A DNA stretch of 40,524 nt from NCBI GenBank assembly GCA_028873515.1, contig JAGWIG010000021.1, forward strand, positions 1 to 40,524, written 5' to 3'. Within the stretch, counting starts at the first letter, position 1. Each line of letters starts with the position of its first letter. The position numbers and the translations under genes are program-made. Source of the DNA: Pseudomonadota bacterium. Its GTDB lineage: Bacteria > Pseudomonadota > Gammaproteobacteria > Burkholderiales > REEB80. Below the pieces are notes generated by a model. The model had not been told where the DNA came from. It saw only the letters and a list, made by a program, of their open reading frames with translations, and ran no database searches. Below, piece by piece: positions 1 to 40,524 of the stretch.

Positions 1-279
1 AATCATGACAGCGAAACGGCAGCCATTGCCTGGGCTATTCAGCAGTCACTATACAGGCGCGGGTTCCTGGACGTTGAAGGTTGCCAGGTGCCAACTCATG
101 TTCTGGCCAGGAAGTTTCAAAAGGCCGAAATCACGCAGCAAGACATGCCAGATGAGATTCAATCTGACGAACCACTCATCCTGTCTGCAAAAACCTGCCC
201 CCAATGCCATGGCACGAACATCGTCCGTCTTGATGGGTGTGATACGTGCATGGATTGTGGCCATAGCAAATGTGCTTAA
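1..279 (+). CDS. nrdJ: C-terminal fragment of probable adenosylcobalamin-dependent (class II) ribonucleotide reductase
   Basis: The frame is open from the first base, so the gene starts to the left of the window and only the last 92 residues are seen. The tail ends in a zinc-ribbon-like set of cysteines (CPQC, then CDTC, CGHSKC), with the last cysteine one residue from the end. From family knowledge, class II (B12-dependent) ribonucleotide reductases end in such a four-cysteine module that re-reduces the active-site disulfide after each turnover. The preceding stretch (AIQQSLYRRGFLDVEGCQVP) fits a catalytic-core end but is not diagnostic. A different enzyme with a C-terminal zinc ribbon is possible. 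A GTG at 88 could start a 63-residue ORF, but the frame continues upstream of it. Confidence 0.6.
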   Translation, partial: NHDSETAAIAWAIQQSLYRRGFLDVEGCQVPTHVLARKFQKAEITQQDMPDEIQSDEPLILSAKTCPQCHGTNIVRLDGCDTCMDCGHSKCA

Positions 280-402
280 ACTATGTTTAGTGTTTGTATA
301 AGCCTGTTTAATGCCGTTCCTTTCAAGGCTGGCATCAAATAGGGTGAAAATTACAACAACAGAGACAAGGGTGTTTTTAGGCTTTTCCTGACAGCCAGGG
401 TT

Positions 403-430
403 AACCAGATCACGCTCTGGTTTTTTATTT
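403..430 (+). terminator. Rho-independent terminator after the left-edge gene
   Basis: A 7-bp stem (AACCAGA 403-409, TCTGGTT 416-422) with a 6-nt loop is followed by a T-rich run on the plus strand. It lies about 125 bp past the stop of the left-edge gene, in front of the convergent flavoprotein gene. The minus-strand side has no T-run, so it probably serves only plus-strand transcription. Confidence 0.65.
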
Positions 431-466
431 TATTTTCGTACTGTTAATCTTTATAGCTTCCATGCA

Positions 467-2023
467 TCACGTGCCCCCACCATGAAATTCCACTCCTGGC
501 TGATTTTCAGGTAAGTCAGCCACCATCAGTTCACGCTTTATCCTTTGCAGATCATCAAGCTCTGCACCATAAAGCATGTTTCTTGCATCCCCCAGGGCGG
601 ACTCAAGCAATGCGGCTGCCAATGCCATTGCATCCTGATCGAGTGTTCGGGAAAGAGCCTGTAAATCATAATTCAACTCTTTCGGCATCCTCACTTCCAG
701 AGCGGTTGTATATGCACGTGGCAAAGCGTCCGGTCTGATGGTACCTGGATGGGACTGCAATCTGCGCATCAGGGTAGCAATATGCGTAGCTAATGAAATA
801 CTCGGTTTAGCTGGTTTTAGCTTGATTTTATTAATGAAATAATTTTCAAAGCTTAACTTGGCAAGATGGACCCATTTACCATCCTTAAGATCGAGGATGT
901 TACGCAAAGGGATATGGGGCTCTGATAGAAGGGCAGCTCCGGATTCGGTCATATCGTTTATCCACTTCGCCCGTAATGGCACCGAATTAATCAGCCCTTC
1001 CCCGTTCATGGCTGCAACAATATTGCGCACGGCAACATCAACTTCATTTTGTATGGAATAAACTGAATCCGGAGCGCCGATGGGCAGGGGTGTCTGGGTT
1101 ACGGATGGATGCGCACCACATACTCCCACTGCAAAGATATTAGGGTACAGGGGGCTACGCAGATACTCATCGGTTTTAACGAAACCGCGTTCATCGGACA
1201 ATTCCGGATCTTCACGCAGAGCACGAATACCCCGGAACGCAGCCCAATAGGCAGAATAGGCAAAAGGAATTTCACTTGACTGGAGTTCCCTTCCCTGGTC
1301 ATCGTATAAGGTGACATGAACAACACCCGGCTCAATTTTCTGGGTTTTAACGTTCGTCAGGCAGGTAATATTACATTCAGCAAGCGCCTGTTCAAGCAAA
1401 TGACGGGTATCACTCTCAGCACCCAGCCCTAGATGTCCAACATAGGGCTCCGGAGTAAGGATAGTGATAGGAACCCGGTCACGAAGGTTGCGGCGACGAA
1501 GATCCGCATCCACAAGAAAAGCAAATTCATAAACGGGACCGAGAATAGATGAATTCTGTACGGCACCAATCACCAGTGCCCCTGGATTTTTCACAAACTG
1601 CAGATAATCATGGTAAGCCTTTAAGGCATCTTCAATATCCATCACCGAATGCACCACACCCCTGACAGGATCAAGCCCTTCGATTTCATCAAATGAGGCT
1701 TCCGGACCAGTTGCAAGAATCAGGTAATCATAAGCAAGCCTGCTTCCATCAACCAATTCAACCTGGTTATTCAAACCATCCACTTTTTTCAATGCCTTCG
1801 GGATAAAATCAATCTCGTGTTCACTCAGGTAAGGACCGATAGGAAACGCAATATCATTTCGATTACGCCACCCCATGGCGACCCATGGATTGGAAGGCAC
1901 GAAATGAAAATAATCCCTGTCCGATATCACAGTCACCTTATCCTTTGGGCTCAGACGGTTTCTCATGGCATAGGCAGCAGGTACTCCAGCAATCCCTGCG
2001 CCAACTATAACGACGTGTGTCAT
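467..2023 (-). CDS. SQR-like FAD/NAD(P)-binding oxidoreductase lacking the catalytic cysteines
   Basis: 518 residues. The N-terminus has a dinucleotide-binding motif (VVIVGAGIAGVPAA, residues 4-17), then YDYLILATGP (98-107) and NIFAVGVCGAHPS (295-307), the usual FAD-contacting elements of sulfide:quinone reductase and flavocytochrome c flavoproteins. The SQR hallmark GPxYEFAF is present (162-169). By my alignment from memory with Acidithiobacillus SQR, the three redox cysteines (128, 160, 356) fall on Met128, Ile160 and Trp354. It is therefore unlikely to oxidise sulfide by the standard mechanism. There is also an extra C-terminal region of about 90 residues. A strong ribosome-binding site (AAAGGAGA) precedes the ATG. 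It is last in the nar direction, 179 bp after the PpiC gene, so it may be read through from narG or have its own promoter. A quinone- or NAD(P)H-linked redox role with nitrate respiration is inference only. Confidence 0.7.
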   Translation of the reverse strand: MTHVVIVGAGIAGVPAAYAMRNRLSPKDKVTVISDRDYFHFVPSNPWVAMGWRNRNDIAFPIGPYLSEHEIDFIPKALKKVDGLNNQVELVDGSRLAYDYLILATGPEASFDEIEGLDPVRGVVHSVMDIEDALKAYHDYLQFVKNPGALVIGAVQNSSILGPVYEFAFLVDADLRRRNLRDRVPITILTPEPYVGHLGLGAESDTRHLLEQALAECNITCLTNVKTQKIEPGVVHVTLYDDQGRELQSSEIPFAYSAYWAAFRGIRALREDPELSDERGFVKTDEYLRSPLYPNIFAVGVCGAHPSVTQTPLPIGAPDSVYSIQNEVDVAVRNIVAAMNGEGLINSVPLRAKWINDMTESGAALLSEPHIPLRNILDLKDGKWVHLAKLSFENYFINKIKLKPAKPSISLATHIATLMRRLQSHPGTIRPDALPRAYTTALEVRMPKELNYDLQALSRTLDQDAMALAAALLESALGDARNMLYGAELDDLQRIKRELMVADLPENQPGVEFHGGGT

Positions 2024-2202
2024 GACGGTCTCCTTTGGAGTGACAGATTGCGATCATCATCAAACCCATACCAGATCCCGGCAACAGTATTGCAAAATGG
2101 TTGCCTTGTGACCTATTCTCACACATTTGAGGCTTGGTGAATTTTTCAGCGTCCCGCTTTTTGGTGATCCCTGAAATTTACAGACACCATGATATACCCC
2201 GT

Positions 2203-3003
2203 CTACTGCACAAGTGGCGTCTGCGCTCCATCAAGTTCAATTCCCTTAATATTGGCCTGCCCGACCAGTATCTTCAAATACTGCCTAAGGGCATGGACCC
2301 GAACCTGCTCTGTTAAATATTCGGAAAGCCGGTCCCTGATCACCTCCAGAGGCAATACATGACCCTGAACGCGACGCTCAACACGTACGATATGCAAACC
2401 GAAGCGGCTTTCAACCAATCTGGGTGCAATCTGCCCAGACTCAAGGCTGAAAATGACACGCTCAAACTCAGGCACAGTCTGCCCTTTTAACAGTTGCCCC
2501 AGGCTACCGCCAACTTCTGCCGAAGTACAGTTTGAGTAGGTGCGGGCCAGTTCAGGAAAAAGATCCGGTTGTGCCAGCACTTGCTGAAGGATTTCCTGCG
2601 CCTTTGCCCGAAGTATTTCCAGTGGTACGGCAGGTGTTACCTGGAACAGGATGTGGCTTGCTTCTACCAGATCTCCCACACGGAACTGTTCGATATTCTT
2701 TAGATAATAGGTTTCACACTCTTCATCAGTCATTACCGGGGTCTTGACTTCAAGTTCAATCAGGCGATCAATCAGTGCATCCTCAATTCTCGCTTCCGCC
2801 CCTCCGTCCATCGACACACCTTCCTGTAAAGGCTGCGAACCCGGCTCTGCCGCAAGCTTCTGGCGTGCTGCCTGCACCAGCACTTCCCGCATCACAAGCG
2901 CTTCGACTGCTGCTTTCAGTGGTATGGGTGCACTGGCGTGATGTGGCAATTCACGTTCCACAGCTTCATCAGTAATCTCAATATCATTAACGCTGATTCC
3001 CAT
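2203..3003 (-). CDS. Parvulin-type (PpiC) peptidyl-prolyl isomerase of the nar operon
   Basis: 266 residues. The parvulin rotamase domain covers about residues 113-212: EASHILFQV at its start, GGSLGQLLKGQTVPEFE in the middle, and SRFGLHIVRV at its end, all standard for the family. The N-terminal 110 residues are helical and SurA/NifM-like, with no signal peptide, so the protein is likely cytoplasmic. It lies 56 bp after narI with a good ribosome-binding site (GGGAGAAGAG). Parvulin genes often accompany nar and nif gene sets, where they are thought to help fold or mature the enzyme. A role in nitrate reductase assembly is inferred from position. Confidence 0.85.
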   Translation of the reverse strand: MGISVNDIEITDEAVERELPHHASAPIPLKAAVEALVMREVLVQAARQKLAAEPGSQPLQEGVSMDGGAEARIEDALIDRLIELEVKTPVMTDEECETYYLKNIEQFRVGDLVEASHILFQVTPAVPLEILRAKAQEILQQVLAQPDLFPELARTYSNCTSAEVGGSLGQLLKGQTVPEFERVIFSLESGQIAPRLVESRFGLHIVRVERRVQGHVLPLEVIRDRLSEYLTEQVRVHALRQYLKILVGQANIKGIELDGAQTPLVQ

Positions 3004-3059
3004 TGCTCTTCTCCCTGCACGAACCGGTCAACTGCCATCCTGAATTATGGGTAAATCCT

Positions 3060-3752
3060 TTAGTCACGCTGCCTGACTATCTGGTAATTGCGTGTTAAAT
3101 ATCCTAACGCAGCGAAACCACTCCAGACATGAACCAGCCTGCTGAAGGGGAAGAGCAAAAACAGGGTCATGCCAAAAAACAGGTGGATTTTATATATCAA
3201 TGGCACTGCCACCAGAAAAACCGCGGCCCCTGGGCGAAACGTTGCAATATGCTGGGCCCAGTTTGCCAGCAGCAACATTTCGCTCCCGTCTGGATGTTGT
3301 GCTGAAAACAGGATGGTAGTCAAACCTAGCAACAAGGTAACAAGTATCCATACCAGGATAATGATGTCCATCGGTTTGCTGGTCGCACGGATTCGGGGTT
3401 CAGTCAAGCGCCGGTGAAGCAAAAGCGTAATACCGGTCAAGCAGAGCAGCCCCGCAACCCCCCCTGTTGTCATGGCCAGGAGTTGTTTAGCCTCGACGGT
3501 AACACCCATGGATTCGTAGAGCCAGTGAGGAGTGAGCAAACCCACAGCATGCCCGAAAAACAGGAACAGGATGCCTGAATGGAACAGGTTACTGCCCCAC
3601 CTTAACTGCCCCCGTTTCAATAGCTGGCTGGAATCACTCTTCCAGGTATATTGCTCACGGTCAAAACGAATCAGGCTTCCCAGGAAAAAGATGGCCAATG
3701 CCACATAAGGGTAGATCCCGAATAAAAGGTTATTCAAGTAAGTCATGGCCAT
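3060..3752 (-). CDS. narI: Respiratory nitrate reductase gamma subunit, cytochrome b
   Basis: 230 residues with about five membrane-spanning segments. NarI takes electrons from quinol in the inner membrane through two b-type hemes and passes them to NarH. The start YLNNLLFGIYPYVAL is typical. Two in-frame ATGs lie close together (3752 and 3746). A strong AAGGAG precedes both, and the second gives the conventional N-terminus MTYLNN. Numbered from the second ATG, histidines fall at 56, 66, 188 and 206, matching the four heme ligands of E. coli NarI (56, 66, 187, 205). It lies 8 bp after narJ. Confidence 0.95.
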   Translation of the reverse strand: MAMTYLNNLLFGIYPYVALAIFFLGSLIRFDREQYTWKSDSSQLLKRGQLRWGSNLFHSGILFLFFGHAVGLLTPHWLYESMGVTVEAKQLLAMTTGGVAGLLCLTGITLLLHRRLTEPRIRATSKPMDIIILVWILVTLLLGLTTILFSAQHPDGSEMLLLANWAQHIATFRPGAAVFLVAVPLIYKIHLFFGMTLFLLFPFSRLVHVWSGFAALGYLTRNYQIVRQRD

Positions 3753-3760
3753 TACTCTCC

Positions 3761-4444
3761 TTAAGAAGGGTTCAGGTTTTTTCCGCCTGAAACTGTAATC
3801 GGTTTACGGGATTCAGGCATGCGCACAGGCACTGTCTGCAGTTTAGGAACCATCAGGGGTTCGGTTCCATCCACTGACGGGCCGAAGTGGACAAGCGTCT
3901 CTTCCATCTCCCGCATTGGCACAGAGGGCAAGACTTGCGCTGCAATCGGCGATATCCCTTCCAGAACACTAAATACAGTGTGATATGGGCTGTTAGCAGC
4001 CTTCAGGTTACGCCCGATGAGAGCCAGCACATCAACCGCGTCACCCAGCATGCTAAGCGCATCCTGGTCCCGGAGCTGCGAGAGATACTCGAGAAATAAC
4101 GGCACATAGTCCGGCAGTTCATCAGCATGCATATCCAGTCCATGTTGCCGGTATTCTTCAACCAGGTTGACCATAGCCGGCCCACGGTCACGGGATTCTC
4201 CATGAATATGCTCGAACAGGTGCAGCGAATTCGAAGGATTGCGATCAAACGTGCCGACATAAACCTGTTCTGACTCAAGTCTTGGCTGTGCGCGCAAAGC
4301 CTTGAACAAATCAGCAAGCTTGGTCCTGGCCGCTCCATTCCGGTCCTTTTCCTCTTCCAGCATTGTTTCCATGAGAGCCAGTTCATCCATCCATTCATCC
4401 TGTGGATAGCAAAGCAGCAGTGAAAGTACTTTGAATGTTTTCAC
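3761..4444 (-). CDS. narJ: Nitrate reductase molybdenum cofactor assembly chaperone
   Basis: 227 residues of the TorD/NarJ chaperone family. It has the all-helical opening MKTFKVLSLLLCYPQDEW and the central HLFEHIHGESRDRGPAM motif characteristic of NarJ (roughly residues 76-92). NarJ binds apo-NarG and allows insertion of the molybdenum cofactor and the N-terminal Fe-S cluster before membrane docking. The start is GTG, preceded by GGAAGGAG at good spacing, only 2 bp after the narH stop, so translation is probably coupled. The proline-rich C-terminal 30 residues are typical of the less conserved tail. Confidence 0.95.
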   Translation of the reverse strand: MKTFKVLSLLLCYPQDEWMDELALMETMLEEEKDRNGAARTKLADLFKALRAQPRLESEQVYVGTFDRNPSNSLHLFEHIHGESRDRGPAMVNLVEEYRQHGLDMHADELPDYVPLFLEYLSQLRDQDALSMLGDAVDVLALIGRNLKAANSPYHTVFSVLEGISPIAAQVLPSVPMREMEETLVHFGPSVDGTEPLMVPKLQTVPVRMPESRKPITVSGGKNLNPS

Positions 4445-4446
4445 AA

Positions 4447-6000
4447 TCAGGCTCCTTCCACTGATTTTTTTCGCGATTTTGGCATAGACACAAAAATGGC
4501 TGAACCCTTTTTCTTGGTGCCAAACAGGCTGGCATCAGACACACCGTCTGAACATGCATTACCAAACGAAAACCCGCAACTGCCTTTCTCATTGAATGCA
4601 TCGGCCACTTCTTCACGGTGTCCGCTTGGTATGACGAACCGATCTTCATAATTGGCAATGGCCATATAACGATACATTTCCTCAACCTGGGCTGCTGTCA
4701 AACCTACCTGATCCAGCACTTCGGTATTGGCTATTCCTTCAACCGACTGGCCACGCATATAGGCACGCATAGCCAGCATGCGATCCAGCGCAGTAATGAT
4801 GGGGGCTTCCTTACCGGCAGTCAGCAGGTTAGCCAGGTATTTAACAGGAATGCGCAGTGAACGAGTATCCGGGATAATACCGTTCATGCCCATTGCGCCG
4901 CTTTCAGCCACAGACTGGATCGGCGAAAGTGGAGGGACATACCAGACCATAGGCAAGGTCCGGTATTCTGGATGCAGGGGAAATGCGATTTTCCAGTCGA
5001 TGGCCATCTTATAGACCGGGGACAGGCGTGCGGATTCCAGCCAGGCTTCGGGGATGCCATCAAGACGGGCCTGCTCGATAACATCAGGGTCATCAGGGTC
5101 AAGAAACAGGCCCAATTGTGCCTCATACAGGTCCTGTTCATCACTGACGCTGGCCGCCTGCTTAATCTGGTCTGCATCATAGAGCAACACACCAAGATAG
5201 CGAATCCGGCCAACACAGGTTTCCGAGCAGACAGTCGGTTGGCCCGCCTCAATACGGGGGTAGCAGAAGATACATTTCTCAGCCTTGCCAGATTTCCAGT
5301 TGTAGTAAATCTTCTTGTAGGGGCAACCGCTGATGCACATGCGCCAGCCACGGCATTTGTCCTGATCCACCAGGACGATACCATCTTCTTCCCGCTTATA
5401 GATGGAACCAGATGGACAGGATGCAACGCAGGTTGGATTCAGGCAATGTTCACACAGTCTTGGCAGGTACATCATGAAGGTGTTTTCAAAAGTCGAATAT
5501 ATTTCCTTCTGCACCTCATCGAAACATTTGTCACGGCTGCGGGAAGAGAACTCGCCACCCAGGTCATCCTCCCAGTTTGGTCCCCATTCAATCTTGTCCA
5601 TTTTTTTGCCGGTAATCACCGATACAGGACGAGCAGTCGGTGGGGTCTCTGACAGTTTCGCATCCTGCAAATGCTCATAATCAAAGGTAAAGGGTTCATA
5701 GTAGTCGTCAATCTCGGGCAGGTTCGGATTACCGAATATATTCGCCAGGATGCGCCATCTGGCGCCTTGGCGCGGCTCAATCCGACCCTTCCGGTTACGC
5801 TTCCAGCCGCCATTCCAGATATCCTGGTTTTCCCACTGCTTCGGATAACCGATACCGGGCTTGGTTTCCACGTTATTAAACCAGGCATATTCCATGCCAT
5901 CCCGGGAAGTCCACACGTTTTTACACGTGACAGAACAGGTATGGCAGCCAATACATTTATCCAGATTCAGCACCATGGCTATTTGGGCACGGATTTTCAT
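4447..6000 (-). CDS. narH: Respiratory nitrate reductase beta subunit, iron-sulfur protein
   Basis: 517 residues, close to E. coli NarH (512). It carries the electron wire between NarI hemes and NarG. The first ferredoxin motif has Cys16, 19, 22 and 26 (CIGCHTCSVTC). A second set is CEHCLNPTCVASCP. The third group has CRGWRMCISGC, where a tryptophan replaces one cysteine, the NarH signature that makes this cluster [3Fe-4S]. The last group is CIFC with CSETC. Its ATG overlaps the narG stop by 4 bp (ATGA), so the two are translationally coupled. Confidence 0.97.
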   Translation of the reverse strand: MKIRAQIAMVLNLDKCIGCHTCSVTCKNVWTSRDGMEYAWFNNVETKPGIGYPKQWENQDIWNGGWKRNRKGRIEPRQGARWRILANIFGNPNLPEIDDYYEPFTFDYEHLQDAKLSETPPTARPVSVITGKKMDKIEWGPNWEDDLGGEFSSRSRDKCFDEVQKEIYSTFENTFMMYLPRLCEHCLNPTCVASCPSGSIYKREEDGIVLVDQDKCRGWRMCISGCPYKKIYYNWKSGKAEKCIFCYPRIEAGQPTVCSETCVGRIRYLGVLLYDADQIKQAASVSDEQDLYEAQLGLFLDPDDPDVIEQARLDGIPEAWLESARLSPVYKMAIDWKIAFPLHPEYRTLPMVWYVPPLSPIQSVAESGAMGMNGIIPDTRSLRIPVKYLANLLTAGKEAPIITALDRMLAMRAYMRGQSVEGIANTEVLDQVGLTAAQVEEMYRYMAIANYEDRFVIPSGHREEVADAFNEKGSCGFSFGNACSDGVSDASLFGTKKKGSAIFVSMPKSRKKSVEGA

Positions 6001-9000
6001 ATTGTGGCCTCCTTGCTTTCATCCAGCGGGTTTTCCATCCAGTTCACGTTTTTCATTTTTCGCAAAATCACGTATTCATCCCGGTTAGAACCCACAGTGC
6101 CGTAATAATTGAAGCCATAGGAGAGTTGCGCATATCCGCCAATCATGTGAGTCGGCTTAATCACCGTACGCGTCACGCTGTTATGGATACCTCCTCGATA
6201 TCCACTCGTTTCCGCACCCGGCACATTGATGATTTTTTCCTGGGCATGGTACATCAGCGCCATGCCCCGGGGCACCCGCTGGCTGACTACCGCCCGTGCC
6301 GTGAGCGCACCATTCACGTTATAGACTTCGATCCAGTCGTTATCCACAATTCCGGCTTCCCTGGCTTCCGGTTCGGAAATCCAGACATGAGGTCCGCCAC
6401 GGGATAACGTCAGCATTCGCAGGTTATCTGTATACGTACTATGAATACCCCATTTCTGATGCGGGGTGATCCAGTTCAGAATAAGCTGCCTGTTGCCATT
6501 ACCCATCTTTTCGAGCACCGGCTTGACAGTCTTGGTATCAATAGGAGGTTTGTATACGCATAATCCTTCACCGAAATCCAGCATCCATTTATGATCCTGA
6601 TAGAACTGCTGCCGACCGGTAAGGGTACGCCAGGGAATCAATTCATGAACATTGGTATAACACGCGTTGTAACTCACATGCTCCGATTCCAGGCCACTCC
6701 AGGTAGGTGAAGAAATAATCTTCCGGGGCTGTGCCTGAATATCGCGAAAACGGATCTTGTCATCTTCCCTTGGTAAAGCCAGATGGGTATGATCCCGCCC
6801 AGTAATCCGGGACAACGCTTCCCACGCCTTGACCGCCACCTGCCCATTGGTTTCAGGTGCAAGCATCAGGATCATTTCACAGGCATCGATAGCAGAGTCA
6901 AGGCGTGGCAAGCCCTTGCTGATCCCTTCTTCCTGTTCGGTATGATTTAACTCGGCAAGTTGCTGCACTTCGTTTTCCGTATTCCAGGATATGCCCTTGC
7001 CACCATTACCAACTTTAACCAGAAGCGGTCCCACCGAGGTGAATTTCTTGTAGATATCCGCATAATCACGAGTGACAACTGTCATGTTGGGCATGGTCTT
7101 GCCTGGGATAGCCTCGCATTCACCCTTTTTCCAGTCCTTGACCCCGATTGCCTGTCCCAGTTCCCCGGGTGTATCGTGCATCATGGGAGTCAACACCAGA
7201 TCGTTCTGTATGCCAAGGTGGATGGCAGCCAGTTCACTGAACTTCCTTGCAATGGTTTTATATATTTCCCAGTCGGACCTGCTTTGCCACAATGGCTGAA
7301 CTGCCTCGGATAATGGATGAATGAAAGGATGCATATCCGAAGTATTCAAATCGTCCTTCTCATACCATGTGGCGGTCGGGAGTACAATATCGGAATACAG
7401 GCAGGTAGTAGACATGCGAAAATCCAGGGTCACCAGCAAGTCAAGTTTTCCTTCGGCTCCCTTGTCATGCCAGACTACCTCTTTGGGTCTGGCTTCGCCC
7501 AATTTCCCCAGATCAAGACCAAACACTGCATTCTGCGTACCCAGCAGATACTTCAAAAAGTACTCATGGCCCTTGCCGCTGGATCCTAGAATATTTGAGC
7601 GCCACACAAACATGTTGCGCGGAAAATTCCTTGGATTGTCCGGATCTTCACAGGACATCTTCAAGATGCCGTTCTTAAGCTGCTCCGTAGCATATTTGAC
7701 TGGATCCATACCCGCAGCCTGCGCGGCACCAGCAACATCAATCGGGTTGGTTTGCAACTGGGGTGCTGATGGCAGCCACCCCATGCGTTCAGATTTCACA
7801 TTAAAATCAATCAGGCTATAATCTGCTGCGCTGGCATCCCCGGTGGGTGACAGGATTTCATGAGTATCGAGTTTCTCATGGCGCCACTGACTGGTATGTG
7901 CATAAAAAAATGAGGTGCCATTCATCTGCCGGGATGGACGATGCCAATCGAGTGCAAAGGCCAGGGGGGTCCAGCCAGTCTGTGGACGAAGTTTTTCCTG
8001 TCCGACATAGTGCGCCCAGCCTCCACCGGACTGCCCGACACACCCGCACATCATCAGCATGTTGATGATGCCGCGGTAAATCATGTCCATGTTATACCAG
8101 TGATTCAGCCCTGCACCCACAATTACCATGGATTTTCCATGTGTCTTATTCGCATTGTCAGCAAATTCACGGGCTACAGTAATAATATCAGCGCGTTTAA
8201 CATGCGTATGTCTTTCTCCCCAGGCCGGGGTATAGGGCGTTTTGTCATCATCATAGCTTGAAGCAACATTGCCCCCTCCCAACCCACGATCCAGACTATA
8301 ATTGGCAAGCATCAGGTCATAAACAGTCGCTACCCTGATTTCGGCTTCCTGAATCCGGAGGAACTTGATCGGTACATTGCGCACTTGCACATCACTCGCG
8401 TCAGTACCACCAAAATAAGGAAAACCAATGCCGGCTACGCCATCGCTGATACCCATAAGGCTAAGCCTTGGCTTGATCTCCTGACCCGAACTGGCATCAT
8501 GCATTTCGAGATTCCACATACCGCTTTGGCCCCAGCGGAACCCAATTGATCCATTTGGCGCAACCAGATAGCCAGTGTTTTCATCAATCACAATGGTTTT
8601 CCAGTCGGGGTTATTCTCCTGTCCAAGCCTGCCATCCAGGTCAGAAGCACGAAGAAACCTGTCAGGCACCAGGATACCGTCATGCTCTTTGAGCATCACC
8701 AGCATCGGCATATCGGTAAACTGGCGGCAATAGCCGTCGAAATACTCACTTTTTTTGTCCAGATGAAACTCTTTAAGGATGACATGCCCCATAGCCATGG
8801 CCAGAGCTGCGTCTGTTCCCTGGGTAGGAGCCAGCCAGATATCGCCAAATTTCACCATCTCGCCATAGTCGCTGGAAATCGCAACTGTTTTTGTACCCTT
8901 ATATCGTACCTCGGTATAAAAATGGGCGTCGGGAGTACGCGTCTGCGGAATATTGGAACCCCAGACCATAAGATAGGTCGAATTGTACCAATCGGCAGAC

Positions 9001-9767
9001 TCAGGCACATCCGTCTGTTCACCCCATACCTGAGGCGATGCCGGTGGCAGATCACAGTACCAGTCATAAAACGACAGGGGGACGCCGCCAATAAGCGACA
9101 GGTAGCGTGAACCCGCTGCATAGCTCACCATAGACATCGCAGGAATCGGTGAAAACCCGACAATACGATCAGGGCCATAATCCTTAATGGTCATGACATT
9201 GGCGGCAGCAATCATTTCTGTAACCTCATCCCACCCGGCCCGCACAAATCCTCCCTGGCCCCGTACAGACTTATATTTTTTTGCAGTCTCCGGATTCTGG
9301 CTGACGGCCCGCCAGGCTTCCACCGGCCCCATGGTTTGACGCGCCTCACGCCACAACTCCACCAGACGGCCCCGAACCAGGGGATACTTGACGCGCTGTG
9401 CGCTATACACATACCAGGAATAACTTGCACCACGGGGGCAGCCACGCGGCTCATGATTAGGCAAATCCGGGCGGGTTCGGGGATAATCAGTCTGCTGGGT
9501 TTCCCAGGTGATAAGCCCATTCTTGACATAAATTTTCCAGCTGCATGAACCGGTACAGTTCACCCCATGTGTCGATCGGACAATCTTGTCCTGCTGCCAG
9601 CGGCTACGGTAGGCATTTTCCCAAGATCGATCTTCATGGGTTAGCACACCATGGTTACCGGCAAATTTTTCCTGATTTTTTTTAAAGAACATCAATCGAT
9701 CCAGAAAGTGGCTCATTCCTGCTCCAGTAAATACGGGTATCTTGATAAAGGATTGGTCATTAGACAT
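5997..9767 (-). CDS. narG: Respiratory nitrate reductase alpha subunit, molybdopterin catalytic subunit
   Basis: 1256 residues (E. coli NarG has 1247). NarG reduces nitrate to nitrite on the cytoplasmic face using bis-MGD molybdenum. The N-terminal cluster motif is HGVNCTGSC with a distal RGCPRGASYSW. It uses a histidine as the first ligand, as in other NarG proteins. The segment YCDLPPASPQVWGEQTDVPE holds the conserved Asp that coordinates molybdenum. There is no twin-arginine signal, which fits cytoplasmic orientation (nNar-type). It is the first gene of narGHJI-ppiC and starts 52 bp from a perfect FNR/ANR site. No strong Shine-Dalgarno is visible in front of the ATG. Confidence 0.97.
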   Translation of the reverse strand: MSNDQSFIKIPVFTGAGMSHFLDRLMFFKKNQEKFAGNHGVLTHEDRSWENAYRSRWQQDKIVRSTHGVNCTGSCSWKIYVKNGLITWETQQTDYPRTRPDLPNHEPRGCPRGASYSWYVYSAQRVKYPLVRGRLVELWREARQTMGPVEAWRAVSQNPETAKKYKSVRGQGGFVRAGWDEVTEMIAAANVMTIKDYGPDRIVGFSPIPAMSMVSYAAGSRYLSLIGGVPLSFYDWYCDLPPASPQVWGEQTDVPESADWYNSTYLMVWGSNIPQTRTPDAHFYTEVRYKGTKTVAISSDYGEMVKFGDIWLAPTQGTDAALAMAMGHVILKEFHLDKKSEYFDGYCRQFTDMPMLVMLKEHDGILVPDRFLRASDLDGRLGQENNPDWKTIVIDENTGYLVAPNGSIGFRWGQSGMWNLEMHDASSGQEIKPRLSLMGISDGVAGIGFPYFGGTDASDVQVRNVPIKFLRIQEAEIRVATVYDLMLANYSLDRGLGGGNVASSYDDDKTPYTPAWGERHTHVKRADIITVAREFADNANKTHGKSMVIVGAGLNHWYNMDMIYRGIINMLMMCGCVGQSGGGWAHYVGQEKLRPQTGWTPLAFALDWHRPSRQMNGTSFFYAHTSQWRHEKLDTHEILSPTGDASAADYSLIDFNVKSERMGWLPSAPQLQTNPIDVAGAAQAAGMDPVKYATEQLKNGILKMSCEDPDNPRNFPRNMFVWRSNILGSSGKGHEYFLKYLLGTQNAVFGLDLGKLGEARPKEVVWHDKGAEGKLDLLVTLDFRMSTTCLYSDIVLPTATWYEKDDLNTSDMHPFIHPLSEAVQPLWQSRSDWEIYKTIARKFSELAAIHLGIQNDLVLTPMMHDTPGELGQAIGVKDWKKGECEAIPGKTMPNMTVVTRDYADIYKKFTSVGPLLVKVGNGGKGISWNTENEVQQLAELNHTEQEEGISKGLPRLDSAIDACEMILMLAPETNGQVAVKAWEALSRITGRDHTHLALPREDDKIRFRDIQAQPRKIISSPTWSGLESEHVSYNACYTNVHELIPWRTLTGRQQFYQDHKWMLDFGEGLCVYKPPIDTKTVKPVLEKMGNGNRQLILNWITPHQKWGIHSTYTDNLRMLTLSRGGPHVWISEPEAREAGIVDNDWIEVYNVNGALTARAVVSQRVPRGMALMYHAQEKIINVPGAETSGYRGGIHNSVTRTVIKPTHMIGGYAQLSYGFNYYGTVGSNRDEYVILRKMKNVNWMENPLDESKEATI

Positions 9768-9783
9768 ATCGTTATACGATTTA

Positions 9784-9832
9784 TTTTGCCAATGCTAGCA
9801 TTGCCAGCCAAATCTGTTTTGATATATATCAA
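9784..9832 (-). promoter_or_regulatory. FNR/ANR-dependent narG promoter
   Basis: A perfect FNR/ANR box TTGAT-ATAT-ATCAA lies at 9819-9832. On the minus strand a -10-like hexamer TAGCAT (9792-9797, 4 of 6 matches to TATAAT) has its centre 31 bp downstream of the box centre. That is the class II arrangement, with the box at about -41.5, and predicts transcription starting near 9784 with a leader of about 17 nt. Oxygen-responsive activation of narGHJI is expected. No sure NarL heptamers were picked out by eye. Confidence 0.8.
9790..9803. repeat. 14-bp perfect palindrome over the narG -10 region
   Basis: The sequence CAATGCTAGCATTG is a perfect inverted repeat with no spacer. It coincides with the proposed -10 element and is separate from the FNR/ANR box. 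It may be an operator for a second regulator (a nitrate/nitrite or metal regulator is conceivable) or may be chance in an AT-rich promoter. Confidence 0.6.
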
Positions 9833-10219
9833 GAATTATTAATCTTCTTGAAAAACATAAAAAAATCTTTGATATTCTTCTAATTAACAGGAATATGCAG
9901 CAAAATAAACGTAATATCCTGCAGTAGAATCCTGTAAACCCGGATCTAGACTCTTTCAGATCAGGCCAGGACCAACCAATCAGGAATGACGTGTTATCCA
10001 GGGCAATACATCCGGATCAGCCTATGCAGGGCAGACAAGAACTGCCTGTCATGTCAAACCACAAATCCGGATAGAACTGGCCCTTTCAGATGGATCACAT
10101 CCGGTCAGTTTCACGATAAAGCCGGGACATGCCAATCTTCAGGGCAAGAAAAGCAAGATAGGCAAAGGGGAGCTATTCTGTTCATGTGCTCCCTGTCTCA
10201 ATCATGAAGAATATCCACC
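9833..10219. other. Intergenic region upstream of the narG promoter
   Basis: I find no credible gene here. A weak hairpin (GGGAGC 10168-10173, GCTCCC 10188-10193) lies about 27 bp past the stop of the TDT transporter gene on the minus strand. It is followed by only a short T-run, so it is at best a poor terminator, and some read-through from the transporter into narG is possible. The rest shows no repeats I can support. Confidence 0.4.
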
Positions 10220-11299
10220 TCACTTCATCTGGGCACGGAACCGGCCCGTTAGCCCAAGATGGGCTGCAATGTTGCCAATAAACCCGATAAAGGTGCCCAG
10301 CCAAGCAAATAGGGCCACATAAACAAAATATCTGGGGATAACAAGCAAAAAGGGTAAATTCAAAACCCGGGCGAGCTCGTAAGTGCAAACGGTATACATG
10401 CCAAGAGGGAACACGCCCCCCCAGTACAGGGGATCGTAAGTAAGGGAAAAACGCCGATAAACATAACGCCAGAATCCGAGGATAACAAGCATCGGGATCC
10501 ACCATGTCGCCGTCGCCCAGAATAAGAGGGTGAATCCCTTGATAAACGGTATCAGGTCTTTCATAAAGGCAATCTGGCCGGAATTTTCAACTAAAACCGT
10601 TCCTGCCAGGGTGGAAATAGCCATCGCACCCATGTTAATCCAGTAAGGTGGCGTCAGATCAGAAGGTTCCAGCTGAAAAAACATATACCGGTAAAAAATC
10701 AGCGAAATAATCCATATATAGAGCATGCCACCACCTAACCACATCACCAGCGAAAAAAATACCATCATGGTCTGGTAATGAGATGAGAAAACAGCAAGCC
10801 TTCCGCTTAGGATAGCCACAGACTGGGCAGCCACCACCGTCACCAGCCAGCCACCATTAATTCCCGCACCTAAGGAGGGCTTGATTTGCTTGATGGTAAG
10901 ATTGGTAAAAATCGCGTAGGTTAACAATATCCATAAGGCCAGTGAGCCATACCACATGTAATAGGCCAAATTTACATTACCCAGGATAACCAGGAACTGG
11001 GATCCTAGAATGCCTGTGGCTGCTATCATGGTGAAAAAACCGACCCCCCGGCTATGGTCAGTAAAATCTGAAATCAATGCATGTGGGCAATAAACCAGTC
11101 TTATCAAGGTCAGCAGCCACAATGCCCCATAGAAAATCAGGTTTAACAGGAACAAACCACTGGCAATAACACGAAACAGAAACAGTTGGGAAGCCATGGA
11201 AACAATACCGGTTGCCATGACCATTGCAAAACAGGCAGGATGTAGCTTGCCGATATAATAATCTGCCAATCCAGTCATTCTCCCTTTCTCGGTAAACAT
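10220..11299 (-). CDS. TDT-family transporter (tellurite-resistance/C4-dicarboxylate, TehA/SLAC1-like)
   Basis: 359 residues with about ten hydrophobic spans and short loops. The opening [16 protein letters not shown] is the hallmark of the TDT family, whose members include TehA, Mae1-type malate permeases, sulfite exporters and the plant anion channel SLAC1. All move small anions across the inner membrane. The substrate cannot be read from sequence. Nitrate, nitrite, sulfite and a dicarboxylate are all conceivable. The ATG has an AGAGGAAG ribosome-binding site; a second ATG at 11278 is less well placed. It stands as a single gene just upstream of narG on the same strand, and its promoter has a perfect FNR/ANR palindrome, so anaerobic expression is likely. 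Confidence 0.85.
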
Positions 11300-11387
11300 A
11301 AAAACTTCCTCTTCATATCTGTTTTAAAGATGTTTTTTTAATGAATTAAATTCAATGAAGTTTTCCACCATGCGTCTCAATCTATCC

Positions 11388-11438
11388 GAATCTGGATTCT
11401 AGTCGACAAAAAAGATATTTGGTTGATTTAAATCAACC
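11388..11438 (-). promoter_or_regulatory. FNR/ANR-dependent promoter of the TDT transporter
   Basis: GGTTGATTTAAATCAACC (11421-11438) is an 18-bp perfect palindrome that contains a perfect FNR/ANR box TTGAT-TTAA-ATCAA (11423-11436). On the minus strand the hexamer TAGAAT (11396-11401, 5 of 6 matches to TATAAT) is centred 31 bp downstream of the box centre, exactly as at narG. The predicted start is near 11388, leaving a leader of about 89 nt before the gene. Confidence 0.8.
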
Positions 11439-11753
11439 ATTATTCCTAAACCTATTTTTTTATAAGCCCACCAATAAAACCATATATTATGAATATTAAA
11501 TACATGTTACTAATGGATTTTGCTTCGAAACAGACTGAAATTACACTACACTTTTATTCTAAAAAAACCTGATAACAGGATTGGAACACAAACCGGGTCT
11601 CTGGCTTAAAAGATTTACGGCCTCAGTCAGGCTTATTCGATCCAGCCTGTCCATCGAGGTTTTCTAGTGAAGGGCACCGGACAGGATTTGAACGGGATAA
11701 ATATCCGAATGCTGGCTTTCTGCTTGAGACTCTTAGTAGAACAATTATTTAAT
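11439..11753. other. AT-rich intergenic region beyond the transporter promoter
   Basis: No credible gene. A degenerate palindrome at 11489-11505 matches an NsrR-type pattern (ATGYATTTNAAATRCAT) except at two positions. It would sit about 100 bp upstream of the predicted transporter start. The stretch around 11680-11700 has a tRNA T-loop-like string (GTTCAAATCC on the minus strand), but its stem does not pair. Confidence 0.3.
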
Positions 11754-12488
11754 CTAGACAAGCTGAGCTCGCACACAACGATGTTCCAGCTCTACCAGGT
11801 GGGGTAAAAGTTCAGAATTTTTTAAGACGTGAAAAATAAAACGCGGAACATCAACATCAGTTGTTTGTGCCATGAAAGGCTCTCCCCAGAAGCTAAGAAG
11901 TGCTTCCGTTCCCCCGCTCAACTGGCTATCGGCAAGAATGAAAGAAACAGACTTGCTCAATCCGCACCAGCGAGGCTCCCTGACCTTGGCAAAACCTGTG
12001 CAGCCAGCCAATTTTGGCTGTATAACCCCTAACCACAAATCCTTCTGGCTTTCATCAAGGACAAACTGAATTGAAGTCACCATCGGATTATCCACAGCAG
12101 GTCGAAGCAGAGCCTCAAACAGCGGCTTGGGCTCATACATGGACAGACAAAGATTAAACCAGATTGTCTCCCCGCTCATATGCCGGCAAAACTGTTCATT
12201 CACAGATCGCAGTTGACGGGGCCCAATCAGAATCACATCCGGATGTTTGAAAGCAGACGCAATACTGCTAACCGCATCTGCCGTGCGATTAACCTGTTCA
12301 GCAGTTGTTTCATTGTCTTTCTTGTGACGCATGAAGTTAATAAACAGGAGCGCCATAAGTACAAGCAAAATAGGCAAAATGACATGATCATTCACCAGAC
12401 GCAAAAGATCGAGGACAATCGCCACGACAGCCGCCACAATTCCTGCAATCGCATCCCACTCATAGCTAAAAAATCGTTTTGTTTTCAT
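11754..12488 (-). CDS. Unrecognised membrane-anchored protein
   Basis: 244 residues; I do not recognise the family. Two hydrophobic segments lie near the N-terminus (about residues 12-29 and 35-53). They are followed by a basic stretch (RHKKD) and then a soluble domain of about 185 residues, so it is probably an inner-membrane protein with a cytoplasmic domain. The soluble part has alternating hydrophobic strands (DVILIGPRQL, IQFVLDES, SVSFILADSQLSGG), which suggests an alpha/beta fold. No catalytic motif could be picked out with confidence. The ribosome-binding site is weak. It stands alone between the transporter and the first hemerythrin on the same strand. A link to the nitrate/NO genes is suggested only by position. 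Confidence 0.7.
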   Translation of the reverse strand: MKTKRFFSYEWDAIAGIVAAVVAIVLDLLRLVNDHVILPILLVLMALLFINFMRHKKDNETTAEQVNRTADAVSSIASAFKHPDVILIGPRQLRSVNEQFCRHMSGETIWFNLCLSMYEPKPLFEALLRPAVDNPMVTSIQFVLDESQKDLWLGVIQPKLAGCTGFAKVREPRWCGLSKSVSFILADSQLSGGTEALLSFWGEPFMAQTTDVDVPRFIFHVLKNSELLPHLVELEHRCVRAQLV

Positions 12489-12674
12489 CTAATGCCCAAT
12501 GACAGGATTAAGGGGTGCCAATGTGGATCGTTAATACTAAAAAACGTATAAAAAAAGATGTTATCGTGAGCAGGTCGCCCTAGCGTTACTGAATAACTGG
12601 AACACATCTGACAAGCCCTGAAGAATTGCAGCAAACCCTGGAATCTCAAATTCCGGCACAAAAGGCCTGATCAA

Positions 12675-13205
12675 TCAATCCATGATCCGTCTGGCAACCA
12701 TGGCTGCTCCGAGTTCCCGCAGCTGCTCTTCAGACAGGTACTTTCTGGCAAATGGAAAAATCCGTGATTCCTCCTGGATAAGGTGATGGTCATATTTCCC
12801 GCATAGGCGGCTCACTTCTGCAGATTTCAGTATCATGCCCTTCCCTTCACTGATCTTCTGAAGTTTATCCCGCATTTCCATCCAGAGTCTGTCCAGATCC
12901 CTGTGATCTTTCATCAGCAGGTCAATTTCAAGCGTTATGCGTATATCCAGTCTTTTTTCTGTCTCTGCCAGCATGGGGAAAAGATTCACTTCTTCATCCG
13001 CATGATGATCCCGACCCGAGGTATCAAAATAATGCATCACCCTTCCTGCCGCTTGCCGTGCCTCATCATCAGAACCAAAAAATTCAAGGTGAACCACGAG
13101 TTTTTCCAGAATAGAGCAGTACGCCCTGATACGTTCATGGCAGGCTTCCAGCATCTCAATGGGCTCATTGAAAGAAGGAGCTGGCGCTAAAAAGAAATCA
13201 TTCAT
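12675..13205 (-). CDS. Hemerythrin-like HHE-domain protein
   Basis: 176 residues forming the expected four helices with all di-iron ligand positions filled: His23 in helix 1, DHHADEE (His67/68, Glu71/72) in helix 2, His101 in KDHRDLDRLW, and HHLIQEE (His140/141, Glu145) in helix 4. Hemerythrin-domain proteins bind oxygen or NO at a non-heme di-iron centre, or help repair Fe-S clusters (RIC/YtfE group). There is no signal peptide, so it is cytoplasmic. It lies 229 bp after a second hemerythrin gene on the same strand and may share its transcript. No separate operator was seen in front of it. Confidence 0.88.
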   Translation of the reverse strand: MNDFFLAPAPSFNEPIEMLEACHERIRAYCSILEKLVVHLEFFGSDDEARQAAGRVMHYFDTSGRDHHADEEVNLFPMLAETEKRLDIRITLEIDLLMKDHRDLDRLWMEMRDKLQKISEGKGMILKSAEVSRLCGKYDHHLIQEESRIFPFARKYLSEEQLRELGAAMVARRIMD

Positions 13206-13305
13206 GATGACACTTTACCTTAGAATTTTCCGTCCAGCTTGAAATATGGATCAACTGTACGCAAAAAAGCTTCAAATCCTGACCCTTTTTCCTGATCCTG
13301 TTAAA

Positions 13306-13325
13306 AGGGGTAACAAAAAACCCCT
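13306..13325 (-). terminator. Weak terminator-like hairpin between the hemerythrin genes
   Basis: Arms AGGGGT (13306-13311) and ACCCCT (13320-13325) surround an 8-nt loop. On the minus strand only a short T-run follows. It lies about 110 bp past the stop of the upstream hemerythrin and could partly separate the two genes. Confidence 0.3.
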
Positions 13326-13434
13326 ACGTCCTGCAGAACTACGAGACAGGCAACAGCCTGGTCCAATGCAGTTTAAAGCCCTGCAAGTACTCGATGCTTC
13401 AATCATATATCCCGGAATCCATCCCTACCAGAGA

Positions 13435-13884
13435 TTAGGCACTCAATCCAACTTTTTCCCTGATTTCCCTAAGAAACCGGTTCCTTTTGATCCCTGGCAT
13501 CCGGTCCAACACAGGATAAATTTCCATGGCCTCCCTTGCGTTATGCAAATCCAGCAATTTGGTCAATGAATCAGCCAGATCGACAAATTCGGCGTGCTCA
13601 TCTGCATCAGCGAATATTTTAAGCTGCTTCAGCAGATACCCGATTTGCCGGTGCTCAAAACACATGGAGAAAACCGGATCTGCAACCCACTTTCTATTTT
13701 CTTCACATACTGGAAAAAGAATCTCCTCTTCCGCTTCAATATGCAAATGCAGAGCCCGGATCATGACAGCAAGAATTGCCCTGGCCTCATTCCAGGAATC
13801 CATTGCAACTACTTTCTGCACTTTGCTCCAGAGATTAAGGATATACTGCTGATCCATACACAGATATTCATAAATAGAAGTCAT
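13435..13884 (-). CDS. Hemerythrin-like protein, NsrR-controlled, missing the helix-1 histidine
   Basis: 149 residues from the ATG at 13884. I choose this start because GGAG lies 9 bp upstream and the protein then begins MTSIYEYL, the usual opening of short hemerythrins. An ATG at 13956 in the same frame would add 24 residues with no family resemblance. Ligand positions seen are His48-x3-Glu52 in helix 2, His78 in helix 3 (FEHRQI) and His114-x3-Glu118 in helix 4 (LHNAREAMEIYP). In helix 1, where DH is usual, the sequence reads MDQQ, so Gln12 replaces the expected histidine. About 170 bp upstream is a consensus-quality NsrR operator over a promoter, pointing to induction by nitric oxide. Likely roles are NO/O2 binding or Fe-S repair in the cytoplasm. 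Confidence 0.85.
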   Translation of the reverse strand: MTSIYEYLCMDQQYILNLWSKVQKVVAMDSWNEARAILAVMIRALHLHIEAEEEILFPVCEENRKWVADPVFSMCFEHRQIGYLLKQLKIFADADEHAEFVDLADSLTKLLDLHNAREAMEIYPVLDRMPGIKRNRFLREIREKVGLSA

Positions 13885-14052
13885 GATAGCTTGCTCCACT
13901 CCATTACATTCCAGTAAACAGGAAATGCCGCCAACATCTTTTTTAAACCCAGCCATACGATTCCAGCACTTTTTTTAAATTTCATCAATAAATCAAATGC
14001 CTACGAAAAGAATTTTTCATCAGCACAAATAATTCAGCTGAAATCACCCCAT

Positions 14053-14079
14053 TTAAGATGTATTTAAAATACATCTTAA
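14053..14079. promoter_or_regulatory. NsrR-type nitric-oxide operator
   Basis: This is a perfect inverted repeat: arms TTAAGATGTATTT (14053-14065) and its exact reverse complement (14067-14079) around a single A. The core follows the published proteobacterial NsrR pattern (AAGATGYATTT-N-AAATRCATCTT) at every position. NsrR is an Fe-S repressor that leaves DNA when it senses NO. The site overlaps the -10 element of a minus-strand promoter reading to the hemerythrin at 13435-13884. No nsrR gene is in the window. Confidence 0.85.
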
Positions 14080-14101
14080 TGATTATAGTCGCTGATGTCA
14101 A
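14073..14101 (-). promoter_or_regulatory. Promoter of the NsrR-controlled hemerythrin
   Basis: A perfect -35 TTGACA (14096-14101, minus strand) is followed after 17 bp by TAAGAT (14073-14078), which lies inside the NsrR operator, a layout suited to repression. A perfect TATAAT also lies between them (14082-14087), but it has no -35 at proper spacing, so which -10 is used is uncertain. Either way the operator covers the -10 or the start region. Confidence 0.6.
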
Positions 14102-14334
14102 AATCCCTGTTTTTTTAGGCACTTTATAAGCCGGTCAATCCAGGGGGAAAAGGCAGCCGGCATCGTGATTCCTGTCTTTTCCTCGCGATTTCCGACAGCC
14201 GCACCCCAAATCACCAGACAGCCGACTGCAGGAATGCATATGATGCCTGCACAACACCATTTCCTTCTTCATAAAGAAAAGAGGCGCACAAACTGCTAAA
14301 CCAGCTAAGTTTTATTTACGGAAACGATAAATAA
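14102..14334. other. Intergenic region between the divergent hemerythrin and oxc genes
   Basis: I see no credible gene and no clear repeat in this stretch. It separates the minus-strand promoter with the NsrR site from the plus-strand control region of oxc. Confidence 0.4.
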
Positions 14335-14377
14335 TTGACCAAGGTCAAGGAAGTATGTCAGGTACGGAACTGATAAT
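14335..14377 (+). promoter_or_regulatory. Possible Crp/Fnr-family promoter of oxc
   Basis: TTGACC-AA-GGTCAA (14335-14348) is an inverted repeat with 6-bp arms and the 14-bp size of Crp/Fnr-family sites. It has C/G where FNR sites have T/A, resembling NNR/DNR-type boxes. GATAAT (14372-14377, 5 of 6 to the -10 consensus) is centred 33 bp downstream. A start near 14383 would leave a leader of about 180 nt before oxc. The regulator is unknown. Confidence 0.45.
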
Positions 14378-14561
14378 TGCAATTGGATGTAACCTAGACC
14401 CGGCAGGGGTCAGGGATGGGTATTTCCGGGACAGAACCATGCAGAACCCGTCAGAAGGAATCCAGCTAAACCATTCCGACTGCACATAGTCTAGCATGCT
14501 CCCCGATTGATTTTCATTAATTATTAATTGATAGATTGCCAAATTGAACAGGAGAGTCAGC

Positions 14562-16307
14562 ATGGGTGCCGTGTCAAATAACCAGGTGGGCGCGACGGTG
14601 GAAGAGTTTCAAAGCAGATCAACGGATCTGACAGACGGCTTCCACCTCTTGATGGATGCACTGGAACTAAACGGCATTACCAACATCTATGGCCTGCTCG
14701 GTATCCCGGTCACGGAAATCGGTCGCCTGTGGCAGGCCCGTGGCAACAATTTCTTCAGTTTCCGCAATGAGCAAAATGCCGGGTATGCTGCCTCCGTCGC
14801 TGGATTTCTGACCCGCAAACCTGGCATTTGCCTGACCGTATCCGCCCCTGGCTTCCTGAATGGCCTGAGCGCCCTGTCCAATGCCACCACCAACTGCTTC
14901 CCGATGATCCTTATCAGCGGTTCAAGCGAACGCGAGATTGTCGACCTTCAGCAGGGCGATTACGAGGAAATGGATCAGTTGAACATCGCACGTCCTTTCT
15001 GCAAGGCCTCCTTCCGTGTCAATCGGCTGCAAGACATCGGAATAGCAGTTGTCCGTGCGGTGCGCACCGCTCTCTCCGGCCGTCCAGGCGGGGTCTATCT
15101 TGACATTCCGGCTCGGCTGCTCGCCCAGACCCTTCCTGCCGAAGAAGGTAAAAAATCGCTGTTTGCCCCTGTAGATCCTGCTCCGGCACAGCTACCTTCC
15201 CCAGAGGCCGTAGCCCGTGCCGTTGAAGTAATAAAAGGAGCCAAGAAACCACTCATCCTGTTAGGCAAAGGGGCTTCGTATGCTCAATGCGATGCGGATA
15301 TCAAGGCTTTGATTGAAGAAACCGGCATCCCTTTCACACCCATGTCGATGGCCAAAGGCGTGGTATCCGATACCCACCCCCAGTGTGGAGCCGCTGCCCG
15401 TTCCATGGTGCTTCAGGAATCCGATGTGGTCATACTTGTCGGTGCCCGTCTCAACTGGCTGCTTGCTCATGGCAAAGGCAAAACCTGGGGCAATACCACG
15501 AAAAAATTCGTGCAGATCGACATCCAGGCCAATGAGATTGACAGCAACGTACCGATTACCGCTCCCCTGGTAGGCGATATCGGCTCCTGCGTCAACGCGC
15601 TCCGTGTTGCCCTGAAAGGCATGGCCAAGCCAGCTGAATGGTTGAAGGCTGTGTCCGAAAAAGCCTCCGCCAGCCGCGCCAAACTGGCTGTCAAGCTCTC
15701 TACCCCGACTCCAATGATGAACTACTTCAATTCGCTCGGGGCCATTCGCGACGTGCTGAAAGCACACCCGGACACCATGGTGGTAAATGAAGGTGCCAAT
15801 GCCCTGGACAATGCACGGATGATCATTGATCAATACCTGCCACGCCATCGTGTTGATACGGGCACATGGGGAGTCATGGGAATCGGCATGGGCTCAGCCG
15901 TTGCTGCAGCAGTAGAAACCGGCAAACGGGTTGTAGCTATTAGTGGCGACAGTGCTTTCGGCTTCAGCGGCATGGAAATCGAAACCATTACACGGTACAA
16001 CCTGCCCGTAACAGTCATCGTCATGAATAACGGAGGAGTCTATCGGGGTGACGAAATCAGCCCGAAACACCAGATTTCCTGCATGCAGTTCAACCCGAAT
16101 ACCCGCCACGATCTGCTGATGCAGGCTGTTGGTGGAATCGGAGTCCGTGTCACGACTCCGGAAGAACTGGCCAAGGCACTTGAAACCTCCCTGGCATCCG
16201 GCAAACCAACCCTGATCGAGGCTATCATTGATCCCGCTGCGGGTGTCGAATCTGGCCGGATTGGTAATCTCAACGTAGTTAGCCAGATTGGAAAAAATAA
16301 GGCTTGA
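14562..16307 (+). CDS. oxc: Oxalyl-CoA decarboxylase, ThDP-dependent
   Basis: 581 residues from the ATG at 14562, chosen because AGGAG precedes it by 7 bp; an upstream in-frame TTG at 14544 would start before that site. Oxc converts oxalyl-CoA to formyl-CoA and CO2. The sequence follows Oxalobacter formigenes Oxc along its length: the ThDP-activating Glu70 in [13 protein letters not shown] (Glu56 there), Tyr134 in QGDYEEMDQ (Tyr120 there), GKGKTWG, the ThDP-binding block starting GDSAFGFSG and ending MNN, and the C-terminal VESGRI. Large blocks such as [20 protein letters not shown] appear identical by recollection. There is no formyl-CoA transferase (frc) or oxalate transporter beside it, which is unusual. 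It is divergent from the hemerythrin genes. Confidence 0.95.
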
Positions 16308-16453
16308 GCTAATCCTGTCCGCAGAACAGGTATGGAAGCAGCCGGATAAAAGTGCCCAGGTGGGTCCCCTCACCGGAACAACTGCCCAAACAGGACCGGG
16401 AGGTCGCCATTTCAGCGGCTTCCCGTTTTGCTGTACCTTTTCGGGATCCCGTT

Positions 16454-17263
16454 TCAAATTGCCTCTTCAGCCGAATGGTTGAAGTATCCCAAAACATGTT
16501 CAAAAGCCAGACCCAGGTATTCATAAATCGCAATCCGTGAAACCATGAGACTATCACTTTCCGGGAAATAACGGTCAAGCGGGCTTGCAGATACGCTACC
16601 CAGAAATCCCGTCGGAGCGGCAATGGGGCGCATGCCTCTTTGCCGGAACAGGGCCATGGCCCGAGGCATATGCACAGCTGAAGTTACCAGTATGAATGGG
16701 GCACTGCCGACAATGGGATAGACATTGCGGGCTTCATCAGCTGTATCAAGGGATTGATCCTCAATTTTCAGGGTATCAGGCTGAGCTCCAAGCTCAATGG
16801 CGGCCTTTGCAAGTATCGGGGCTTCGGCTTCGCCAGATAAGGGGCTCCCTCCTGAAAGCAGAAGATGGCAGCCTGGCAAGACATGCTGCAAACGCAGCCC
16901 CTCCGTCAGCCTGGTGATACTGGTGCCATTTAACAGTTGAAGGGCAGGCACGCCAAATCGTTTGGAATGGCCATTACCCAGCACGACTATCCATTTTGGC
17001 GGGTGAGCGGCCAACGCTTCAAGACGTACGCCAGTCAGGGAAGGGTACTGCATCTCCAGTGGCCTTATTAGCGCATTGGAAACTGGCTCCAGACTCAAGG
17101 CACAGAGTCCGATAAGGCCTGTGGCCAGACAGATCCGTGAAAAACACCGAAGCGCTCTCCAGCCGGTAAGAAGCCCTAATCCCGCCACAGCCAGCAACAA
17201 GGGCAGGGGCATTAAAAAATGCCCCGCTAATTTCTTCAGGAAAAATAATACGCCACCATGCAT
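16454..17263 (-). CDS. DUF218 envelope protein, ElyC/YdcF-like
   Basis: 269 residues. Two membrane spans at about 12-33 and 38-57 are followed by a DUF218 domain starting WIVVLGNGHSKRFG and containing LLLSGG, DTADEARN and LVTSAVHMPRAMALFR, the family's conserved blocks. In E. coli, ElyC has this architecture and supports lipid-carrier-dependent envelope polysaccharide/peptidoglycan assembly; SanA and YdcF are related. The HMPRA motif and acidic residues suggest a catalytic or nucleotide-binding site, but the reaction is not known. The gene is convergent with oxc (146 bp between stops) and divergent from the ABC transporter. Confidence 0.8.
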   Translation of the reverse strand: MHGGVLFFLKKLAGHFLMPLPLLLAVAGLGLLTGWRALRCFSRICLATGLIGLCALSLEPVSNALIRPLEMQYPSLTGVRLEALAAHPPKWIVVLGNGHSKRFGVPALQLLNGTSITRLTEGLRLQHVLPGCHLLLSGGSPLSGEAEAPILAKAAIELGAQPDTLKIEDQSLDTADEARNVYPIVGSAPFILVTSAVHMPRAMALFRQRGMRPIAAPTGFLGSVSASPLDRYFPESDSLMVSRIAIYEYLGLAFEHVLGYFNHSAEEAI

Positions 17264-17441
17264 TTCTGACTCCTTTACGTGCCACTTGCGTCAAACACCC
17301 TCGCACCAGTAGACTGTATGCGCATCAACCTGGATTACGAGTATTATCGTATCATGGCTTGGCCCAAGACCCCCGTTACTGTGGAAACCACAATATCTGC
17401 TATGCCTCTAAAACCTGATCTTCGCTGAGTCAAAACATTTC

Positions 17442-19205
17442 ATGAATCCATACGGAAAATTGAACAAACCTCTTTTCTGGCGTGCGCTCTGGCAGCTAAC
17501 CATACCCTACTGGCGTTCCGGAGAAAAATGGTTTGCGCGAGGAATGCTTGCCTTCATCGTTGGCATGAACCTCGCCATTGTCTATGTCAATGTGCTCCTG
17601 AACGACTGGAACAATGATTTCTACAATGCCCTGCAGGCTCACAACAAAACCGCTTTTTTTGCAGCACTCTGGAAATTCTGCTGGCTTGCCCTCGCCTATA
17701 TTGTCCTGGCCGTTTATTCAAACTATTTCAGCCAGATGCTACAAATCCGCTGGCGGCGATGGCTCACAACCGATTACCTTGACAACTGGATGCGACGCCA
17801 GACCTACTACCACCTGACCCTGACTTCCAATACAGACAACCCGGACCAACGGATTAGCCAGGATCTTTCAAGCTTTGCAAACTCGACGCTTTCCCTGAGT
17901 CTGGGCCTGCTTTCCTCGGTTGTTACCCTTTTTTCCTTCCTGGCCATTTTATGGCGACTTTCCGGGCTATTAACTATCCCACTGGGCGCTGCTGGAATTT
18001 ACGTCATCAGCGGCTATATGGTCTGGTTTGCCATAGGTTACGCTATAATCGGCAGCTTTTTTACCCATCTCATTGGTCGCCCGCTCATATCGATGAATTT
18101 CCAGCAGCAGCGATTTGAGGCGAATTTCCGTTTTGGGTTGGTACGACTGCGTGAACAGGCCGAAAGTATTGCCCTTTATCGGGGAGAACACCAGGAACGT
18201 TCATTGTTCGGACGACTCTTCGCAGACGTGTTTGGCAATTACTGGCAAATCATGCGCCAGCAGAAAAAGCTCACCTGGTTCACATCAGGCTATAACCAGA
18301 TAGCCATTATTTTTCCTTTTCTTGTGGTGGCACCACGATATTTTACTGGAGCCATCAAACTTGGCGGACTGATGCAAACAGCCATGGCATTTGGTCAGGT
18401 TCAAGGATCCCTGTCCTATCTCGTCAACAGTTATTCAGATATCGCCCAATGGCGTTCAGTCGTAGATCGTCTGATTGGTTTTACCCAGGCAATGGAAACT
18501 GCAAGACTAGGTGAGGTGACAACAGTCCAGCGCTCAAACAATTCAGGAGTACACATCCATGAACTAAAGCTCTGCCTCCCTGATGGCAGGGTATTGCTCG
18601 ATCAGTTAAGCCTCAAGCTAGGCAAGGGAGACACCCTGTTGATATCTGGCCCCTCAGGAAGTGGCAAAAGCACCCTTCTTCGTGCACTTGCAGGTATCTG
18701 GCCCCATGCGAAGGGCCATATCGAGCTTGATGCTGATGCGACCATTCTGTTCCTGCCACAGAAACCCTATCTTCCGCTTGGCAGTCTCAAGGCAGCCCTT
18801 TATTACCCCCTGCCTGTCGCTGATGAAGATGAGGAACTCAAATCGGAACTCGCATTATGTGAACTGGAGCATCTAGTCCCGATGCTGGATGTCACAGACA
18901 ACTGGTCCATCAAGCTTTCGCCGGGTGAGCAGCAGCGTATGGCTTTCCTGCGATTATTTCTGGTCAAACCGGATATCGCTTTTCTGGATGAAGCCAGTTC
19001 GGCACTTGATGAGAAACTGGAAGCAAAGCTTTATGACCGGGTCAGGGAAAAATTACCCAACCTCATCCTGGTCAGTATTGGCCATAGAAGCACCCTTTCT
19101 GCATGGCATGAATTGCGCCTGGAACTTGATGGGCACGGTGGCTGGTCACTTCTTGGTGTTAATGGAGATAAAGTCGAACCACAAATCGGCATCGGCAATG
19201 CCTGA
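17442..19205 (+). CDS. ABC transporter, fused membrane and ATPase domains (YddA/SbmA-like)
   Basis: 587 residues. The N-terminal half is an ABC_membrane_2 (SbmA/BacA-like) domain of about six spans with the family motif LNDWNNDFYNALQ near residue 53. The C-terminal half is a nucleotide-binding domain with Walker A GPSGSGKSTLL, signature LSPGEQQRMAF, Walker B IAFLDEASSALDE and a switch histidine in SIGHRS. SbmA/YddA-type transporters move peptides or, in the ABCD-related branch, acyl/B12-type substrates; the substrate here is unknown. No strong ribosome-binding site precedes the ATG. The stop codon directly abuts the stop of the convergent histidine kinase with no base between. Confidence 0.88.
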   Translation: MNPYGKLNKPLFWRALWQLTIPYWRSGEKWFARGMLAFIVGMNLAIVYVNVLLNDWNNDFYNALQAHNKTAFFAALWKFCWLALAYIVLAVYSNYFSQMLQIRWRRWLTTDYLDNWMRRQTYYHLTLTSNTDNPDQRISQDLSSFANSTLSLSLGLLSSVVTLFSFLAILWRLSGLLTIPLGAAGIYVISGYMVWFAIGYAIIGSFFTHLIGRPLISMNFQQQRFEANFRFGLVRLREQAESIALYRGEHQERSLFGRLFADVFGNYWQIMRQQKKLTWFTSGYNQIAIIFPFLVVAPRYFTGAIKLGGLMQTAMAFGQVQGSLSYLVNSYSDIAQWRSVVDRLIGFTQAMETARLGEVTTVQRSNNSGVHIHELKLCLPDGRVLLDQLSLKLGKGDTLLISGPSGSGKSTLLRALAGIWPHAKGHIELDADATILFLPQKPYLPLGSLKAALYYPLPVADEDEELKSELALCELEHLVPMLDVTDNWSIKLSPGEQQRMAFLRLFLVKPDIAFLDEASSALDEKLEAKLYDRVREKLPNLILVSIGHRSTLSAWHELRLELDGHGGWSLLGVNGDKVEPQIGIGNA

Positions 19206-20522
19206 CTACAGAGGCGGAAACCACACGCTTACTCTTAAACCTCCCATTGCTGAATCGCCAAGGGTAATGCAGGCGTGATGATCCTCACAGATGTTTTTGA
19301 CGATGGCTAACCCCAACCCACTCCCGGTCACGCTACTACCCAAACACCGGTAAAACCGGTCAAACACCCTTTCCCGCTCCGTCTCAGGTATTCCTGGACC
19401 AGAATCTGCAACCCACAGAAGCACCCCATTCCGATCGCCTTGAGAAACACCTGCCTCGACCTTGCCATCCTTTGGGGTATAACGGATCGCATTATCCAGA
19501 AGATTGTTGAGCAGTACCAGAATACTTTCCTCATCGGCAAGAATGGGCAAGGGAAGAACTTCACCCCTGGTCATTTCAATACCCTTGGCATCCGCAAGAG
19601 GGGCAAGATCGGTCATACACCTGTGTAAAAGTTTCCCAAGCCCGATAGACGTTTTAGCCTGCCGGGACCGCATTTTTGGATCCAGCCTTGACAGAGTCAG
19701 AAGCTGCTGCACCAGATGGGCGGAACGACGGATGCCACCTTTGAGCTGGGTCAGGGCCTGACGACGCTCCCTGTCATCCGTCGCCCGCTCAACAATTTGA
19801 GCCTGCAACTGTACCGCAGCCAGAGGGGTGCGCAATTCATGGGCAGCATCTGCAGTAAACCTGCGCTGCGTTTCCAGCGCCTCCCCCAGCCGTTTCAACA
19901 AATCATTCAACGCTTCGACCATGGGCCTGATTTCCTGGGGAAGGTCCACTTCAGGCAACGGATCCAGGACATATGAATCCCGTATTTTAAGTGAACGGGT
20001 AATTTTGGCCAACGGCTGCATCCCTTTACCCACTGCAATCCAGATAAGAACCGCAAGAACAGGGATAAGCCCCAGAAGCTGCCAGGCAATCTGCATGGCC
20101 ATATCTGCTGCAAGCTCTTCACGGGCGCTGATGGCCTGGGCTACTTCCACCCTTCGATAGTGATTCCGGGTCACATATATCCGGTAACGGGTCTTACCGA
20201 TAGGCATTTCGCTATAACCGGATGGCAAACCCTGGGGAAGAGGAAGTGCCGGGCGCGAAGCATAAAGCAGGCGTCCCTTCACAGTACGGACCTCAGCGAT
20301 AATATCATCATCCCTGTCAGCGCTTGGGCCGGTATTTTCCCCTTCCAGCACATTAGGCCGCGGCTCATGCAGCAGAAGTATTGCAACCTGCTTGAGCTGA
20401 TAATCAAACAGATCATCAATCTGGTGATCAGCACGAATACCGGTCGCAACAGTCGCAATCCCGACGGCTACAACCAGGGCAGATAAAAGCCATAACAGTA
20501 ATCGATTGCGTATGGAAGTCAA
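19206..20522 (-). CDS. Sensor histidine kinase, QseC/PmrB-like
   Basis: 438 residues. Transmembrane helices lie at about 8-28 and 145-165, enclosing a periplasmic sensor loop of about 115 residues. The kinase core has the phospho-accepting His228 in FTADAAHELRTPLAAV, the N box LLNNLLDNAIRY, a G1 box VADSGPGIPE and a G2 box GSGLGLAIV. The layout and the partner place it in the QseC/PmrB/TctE group. Its ligand cannot be told. The start overlaps the response regulator stop by 4 bp (ATGA), so the pair is translationally coupled. Confidence 0.93.
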   Translation of the reverse strand: MTSIRNRLLLWLLSALVVAVGIATVATGIRADHQIDDLFDYQLKQVAILLLHEPRPNVLEGENTGPSADRDDDIIAEVRTVKGRLLYASRPALPLPQGLPSGYSEMPIGKTRYRIYVTRNHYRRVEVAQAISAREELAADMAMQIAWQLLGLIPVLAVLIWIAVGKGMQPLAKITRSLKIRDSYVLDPLPEVDLPQEIRPMVEALNDLLKRLGEALETQRRFTADAAHELRTPLAAVQLQAQIVERATDDRERRQALTQLKGGIRRSAHLVQQLLTLSRLDPKMRSRQAKTSIGLGKLLHRCMTDLAPLADAKGIEMTRGEVLPLPILADEESILVLLNNLLDNAIRYTPKDGKVEAGVSQGDRNGVLLWVADSGPGIPETERERVFDRFYRCLGSSVTGSGLGLAIVKNICEDHHACITLGDSAMGGLRVSVWFPPL

Positions 20523-21178
20523 ACCAGGCTCAACATGTATCCGACCCCGCGCACATTCCGGATGACCTTTTGGCCAAGTTTACGGCGCAGATTATGAATA
20601 TGCACTTCAATGGCATTACTGCCTACCTCTTCCCCCCAGCCATACACACGACTCTCCAGCTGTTCTCGAGACAATACGGCGCCAGGTCGCTCAAGCAGTA
20701 CCTCAAGCACCCCGATTTCCCTGGCAGACAGGACCACGGCCGCCCCCTTGTAGCTGACTTCGCGCGTTACCGGATTAAAAACCAGCTCGCCCACCCTGAT
20801 ATCGCTCTCGGTACGTCCAGCCTGACGGCGGAACAGTGCGCGAATACGTGCTGAAAGCTCATCCAGATCAAAGGGCTTCACCAGATAATCATCAGCACCG
20901 CCATCCAGACCCTGCACCCGTTCACTAATGGCATCATGGGCAGTAAGGATAATTATGGGAACATGATTGCCCTGCCGACGCCACGTGGACAGGAGTTCGA
21001 GGCCGGATTTTTTCGGCAGCCCCAGATCCAGCAGTACCATGGCATAAGTTTCAGTTTCCATGGCCAGTTCTGCTGCACGGCCATCCTGTACCCAGTCTAT
21101 CGTGAACCCATCCTGGCGCAGCCCAAGGCGTACGCTCTCCCCTATCATCAGATCGTCTTCAACCAGCAAGATACGCAT
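20519..21178 (-). CDS. OmpR-family response regulator, QseB/PmrA-like
   Basis: 219 residues. The receiver domain has the acidic pair Glu8/Asp9-Asp10 (LLVEDD), the phospho-acceptor Asp51 in VLLDLGLP, a Thr in ILTAHD and Lys101 in LVKPFD. The C-terminal winged helix (about 128-219) ends in the usual VRGVGYML. It pairs with the overlapping histidine kinase. The 60 bases before the start contain two tandem hairpins. The nearby ABC exporter and envelope genes would suit an envelope-stress or antimicrobial-peptide response, but that is inference. Confidence 0.95.
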   Translation of the reverse strand: MRILLVEDDLMIGESVRLGLRQDGFTIDWVQDGRAAELAMETETYAMVLLDLGLPKKSGLELLSTWRRQGNHVPIIILTAHDAISERVQGLDGGADDYLVKPFDLDELSARIRALFRRQAGRTESDIRVGELVFNPVTREVSYKGAAVVLSAREIGVLEVLLERPGAVLSREQLESRVYGWGEEVGSNAIEVHIHNLRRKLGQKVIRNVRGVGYMLSLV

Positions 21179-21198
21179 GATTCACACTCTCTCACTTA

Positions 21199-21237
21199 CC
21201 ATCCTTAACGGATGGCTCCAACCCGTTTTATGGAGCC
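21199..21237 (-). promoter_or_regulatory. Two tandem hairpins in the response-regulator leader
   Basis: CCATCC-TTAAC-GGATGG (21199-21215) and GGCTCCA-N10-TGGAGCC (21214-21220 with 21231-21237) lie back to back, 21-59 bp upstream of the response-regulator start. No T-run follows on the minus strand, so they are not a simple terminator for the upstream protease gene. They could be operators or leader RNA structures. Confidence 0.35.
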
Positions 21238-21400
21238 CGGCTTGTTCACGCACGGGTGTTGCCTGCTTTTTTATCGAGGACCGTCATGTGTAACGAAAAC
21301 CCCAATTTTATGGAAAGCCTGGGCCAGTTATCAATCCCTGTGAATGATTAAAAAATCAACTCCGCCACAACCTTCGCATCGAATAGGGTATTACTGACCC

Positions 21401-21967
21401 CTACCCCTTTTCAATCACGAAAAATCTGATGATGGGCCATCCTGCTTCTAACTGCATTCCAATCCAGAAGACAAAACCAATCGTAAAAAGAGCTTCCAGA
21501 AACATCATGAAAGTCTGCCCCCATAAAGGCAGGACCCTGAGGCTTCGGACAAAATTCCACCCGTCAAAAGGGGGCAAAGGGAGGAGGTTGAGACAGCCAA
21601 GCAGCATATTTATTGCGATGAAGCCCTGAATCTGCCTCTGATCACTGGAACTACCCAGATGTTTACCCAGAATCAGGGTGAAAAATATTGCACAAAGAAA
21701 ATTGGCAACAGGGCCTGAAAGGGAAAGGAATAGTAAACCGAATCTGCCCAGATGGCTGGAATCACCCGCATCAATGACCGCCTGTCCTCCAAGGGGTAAA
21801 AGATGAATATCCCATTTACCCAGTCTAAAAAGCCGCAAGCCTACGCCAAACACAAAATTCCGTGGAGACAGCCGATACCAGGACAGAGCCGATGCATGGC
21901 CCATTTCATGCACCAGAAGCGCTACAAAAAGCAGCATCAGCATTTGTGCCCATTGCCATTCTACCAT
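21401..21967 (-). CDS. Site-2-type membrane zinc metalloprotease (peptidase M50)
   Basis: 188 residues from the ATG at 21967. An in-frame ATG at 22102 would add 45 residues with no membrane or family character, while the shorter start has AAGGGG upstream. The zinc motif HEMGH (His20, Glu21, His24) lies in the first membrane helix. The distal NLLPLPPFDG holds the third ligand, Asp135. These match the compact M50 family of intramembrane proteases, which cut membrane proteins such as anti-sigma factors; the substrate is unknown. No PDZ domain is present. It is 222 bp upstream of the two-component system, on the same strand. Confidence 0.85.
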   Translation of the reverse strand: MVEWQWAQMLMLLFVALLVHEMGHASALSWYRLSPRNFVFGVGLRLFRLGKWDIHLLPLGGQAVIDAGDSSHLGRFGLLFLSLSGPVANFLCAIFFTLILGKHLGSSSDQRQIQGFIAINMLLGCLNLLPLPPFDGWNFVRSLRVLPLWGQTFMMFLEALFTIGFVFWIGMQLEAGWPIIRFFVIEKG

Positions 21968-22153
21968 GTGGGCCAACCCCTTCTTCCCTTTTCCAGGAAC
22001 ATGACCAAATGGGGATATTATGCCTGACTCAAAAAAGTTGACATAGCATTCGGCACTTAAAACTGCCTCAAGCCCGATTCGCCTGGCTATTTCTCTCCCC
22101 ATCCCAGTAAAAGCCGATTTCAGTCAGCAGGTAAACCTGCTTAGTACAGAATG

Positions 22154-22195
22154 AAAAAGAGGGAGATCCACATCTGGGATCGTTCCCCCTTTTTA
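22154..22195. terminator. Probable bidirectional terminator
   Basis: An imperfect long stem is flanked by A5 on the left and T5 on the right, with GATCC/GGATC at the tip and a GGG/CCC stretch below. Both strands therefore end in a T-run. On the minus strand it lies after the small secreted protein gene and before the M50 protease. Confidence 0.5.
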
Positions 22196-22269
22196 CTTTG
22201 CTCTCATCCGGTTTAACGGCCCCTGATTTCAGAAGCCAGGAATAGAAGCTGCCTAATCATGGCCTGGTT

Positions 22270-22590
22270 TCAATACGGCCCATGTGCCGGACAGCCGGGA
22301 ACATATATCCCGTTACCATATTTGCATTTTTGTGGTAAAGGCAATCCATCTGATCCATCTTCCTGGATATCGGCACGGGAAATAACCACATTACGATGAA
22401 GTGAACCGGCGTCAGCCTCGGTACGGGAACTGGCAGCAGGATCAGGATTTCCATTCTGGACAAGCTCGATTCCACTCCGTATGACTGGAGCATGTCCCAA
22501 CTGGCTTTCAGCCTGAGCTCCGACACTGAATCCGGTTACGGCCAGAAACATTCCAACTGCCAGGGCAAGTTTTGCATAGTGATGATTCAT
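22270..22590 (-). CDS. Small secreted protein of unknown function
   Basis: 106 residues; not recognised. A clear Sec signal peptide spans residues 1-27 (positive start, hydrophobic core LALAVGMFLAVTGF, cleavage after AQA). The mature part of about 79 residues is polar and ends with a cysteine pair (QKCKYGNGIYVPGCPAHGPY), which could form a disulfide. An AAGGAG ribosome-binding site 7 bp before the ATG supports it as a real gene. It lies between the MFS transporter and the M50 protease on the same strand. A periplasmic or secreted location is inferred. Confidence 0.75.
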   Translation of the reverse strand: MNHHYAKLALAVGMFLAVTGFSVGAQAESQLGHAPVIRSGIELVQNGNPDPAASSRTEADAGSLHRNVVISRADIQEDGSDGLPLPQKCKYGNGIYVPGCPAHGPY

Positions 22591-22732
22591 GATGAACTCC
22601 TTAAAGAAAATTAATGCCCTTGTAGAATAAGGAGCCCAGACTTAACGCTGACTTAACTGCAGTAAAATAATGCGGGAATATTTCGCAAACAGGACAGAAA
22701 GGCTTTCACCCACCCCACCAGGATATAAATCC

Positions 22733-23998
22733 TCAAGAAAACAGTGAAGGATCCGCTGCCTGGAAAATACCCAGGTAAAGTGCAAGATAGCCAGCCTGAA
22801 AGGCCATGGCAACGAAAAATGGCGTAAGCAGCATGCCACTGCTATAAAACAGGCCAGCAGCCAACGGTCCGATAGCCCGTGGAATCTGTACGGAGATATT
22901 ATTGAAAGTAGCGGCCAGCCCCCGGCGATGTGCACGCACAAGGCTGATGCTGAAGGCCTGCCGGGCTCCGGCAGTTCCAAGGTTGCACGCAGCCCGGAGA
23001 ATATAAAACAGCGAAGCAAGCCAGTACACCGGGGCCAGGGGAATCAATGCAAGCAGGATGAGACCTATGAGTCGCAATGTAACCACTGCACGGATCATCC
23101 CTATCCTATGGGTCAGGTGCCCACTAAAGACTGAACTAAGACCTGCCAGCAAAAAACTCAATCCGATCACCGGGCCTATCGCCAGTGGTCCTTCCCCAAA
23201 CCGGATGGCAAACCAGTAGGCAATCATGGGGCCCACCAATCCAATACCGATGCCGTTAAGGCTATTGATGGCTGCAAGTTTCATCAACTGGCGGTTTTCA
23301 TGAATATCTTTTTGCCTCGACTCCTGAAGCCCTGCAATTTCGCTTCGGGATAATTTCACATCTTCCGCTAACCAGATGAACACCAGGCTCATAAGCGAAC
23401 CTAACAACACAATCAGGAACAGGGGCCGGAAAGCAAGCGCTCCAGTAAGCCTGCCTGACCAAACTTCAGGCAGCATGGCCAGGAAAGCTCCAAAAGCCAT
23501 GCCACAGAAACTGATTGCCGTATTGATGCTATAGACCCATCCCCTTTCACGTTCAGCCACCACCTGTGCAATCCAGGACTGCTCCAGCGGAGCAAAAGGA
23601 CCGGCACTGCCATTGCCTCCACGACCATAACCCCCGGCCACGGCCGCCATAACCAGCAGCGGGGGGTATGCCGTCAGGAACGCTACGCCGGCAGCTGCAA
23701 CCTGGACAACTTCATAAACCAGGAGAAAATGCTTACGGCCCAGCCGGTCGCTCAACGGGCCTACCAGCAGACTGAGCAGGGCGCCCAGCAGCAGCCCGGA
23801 CATCAAGACACTCCCAATAACCGGTGCAGTCCAGTGCATGGCCTTGAGATAAAGCGAAAAATCAACAAACAGGGCACCCTGACCCAGACTTCGGCACGCG
23901 CGCGAGGCCATCAGCAGCTTGGCATTACGATGAACAGGTCTGAAAAAATTCATGGCTCTACCGGAAAAACAGGCCTTGGTTTCTTTAACTGCGCCCAT
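22733..23998 (-). CDS. Major facilitator superfamily transporter
   Basis: 421 residues with about twelve hydrophobic spans. The loop 2-3 motif GPLSDRLGRKHFLL is the MFS signature, and a related GHLTHRIG occurs in the second half. The central loop is charged (ESRQKDIHENRQ). MFS proteins of this kind export drugs or move small metabolites by proton coupling; the substrate is not evident. The start is uncertain: ATG 23998 and ATG 23953 both lack a good ribosome-binding site, and the second gives the more usual short N-terminus (MNFFRPVHRNAK). Confidence 0.85.
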   Translation of the reverse strand: MGAVKETKACFSGRAMNFFRPVHRNAKLLMASRACRSLGQGALFVDFSLYLKAMHWTAPVIGSVLMSGLLLGALLSLLVGPLSDRLGRKHFLLVYEVVQVAAAGVAFLTAYPPLLVMAAVAGGYGRGGNGSAGPFAPLEQSWIAQVVAERERGWVYSINTAISFCGMAFGAFLAMLPEVWSGRLTGALAFRPLFLIVLLGSLMSLVFIWLAEDVKLSRSEIAGLQESRQKDIHENRQLMKLAAINSLNGIGIGLVGPMIAYWFAIRFGEGPLAIGPVIGLSFLLAGLSSVFSGHLTHRIGMIRAVVTLRLIGLILLALIPLAPVYWLASLFYILRAACNLGTAGARQAFSISLVRAHRRGLAATFNNISVQIPRAIGPLAAGLFYSSGMLLTPFFVAMAFQAGYLALYLGIFQAADPSLFS

Positions 23999-24245
23999 AG
24001 CCTGATTGGCGCGGGCCCATTATCCTGAAACAATGGGACTCCAGAAGCTGACTCAATCAGTATAACAAATCAACAGCATCAGATTGTGATCTGAAATCCA
24101 CTCTGGAAAACTGGATATCCTGAAGTGTTCGAACAAGGATTTGACCTTGCCTTAAGGAGTTTTCGGACCCGATGCGGGCACCCGTGAACAGATTGTAGAT
24201 GGACTGGCGATGAAATCACCCTGGATAGCTGGCCGCGAACGTCCA

Positions 24246-24273
24246 AGAAAAAACCCCAACAGGGTTGGGGTTT
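24246..24273 (-). terminator. Rho-independent terminator of tRNA-Lys
   Basis: On the minus strand AACCCCAAC-CCT-GTTGGGGTT is followed directly by T6. It starts 6 bp past the tRNA 3' end. Confidence 0.85.
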
Positions 24274-24278
24274 AATAT

Positions 24279-24353
24279 TGGTAGGGCGGGTGGGGATCGA
24301 ACCCACGACCAATCGGTTAAAAGCCGAGTGCTCTACCGCTGAGCTACCGCCCC
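24279..24353 (-). tRNA. tRNA-Lys (anticodon UUU)
   Basis: 75 nt including an encoded CCA end. The cloverleaf folds well: acceptor GGGGCGG with CCGCCCT (a G-U pair at 1-72), D arm GCTC/GAGC, anticodon loop CTTTTAA giving UUU, T arm GTGGG/CCCAC around TTCGATC. The anticodon stem has a C-U mismatch at 27-43. Its place after queC matches the gene order in other Proteobacteria. Confidence 0.97.
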
Positions 24354-24495
24354 AAAAGATGCCCAGAAACGACCTGATAATTATATACCCTGCCTTTGAT
24401 GCAAACCAGAAAGTCGATCCTTGATCAAAAACCTTCTGGCAAAGAGCGCAATTCTCTGCCGGAATACCCCACCCTGTCAAGTCATGGGACCGCAT

Positions 24496-25170
24496 TTATC
24501 GAGCATCGGCCTGATACCGGGTCGGATCCACAACACCTGCTTCCACAAACCCCTGTGCCCTTAGCCTGCATGAATCACAACGCCCACAGGCATAGCCTGC
24601 TTCATCTGCCTGATAGCAGGAAACAGTGAGGGCATAATTGACGCCCCTCTTCATCCCCTCACCTATGATTCTTGCCTTGGACCAGTTTATAAGCGGGGCA
24701 TGCAGGTGCATTTTCTGGCCTTCGACTCCCGCCTTCGTGGCAAGATTTGCGAGTTTTTCAAAAGCTTCAATAAATTCAGGTCGACAGTCGGGATAGCCTG
24801 AGTAATCCACGGCATTCACACCAATAAAAATATCCCGTGCACCCAGAACTTCTGCATAACCCAGGGCCATAGCCAGCATGATCGTATTCCGGGCAGGAAC
24901 ATAGGTCACCGGAATTCCTGTTGAAGCCCGGGTAGGAATGGCCATACCCGGATCGGTCAGTGCCGAGCCGCCAAACGCACCTAGACTGGCCATGGCTACA
25001 TGATGATGGGCTCCAAAAGCTGCAGCGATTTTCTTTGCTGCATCCAGTTCCGATTCATGGCGCTGGCCATAATTAAGGGACAGGGCATAGCAGGCAAAAT
25101 GTTCTTTTGCCATGGCCAGCACAGTTGTTGAATCCAGCCCACCAGATAGGAGGATGACAGCCTTGTCCAT
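24496..25170 (-). CDS. queC: 7-cyano-7-deazaguanine synthase
   Basis: 224 residues. QueC converts 7-carboxy-7-deazaguanine to preQ0 with ATP and ammonia in the queuosine pathway. The PP-loop SGGLDSTT (9-16) binds ATP. Cys185, 195, 198 and 201 (SCYQ, then CGRCDSC) form the zinc site. [14 protein letters not shown] and the VPARNT block are typical. It lies 26 bp after queE on the same strand, with tRNA-Lys 142 bp downstream. Lysine tRNA is not itself a queuosine target, so the link is positional. Confidence 0.97.
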
Positions 25171-25196
25171 TGTTTTCCTGAAACGTTATTGACTCA

Positions 25197-25838
25197 TCAA
25201 TGCCCGGGAGCTTCACCCCAGAACAGCTTATGTAGCTGAATCTGCATCCGTACCTCAAGATGGTCACGCAGGATCCATTCCGCAAGCCTCAAGGCGGGCA
25301 GTTGCTCATAAACCGGTGAAAACAGGACTGGAGCGATTTCAGCCAAACGCCTTGAATACAGCAAATCACGTGCCCAGAGGTAATCAGCTTCATCACACAG
25401 CACAAACTTGATTTCATCACTCATGTGAAGCAACGCAAGATTGCCCCAGTTGTTTTTTTCAGCCTCACCGGAGCCAGGTGTCTTGATATCCATGATACGC
25501 GATACCCGTTTATCCACCGGACCAATATCCATCGCCCCACTGGTTTCCAGGGAAACAGAGTAATTTGCATCACAAAGGCACTCCAGAAGAGGTAAACACC
25601 CTTTCTGGGCAAGCGGCTCTCCCCCGGTTACCGTGACATAATGTGCGGGGTAGCCAGCCACTTTTTCCAGCACGTCCTCCACAGTCATCATTGAGCCACC
25701 GTGAAAGGCATATGCCGTATCACAATACCCACAGCGTAATGGACAGCCCGTCAGACGCACGAATACAGTCGGCAGGCCCATGCGGCTGGTTTCTCCCTGC
25801 AGGGAATAAAAAATTTCATGTACCCGGACTGAAGACAA
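25197..25838 (-). CDS. queE: 7-carboxy-7-deazaguanine synthase, radical SAM
   Basis: 213 residues. QueE rearranges 6-carboxytetrahydropterin to 7-carboxy-7-deazaguanine. The radical-SAM cluster cysteines are 32, 36 and 39 (CPLRCGYC). EIFYSLQGET at the start, VTGGEPL, and HKLFWG near the end are family blocks. The start is TTG, with GGAG 7 bp upstream and no better codon nearby, so weak translation initiation is likely. It forms an operon with queC. Confidence 0.95.
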   Translation of the reverse strand: MSSVRVHEIFYSLQGETSRMGLPTVFVRLTGCPLRCGYCDTAYAFHGGSMMTVEDVLEKVAGYPAHYVTVTGGEPLAQKGCLPLLECLCDANYSVSLETSGAMDIGPVDKRVSRIMDIKTPGSGEAEKNNWGNLALLHMSDEIKFVLCDEADYLWARDLLYSRRLAEIAPVLFSPVYEQLPALRLAEWILRDHLEVRMQIQLHKLFWGEAPGH

Positions 25839-25867
25839 AAAAAGACTCCGACCCTCGAAATGAGGCC

Positions 25868-25918
25868 ATTATAATCAAGATTGGTGCAGACTGCCCCTCC
25901 CCTCCCGGGAAGGGGCAG
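25868..25918 (-). promoter_or_regulatory. Hairpin after cpoB and possible queE promoter
   Basis: An 8-bp inverted repeat (CTGCCCCT 25891-25898, AGGGGCAG 25911-25918) lies 3 bp past the cpoB stop. It lacks a T-run, so it may stabilise the tol mRNA end or act as a weak terminator. Just downstream on the minus strand is a perfect TATAAT (25868-25873), 29 bp before queE, with no good -35. Confidence 0.4.
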
Positions 25919-25920
25919 AA

Positions 25921-26856
25921 TCAATTCATGACCCTTAAATGAGCTTTAGCCTGATCTGCCGCCGCGGTAGAAGGAAAACGCCTGATCAGATCATCATAGA
26001 CTTTCCGGGCATCATGCGAATTTCCAAGCTCGACCAGATCATCGGCAAGATTGAGCATGGCATCAGGAACCTTCGAACTGTCCGGATACTGCGCGAGCAT
26101 TAACCTCTCGCTATGCACAGCCTTGCTGTACTCACCCAGGGCATACTGGCAGTTACCTATCCAGTACTGGGCATTCGCTGCATAGGGACTATCTGGATAA
26201 GTCGACAGAAAATGGCTCATGGCAGCAATTGCTTTTTTGAAATGCCCTAGTTTCAGCAAATCAAACGCTGCATTATAGGCCTGGATATCTGACAGTGACG
26301 CACCCGTCCCGGAAGTTCCAGATGCAGTTGCCGCGGCTGCATGGCCTGATGCCTGCGCACCCGTGGCAAAAGGCAGGCTGGCCGAGGTCGTGGTCGCATC
26401 AGCTGCAACTGCCGGTGCCCCAGATGAAACTGTCGTTGCACTGGCAGTGACTGCTGGTGTTCCAGCTGATGCGGCAGGTATTGCAAGCTGCTTCTCAATC
26501 CGTGCAATCCGGGCATCCAGGCTGCTATACACTTTCTTTTCCTGGTCATCCAGATGCTGGATATTGTGCCCATTGAGATCGGCCTCGTTCTGCAAGGAGG
26601 CCAGCTGGGACTTGAGACTATTGAACTGGTTCAACGTATCAAGTGACTCCTGCCTGATCTGGCCCTGCAACTGGTTCACCAACGCGGTCAATGAAGCAAC
26701 CTTCGCCTTGAGCTGCTGTATTTCAGCCCTTGCCACGTCATCGCTAAACAGCCCTGCATGGCTTGCCGGGGAAACCCCGATCAAGCCTGCGAACAGCACT
26801 GTCCGTGTGATTACTTGGATAGATAATCGATGTCGGTACGACGGTTTTGTGCCCAT
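25921..26856 (-). CDS. cpoB: Cell division coordinator CpoB (YbgF)
   Basis: 311 residues. CpoB is a periplasmic protein that links peptidoglycan synthesis with Tol-Pal constriction. A signal peptide ends near SHA (34). A trimerising coiled coil covers about 38-122. A low-complexity Ala/Ser/Thr linker follows (about 124-183, longer than in E. coli). The C-terminal TPR region (190-308) has LLKLGHFKKAIAAMSHFLSTYP and repeats of that pattern. The start lies 46 bp inside the 3' end of pal. GAGG precedes the ATG, and downstream codons would cut the signal peptide, so the overlap looks real. Confidence 0.93.
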   Translation of the reverse strand: MGTKPSYRHRLSIQVITRTVLFAGLIGVSPASHAGLFSDDVARAEIQQLKAKVASLTALVNQLQGQIRQESLDTLNQFNSLKSQLASLQNEADLNGHNIQHLDDQEKKVYSSLDARIARIEKQLAIPAASAGTPAVTASATTVSSGAPAVAADATTTSASLPFATGAQASGHAAAATASGTSGTGASLSDIQAYNAAFDLLKLGHFKKAIAAMSHFLSTYPDSPYAANAQYWIGNCQYALGEYSKAVHSERLMLAQYPDSSKVPDAMLNLADDLVELGNSHDARKVYDDLIRRFPSTAAADQAKAHLRVMN

Positions 26857-27344
26857 GCTGCCTCATTATGGCCTAAGGCCTTCGGTTTTTCCTTACCATA
26901 GCTGATGGTCTCGAGCTGGCTCGAAGGAACACCATCTGCCTCCATTACCTTCTCAACTGCTACAGCACGACGCTCACCCAGGGCCAGGTTATATTCCGTG
27001 CTACCCCGCTCGTCACAGTTTCCTTCAAGCCGGACATGCGCGCTAGGATGCGAAGAAATATACTGGGCATGGGCTGAGATAATCGGCATGTACTGTGACT
27101 TGATATGGCTTTTATCCGTATCAAAATAAATGCTCATCTTGGATAGAGGGTTATTCGGATCCATAAATGGATTCAGCGCCGTGGCCTGGGTATTCGATTC
27201 AGGAGCCGCGCCGGTCGTCGCAGCGGCTGGCTGGGTCATGTTCTCGACAGGTGCGGGTTTCGTCGCAGCAGTTTTCGTAGGCGTCGATGCACATGCTGCA
27301 AGTAGCGTTACCAGCAGCAAACTAAACGCGGACTTCTTAATCAT
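26811..27344 (-). CDS. pal: Peptidoglycan-associated lipoprotein Pal
   Basis: 177 residues from the ATG at 27344, chosen because AAGGAG precedes it and the lipobox LLAAC places the lipid-bearing Cys at 18; the frame stays open upstream but the extension has no signal. Pal is anchored in the outer membrane and binds peptidoglycan through its OmpA-like domain, seen here with YFDTDKS, NCDERGSTEYNLALGERRA and NRRTDI. TolB binds Pal in the periplasm. A Thr/Pro/Ala-rich linker joins lipid anchor and domain. It lies 25 bp after tolB. Confidence 0.97.
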   Translation of the reverse strand: MIKKSAFSLLLVTLLAACASTPTKTAATKPAPVENMTQPAAATTGAAPESNTQATALNPFMDPNNPLSKMSIYFDTDKSHIKSQYMPIISAHAQYISSHPSAHVRLEGNCDERGSTEYNLALGERRAVAVEKVMEADGVPSSQLETISYGKEKPKALGHNEAAWAQNRRTDIDYLSK

Positions 27345-27369
27345 CGTATTTCTCCTTGTTTGTATAACT

Positions 27370-28665
27370 TCATTTATTGGATAAAAGGGGGCCCCAGGCC
27401 GGATCCCGGATATCCCCTGCATGGGCTTGCAGAACAGTCCTTGCCAACCCATTGCTCGATACCACAACCAGACGCCCCGGCCCGCTATCGGCATTTGCAA
27501 ATAATATCATTTTACCGTTCGGGGAGTAACTCGGTGATTCATCAAGTGAAGCCTGAGTCATCACCTGTTCCTGGCCAGTCGCAATATTCAGTTGAGTCAA
27601 CCGCAACTGGCCATTCACTTTCTTGATACACGCAATATTCTTTCCATCCGGGCTGAACCTTGGTGAAACATAATACTTCCCGTTAAACGTCATTCGCACA
27701 GCCTCACCACCCGTGGAAGGCATCCTGTAAATCTGGGGTGAACCGGCACGATCCGAAGTAAAGATTATGCTACCGCCGTCAGGCGAAAAATCCGGTTCGG
27801 TATCAATGGCATCCGTATTGGTCAACGGCCTCAGACCAGTCCCGTCATCATTAATAAGATACAATCTCGAAGCACTTCCGAACGTTAGCACAATACATAA
27901 ATGATGACCATCTGGAGAAAATGCCGGAGCACTGCTTAACCCCCTGAAACGTCCCAGCCGGTGCCGTTTTCCAGTTACGAGCGACTGGATATAGATCACG
28001 GCTTTACCGTGCTCGAAACTTACATAGGCAAGCCTCCCGCCATGAGGAGACCAGACTGGGGACAGGATCGGCTCCCTCGTCCTGAGAATGACATGGGCAT
28101 TATAACCGTCCGAATCCGCTACCTGCAGGGTAAAATAATGGCCCGCACGGTTCACAAACGCAATTCTCGAATTAAAGGCGCCGCCATCACCGGTCATGCT
28201 CTCATAAATCATGTCAGCTATCCGGTGGGCGACCTCACGCAGCTGCGACGGCGCGACATTGAACTGATAGCCGGTGATCTGGGATTGCTTGTTGACATCC
28301 ATCAGGCGGAAACTGACACTGAAATCTCCATCAGGCTGGGGATAGACCGCCCCGACTGCCCAGGCATCCGCACCCTTTGCATGCCAGGCATCAAAGGGCA
28401 TGGGTTGCACCATGGGTGCGCTTACCCCTGAAGGATCAATGAGGCGAAACATGCCACAGCGCATCAGGTCATTGCTGATGATGTCTGAGAAAGGTTGCGG
28501 ACTTGCAGCCTGGTTGGCAAAAGGACTCACCGCTATGGGAATCTGCGTAACCGATCCCCCGCTGATGCTAATCGTGAGATCTGCCCAGGCGCTCCCTGCA
28601 AAAAGAACCATTACGGTCATGATGAAGAGCCGTATTCCTGCTTTGCCTTGTCTTGCCCATTTCAT
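27370..28665 (-). CDS. tolB: Tol-Pal system beta-propeller protein TolB
   Basis: 431 residues. TolB is the periplasmic partner of Pal and TolA. The signal peptide ends near AWA (28). The N-terminal domain runs to about residue 160. The six-bladed propeller follows, with repeated SPDG-type blade ends (AFSPDGHHL, DFSPDGGSI, RFSPDGKNI, SYSPNGKMI). Length matches the family (E. coli 430). The start overlaps tolA by 4 bp. Confidence 0.97.
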   Translation of the reverse strand: MKWARQGKAGIRLFIMTVMVLFAGSAWADLTISISGGSVTQIPIAVSPFANQAASPQPFSDIISNDLMRCGMFRLIDPSGVSAPMVQPMPFDAWHAKGADAWAVGAVYPQPDGDFSVSFRLMDVNKQSQITGYQFNVAPSQLREVAHRIADMIYESMTGDGGAFNSRIAFVNRAGHYFTLQVADSDGYNAHVILRTREPILSPVWSPHGGRLAYVSFEHGKAVIYIQSLVTGKRHRLGRFRGLSSAPAFSPDGHHLCIVLTFGSASRLYLINDDGTGLRPLTNTDAIDTEPDFSPDGGSIIFTSDRAGSPQIYRMPSTGGEAVRMTFNGKYYVSPRFSPDGKNIACIKKVNGQLRLTQLNIATGQEQVMTQASLDESPSYSPNGKMILFANADSGPGRLVVVSSNGLARTVLQAHAGDIRDPAWGPLLSNK

Positions 28666-29549
28666 TGCTGGCTGTCCTCTTTGAGGGTGAATTTCAAATC
28701 AATGCTCTTGAATGCCTCAATCAATGCCGGCTGTGGAGGGAGCGGCAAAGGCTGTGCCTTGTAAATTGCCCGTTCCACCGCATCTGCATAGGCTTTTGTT
28801 CCAGTACTCGACAAAAGAGAAATGCTGATCACCTCCCCTGTAGGAAGCAAGATCACATGTACCATTGCCGCCGAGTCAGGATCCAGTCCTGCCGGCAGAT
28901 CCTCATTTGCCCGTATCTTATCCCGGATACGCCGGACATACTCGTTCAGAATCTTCTTGTTTGCCGCAGCCGATGCCTGGGCCTGGGCCTGTTCAAGGGA
29001 TGCCTGTTCCTGCATGATCTGGCGCCGGACAAAAGCCTGTTGCTGGGCATTGATCTGCGCTTCACGCTTGAGCTTGGCTTTCATTGCTGCTTCTTTGGCT
29101 GCCTTCCGGGCTTCGAGTGCCTTCTGGGCTTCTTCGGCCTGCTTCTTTTTCAGGGCCGCCTGCCTTGCGGCCTTCTGGCTTTTTTCCTCCTGAAGCCTGG
29201 CCAGTTTCTTTTGCCGGGCCTGCTCAACAGCCAATGCATGAGCCAGGGCTTCCTTCTTGCGTTTCTGTCTCAGGGCAATCTCGGCCTTCTGCAGTACGGC
29301 AGGGGGCGGGGTCACAGCCGGGGCGGGTTTAGGCACAGGAGGAGAAGGTTCAACATGATGCACAGTCCTGACTTTCGGCGTCTGGACCGGCTTGACCTCC
29401 GGAATCGAATTCCAGAGCGTCACCTCCTGAGGAGCTTCATCCTTTAATTGCCAGTTTACGCTCAACAATAAAAACCCCAGAAAAAAAAGGTGCACAAGAA
29501 CGGATAAAATACCCGATCGCCATTTGCCTGGTTCTCGCCGTTCAGACAT
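28662..29549 (-). CDS. tolA: Tol-Pal system protein TolA
   Basis: 295 residues. One membrane anchor lies at about 13-32. A long Ala/Lys/Glu/Gln-rich helical region (about 85-195) spans the periplasm. The C-terminal domain (about 200-295) has GEVISISLLSSTGTKAYADAVERAI, the TolA/TonB-like fold that binds TolB. TolA transmits the proton-driven movement of TolQR to TolB-Pal. It is shorter than E. coli TolA (421), as in many Betaproteobacteria. It overlaps tolR by one base. Confidence 0.95.
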   Translation of the reverse strand: MSERREPGKWRSGILSVLVHLFFLGFLLLSVNWQLKDEAPQEVTLWNSIPEVKPVQTPKVRTVHHVEPSPPVPKPAPAVTPPPAVLQKAEIALRQKRKKEALAHALAVEQARQKKLARLQEEKSQKAARQAALKKKQAEEAQKALEARKAAKEAAMKAKLKREAQINAQQQAFVRRQIMQEQASLEQAQAQASAAANKKILNEYVRRIRDKIRANEDLPAGLDPDSAAMVHVILLPTGEVISISLLSSTGTKAYADAVERAIYKAQPLPLPPQPALIEAFKSIDLKFTLKEDSQQ

Positions 29550-29971
29550 CAGCCCGCCTTCGATTTTGCCAACAGTCCAATCTTGGTGATCCCTGCCTGA
29601 CGCAAAATATCCATCACCCTCAATACCACTTCATAACGCACGTTTCGATCTGCTGCAATCACAACTGCCTGGCCGGGATGGGCAGCCTGGATATCTGTGA
29701 CTGCCTGCGCCAGAGACGCATCCGTCACCTGCTGCCTGTTCCCTCCACTGCCTGCAGCATGATTGCGCAGTATCAGTGTCTGATTGGCCTTGATATCGAC
29801 TTCAATCGGTGATACGTCAGGAGTCAGGGATTCCCCCACCTTGGGAAGATCAATATCGCCTGGCCTGATCATCGGGGCCGTGACCATAAAAATAATCAGC
29901 AACAGCAGCATCACGTCAATTAACGGAACGACGTTGATCTGGCTCATCGGCTTTCGCCCATGCCGGCTCAT
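29549..29971 (-). CDS. tolR: Tol-Pal system protein TolR
   Basis: 140 residues of the ExbD/TolR family. A single transmembrane helix near residues 15-34 has the conserved Asp19 in PLIDVMLLLLIIFMVTAP, which carries protons in the motor. The periplasmic domain ends in YEVVLRVMDILRQAGITKIGL, as expected. It overlaps tolQ by 4 bp and is coupled to it. Confidence 0.97.
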   Translation of the reverse strand: MSRHGRKPMSQINVVPLIDVMLLLLIIFMVTAPMIRPGDIDLPKVGESLTPDVSPIEVDIKANQTLILRNHAAGSGGNRQQVTDASLAQAVTDIQAAHPGQAVVIAADRNVRYEVVLRVMDILRQAGITKIGLLAKSKAG

Positions 29972-30648
29972 GCGCGGATCACCTGCCGCTGAAGAATATT
30001 GATGAATTCGTCCATGAACGACTCGAACTGGGTCTGCAAACGGTCAATATCATGGGAAAACCGGTTATAGGCAATCACGGCCGGGATAGCTGCAAACAGT
30101 CCCATGGCCGTCGTAATCAGCGCCTCGGCAATACCCGGTGCAACATGTGCAAGCGTTGCTGCAGCCACGTTGGCAAGTCCTTCAAAAGCATTCATGATAC
30201 CCCAGACCGTCCCGAACAGCCCTACATAAGGACTTGTCGAACCCACCGTGCCCAGAAAAGACAGGTTGGTGTCCAGATAATCGATTTCACGCTGAAAAGA
30301 GGCAGTCATGGCACGTCGTGTACCCTGAAGGAGCATATCGGAATCACTCACGCCCTGCTTCTTCATTTTCAGGAATTCCTCGAAACCGGATTCAAAGATT
30401 TTTTCCATCCCAAATGCATCACGGCGTGCATTCACCCGGCCATACAATGTAGCCAGATCCGCACCGCCCCAGAAATCCCGTTCAAAATCCCTTGAACGGC
30501 GCTGCATACGGCCAATCGATGCATATTTCTGGAAGATGTACCACCATGACATGAGTGAAGCAAGAAGCAGTATCCCCATGACGACCTGAACCAGCAGGCT
30601 CGCGCTGGCGACCATACCAAGAAACGACAGGTTCTGGCTAATGCCCAT
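29968..30648 (-). CDS. tolQ: Tol-Pal system protein TolQ
   Basis: 226 residues of the ExbB/TolQ/MotA family. There are three membrane helices (about 10-34, 125-150 and 160-190), with the conserved FLGTVGSTSPYVGLFGTVWGI and ALITTAMGLFAAIPAVIAYN blocks. It forms the proton channel with TolR. It starts 11 bp inside the ybgC gene, a common overlap at the head of tol clusters. Confidence 0.97.
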   Translation of the reverse strand: MGISQNLSFLGMVASASLLVQVVMGILLLASLMSWWYIFQKYASIGRMQRRSRDFERDFWGGADLATLYGRVNARRDAFGMEKIFESGFEEFLKMKKQGVSDSDMLLQGTRRAMTASFQREIDYLDTNLSFLGTVGSTSPYVGLFGTVWGIMNAFEGLANVAAATLAHVAPGIAEALITTAMGLFAAIPAVIAYNRFSHDIDRLQTQFESFMDEFINILQRQVIRA

Positions 30649-31069
30649 TTTGACAGCTTTCCATTGTTTGTACTAATTCATTGGGAATCCTGGCCGGACG
30701 GAACGTCACGGCATCCACACAGGCTACCTTGACCCGGGCCCGGGCACATTCACGCTCCCCCACTACGCGCTGTACAAATTCAATGGTTGTCCGGCTAACC
30801 GCATCAACCTGAACGGTAATGGACAGCGTGTCATTAAACCTGGCGGGCGATAAATAATCAATCTGCACCTTCCGCACTACAAAAATCACATGATGATACG
30901 TCATCAGATGGGTCTGCTCAAAACCCTTTGCACGCAGCCATTCCGTTCTGGCACGCTCGAGAAACCTGAGATAGTTGGCATAATAAACCACACCACCGGA
31001 GTCGGTATCCTCATAATAGACACGTACTGGCCAGGTAAAAAGGTGAGAGGCATTCAAAAGTGGATTCAT
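30638..31069 (-). CDS. ybgC: Acyl-CoA thioesterase YbgC
   Basis: 143 residues of the hotdog-fold 4-hydroxybenzoyl-CoA thioesterase family. The catalytic motif YYEDTDSGGVVYYANYLRF has the conserved Asp. It is usually the first gene of the tol-pal operon and is thought to act on acyl-CoA/acyl-ACP at the inner membrane. It overlaps tolQ by 11 bp. The ruvB stop lies 28 bp upstream. Confidence 0.95.
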   Translation of the reverse strand: MNPLLNASHLFTWPVRVYYEDTDSGGVVYYANYLRFLERARTEWLRAKGFEQTHLMTYHHVIFVVRKVQIDYLSPARFNDTLSITVQVDAVSRTTIEFVQRVVGERECARARVKVACVDAVTFRPARIPNELVQTMESCQNGH

Positions 31070-31097
31070 TTAATTTTTATCTTGCCCCGAACCCTGG

Positions 31098-32141
31098 TCA
31101 GGTTTCACTATTGAATAAATCCTGCACAGGTATGACTCCCGGTGCGGTCAAACCGAAATATAGCCAGGTCTGCCGGGTCGCCATGCGTCCACGTGGCGTT
31201 CGCATGAGATAGCCCTGCTGGATAAGATAGGGTTCGATTACATCTTCAATCGTGCCCCGCTCTTCGCCGATGGCTGCGGCAAGATTCTCGACCCCCACAG
31301 GGCCGCCATCAAATTTTTCAAGAATGGCCAACAAAAGCTTCCTGTCCATCATGTCCAGACCCACTCCGTCCACATCCAGCATTGCCAGTGCGGCACGGGC
31401 AGACTCTTCATTAACCTGTCCTCCTGTCTTGACCGCTGCATAATCCCGAACCCTGCGCAGGAGACGGTTGACAATCCGGGGGGTGCCACGCGCCCGCCCG
31501 GCAATTTCTGAAGCTCCAGCAGACGTCAGGTCAACCTGCATGAGTTCTGCAGATCGATGTACAATTCTGGTGAGTTCCTCAACAGAATAAAATTCCAGCC
31601 TTGCTGTGATACCAAAGCGGTCCCGCAGGGGGTTGGTCAGCATACCCGCCCGGGTAGTCGCGCCCACCAGCGTAAAAGGAGGCAGGTCTATTTTTACCGA
31701 CCGGGCAGCCGGTCCTTCACCAATCATGATATCAAGGTGATAATCCTCAAGTGCCGGATAAAGGATTTCTTCAACAATCGGACCAAGGCGGTGGATTTCA
31801 TCAATAAACAGGACATCATTGCTGTCCAGGTTGGTCAGGATGGCTGCCAGATCTCCAGGACGTTCGAGAACCGGTCCGGAAGTCTGGCGAAGATTGACGC
31901 CCATTTCACGCGCGATAATATGGGCGAGAGTCGTTTTACCAAGTCCAGGAGGGCCAAAAAGAAGAACGTGATCAAGCGCTTCACTACGCATGCGCGCAGC
32001 CTGGATAAAAATTTCCATCTGCTCACGTACCTTGGTCTGGCCTACATATTCTTCGAGTAGCCTTGGACGTAATGCCCGCTCCTGCTGCTCCTCGGCAGGA
32101 GAAACGGCATCTGCCGAAATCAGGCGATCTGTTTCAATCAT
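31098..32141 (-). CDS. ruvB: Holliday junction branch migration helicase RuvB
   Basis: 347 residues. RuvB is the AAA+ hexameric motor of RuvABC. Walker A is GPPGLGKTT (63-71), Walker B is [10 protein letters not shown], and the family block [14 protein letters not shown] follows. The C-terminal winged helix ends with [16 protein letters not shown]. It lies 142 bp downstream of ruvA rather than overlapping it, so it may have its own promoter. Confidence 0.98.
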
Positions 32142-32283
32142 GGTAATCGAATCATCCGTTCAAGACCCAATCGCGGCACTTTGGCCTGTTATTAAATATC
32201 GTTTTTGACATGGATTAAGCCAATGATGCACTTAAAACCTAAAAAATATCGCCAGTTAGACAGCCTGTCATTTAACAAGTTCA

Positions 32284-32862
32284 TCAGAGGCGGGATAAAT
32301 TTTTCAAGGCCTGACGTATTGCCTCGCTCACTGAAATCCCTGGTGCTTGATCACGCATGGCATTCAGGGCTTCCTTCTCCGCATATCCCAGGGCAATCAA
32401 TGCATTCAGGGCATCTGTGGACAAATCAGGGTGACCGGCCATCCCTCCGGCCCGGGGCGTAGCTTCAAGCTTGCCTTTGAGTTCAAGCAGAAGACGTGCG
32501 GCAGTCTTCTGGCCTATTCCGGGTACCTTTTCCAGCCGGCCTGTTTCTCCTGAAGAAACGATCTGGGCCAGATCATGAACACTCAAACCACTCAGGATGG
32601 CCAGGGCCATCTTGGGACCTACCCCATTGATCCGGATGAGCGAACGAAAGGCTGACCGTTCTCCCAGGGTCATGAATCCATAAAGAAGATGAGCATCCTC
32701 ACGAATGATGAGATGGGTATAGAGCGTCACGGGTTCAGACAAGGCAGGTAAATTATAAAACGTGCTCATGGGCACATCGACTTCATACCCGACGCCGCTC
32801 ACATCAATCACCACCTGTGGCGGATGCTTCTCTTTCAGTACACCATGCAAGCGGCCTATCAT
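32284..32862 (-). CDS. ruvA: Holliday junction DNA-binding protein RuvA
   Basis: 192 residues. RuvA binds four-way junctions as a tetramer and loads RuvB. It starts [12 protein letters not shown], has the OB fold, two helix-hairpin-helix motifs ([16 protein letters not shown] and [17 protein letters not shown]), and a flexible linker before the RuvB-binding C-terminal domain. The start overlaps the ruvC stop (ATGA). Confidence 0.97.
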
Positions 32863-33389
32863 GGCATTACTCCTTTTGGAAAAATCATGCGCCCGCGGCG
32901 AACCCGATAGGCCCTGTCTTCCTTGCGGGCACTCCCATGTGCATGACAGATGGCGCAGGCCAGCGCATCAGCTGCGTCCGTTGAGGGTACCGCAGACAGG
33001 GCCAGCAACCTTTTTACCATTTCCTGCACCTGAATCTTGTCAGCATGTCCATTACCTACCACTGCCTGCTTGACCTGCAGGGCAGTCAGCTCCTTCACGG
33101 GCAGGTCATGAAGCACCACTGCGCTGATTGCCGCCCCCCTTGCCTGACCAAGCAGCAAGGTGGAGTGAGGATTGACATTGACAAACACCTGTTCGATTGC
33201 GACCTCGTCAGGGCGGTAGAGTTCGATGATTTCGTTCAGGCCGTCCAGTATCCTTCGCAGCCTCGCAGGAAGCTCACCTTCGCCGGATTTGATGCATCCG
33301 CTTGCGATATAGGCAAGTTTTCCTGCCTCAATGGTAATCAGGCCGAACCCGGTAATACGCAATCCCGGATCAATCCCGAGGATACGCAT
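32859..33389 (-). CDS. ruvC: Holliday junction resolvase RuvC
   Basis: 176 residues. RuvC cuts Holliday junctions symmetrically. The four metal-binding residues are intact: Asp7 (GIDPG), Glu66 (AIEQVF), Asp138 and Asp141 (TDAADALA), at the same numbers as in E. coli. It lies 31 bp after yebC and overlaps ruvA by 4 bp. Confidence 0.98.
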
Positions 33390-33420
33390 CAGCTTCTACC
33401 CAAGACAAAACCTGCATGAA

Positions 33421-34149
33421 TTATTCATCCTCCAGGAGAGCAGTCGTATAAATTTCCTGCACATCATCCAGGTTTTCAAGGGCATCGAGCAGTTTGTGCA
33501 TGCGCTGGGCCTCTTCCCCTTCAAGAAGCGTTTCATTAAGGGGTTTATAAGTCATTTCTGCATGCTCGGCCCTGAACCCGGCCTGGACAAGGGCATCTTT
33601 CACCGCCAGGTAATCTCCTGGAGATGTCACGACCTCGATGGAACCATCATCCTGAGCCAGGATATCTTCTGCCCCGGCTTCCAGTGCCAGCTCAAGAATG
33701 GCTTCCTCACTCTGGCCCGGAGCAAACAGGAGCAAACCACAATATTTGAACTGAAAGGCTACCGAGCCTTCAGTTCCAAGATTTCCCCCATTACGGCTGA
33801 AGGCATGTCGCACCTCGGCAACAGTACGGACCCGGTTGTCGGTCAGGCAATCCACCATGATGGCAGCCCCTCCAATGCCATAGCCTTCATAGCGGATTTC
33901 CTCATAATTCACGCCCTCCATTTCACCGGCTCCGCGCTTGATGGCGCGTTCAACAGTATCTTTAGGCATATTGTTTTCATTGGCTTTTTCAACGGCAAGC
34001 CGGAGTCTCGGATTCGATCCGATATCGCTGCCCCCAATTTTGGCCGCCACCGTGATTTCCTTGATAAGACGGGTAAAAATCTTGCCGCGTTTGGCATCCG
34101 TCGCAGCTTTCTTGTGCTTGATATTGGCCCATTTGCTATGTCCTGCCAT
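33421..34149 (-). CDS. yebC: YebC/PmpR-family regulatory protein
   Basis: 242 residues from the ATG at 34149, which follows GAGGG and gives the standard opening [15 protein letters not shown]; the open frame upstream (to 34260) adds 37 unrelated residues. YebC proteins are three-domain factors, long annotated as transcription regulators. More recent work in other bacteria links them to translation of proline-rich stretches. The [14 protein letters not shown] and YEGYGIGG blocks are typical. It is the usual first gene before ruvCAB. Confidence 0.95.
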
Positions 34150-34260
34150 GTTTTCCCTCAACCTTGAATGATAGGCCCGGCATCCAGAAATGCCCGTAGT
34201 ATGAATAATGGCTATTCTAACATTCTTCGATCCCGGCAAGAAGACAGGAATGCAGACCAT

Positions 34261-35421
34261 TCAGTTACGGATCGATGTTCCCTGCAGAATCTTTTGACGC
34301 AACATGTGCCTTAATCCACACGAAGCAGGAAACAAGGGCTTGCCACACACCCGGCAGGAAGACTCGGTCACTACATCAGGTTTGATGTGGCAGTCAATAA
34401 TGCCTTCTTCAACGAGCATATCCGTCAACATGTCGATTACCTGAACCGGCTTGTCTGAATGCATGATTTGCCAGACCCCGTTAAAAAGCATCTGCCCAGG
34501 ATCATGCGAGGCATACCCTGCCACACGGATTTGGCGGATACGCTCAGGGGTGTCGCCATGAAGACTGAGATAGGCAGAAACATCCTTTGGCTCGACATGA
34601 TTTTCCTTCAGACCCATATTGATCCGGTACTGAAGCAGGAAAAGCTGGTAATTGCTGGCCGCCTCTGGAACTGCTCCATAAAAGCTGCCCGGCTCCAGAA
34701 CCATGTACTGCCCTTCATGAGTGGAATTGAGATAATCTTCAAGCACTTCCTGACAGGCTTCAATTTCTTCTGCCCGGTCATCACGCTCAAAGGGCATGTC
34801 ATCCTGACCGTCATAGGCAATCACACCGAGAAAAAACCTGAGCTCGACACATACCGTTCCTTCAGGAACCGGCTCCCTACCCGGGGCCGGTTCAAAGTAG
34901 GGAAGGGCTGTTTCCACCTTTTCCTGGCCCTGCATCATCGCCTCAACCATCCGGGTCATACGATAAATGTCCATATGCGTCCAGCCCATGACTTCGCAGG
35001 CATCCCATAAACGGGGTAAAAGGCTGATCTGGACCGGCATATGGCCCGATTCCATGATCGGACTTTCGTTCATGATTTTCATGACCTGTTCAATATCCTC
35101 TACTTCATCAGGCAAGGTCTTATTCTCAAAACCAGACAGGGCACAGATTACTGGAATCGCAAACAGTTCAATGAAGTAATGGGGTTGTTGCGGGTCATGC
35201 CTGCAGGTTACCGAGAAGGCAATATCCGCCAGCAAATCTTCACTCCCTCCCAGCAGCTCGGCCTGCCGAAGCGCTTCATCCAGGACTTCGCCCTCACCGC
35301 GCTCCAGACATGCGGTAATAAGCTCCCATTGCTGCTCCTGAAGTTCAGGGGCATGATGCAAGGAAATACGTTCGGCATTGACTGCCAACTGCCTTGCCAT
35401 TGCAAACTGTGCCTCATTCAT
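34261..35421 (-). CDS. Unrecognised 386-residue soluble protein with C-terminal cysteine motif
   Basis: I do not recognise the family. The protein is acidic, has no membrane segment or signal peptide, and looks alpha/beta. Methionine- and glutamate-rich helices run through residues 1-170. The C-terminal end has Cys-Arg-Val-Cys-Gly (CRVCGKPLFPASCGLRHML), where three cysteines and a histidine could bind zinc. The central part (AYDGQDDMPFERDDRAEEIEA) is strongly acidic. It lies 21 bp after nadA and 111 bp before yebC on the same strand. It is probably co-transcribed with nadA, but no link with NAD synthesis is shown. Confidence 0.75.
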   Translation of the reverse strand: MNEAQFAMARQLAVNAERISLHHAPELQEQQWELITACLERGEGEVLDEALRQAELLGGSEDLLADIAFSVTCRHDPQQPHYFIELFAIPVICALSGFENKTLPDEVEDIEQVMKIMNESPIMESGHMPVQISLLPRLWDACEVMGWTHMDIYRMTRMVEAMMQGQEKVETALPYFEPAPGREPVPEGTVCVELRFFLGVIAYDGQDDMPFERDDRAEEIEACQEVLEDYLNSTHEGQYMVLEPGSFYGAVPEAASNYQLFLLQYRINMGLKENHVEPKDVSAYLSLHGDTPERIRQIRVAGYASHDPGQMLFNGVWQIMHSDKPVQVIDMLTDMLVEEGIIDCHIKPDVVTESSCRVCGKPLFPASCGLRHMLRQKILQGTSIRN

Positions 35422-35442
35422 GCCACCCCCTGTAAATCCTGT

Positions 35443-36516
35443 TCAGGCGCTGCTTTTTCCCGCAACAACCCGACCCGACATTTCAGCAAAATCAAGCATC
35501 CGGTCTATCGAAATGATTGCATCCTGGCGTATGGCTTCATCCACATGGATTTCATTCCCTCCGGCTTCCAGGACATGAGCCAGGCTTTTCAGGCCATTCA
35601 TGGCCATCCATGGGCAATGGGCACAGCTTTTACAGACTGCCCCCCCTCCCTGGGTCGGGGCCTCAAGGTAGATTTTTGAGGGTGCGCCCTGCTTCATCTT
35701 GTGCAGGATACCCTGATCCGTGGCCACAATGAATTCTTCTGCATCAAGGGTCTGGGTGGCCCGAATGAGGGCTGTGGTCGAACCGACCAGATCCGCCAGG
35801 GCGATGACCGACTGGGGAGATTCAGGATGAACCAGCACCTTGGCAGCAGGATGCTGGCTCTTCAACGCAATGAGCTGCTGGGCCTTGAATTCATCATGGA
35901 CAATACAGGAACCATTCCATAACAGCATATCAGCGCCTGTCACTTTTTCAATATAGGCACCAAGATGCCGATCAGGCGCCCACAGGATTTTTTCACCACG
36001 CTCCGAAAGATGCCGTACGATATCCAGGGCAATGCCGCTCGTCACAACCCAGTCTGCCCGTGCCTTGACCGCAGCAGAAGTATTGGCATAGACCACAACA
36101 GTCCGATCCGGATTGGCATCACATGCCCTGGAGAATTCCTCGATAGGGCAGGCCAGATCCAAAGAACAGTCTGCCTTGAGATCCAGCATCAGCACCCTTT
36201 TCTCAGGACTGAGAATCTTGGCTGTTTCTCCCATGAAACGCACGCCCGCCACAATAAGGGTGCCAGCTTTCTGTTTTCGGCCAAAGCGGGCCATCTCCAG
36301 TGAGTCTGAAACAATCCCGCCCGTTTCCTCGGCCAGATCCTGCAGATCAGGTGAGGTATAATAATGGGCAACCAGAACGGCATCTTCTTCTTTCAGCCTC
36401 TTGCGGATATACGTCTTGAATGCGGCACTCTCTTCGGGTTCCAGCCGTTCCGGCTGAACTTTCGGAACCGAAAAAGGAGAAATCAGGGAATCAGTAAAAT
36501 CAGTCATGACTGGCAT
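35443..36516 (-). CDS. nadA: Quinolinate synthase
   Basis: 357 residues. NadA condenses iminoaspartate with dihydroxyacetone phosphate to quinolinate, the first ring of NAD synthesis. The [4Fe-4S] ligands are Cys117, Cys204 and one of the CKSCAHC set (295, 298, 301; Cys301 by comparison with E. coli). [32 protein letters not shown] and HPESP are conserved blocks. ATG codons at 36516 and 36507 are both possible starts. nadB and nadC are not in the window. Confidence 0.97.
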
Positions 36517-36611
36517 GGGTTACACACTCGTGGTGACAATGGACAAAAAAACAGCGGTACTTATCCTAAACATAAAGCCGGCACACCGGAAAATCAATGC
36601 ATATAAAAAAT

Positions 36612-37112
36612 TTATTTCTTGTTTGTACCCAAGCTGGCGAAAACAGATAGCAGTCTTGAAATGGCTTCTGCATTCGAAGGTGAATAACATGTTCTCACCG
36701 CTTCCCCTGCAGGCAGCCACTGGTATGCACAGTGTTCACGCTCAGCCAGCCTGACAATGACTGGAAACAGAATCTTCAGGCCAAAAACATGTTCGGTGTT
36801 CCGGGTTACACCGGGAGCATAACGATAACGCCAGCGGGGATAGATTTCATAAACATTCTCATAGTGCCAGTCTGTCAGTTCATGCATCCGGGCATCAATG
36901 CCCGTTTCTTCCTGAACTTCACGTATTGCCGTCTGAAGCAGGGTTTCCCCAGCTTCCTGGCTTCCAGTTACCGATTGCCAGAATCCAGAAAAATCAGCCC
37001 GTTCCAGAAGCAGCACCTCAAGAGTCGGGGTATAAATCACAACCAGAACGGATACGGGCAGTTTATACGGCAGAACGGGAAAGCCCATGGAATGTCCGGT
37101 GTCCTGGTTCAT
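36612..37112 (-). CDS. nudB: Dihydroneopterin triphosphate pyrophosphatase
   Basis: 166 residues of the Nudix family. The catalytic box runs from Gly50 to Ile72 and includes REVQEET. The opening YKLPVSVLVVIYT is typical of NudB, which removes pyrophosphate from dihydroneopterin triphosphate in folate synthesis. The start codon overlaps the stop of the wbpM-like gene by one base (TAATG), so translation may be coupled to a surface-sugar gene, an unrelated pathway. An internal ATG at codon 9 is an alternative start. Confidence 0.85.
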   Translation of the reverse strand: MNQDTGHSMGFPVLPYKLPVSVLVVIYTPTLEVLLLERADFSGFWQSVTGSQEAGETLLQTAIREVQEETGIDARMHELTDWHYENVYEIYPRWRYRYAPGVTRNTEHVFGLKILFPVIVRLAEREHCAYQWLPAGEAVRTCYSPSNAEAISRLLSVFASLGTNKK

Positions 37113-39031
37113 TAGTGCAGATGCTGACGTGTAGACAGTGGCCCAACCCGGGAAACCACGCTTTCCTGGGTATCCATGGGGCTATATCCGGACACGCAAC
37201 GAGAAAGAATGGCCCGGACCGCATCCGCATCAAAAGCCATACAGGCCTGCTCCAGTTCATGGATGACACGGTTCATCCTGGCTTCGGGGATCACCTCCTC
37301 GAAAGCCTTCATGATAAGAGGATGCCCTGTCTTCGCCACCTCTTCACCAATAAGCAGTTCCTCATAGAGCTTCTCACCCGGCCGCAGCCCCGTGACCTGG
37401 ATGGCAATATCCCCGTCAGGGTGATCCTCATCCTTGATTTCCAGTCCACTCAGATGGACCATCCGCCGTGCCAGATCCATGATTTTTACAGGCTCTCCCA
37501 TATCCAGCACAAACACTTCCCCGCCTTCTCCCATAGCACCCGCCTGCAGCACCAGCTGGGCCGCCTCGGGAATGGTCATGAAATAGCGGGTAATATCAGG
37601 GTGGGTAAGGGTAATGGGACCCCCACGCCGGATCTGTTCACTAAAAAGCGGCACCACCGATCCGGATGAACCCAGCACGTTACCAAACCTCACCATGCAA
37701 AAGCGGGTCGGGCTCCCCCGGGTGGCCAGTGCCTGCAGCACCAGTTCGGCCACGCGCTTGCTCGCACCCATTACATTGGTCGGTCGAACCGCCTTGTCGG
37801 TCGAAACCAGGACAAATGTCTGCACCTGTGCAGCCATGGCTGCAAGCGCTGTATGAAACGTACCCAGGACATTGTTGCGCACCCCTTCAATGCTGTTGGC
37901 TTCAACAAGAGGAACATGCTTGTAGGCTGCTGCATGATAAACTGTCTCTACACCATAACGGCGCATTTTCGCCTCAACCCAGGACGAATCACAGACTGAA
38001 CCCAGCAGGGGAAGGATTTCCACCCGACTGGACGGGTGTTCCCCTCTTAAAGCCAGTTCTCTCTCAATACTGTAGAGAGCATATTCTGAATGATCGACCA
38101 GTATTAACCGGCGTGGGCCTAACGCCACAATCTGGCGGCAGAGTTCTGACCCAATCGATCCCCCTGCACCCGTGACCATCACCGTCTTGTCAAGAATACA
38201 GGTCATGAGTAGTGCCGGATCCGGCAGGGCAGCATCCCGCCCAAGCAGATCCTCAATCTGGACTTCACGCAGCGACTCCATCTTGATATGACCGCTAACC
38301 ACATCGTTAATGGCCGGCATGATACGGATCTTGACCCGCATCGGTTCCAGTTCACGGATGATTTCCTGATGGCGTGAACGTGAAGCATGAGGTATGGCCA
38401 GAAGAATCTGTGAAATTCCCAGGGTCAAAATCACTTCCTGCACCCGTTCAGGGGGATAAACCCGGATCCCTGCCACGACTGAGCCCTGAAGATCCGGACG
38501 ATCATCAAAGAAAGCTACAGGTGTATACGTTCCCGCAGTACGCAAGGCCAGGCCCAGCTGGGCACCCGTCGAACCAGCCCCGAAAATGCCAATACGTGTT
38601 GCATCCCGGCTGACCTTGAGATTGCTCAGATAGCTTCTTGCCAGGAGCCGGCTGAATACAATATAGAGCGTAGCAAGCAGCCAGAACATGATGAGGGAGC
38701 TTCTGGGTACGCCACCTATGCGGAACATCAGGATAAGTGCGCCCAGTATCACCACCGCCAGGGAAACCCCCAGGGTGACCGTATAGATAATCCGGTCTTC
38801 CATGTAACGGATGACGGCCCGATATAATCCCAGCCGGTAAAGAATGGGAATGGTCACAAGGGGGGTCAGAAGGAAAAGGAGCCACAGATGCTGCAATGGA
38901 GGCCAGAAGGTTCCATAGCGCACGGCTATCGCCGACCACAGGGCAAAAGGCAGCAGCACCATATCGGTGCCCACCATGATGAGGCGTTTCACATTGCGAG
39001 ACAGAAACCTGAGTTCCAGAAAACTGACCAA
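37112..39031 (-). CDS. Membrane-bound UDP-sugar 4,6-dehydratase, WbpM/CapD-like
   Basis: 639 residues. Four to five N-terminal membrane spans cover about residues 15-130. A first Rossmann-like domain begins at IGIFGAGSTGAQ (147-158), and the catalytic Rossmann domain begins at VMVTGAGGSIGSELC (284-298). The active-site block STDKAVRPTNVMGASKR has Met421 in place of the usual Tyr of YxxxK, with Lys425, as is usual in the long WbpM branch. It should convert UDP-GlcNAc to the 4-keto-6-deoxy sugar used for QuiNAc/FucNAc-type surface polysaccharide. It follows the sugar transferase by 99 bp. Confidence 0.92.
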   Translation of the reverse strand: MVSFLELRFLSRNVKRLIMVGTDMVLLPFALWSAIAVRYGTFWPPLQHLWLLFLLTPLVTIPILYRLGLYRAVIRYMEDRIIYTVTLGVSLAVVILGALILMFRIGGVPRSSLIMFWLLATLYIVFSRLLARSYLSNLKVSRDATRIGIFGAGSTGAQLGLALRTAGTYTPVAFFDDRPDLQGSVVAGIRVYPPERVQEVILTLGISQILLAIPHASRSRHQEIIRELEPMRVKIRIMPAINDVVSGHIKMESLREVQIEDLLGRDAALPDPALLMTCILDKTVMVTGAGGSIGSELCRQIVALGPRRLILVDHSEYALYSIERELALRGEHPSSRVEILPLLGSVCDSSWVEAKMRRYGVETVYHAAAYKHVPLVEANSIEGVRNNVLGTFHTALAAMAAQVQTFVLVSTDKAVRPTNVMGASKRVAELVLQALATRGSPTRFCMVRFGNVLGSSGSVVPLFSEQIRRGGPITLTHPDITRYFMTIPEAAQLVLQAGAMGEGGEVFVLDMGEPVKIMDLARRMVHLSGLEIKDEDHPDGDIAIQVTGLRPGEKLYEELLIGEEVAKTGHPLIMKAFEEVIPEARMNRVIHELEQACMAFDADAVRAILSRCVSGYSPMDTQESVVSRVGPLSTRQHLH

Positions 39032-39130
39032 ATTCCTTCACCTTCCCTGATTAAGCCGCTTTCTGCCGGGAAGCGCTTCCGATCCCCGACAAGGTTGTAT
39101 TGAGCACGCTACCGCAAATATCACGAATAA

Positions 39131-39691
39131 TCAATGCGACACTCCTTCCCGGGCCAGAACCTTGACAAAGGTCAAGGCCATGATGCGCAGATCAAACAGT
39201 ACCGATTGACGTTCAAGATATTCAACGTCCAGGGCAACCTTTGTTGAAATGGGCAATTCATCCCGTCCATGTATCTGGGCCCAGCCTGTTAGGCCCGGCA
39301 CCAGCCGATGCACTCCAGTCCGAGTCCGCAATTCAACCAGATCATGCTGGTTAAAGAGGGCCGGGCGAGGCCCGACAAAACTCATGTCTCCGACCAGGAT
39401 GCTCCATAACTGGGGAAGCTCATCCAGGCTGGCCTTGCGCAGGAATGCCCCGACCGGGGTCAGGTATTTTCCGGGATTATCCAGCAGGTGGGTTGCAAGG
39501 GGTGGGGTGCCCACTTTCATGGTCCGGAATTTAGGCATCCTGAATATCACATTGTCACGCCCCACACGATCTGACCAGTAAAGGACGGGTCCAGCTGACG
39601 TCACTCTGATGATAAGGGCGATACCCAGAATAGGTATAGCGAGGACGGCCAGCAGCACCAGAGCAGCCATGATATCCAGAAACCGCTTCAT
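39131..39691 (-). CDS. Initiating sugar-phosphate transferase (PglC/WcaJ family)
   Basis: 186 residues from the ATG at 39691, which overlaps the upstream stop (ATGA) and has AAGGAA at good spacing; the frame is open to 39772 but without family features. It has one re-entrant membrane segment at the start (MKRFLDIMAALVLLAVLAIP), then FRMPKFRTMKVG, the catalytic Asp-Glu of KASLDELPQLWSIL, GDMSFVGPRP and PGLTGWAQI. These are the hallmarks of short polyprenol-phosphate sugar-1-phosphate transferases. It loads the first sugar of a surface glycan on undecaprenyl phosphate. Confidence 0.93.
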   Translation of the reverse strand: MKRFLDIMAALVLLAVLAIPILGIALIIRVTSAGPVLYWSDRVGRDNVIFRMPKFRTMKVGTPPLATHLLDNPGKYLTPVGAFLRKASLDELPQLWSILVGDMSFVGPRPALFNQHDLVELRTRTGVHRLVPGLTGWAQIHGRDELPISTKVALDVEYLERQSVLFDLRIMALTFVKVLAREGVSH

Positions 39692-40524
39692 GAGACCGGA
39701 TTCCTTCGGGAAGAAAGAAACCATTCTGCTGTGACCCGAAGACCCGTCTGCGCTGTATAAGGGGGCCGCCACTGCAATCTATCGGTCAAACGGGATGTAT
39801 CCACAACCAATGACGAGAGCAGGCGTTGAGCCTCATCAGACCGACCCGCAAGCCGGGCGATAAACTGGAGCACAAAAGGAGATATACAAAATAGACGGGG
39901 TCGACGCCCGATTGTCCGTGCCAGCTCACAGATCAGATCGGGAGTGGAAAAATCGTGCTGATCACTGATGAGAAAGGTTTCTCCCGCTGCCTGTTCATGG
40001 GTCACGCAGACCATCAGGGCATCGACCAGATTTCCGACATAGACAAGACTGCGGGAGTTTTCAATGCAGGCCAGAGGCAAGGGAATGCCCTGGGCAACCC
40101 ATTTCATCAGCGCCAGAAAATTACCCTTGACCCCGGGCCCATAAACCAGCGGGGAGCGCACAATCACAGTTTCCAGCCCTTTCCCTTCAAACTCCCTTAA
40201 AAGCACTTCGGCTTCTGACTTGGATTGGGCATAAGCATCGCCTGGAGCCGGAGTATCGTCATGTGCAAAAGGAACCACCTGGGTCTGTTCCCCATTCACC
40301 TTGATGGAACTTAGATAAATGAATCTTTTTACCCCAGCTTTGAGCGCAGCCTGGGCGAGCTGCACCGTTCCTCTCACATTGACCCGGCGAAATGCTTCCA
40401 GAGGGTCTTCCGCCTTCTCCTTCATGACATGCACCCGGGCGGCAAGATGAATCACGCTCTCACATCCCTGCACGGCTTCGCCCCAGTCGGTCTCTTCACT
40501 GATTTCCCCAGTGATCACGCTTCT
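39688..40524 (-). CDS. NAD-dependent sugar epimerase/reductase (SDR), 5' end outside the window
   Basis: The frame is open to the right edge, so the N-terminal GxxGxxG nucleotide site is missing; 278 residues remain. It has SVIHLAARVHVM, FIYLSSIKVNGE, the catalytic YAQSK (YxxxK) and VRSPLVYGPGVKGNF, as in extended SDRs acting on UDP-sugars. Together with the sugar transferase and WbpM-type dehydratase it suggests UDP-QuiNAc-type synthesis (wbpV-like 4-keto reductase), but UDP-GlcNAc/glucose 4-epimerase activity is also possible. It overlaps the transferase start by 4 bp. Confidence 0.88.
   Translation of the reverse strand, partial: RSVITGEISEETDWGEAVQGCESVIHLAARVHVMKEKAEDPLEAFRRVNVRGTVQLAQAALKAGVKRFIYLSSIKVNGEQTQVVPFAHDDTPAPGDAYAQSKSEAEVLLREFEGKGLETVIVRSPLVYGPGVKGNFLALMKWVAQGIPLPLACIENSRSLVYVGNLVDALMVCVTHEQAAGETFLISDQHDFSTPDLICELARTIGRRPRLFCISPFVLQFIARLAGRSDEAQRLLSSLVVDTSRLTDRLQWRPPYTAQTGLRVTAEWFLSSRRNPVS

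Follow-up and report, generated by a model that had tools for sequence, protein, structure and literature searches.

The window, by which we mean the whole stretch of 40,524 bases that was analysed, carries two hemerythrin-domain genes on its minus strand, Hr1 (13435–13884, 149 aa; PF01814) and Hr2 (12675–13205, 176 aa; PF01814), which are likely to be co-transcribed across the 230-bp gap between them. An alternative ATG at 13956 would extend Hr1 to 173 aa; the Hr1 paralogues and most relatives, whose starts were chosen by script, begin at the residue matching 13884. The respiratory nitrate reductase operon narGHJI (3060–9767, minus strand) lies 3.7 kb beyond Hr1, with Hr2, a 244-aa open reading frame (11754–12488) without a Pfam or NCBIfam match and a SLAC1-type gene in between. 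An FNR/DNR-like box of its own, TTGATATATATCAA at 9819–9832, stands ∼52 bp before narG in a region without a match to the NsrR pattern, and is separate from the hemerythrin NsrR site described below. A second FNR/DNR-like box, TTGATTTAAATCAA at 11423–11436, is found ∼120 bp before the SLAC1/TehA-type gene (10220–11299), where it overlaps a terminator-like stem (11420–11439) and hence may be a terminator instead. Together the two boxes suggest an anaerobic control that would be separate from NsrR. The window also contains two TTGAC-N4-GTCAA palindromes (14335–14348 and 39162–39175), one of them ∼215 bp before an oxalyl-CoA decarboxylase gene.

The decarboxylase gene is on the plus strand, diverges from Hr1 and starts near 14562; between the two lies a perfect inverted repeat at 14053–14079, a predicted NsrR operator with no strand of its own. 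The two 13-nt arms (14053–14065 and 14067–14079) are 100% complementary and separated by a 1-nt gap. The published NsrR consensus is gATGyAT-N5-ATrCATc (PMC1274295), and the 23-bp core of the repeat, 14055–14077, reads AAGATGTATTTAAAATACATCTT, with no mismatch to the NsrR 11-1-11 pattern AAGATGYATTTNAAATRCATCTT and its ATGyAT-N5-ATrCAT core. This core is the sole match at ≤3 mismatches in the 40,524-base window, and dinucleotide shuffles of the window gave any such match in 0 of 100 cases, so that the perfect 13-bp-arm repeat fitting the NsrR pattern, as claimed in the original prediction, is confirmed. A reading of the palindrome as a terminator or hairpin was rejected, since both flanking genes point away from it and it therefore cannot end their transcripts. 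Moreover, a 1-nt loop is unsuited to an RNA hairpin of full length. The window site is identical to the ytfE site of E. coli CFT073, AAGATGCATTTAAAATGCATCTT, except at the Y/R pair, where C/T and G/A are exchanged symmetrically; the CFT073 site was positive by ChIP-seq and is listed first, with the top score, among the palindromic CFT073 sites in the accessible part of Table 4 (PMC5320621).

The repeat overlaps the promoter of its presumed target. A −35 hexamer TTGACA (14096–14101, minus strand), assigned from the promoter scan and its recurrence at genus genes, is followed after 17 nt by a −10 hexamer TAAGAT (14073–14078, minus strand) that falls inside an operator arm. With 10/12 matches, this minus-strand TTGACA-N17-TAAGAT arrangement is the best of four promoter-like sites in 9700–14550, a region whose shuffles average 8.5 such sites, and the promoter scan alone is hence no proof. 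The window promoter is credible because the other Hr1 genes of the genus repeat its layout, and the claimed overlap with a promoter reading into 13435–13884 is upheld. Transcription would be expected to start near 14066. The likely Hr1 start codon and the beginning of the operator are 193 bp apart, giving a long leader, and this distance counts against reading the site as a switch.

Four Hr1-type genes were found in the genus, three in the window's genome (in the window and on contigs C123 and C77) and one in the congener, the one further species of the genus available for comparison. The spacer is 17 nt at all four. The −35 elements are TTGACA in the window and the congener, TTGACC on C123 and TTGCAT, three mismatches from TTGACA, on C77, and the −10 element within the left operator arm reads TAAGAT in the three genes of the window's genome and TAATAT in the congener. 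The operators themselves show 0 (window), 2 (C123) and 3 (congener) mismatches, and the third paralogue, on C77, has a weaker palindrome of its own with 5. Simulated upstream regions contained an equal or better site in 2 of 2000 cases for C77 and in 0 of 2000 for each of the others. In a motif-free comparison of the 300-bp upstream regions, the operator was the most similar 29-mer in 6/6 pairs and exceeded the maximum of 20 shuffles in four of them; the window–C77 pair equalled the shuffle maximum and the C123–C77 pair fell below it. The left operator arms of the congener start with AATATG, resembling a variant of the Neisseria NsrR site (PMC1274295). The palindrome thus stands before the paralogues and before the hemerythrin of the congener, and its absence upstream of orthologous hemerythrins, named beforehand as grounds for dropping the proposal, was not observed within the genus.

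A pattern scan of the window's genome (3.4 Mb, ≤3 mismatches) returned five palindromic places versus one for the reversed control. Four of the five have, 71–193 bp downstream of where they begin, either a hemerythrin gene or one of the copies of a single GGDEF-EAL gene. Besides the window site, the place at C123:12551 precedes a second Hr1-Hr2 pair, with nsrR 11.6 kb away. The operator at C229:110–132 (L048) precedes an 885-aa PAS-GAF-GGDEF-EAL gene (187–2844) in which the GGDEF and EAL motifs are present, the PAS assignment resting on a match slightly below cut-off. At C77:403–425 (L047) the operator precedes a truncated copy of this gene (480–770), the two being alike over the first ∼400 bp, and the truncated copy lies next to moaA and the island with nsrR. 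The fifth place, C112:1708–1730 (L049), is likewise a near-perfect palindrome of the NsrR type, but no target gene is apparent for it, so that not all matches need be functional; it lies in an A/T-rich stretch, ∼1 kb from an IS1595-type transposase gene. This orphan site and the reversed-control match are what could be said for the palindrome at Hr1 being a chance or non-regulatory feature, such as a hairpin or terminator; against this, the shuffles yielded nothing and the site recurs with fixed promoter geometry, and we regard such an origin as scarcely credible.

Weaker sites were sought with a profile (R1) trained on six sites in both orientations, which match it by construction, so that only the other places are new. 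One, at G001:C34:44389 in the congener (E 0.016), stands before a multicopper-oxidase/cupredoxin protein that appears to be NirK. A second, at C251:4829 in the window's genome (E 0.051; L069 1501–1528), is a palindrome AACATGTAT-N5-ATACATGTT between a divergent PAS-GGDEF gene (1–1141, minus strand) and a CZB chemoreceptor gene (1678–2790, plus strand). The third, at C123:16403 (L046:2405; E 0.376), precedes a COX1-like/DUF2249 pair and has the same arm variant as the site on C251.

The genes around the second hemerythrin pair point to nitric oxide. On C123 the order is Hr1, Hr2, another hemerythrin, NnrS, SirB, a COX1-like gene (21.4 bits, under the cut-off of 34.8), a DUF2249 protein, a NorB-type reductase, a further hemerythrin, an oxidoreductase and nsrR, with the contig ending in moaA. 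C123 and C77 share 149 bp where the former ends and the latter starts, and the C77 sites therefore very probably continue the same island. In the congener, the Hr1-Hr2 pair is followed by NnrS (59% identical to that of C123), SirB, a third hemerythrin, an oxidoreductase and nsrR, the last 4.8 kb from the operator, and is preceded by a response regulator, a histidine kinase, an SbmA-type ABC transporter and a DUF218 gene. The left flank of the window pair has this same gene order with the oxalyl-CoA decarboxylase gene interposed (80% identity to the congener for the ABC transporter, 65% for DUF218). The arrangement is consistent with one ancestral locus, whose left flank would survive at the window pair and whose right flank would survive at the C123 pair. 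Hence, in the claim that Hr1 is tied to NO sensing beside the nitrate-reduction genes, the link to NO stands, by way of the nsrR-NnrS-NorB island on C123, whereas the link to nitrate comes down to neighbourhood. Likewise, the search for other NsrR targets yielded the NorB-type reductase but no Hmp: no PF00042 globin of the Hmp type was found in either genus genome by a search that was positive in E. coli and B. subtilis.

We examined which regulator might recognise the operator. The window's genome encodes three Rrf2 proteins, of which one is an IscR and one a SUF-type regulator, each over its own cut-off, and the third, at C123:24129–24596, has NsrR as its best NCBIfam match. Its score against NF008240 (137 bits; 135.3 for the congener orthologue, which is 75% identical) lies below the curated cut-off of 182. 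The closest solved relative is NsrR of Streptomyces coelicolor (5n07), with which the three Cys residues align; the cluster ligands there are Cys93, Cys99 and Cys105, according to the accessible part of PMC9338935. In a tree of 11 rows, with implausibly long inner branches and an unsettled order inside the NsrR group, the C123 regulator groups with the congener orthologue, E. coli NsrR (b4178) and four site-linked regulators (support 96/95), and the IscR and SUF regulators fall outside. Taken together, the best match, the tree and the cysteines indicate with high, though not complete, confidence that C123:24129–24596 is NsrR, and the absence of an nsrR gene from the genome, which would have spoken against the proposal, can be set aside given this probable nsrR. 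The palindromes before nsrR itself, which might hint at autoregulation, are weak in both genus genomes (E 0.456 and 4.65) and not significant alone.

With three Rrf2 proteins in the genome, the palindrome might instead be bound by IscR or the SUF-type regulator and report Fe-S or iron status rather than NO. The candidate NsrR is under the curated cut-off and also scores 127.5 bits against RirA, and a putative NsrR of Streptomyces venezuelae turned out to represent a novel type of Rrf2 protein, as stated in the accessible part of PMC5015018. However, both genus genomes have an operator of this kind on the same contig as nsrR, at a distance of 11.6 and 4.8 kb, the genes of the island are NO genes, such a site directly adjoins nsrR in four of the five other-genus genomes with a near-perfect site, and the site-linked regulators group with E. 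coli NsrR and not with the IscR or SUF regulator. Binding by another Rrf2 protein is thus improbable, and NsrR remains the preferred regulator.

Outside the genus, near-perfect sites are rare, occurring at ≤1 mismatch in 3/298 non-genus genomes, with the exact 21-bp core pattern present in 2/148. The near-perfect sites of all five other-genus genomes have nsrR (four) or a NorB-type gene (one) as a neighbour, and the pattern therefore marks NsrR targets in this order. Further neighbours of these sites are an MFS transporter, an FeS-assembly protein, a hemerythrin and, twice, a truncated globin. In one genome of another genus (G105, L058), a hemerythrin gene (454–900) and nsrR (887–1354) are convergent with a 14-bp overlap, and a near-perfect NsrR site is adjacent.

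Comparison of the site in related genomes gave a divided result: the congener has it, but hemerythrin loci of other genera do not. In 28 such loci, the 400 bp ahead of the matched region contained no site, the fewest mismatches being 7; these loci come from a set of 298 non-genus genomes, 80 of which gave a match, and at 24–31% identity they need not be orthologues of Hr1. Order-wide sharing of the operator by hemerythrin relatives was not borne out in these loci, and the wiring of operator to hemerythrin is therefore seen only in this genus. Within it, the repeat at 14053–14079 can be taken, with high probability, as a genuine NsrR operator that sits on the promoter of a hemerythrin gene.

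Hr1, scanned as its longer form (13435–13956), scores 51.8 bits against PF01814 (cut-off 25.3) and hence belongs to the HHE-domain family. PF01814 gave 10 matches in the window's genome, read as nine genes, and four in the congener; the Hr2 of the window is 46% identical to that of C123 and 50% to that of the congener, and the Hr1-Hr2 order is common to all three. An assignment of Hr1 as a RIC/YtfE protein was rejected, its 173-aa form reaching 34.1 bits against TIGR03652 versus a cut-off of 204.7, and neither of the two genus genomes has a TIGR03652 match over that cut-off. The YtfE ligands H84, H129, E133, H160, H204 and E208 are named in the accessible part of PMC9268430. When Hr1 was mapped onto these positions in the present analysis, H48, E52, H78, H114 and E118 were found to be kept, and the helix-A ligand His was replaced by Gln, leaving the His/carboxylate ligand set incomplete. 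The Gln occurs in the window and C77 copies, with His in 23/25 rows of an alignment of the four proteins from the genus with 21 of the 28 loci from other genera (L020, L022, L032 and L041 were omitted for internal stops, and L024, L029 and L037 as near copies). The predicted model of Hr1 is a confident helical bundle (pLDDT 85.4). Foldseek gave it no PDB match at E ≤0.001, and the list returned mixes hemerythrin-like entries with many generic bundles, adding little on the identity of Hr1.

Judged from sequence, it is very likely that NsrR represses the Hr1-Hr2 promoter from the palindrome and that NO lifts this repression. A bound NsrR dimer would cover the −10 element and the start region, and with the −10 element lying within an operator arm, bound repressor would exclude polymerase. 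Without NO, Fe-S-loaded NsrR would block RNA polymerase; NO, for example from nitrate and nitrite respiration, would destroy the cluster, NsrR would leave and the hemerythrin pair would be expressed. Since neither a RIC over cut-off nor a PF00042 globin was found, the Hr proteins would most likely do YtfE-like work, that is, handle NO, nitrite or iron at a non-haem iron site.

The hemerythrins might, on the other hand, be under NsrR and yet serve low-oxygen supply or storage of O2 rather than NO handling. This is suggested by bhr-11 of Methylomonas denitrificans, a bacteriohemerythrin gene close to nitrate reductase genes, whose mRNA rises under hypoxia in nitrate medium, as described in the accessible part of PMC12607906; that system differs in that ‘NsrR’ has no occurrence in the main text of the paper. 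Against an oxygen role stand the altered ligand set of Hr1 and the presence of the same operator type at the pair on C123, which lies upstream of NnrS and shares its contig with nsrR and the NorB-type reductase. We hold it to be rather unlikely and retain NO handling as the preferred function.

A wider reading, which we put forward tentatively as possible but short of an even chance, is that the NsrR regulon of this genus has been rebuilt without Hmp and RIC, with hemerythrins, some lacking the helix-A ligand, as the NO-induced effectors. The operator would also drive the PAS-GAF-GGDEF-EAL gene and perhaps the divergent GGDEF and CZB genes, coupling NO to c-di-GMP and taxis. If so, the operator before the GGDEF-EAL gene would let NsrR connect NO directly with c-di-GMP. 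The tie between the two runs through H-NOX in the accessible part of PMC5588039, where NsrR is predicted on hmp and ytfE. Within the open-licence literature as far as it was accessible, we found no paper linking NsrR to such hemerythrins or to a GGDEF-EAL gene, and no title that concerned a GGDEF gene controlled by NsrR. If the operator at Hr1 acts as predicted, a direct NO-sensing repressor would govern hemerythrins outside the RIC family, a large group of mostly unassigned function, and paralogues sharing one operator-promoter design raise the question of whether a small hemerythrin with incomplete ligands can perform YtfE-like NO or nitrite handling.

Among known systems, Burkholderia pseudomallei has an NsrR homologue (BPSL2376) and a hemerythrin HHE protein (BPSL2377) whose consecutive numbers suggest adjacency. 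In the accessible part of PMC8191878 the former is named as RegAB-regulated and the latter stands in a supplementary figure legend; unlike here, an operator is not discussed in that text. The beta-proteobacterial NsrR regulon (Rodionov 2005, PMC1274295) shares with the present one the consensus, the members nnrS and norB and, in some species, NirK. It differs in that hmp is its most conserved member, whereas here there is no PF00042 globin and hemerythrins carry the site. Section 9 of that paper mentions no hemerythrin besides dnrN (ytfE), and the paper applies the word ‘hemerythrin’ solely to members of predicted regulons of HcpR, a different NO/nitrite-linked regulator, which is a precedent for hemerythrins in NO/nitrite-linked regulons. 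Another is ytfE of E. coli, where, in the accessible part of PMC5320621, an NsrR operator of the same 11-1-11 type controls the gene of a hemerythrin-fold di-iron protein; rics are under NsrR repression in several species (accessible part of PMC9268430). Hr1 differs from YtfE in its length of 149 aa, its score under the RIC cut-off, its pairing with Hr2 and the Gln at the first His-ligand position. The NsrR regulon as such is known; what appears to be new, going by the accessible open-licence literature, is its probable extension to hemerythrins outside the RIC family, whose promoters repeat one design, and an operator before a GGDEF-EAL gene.
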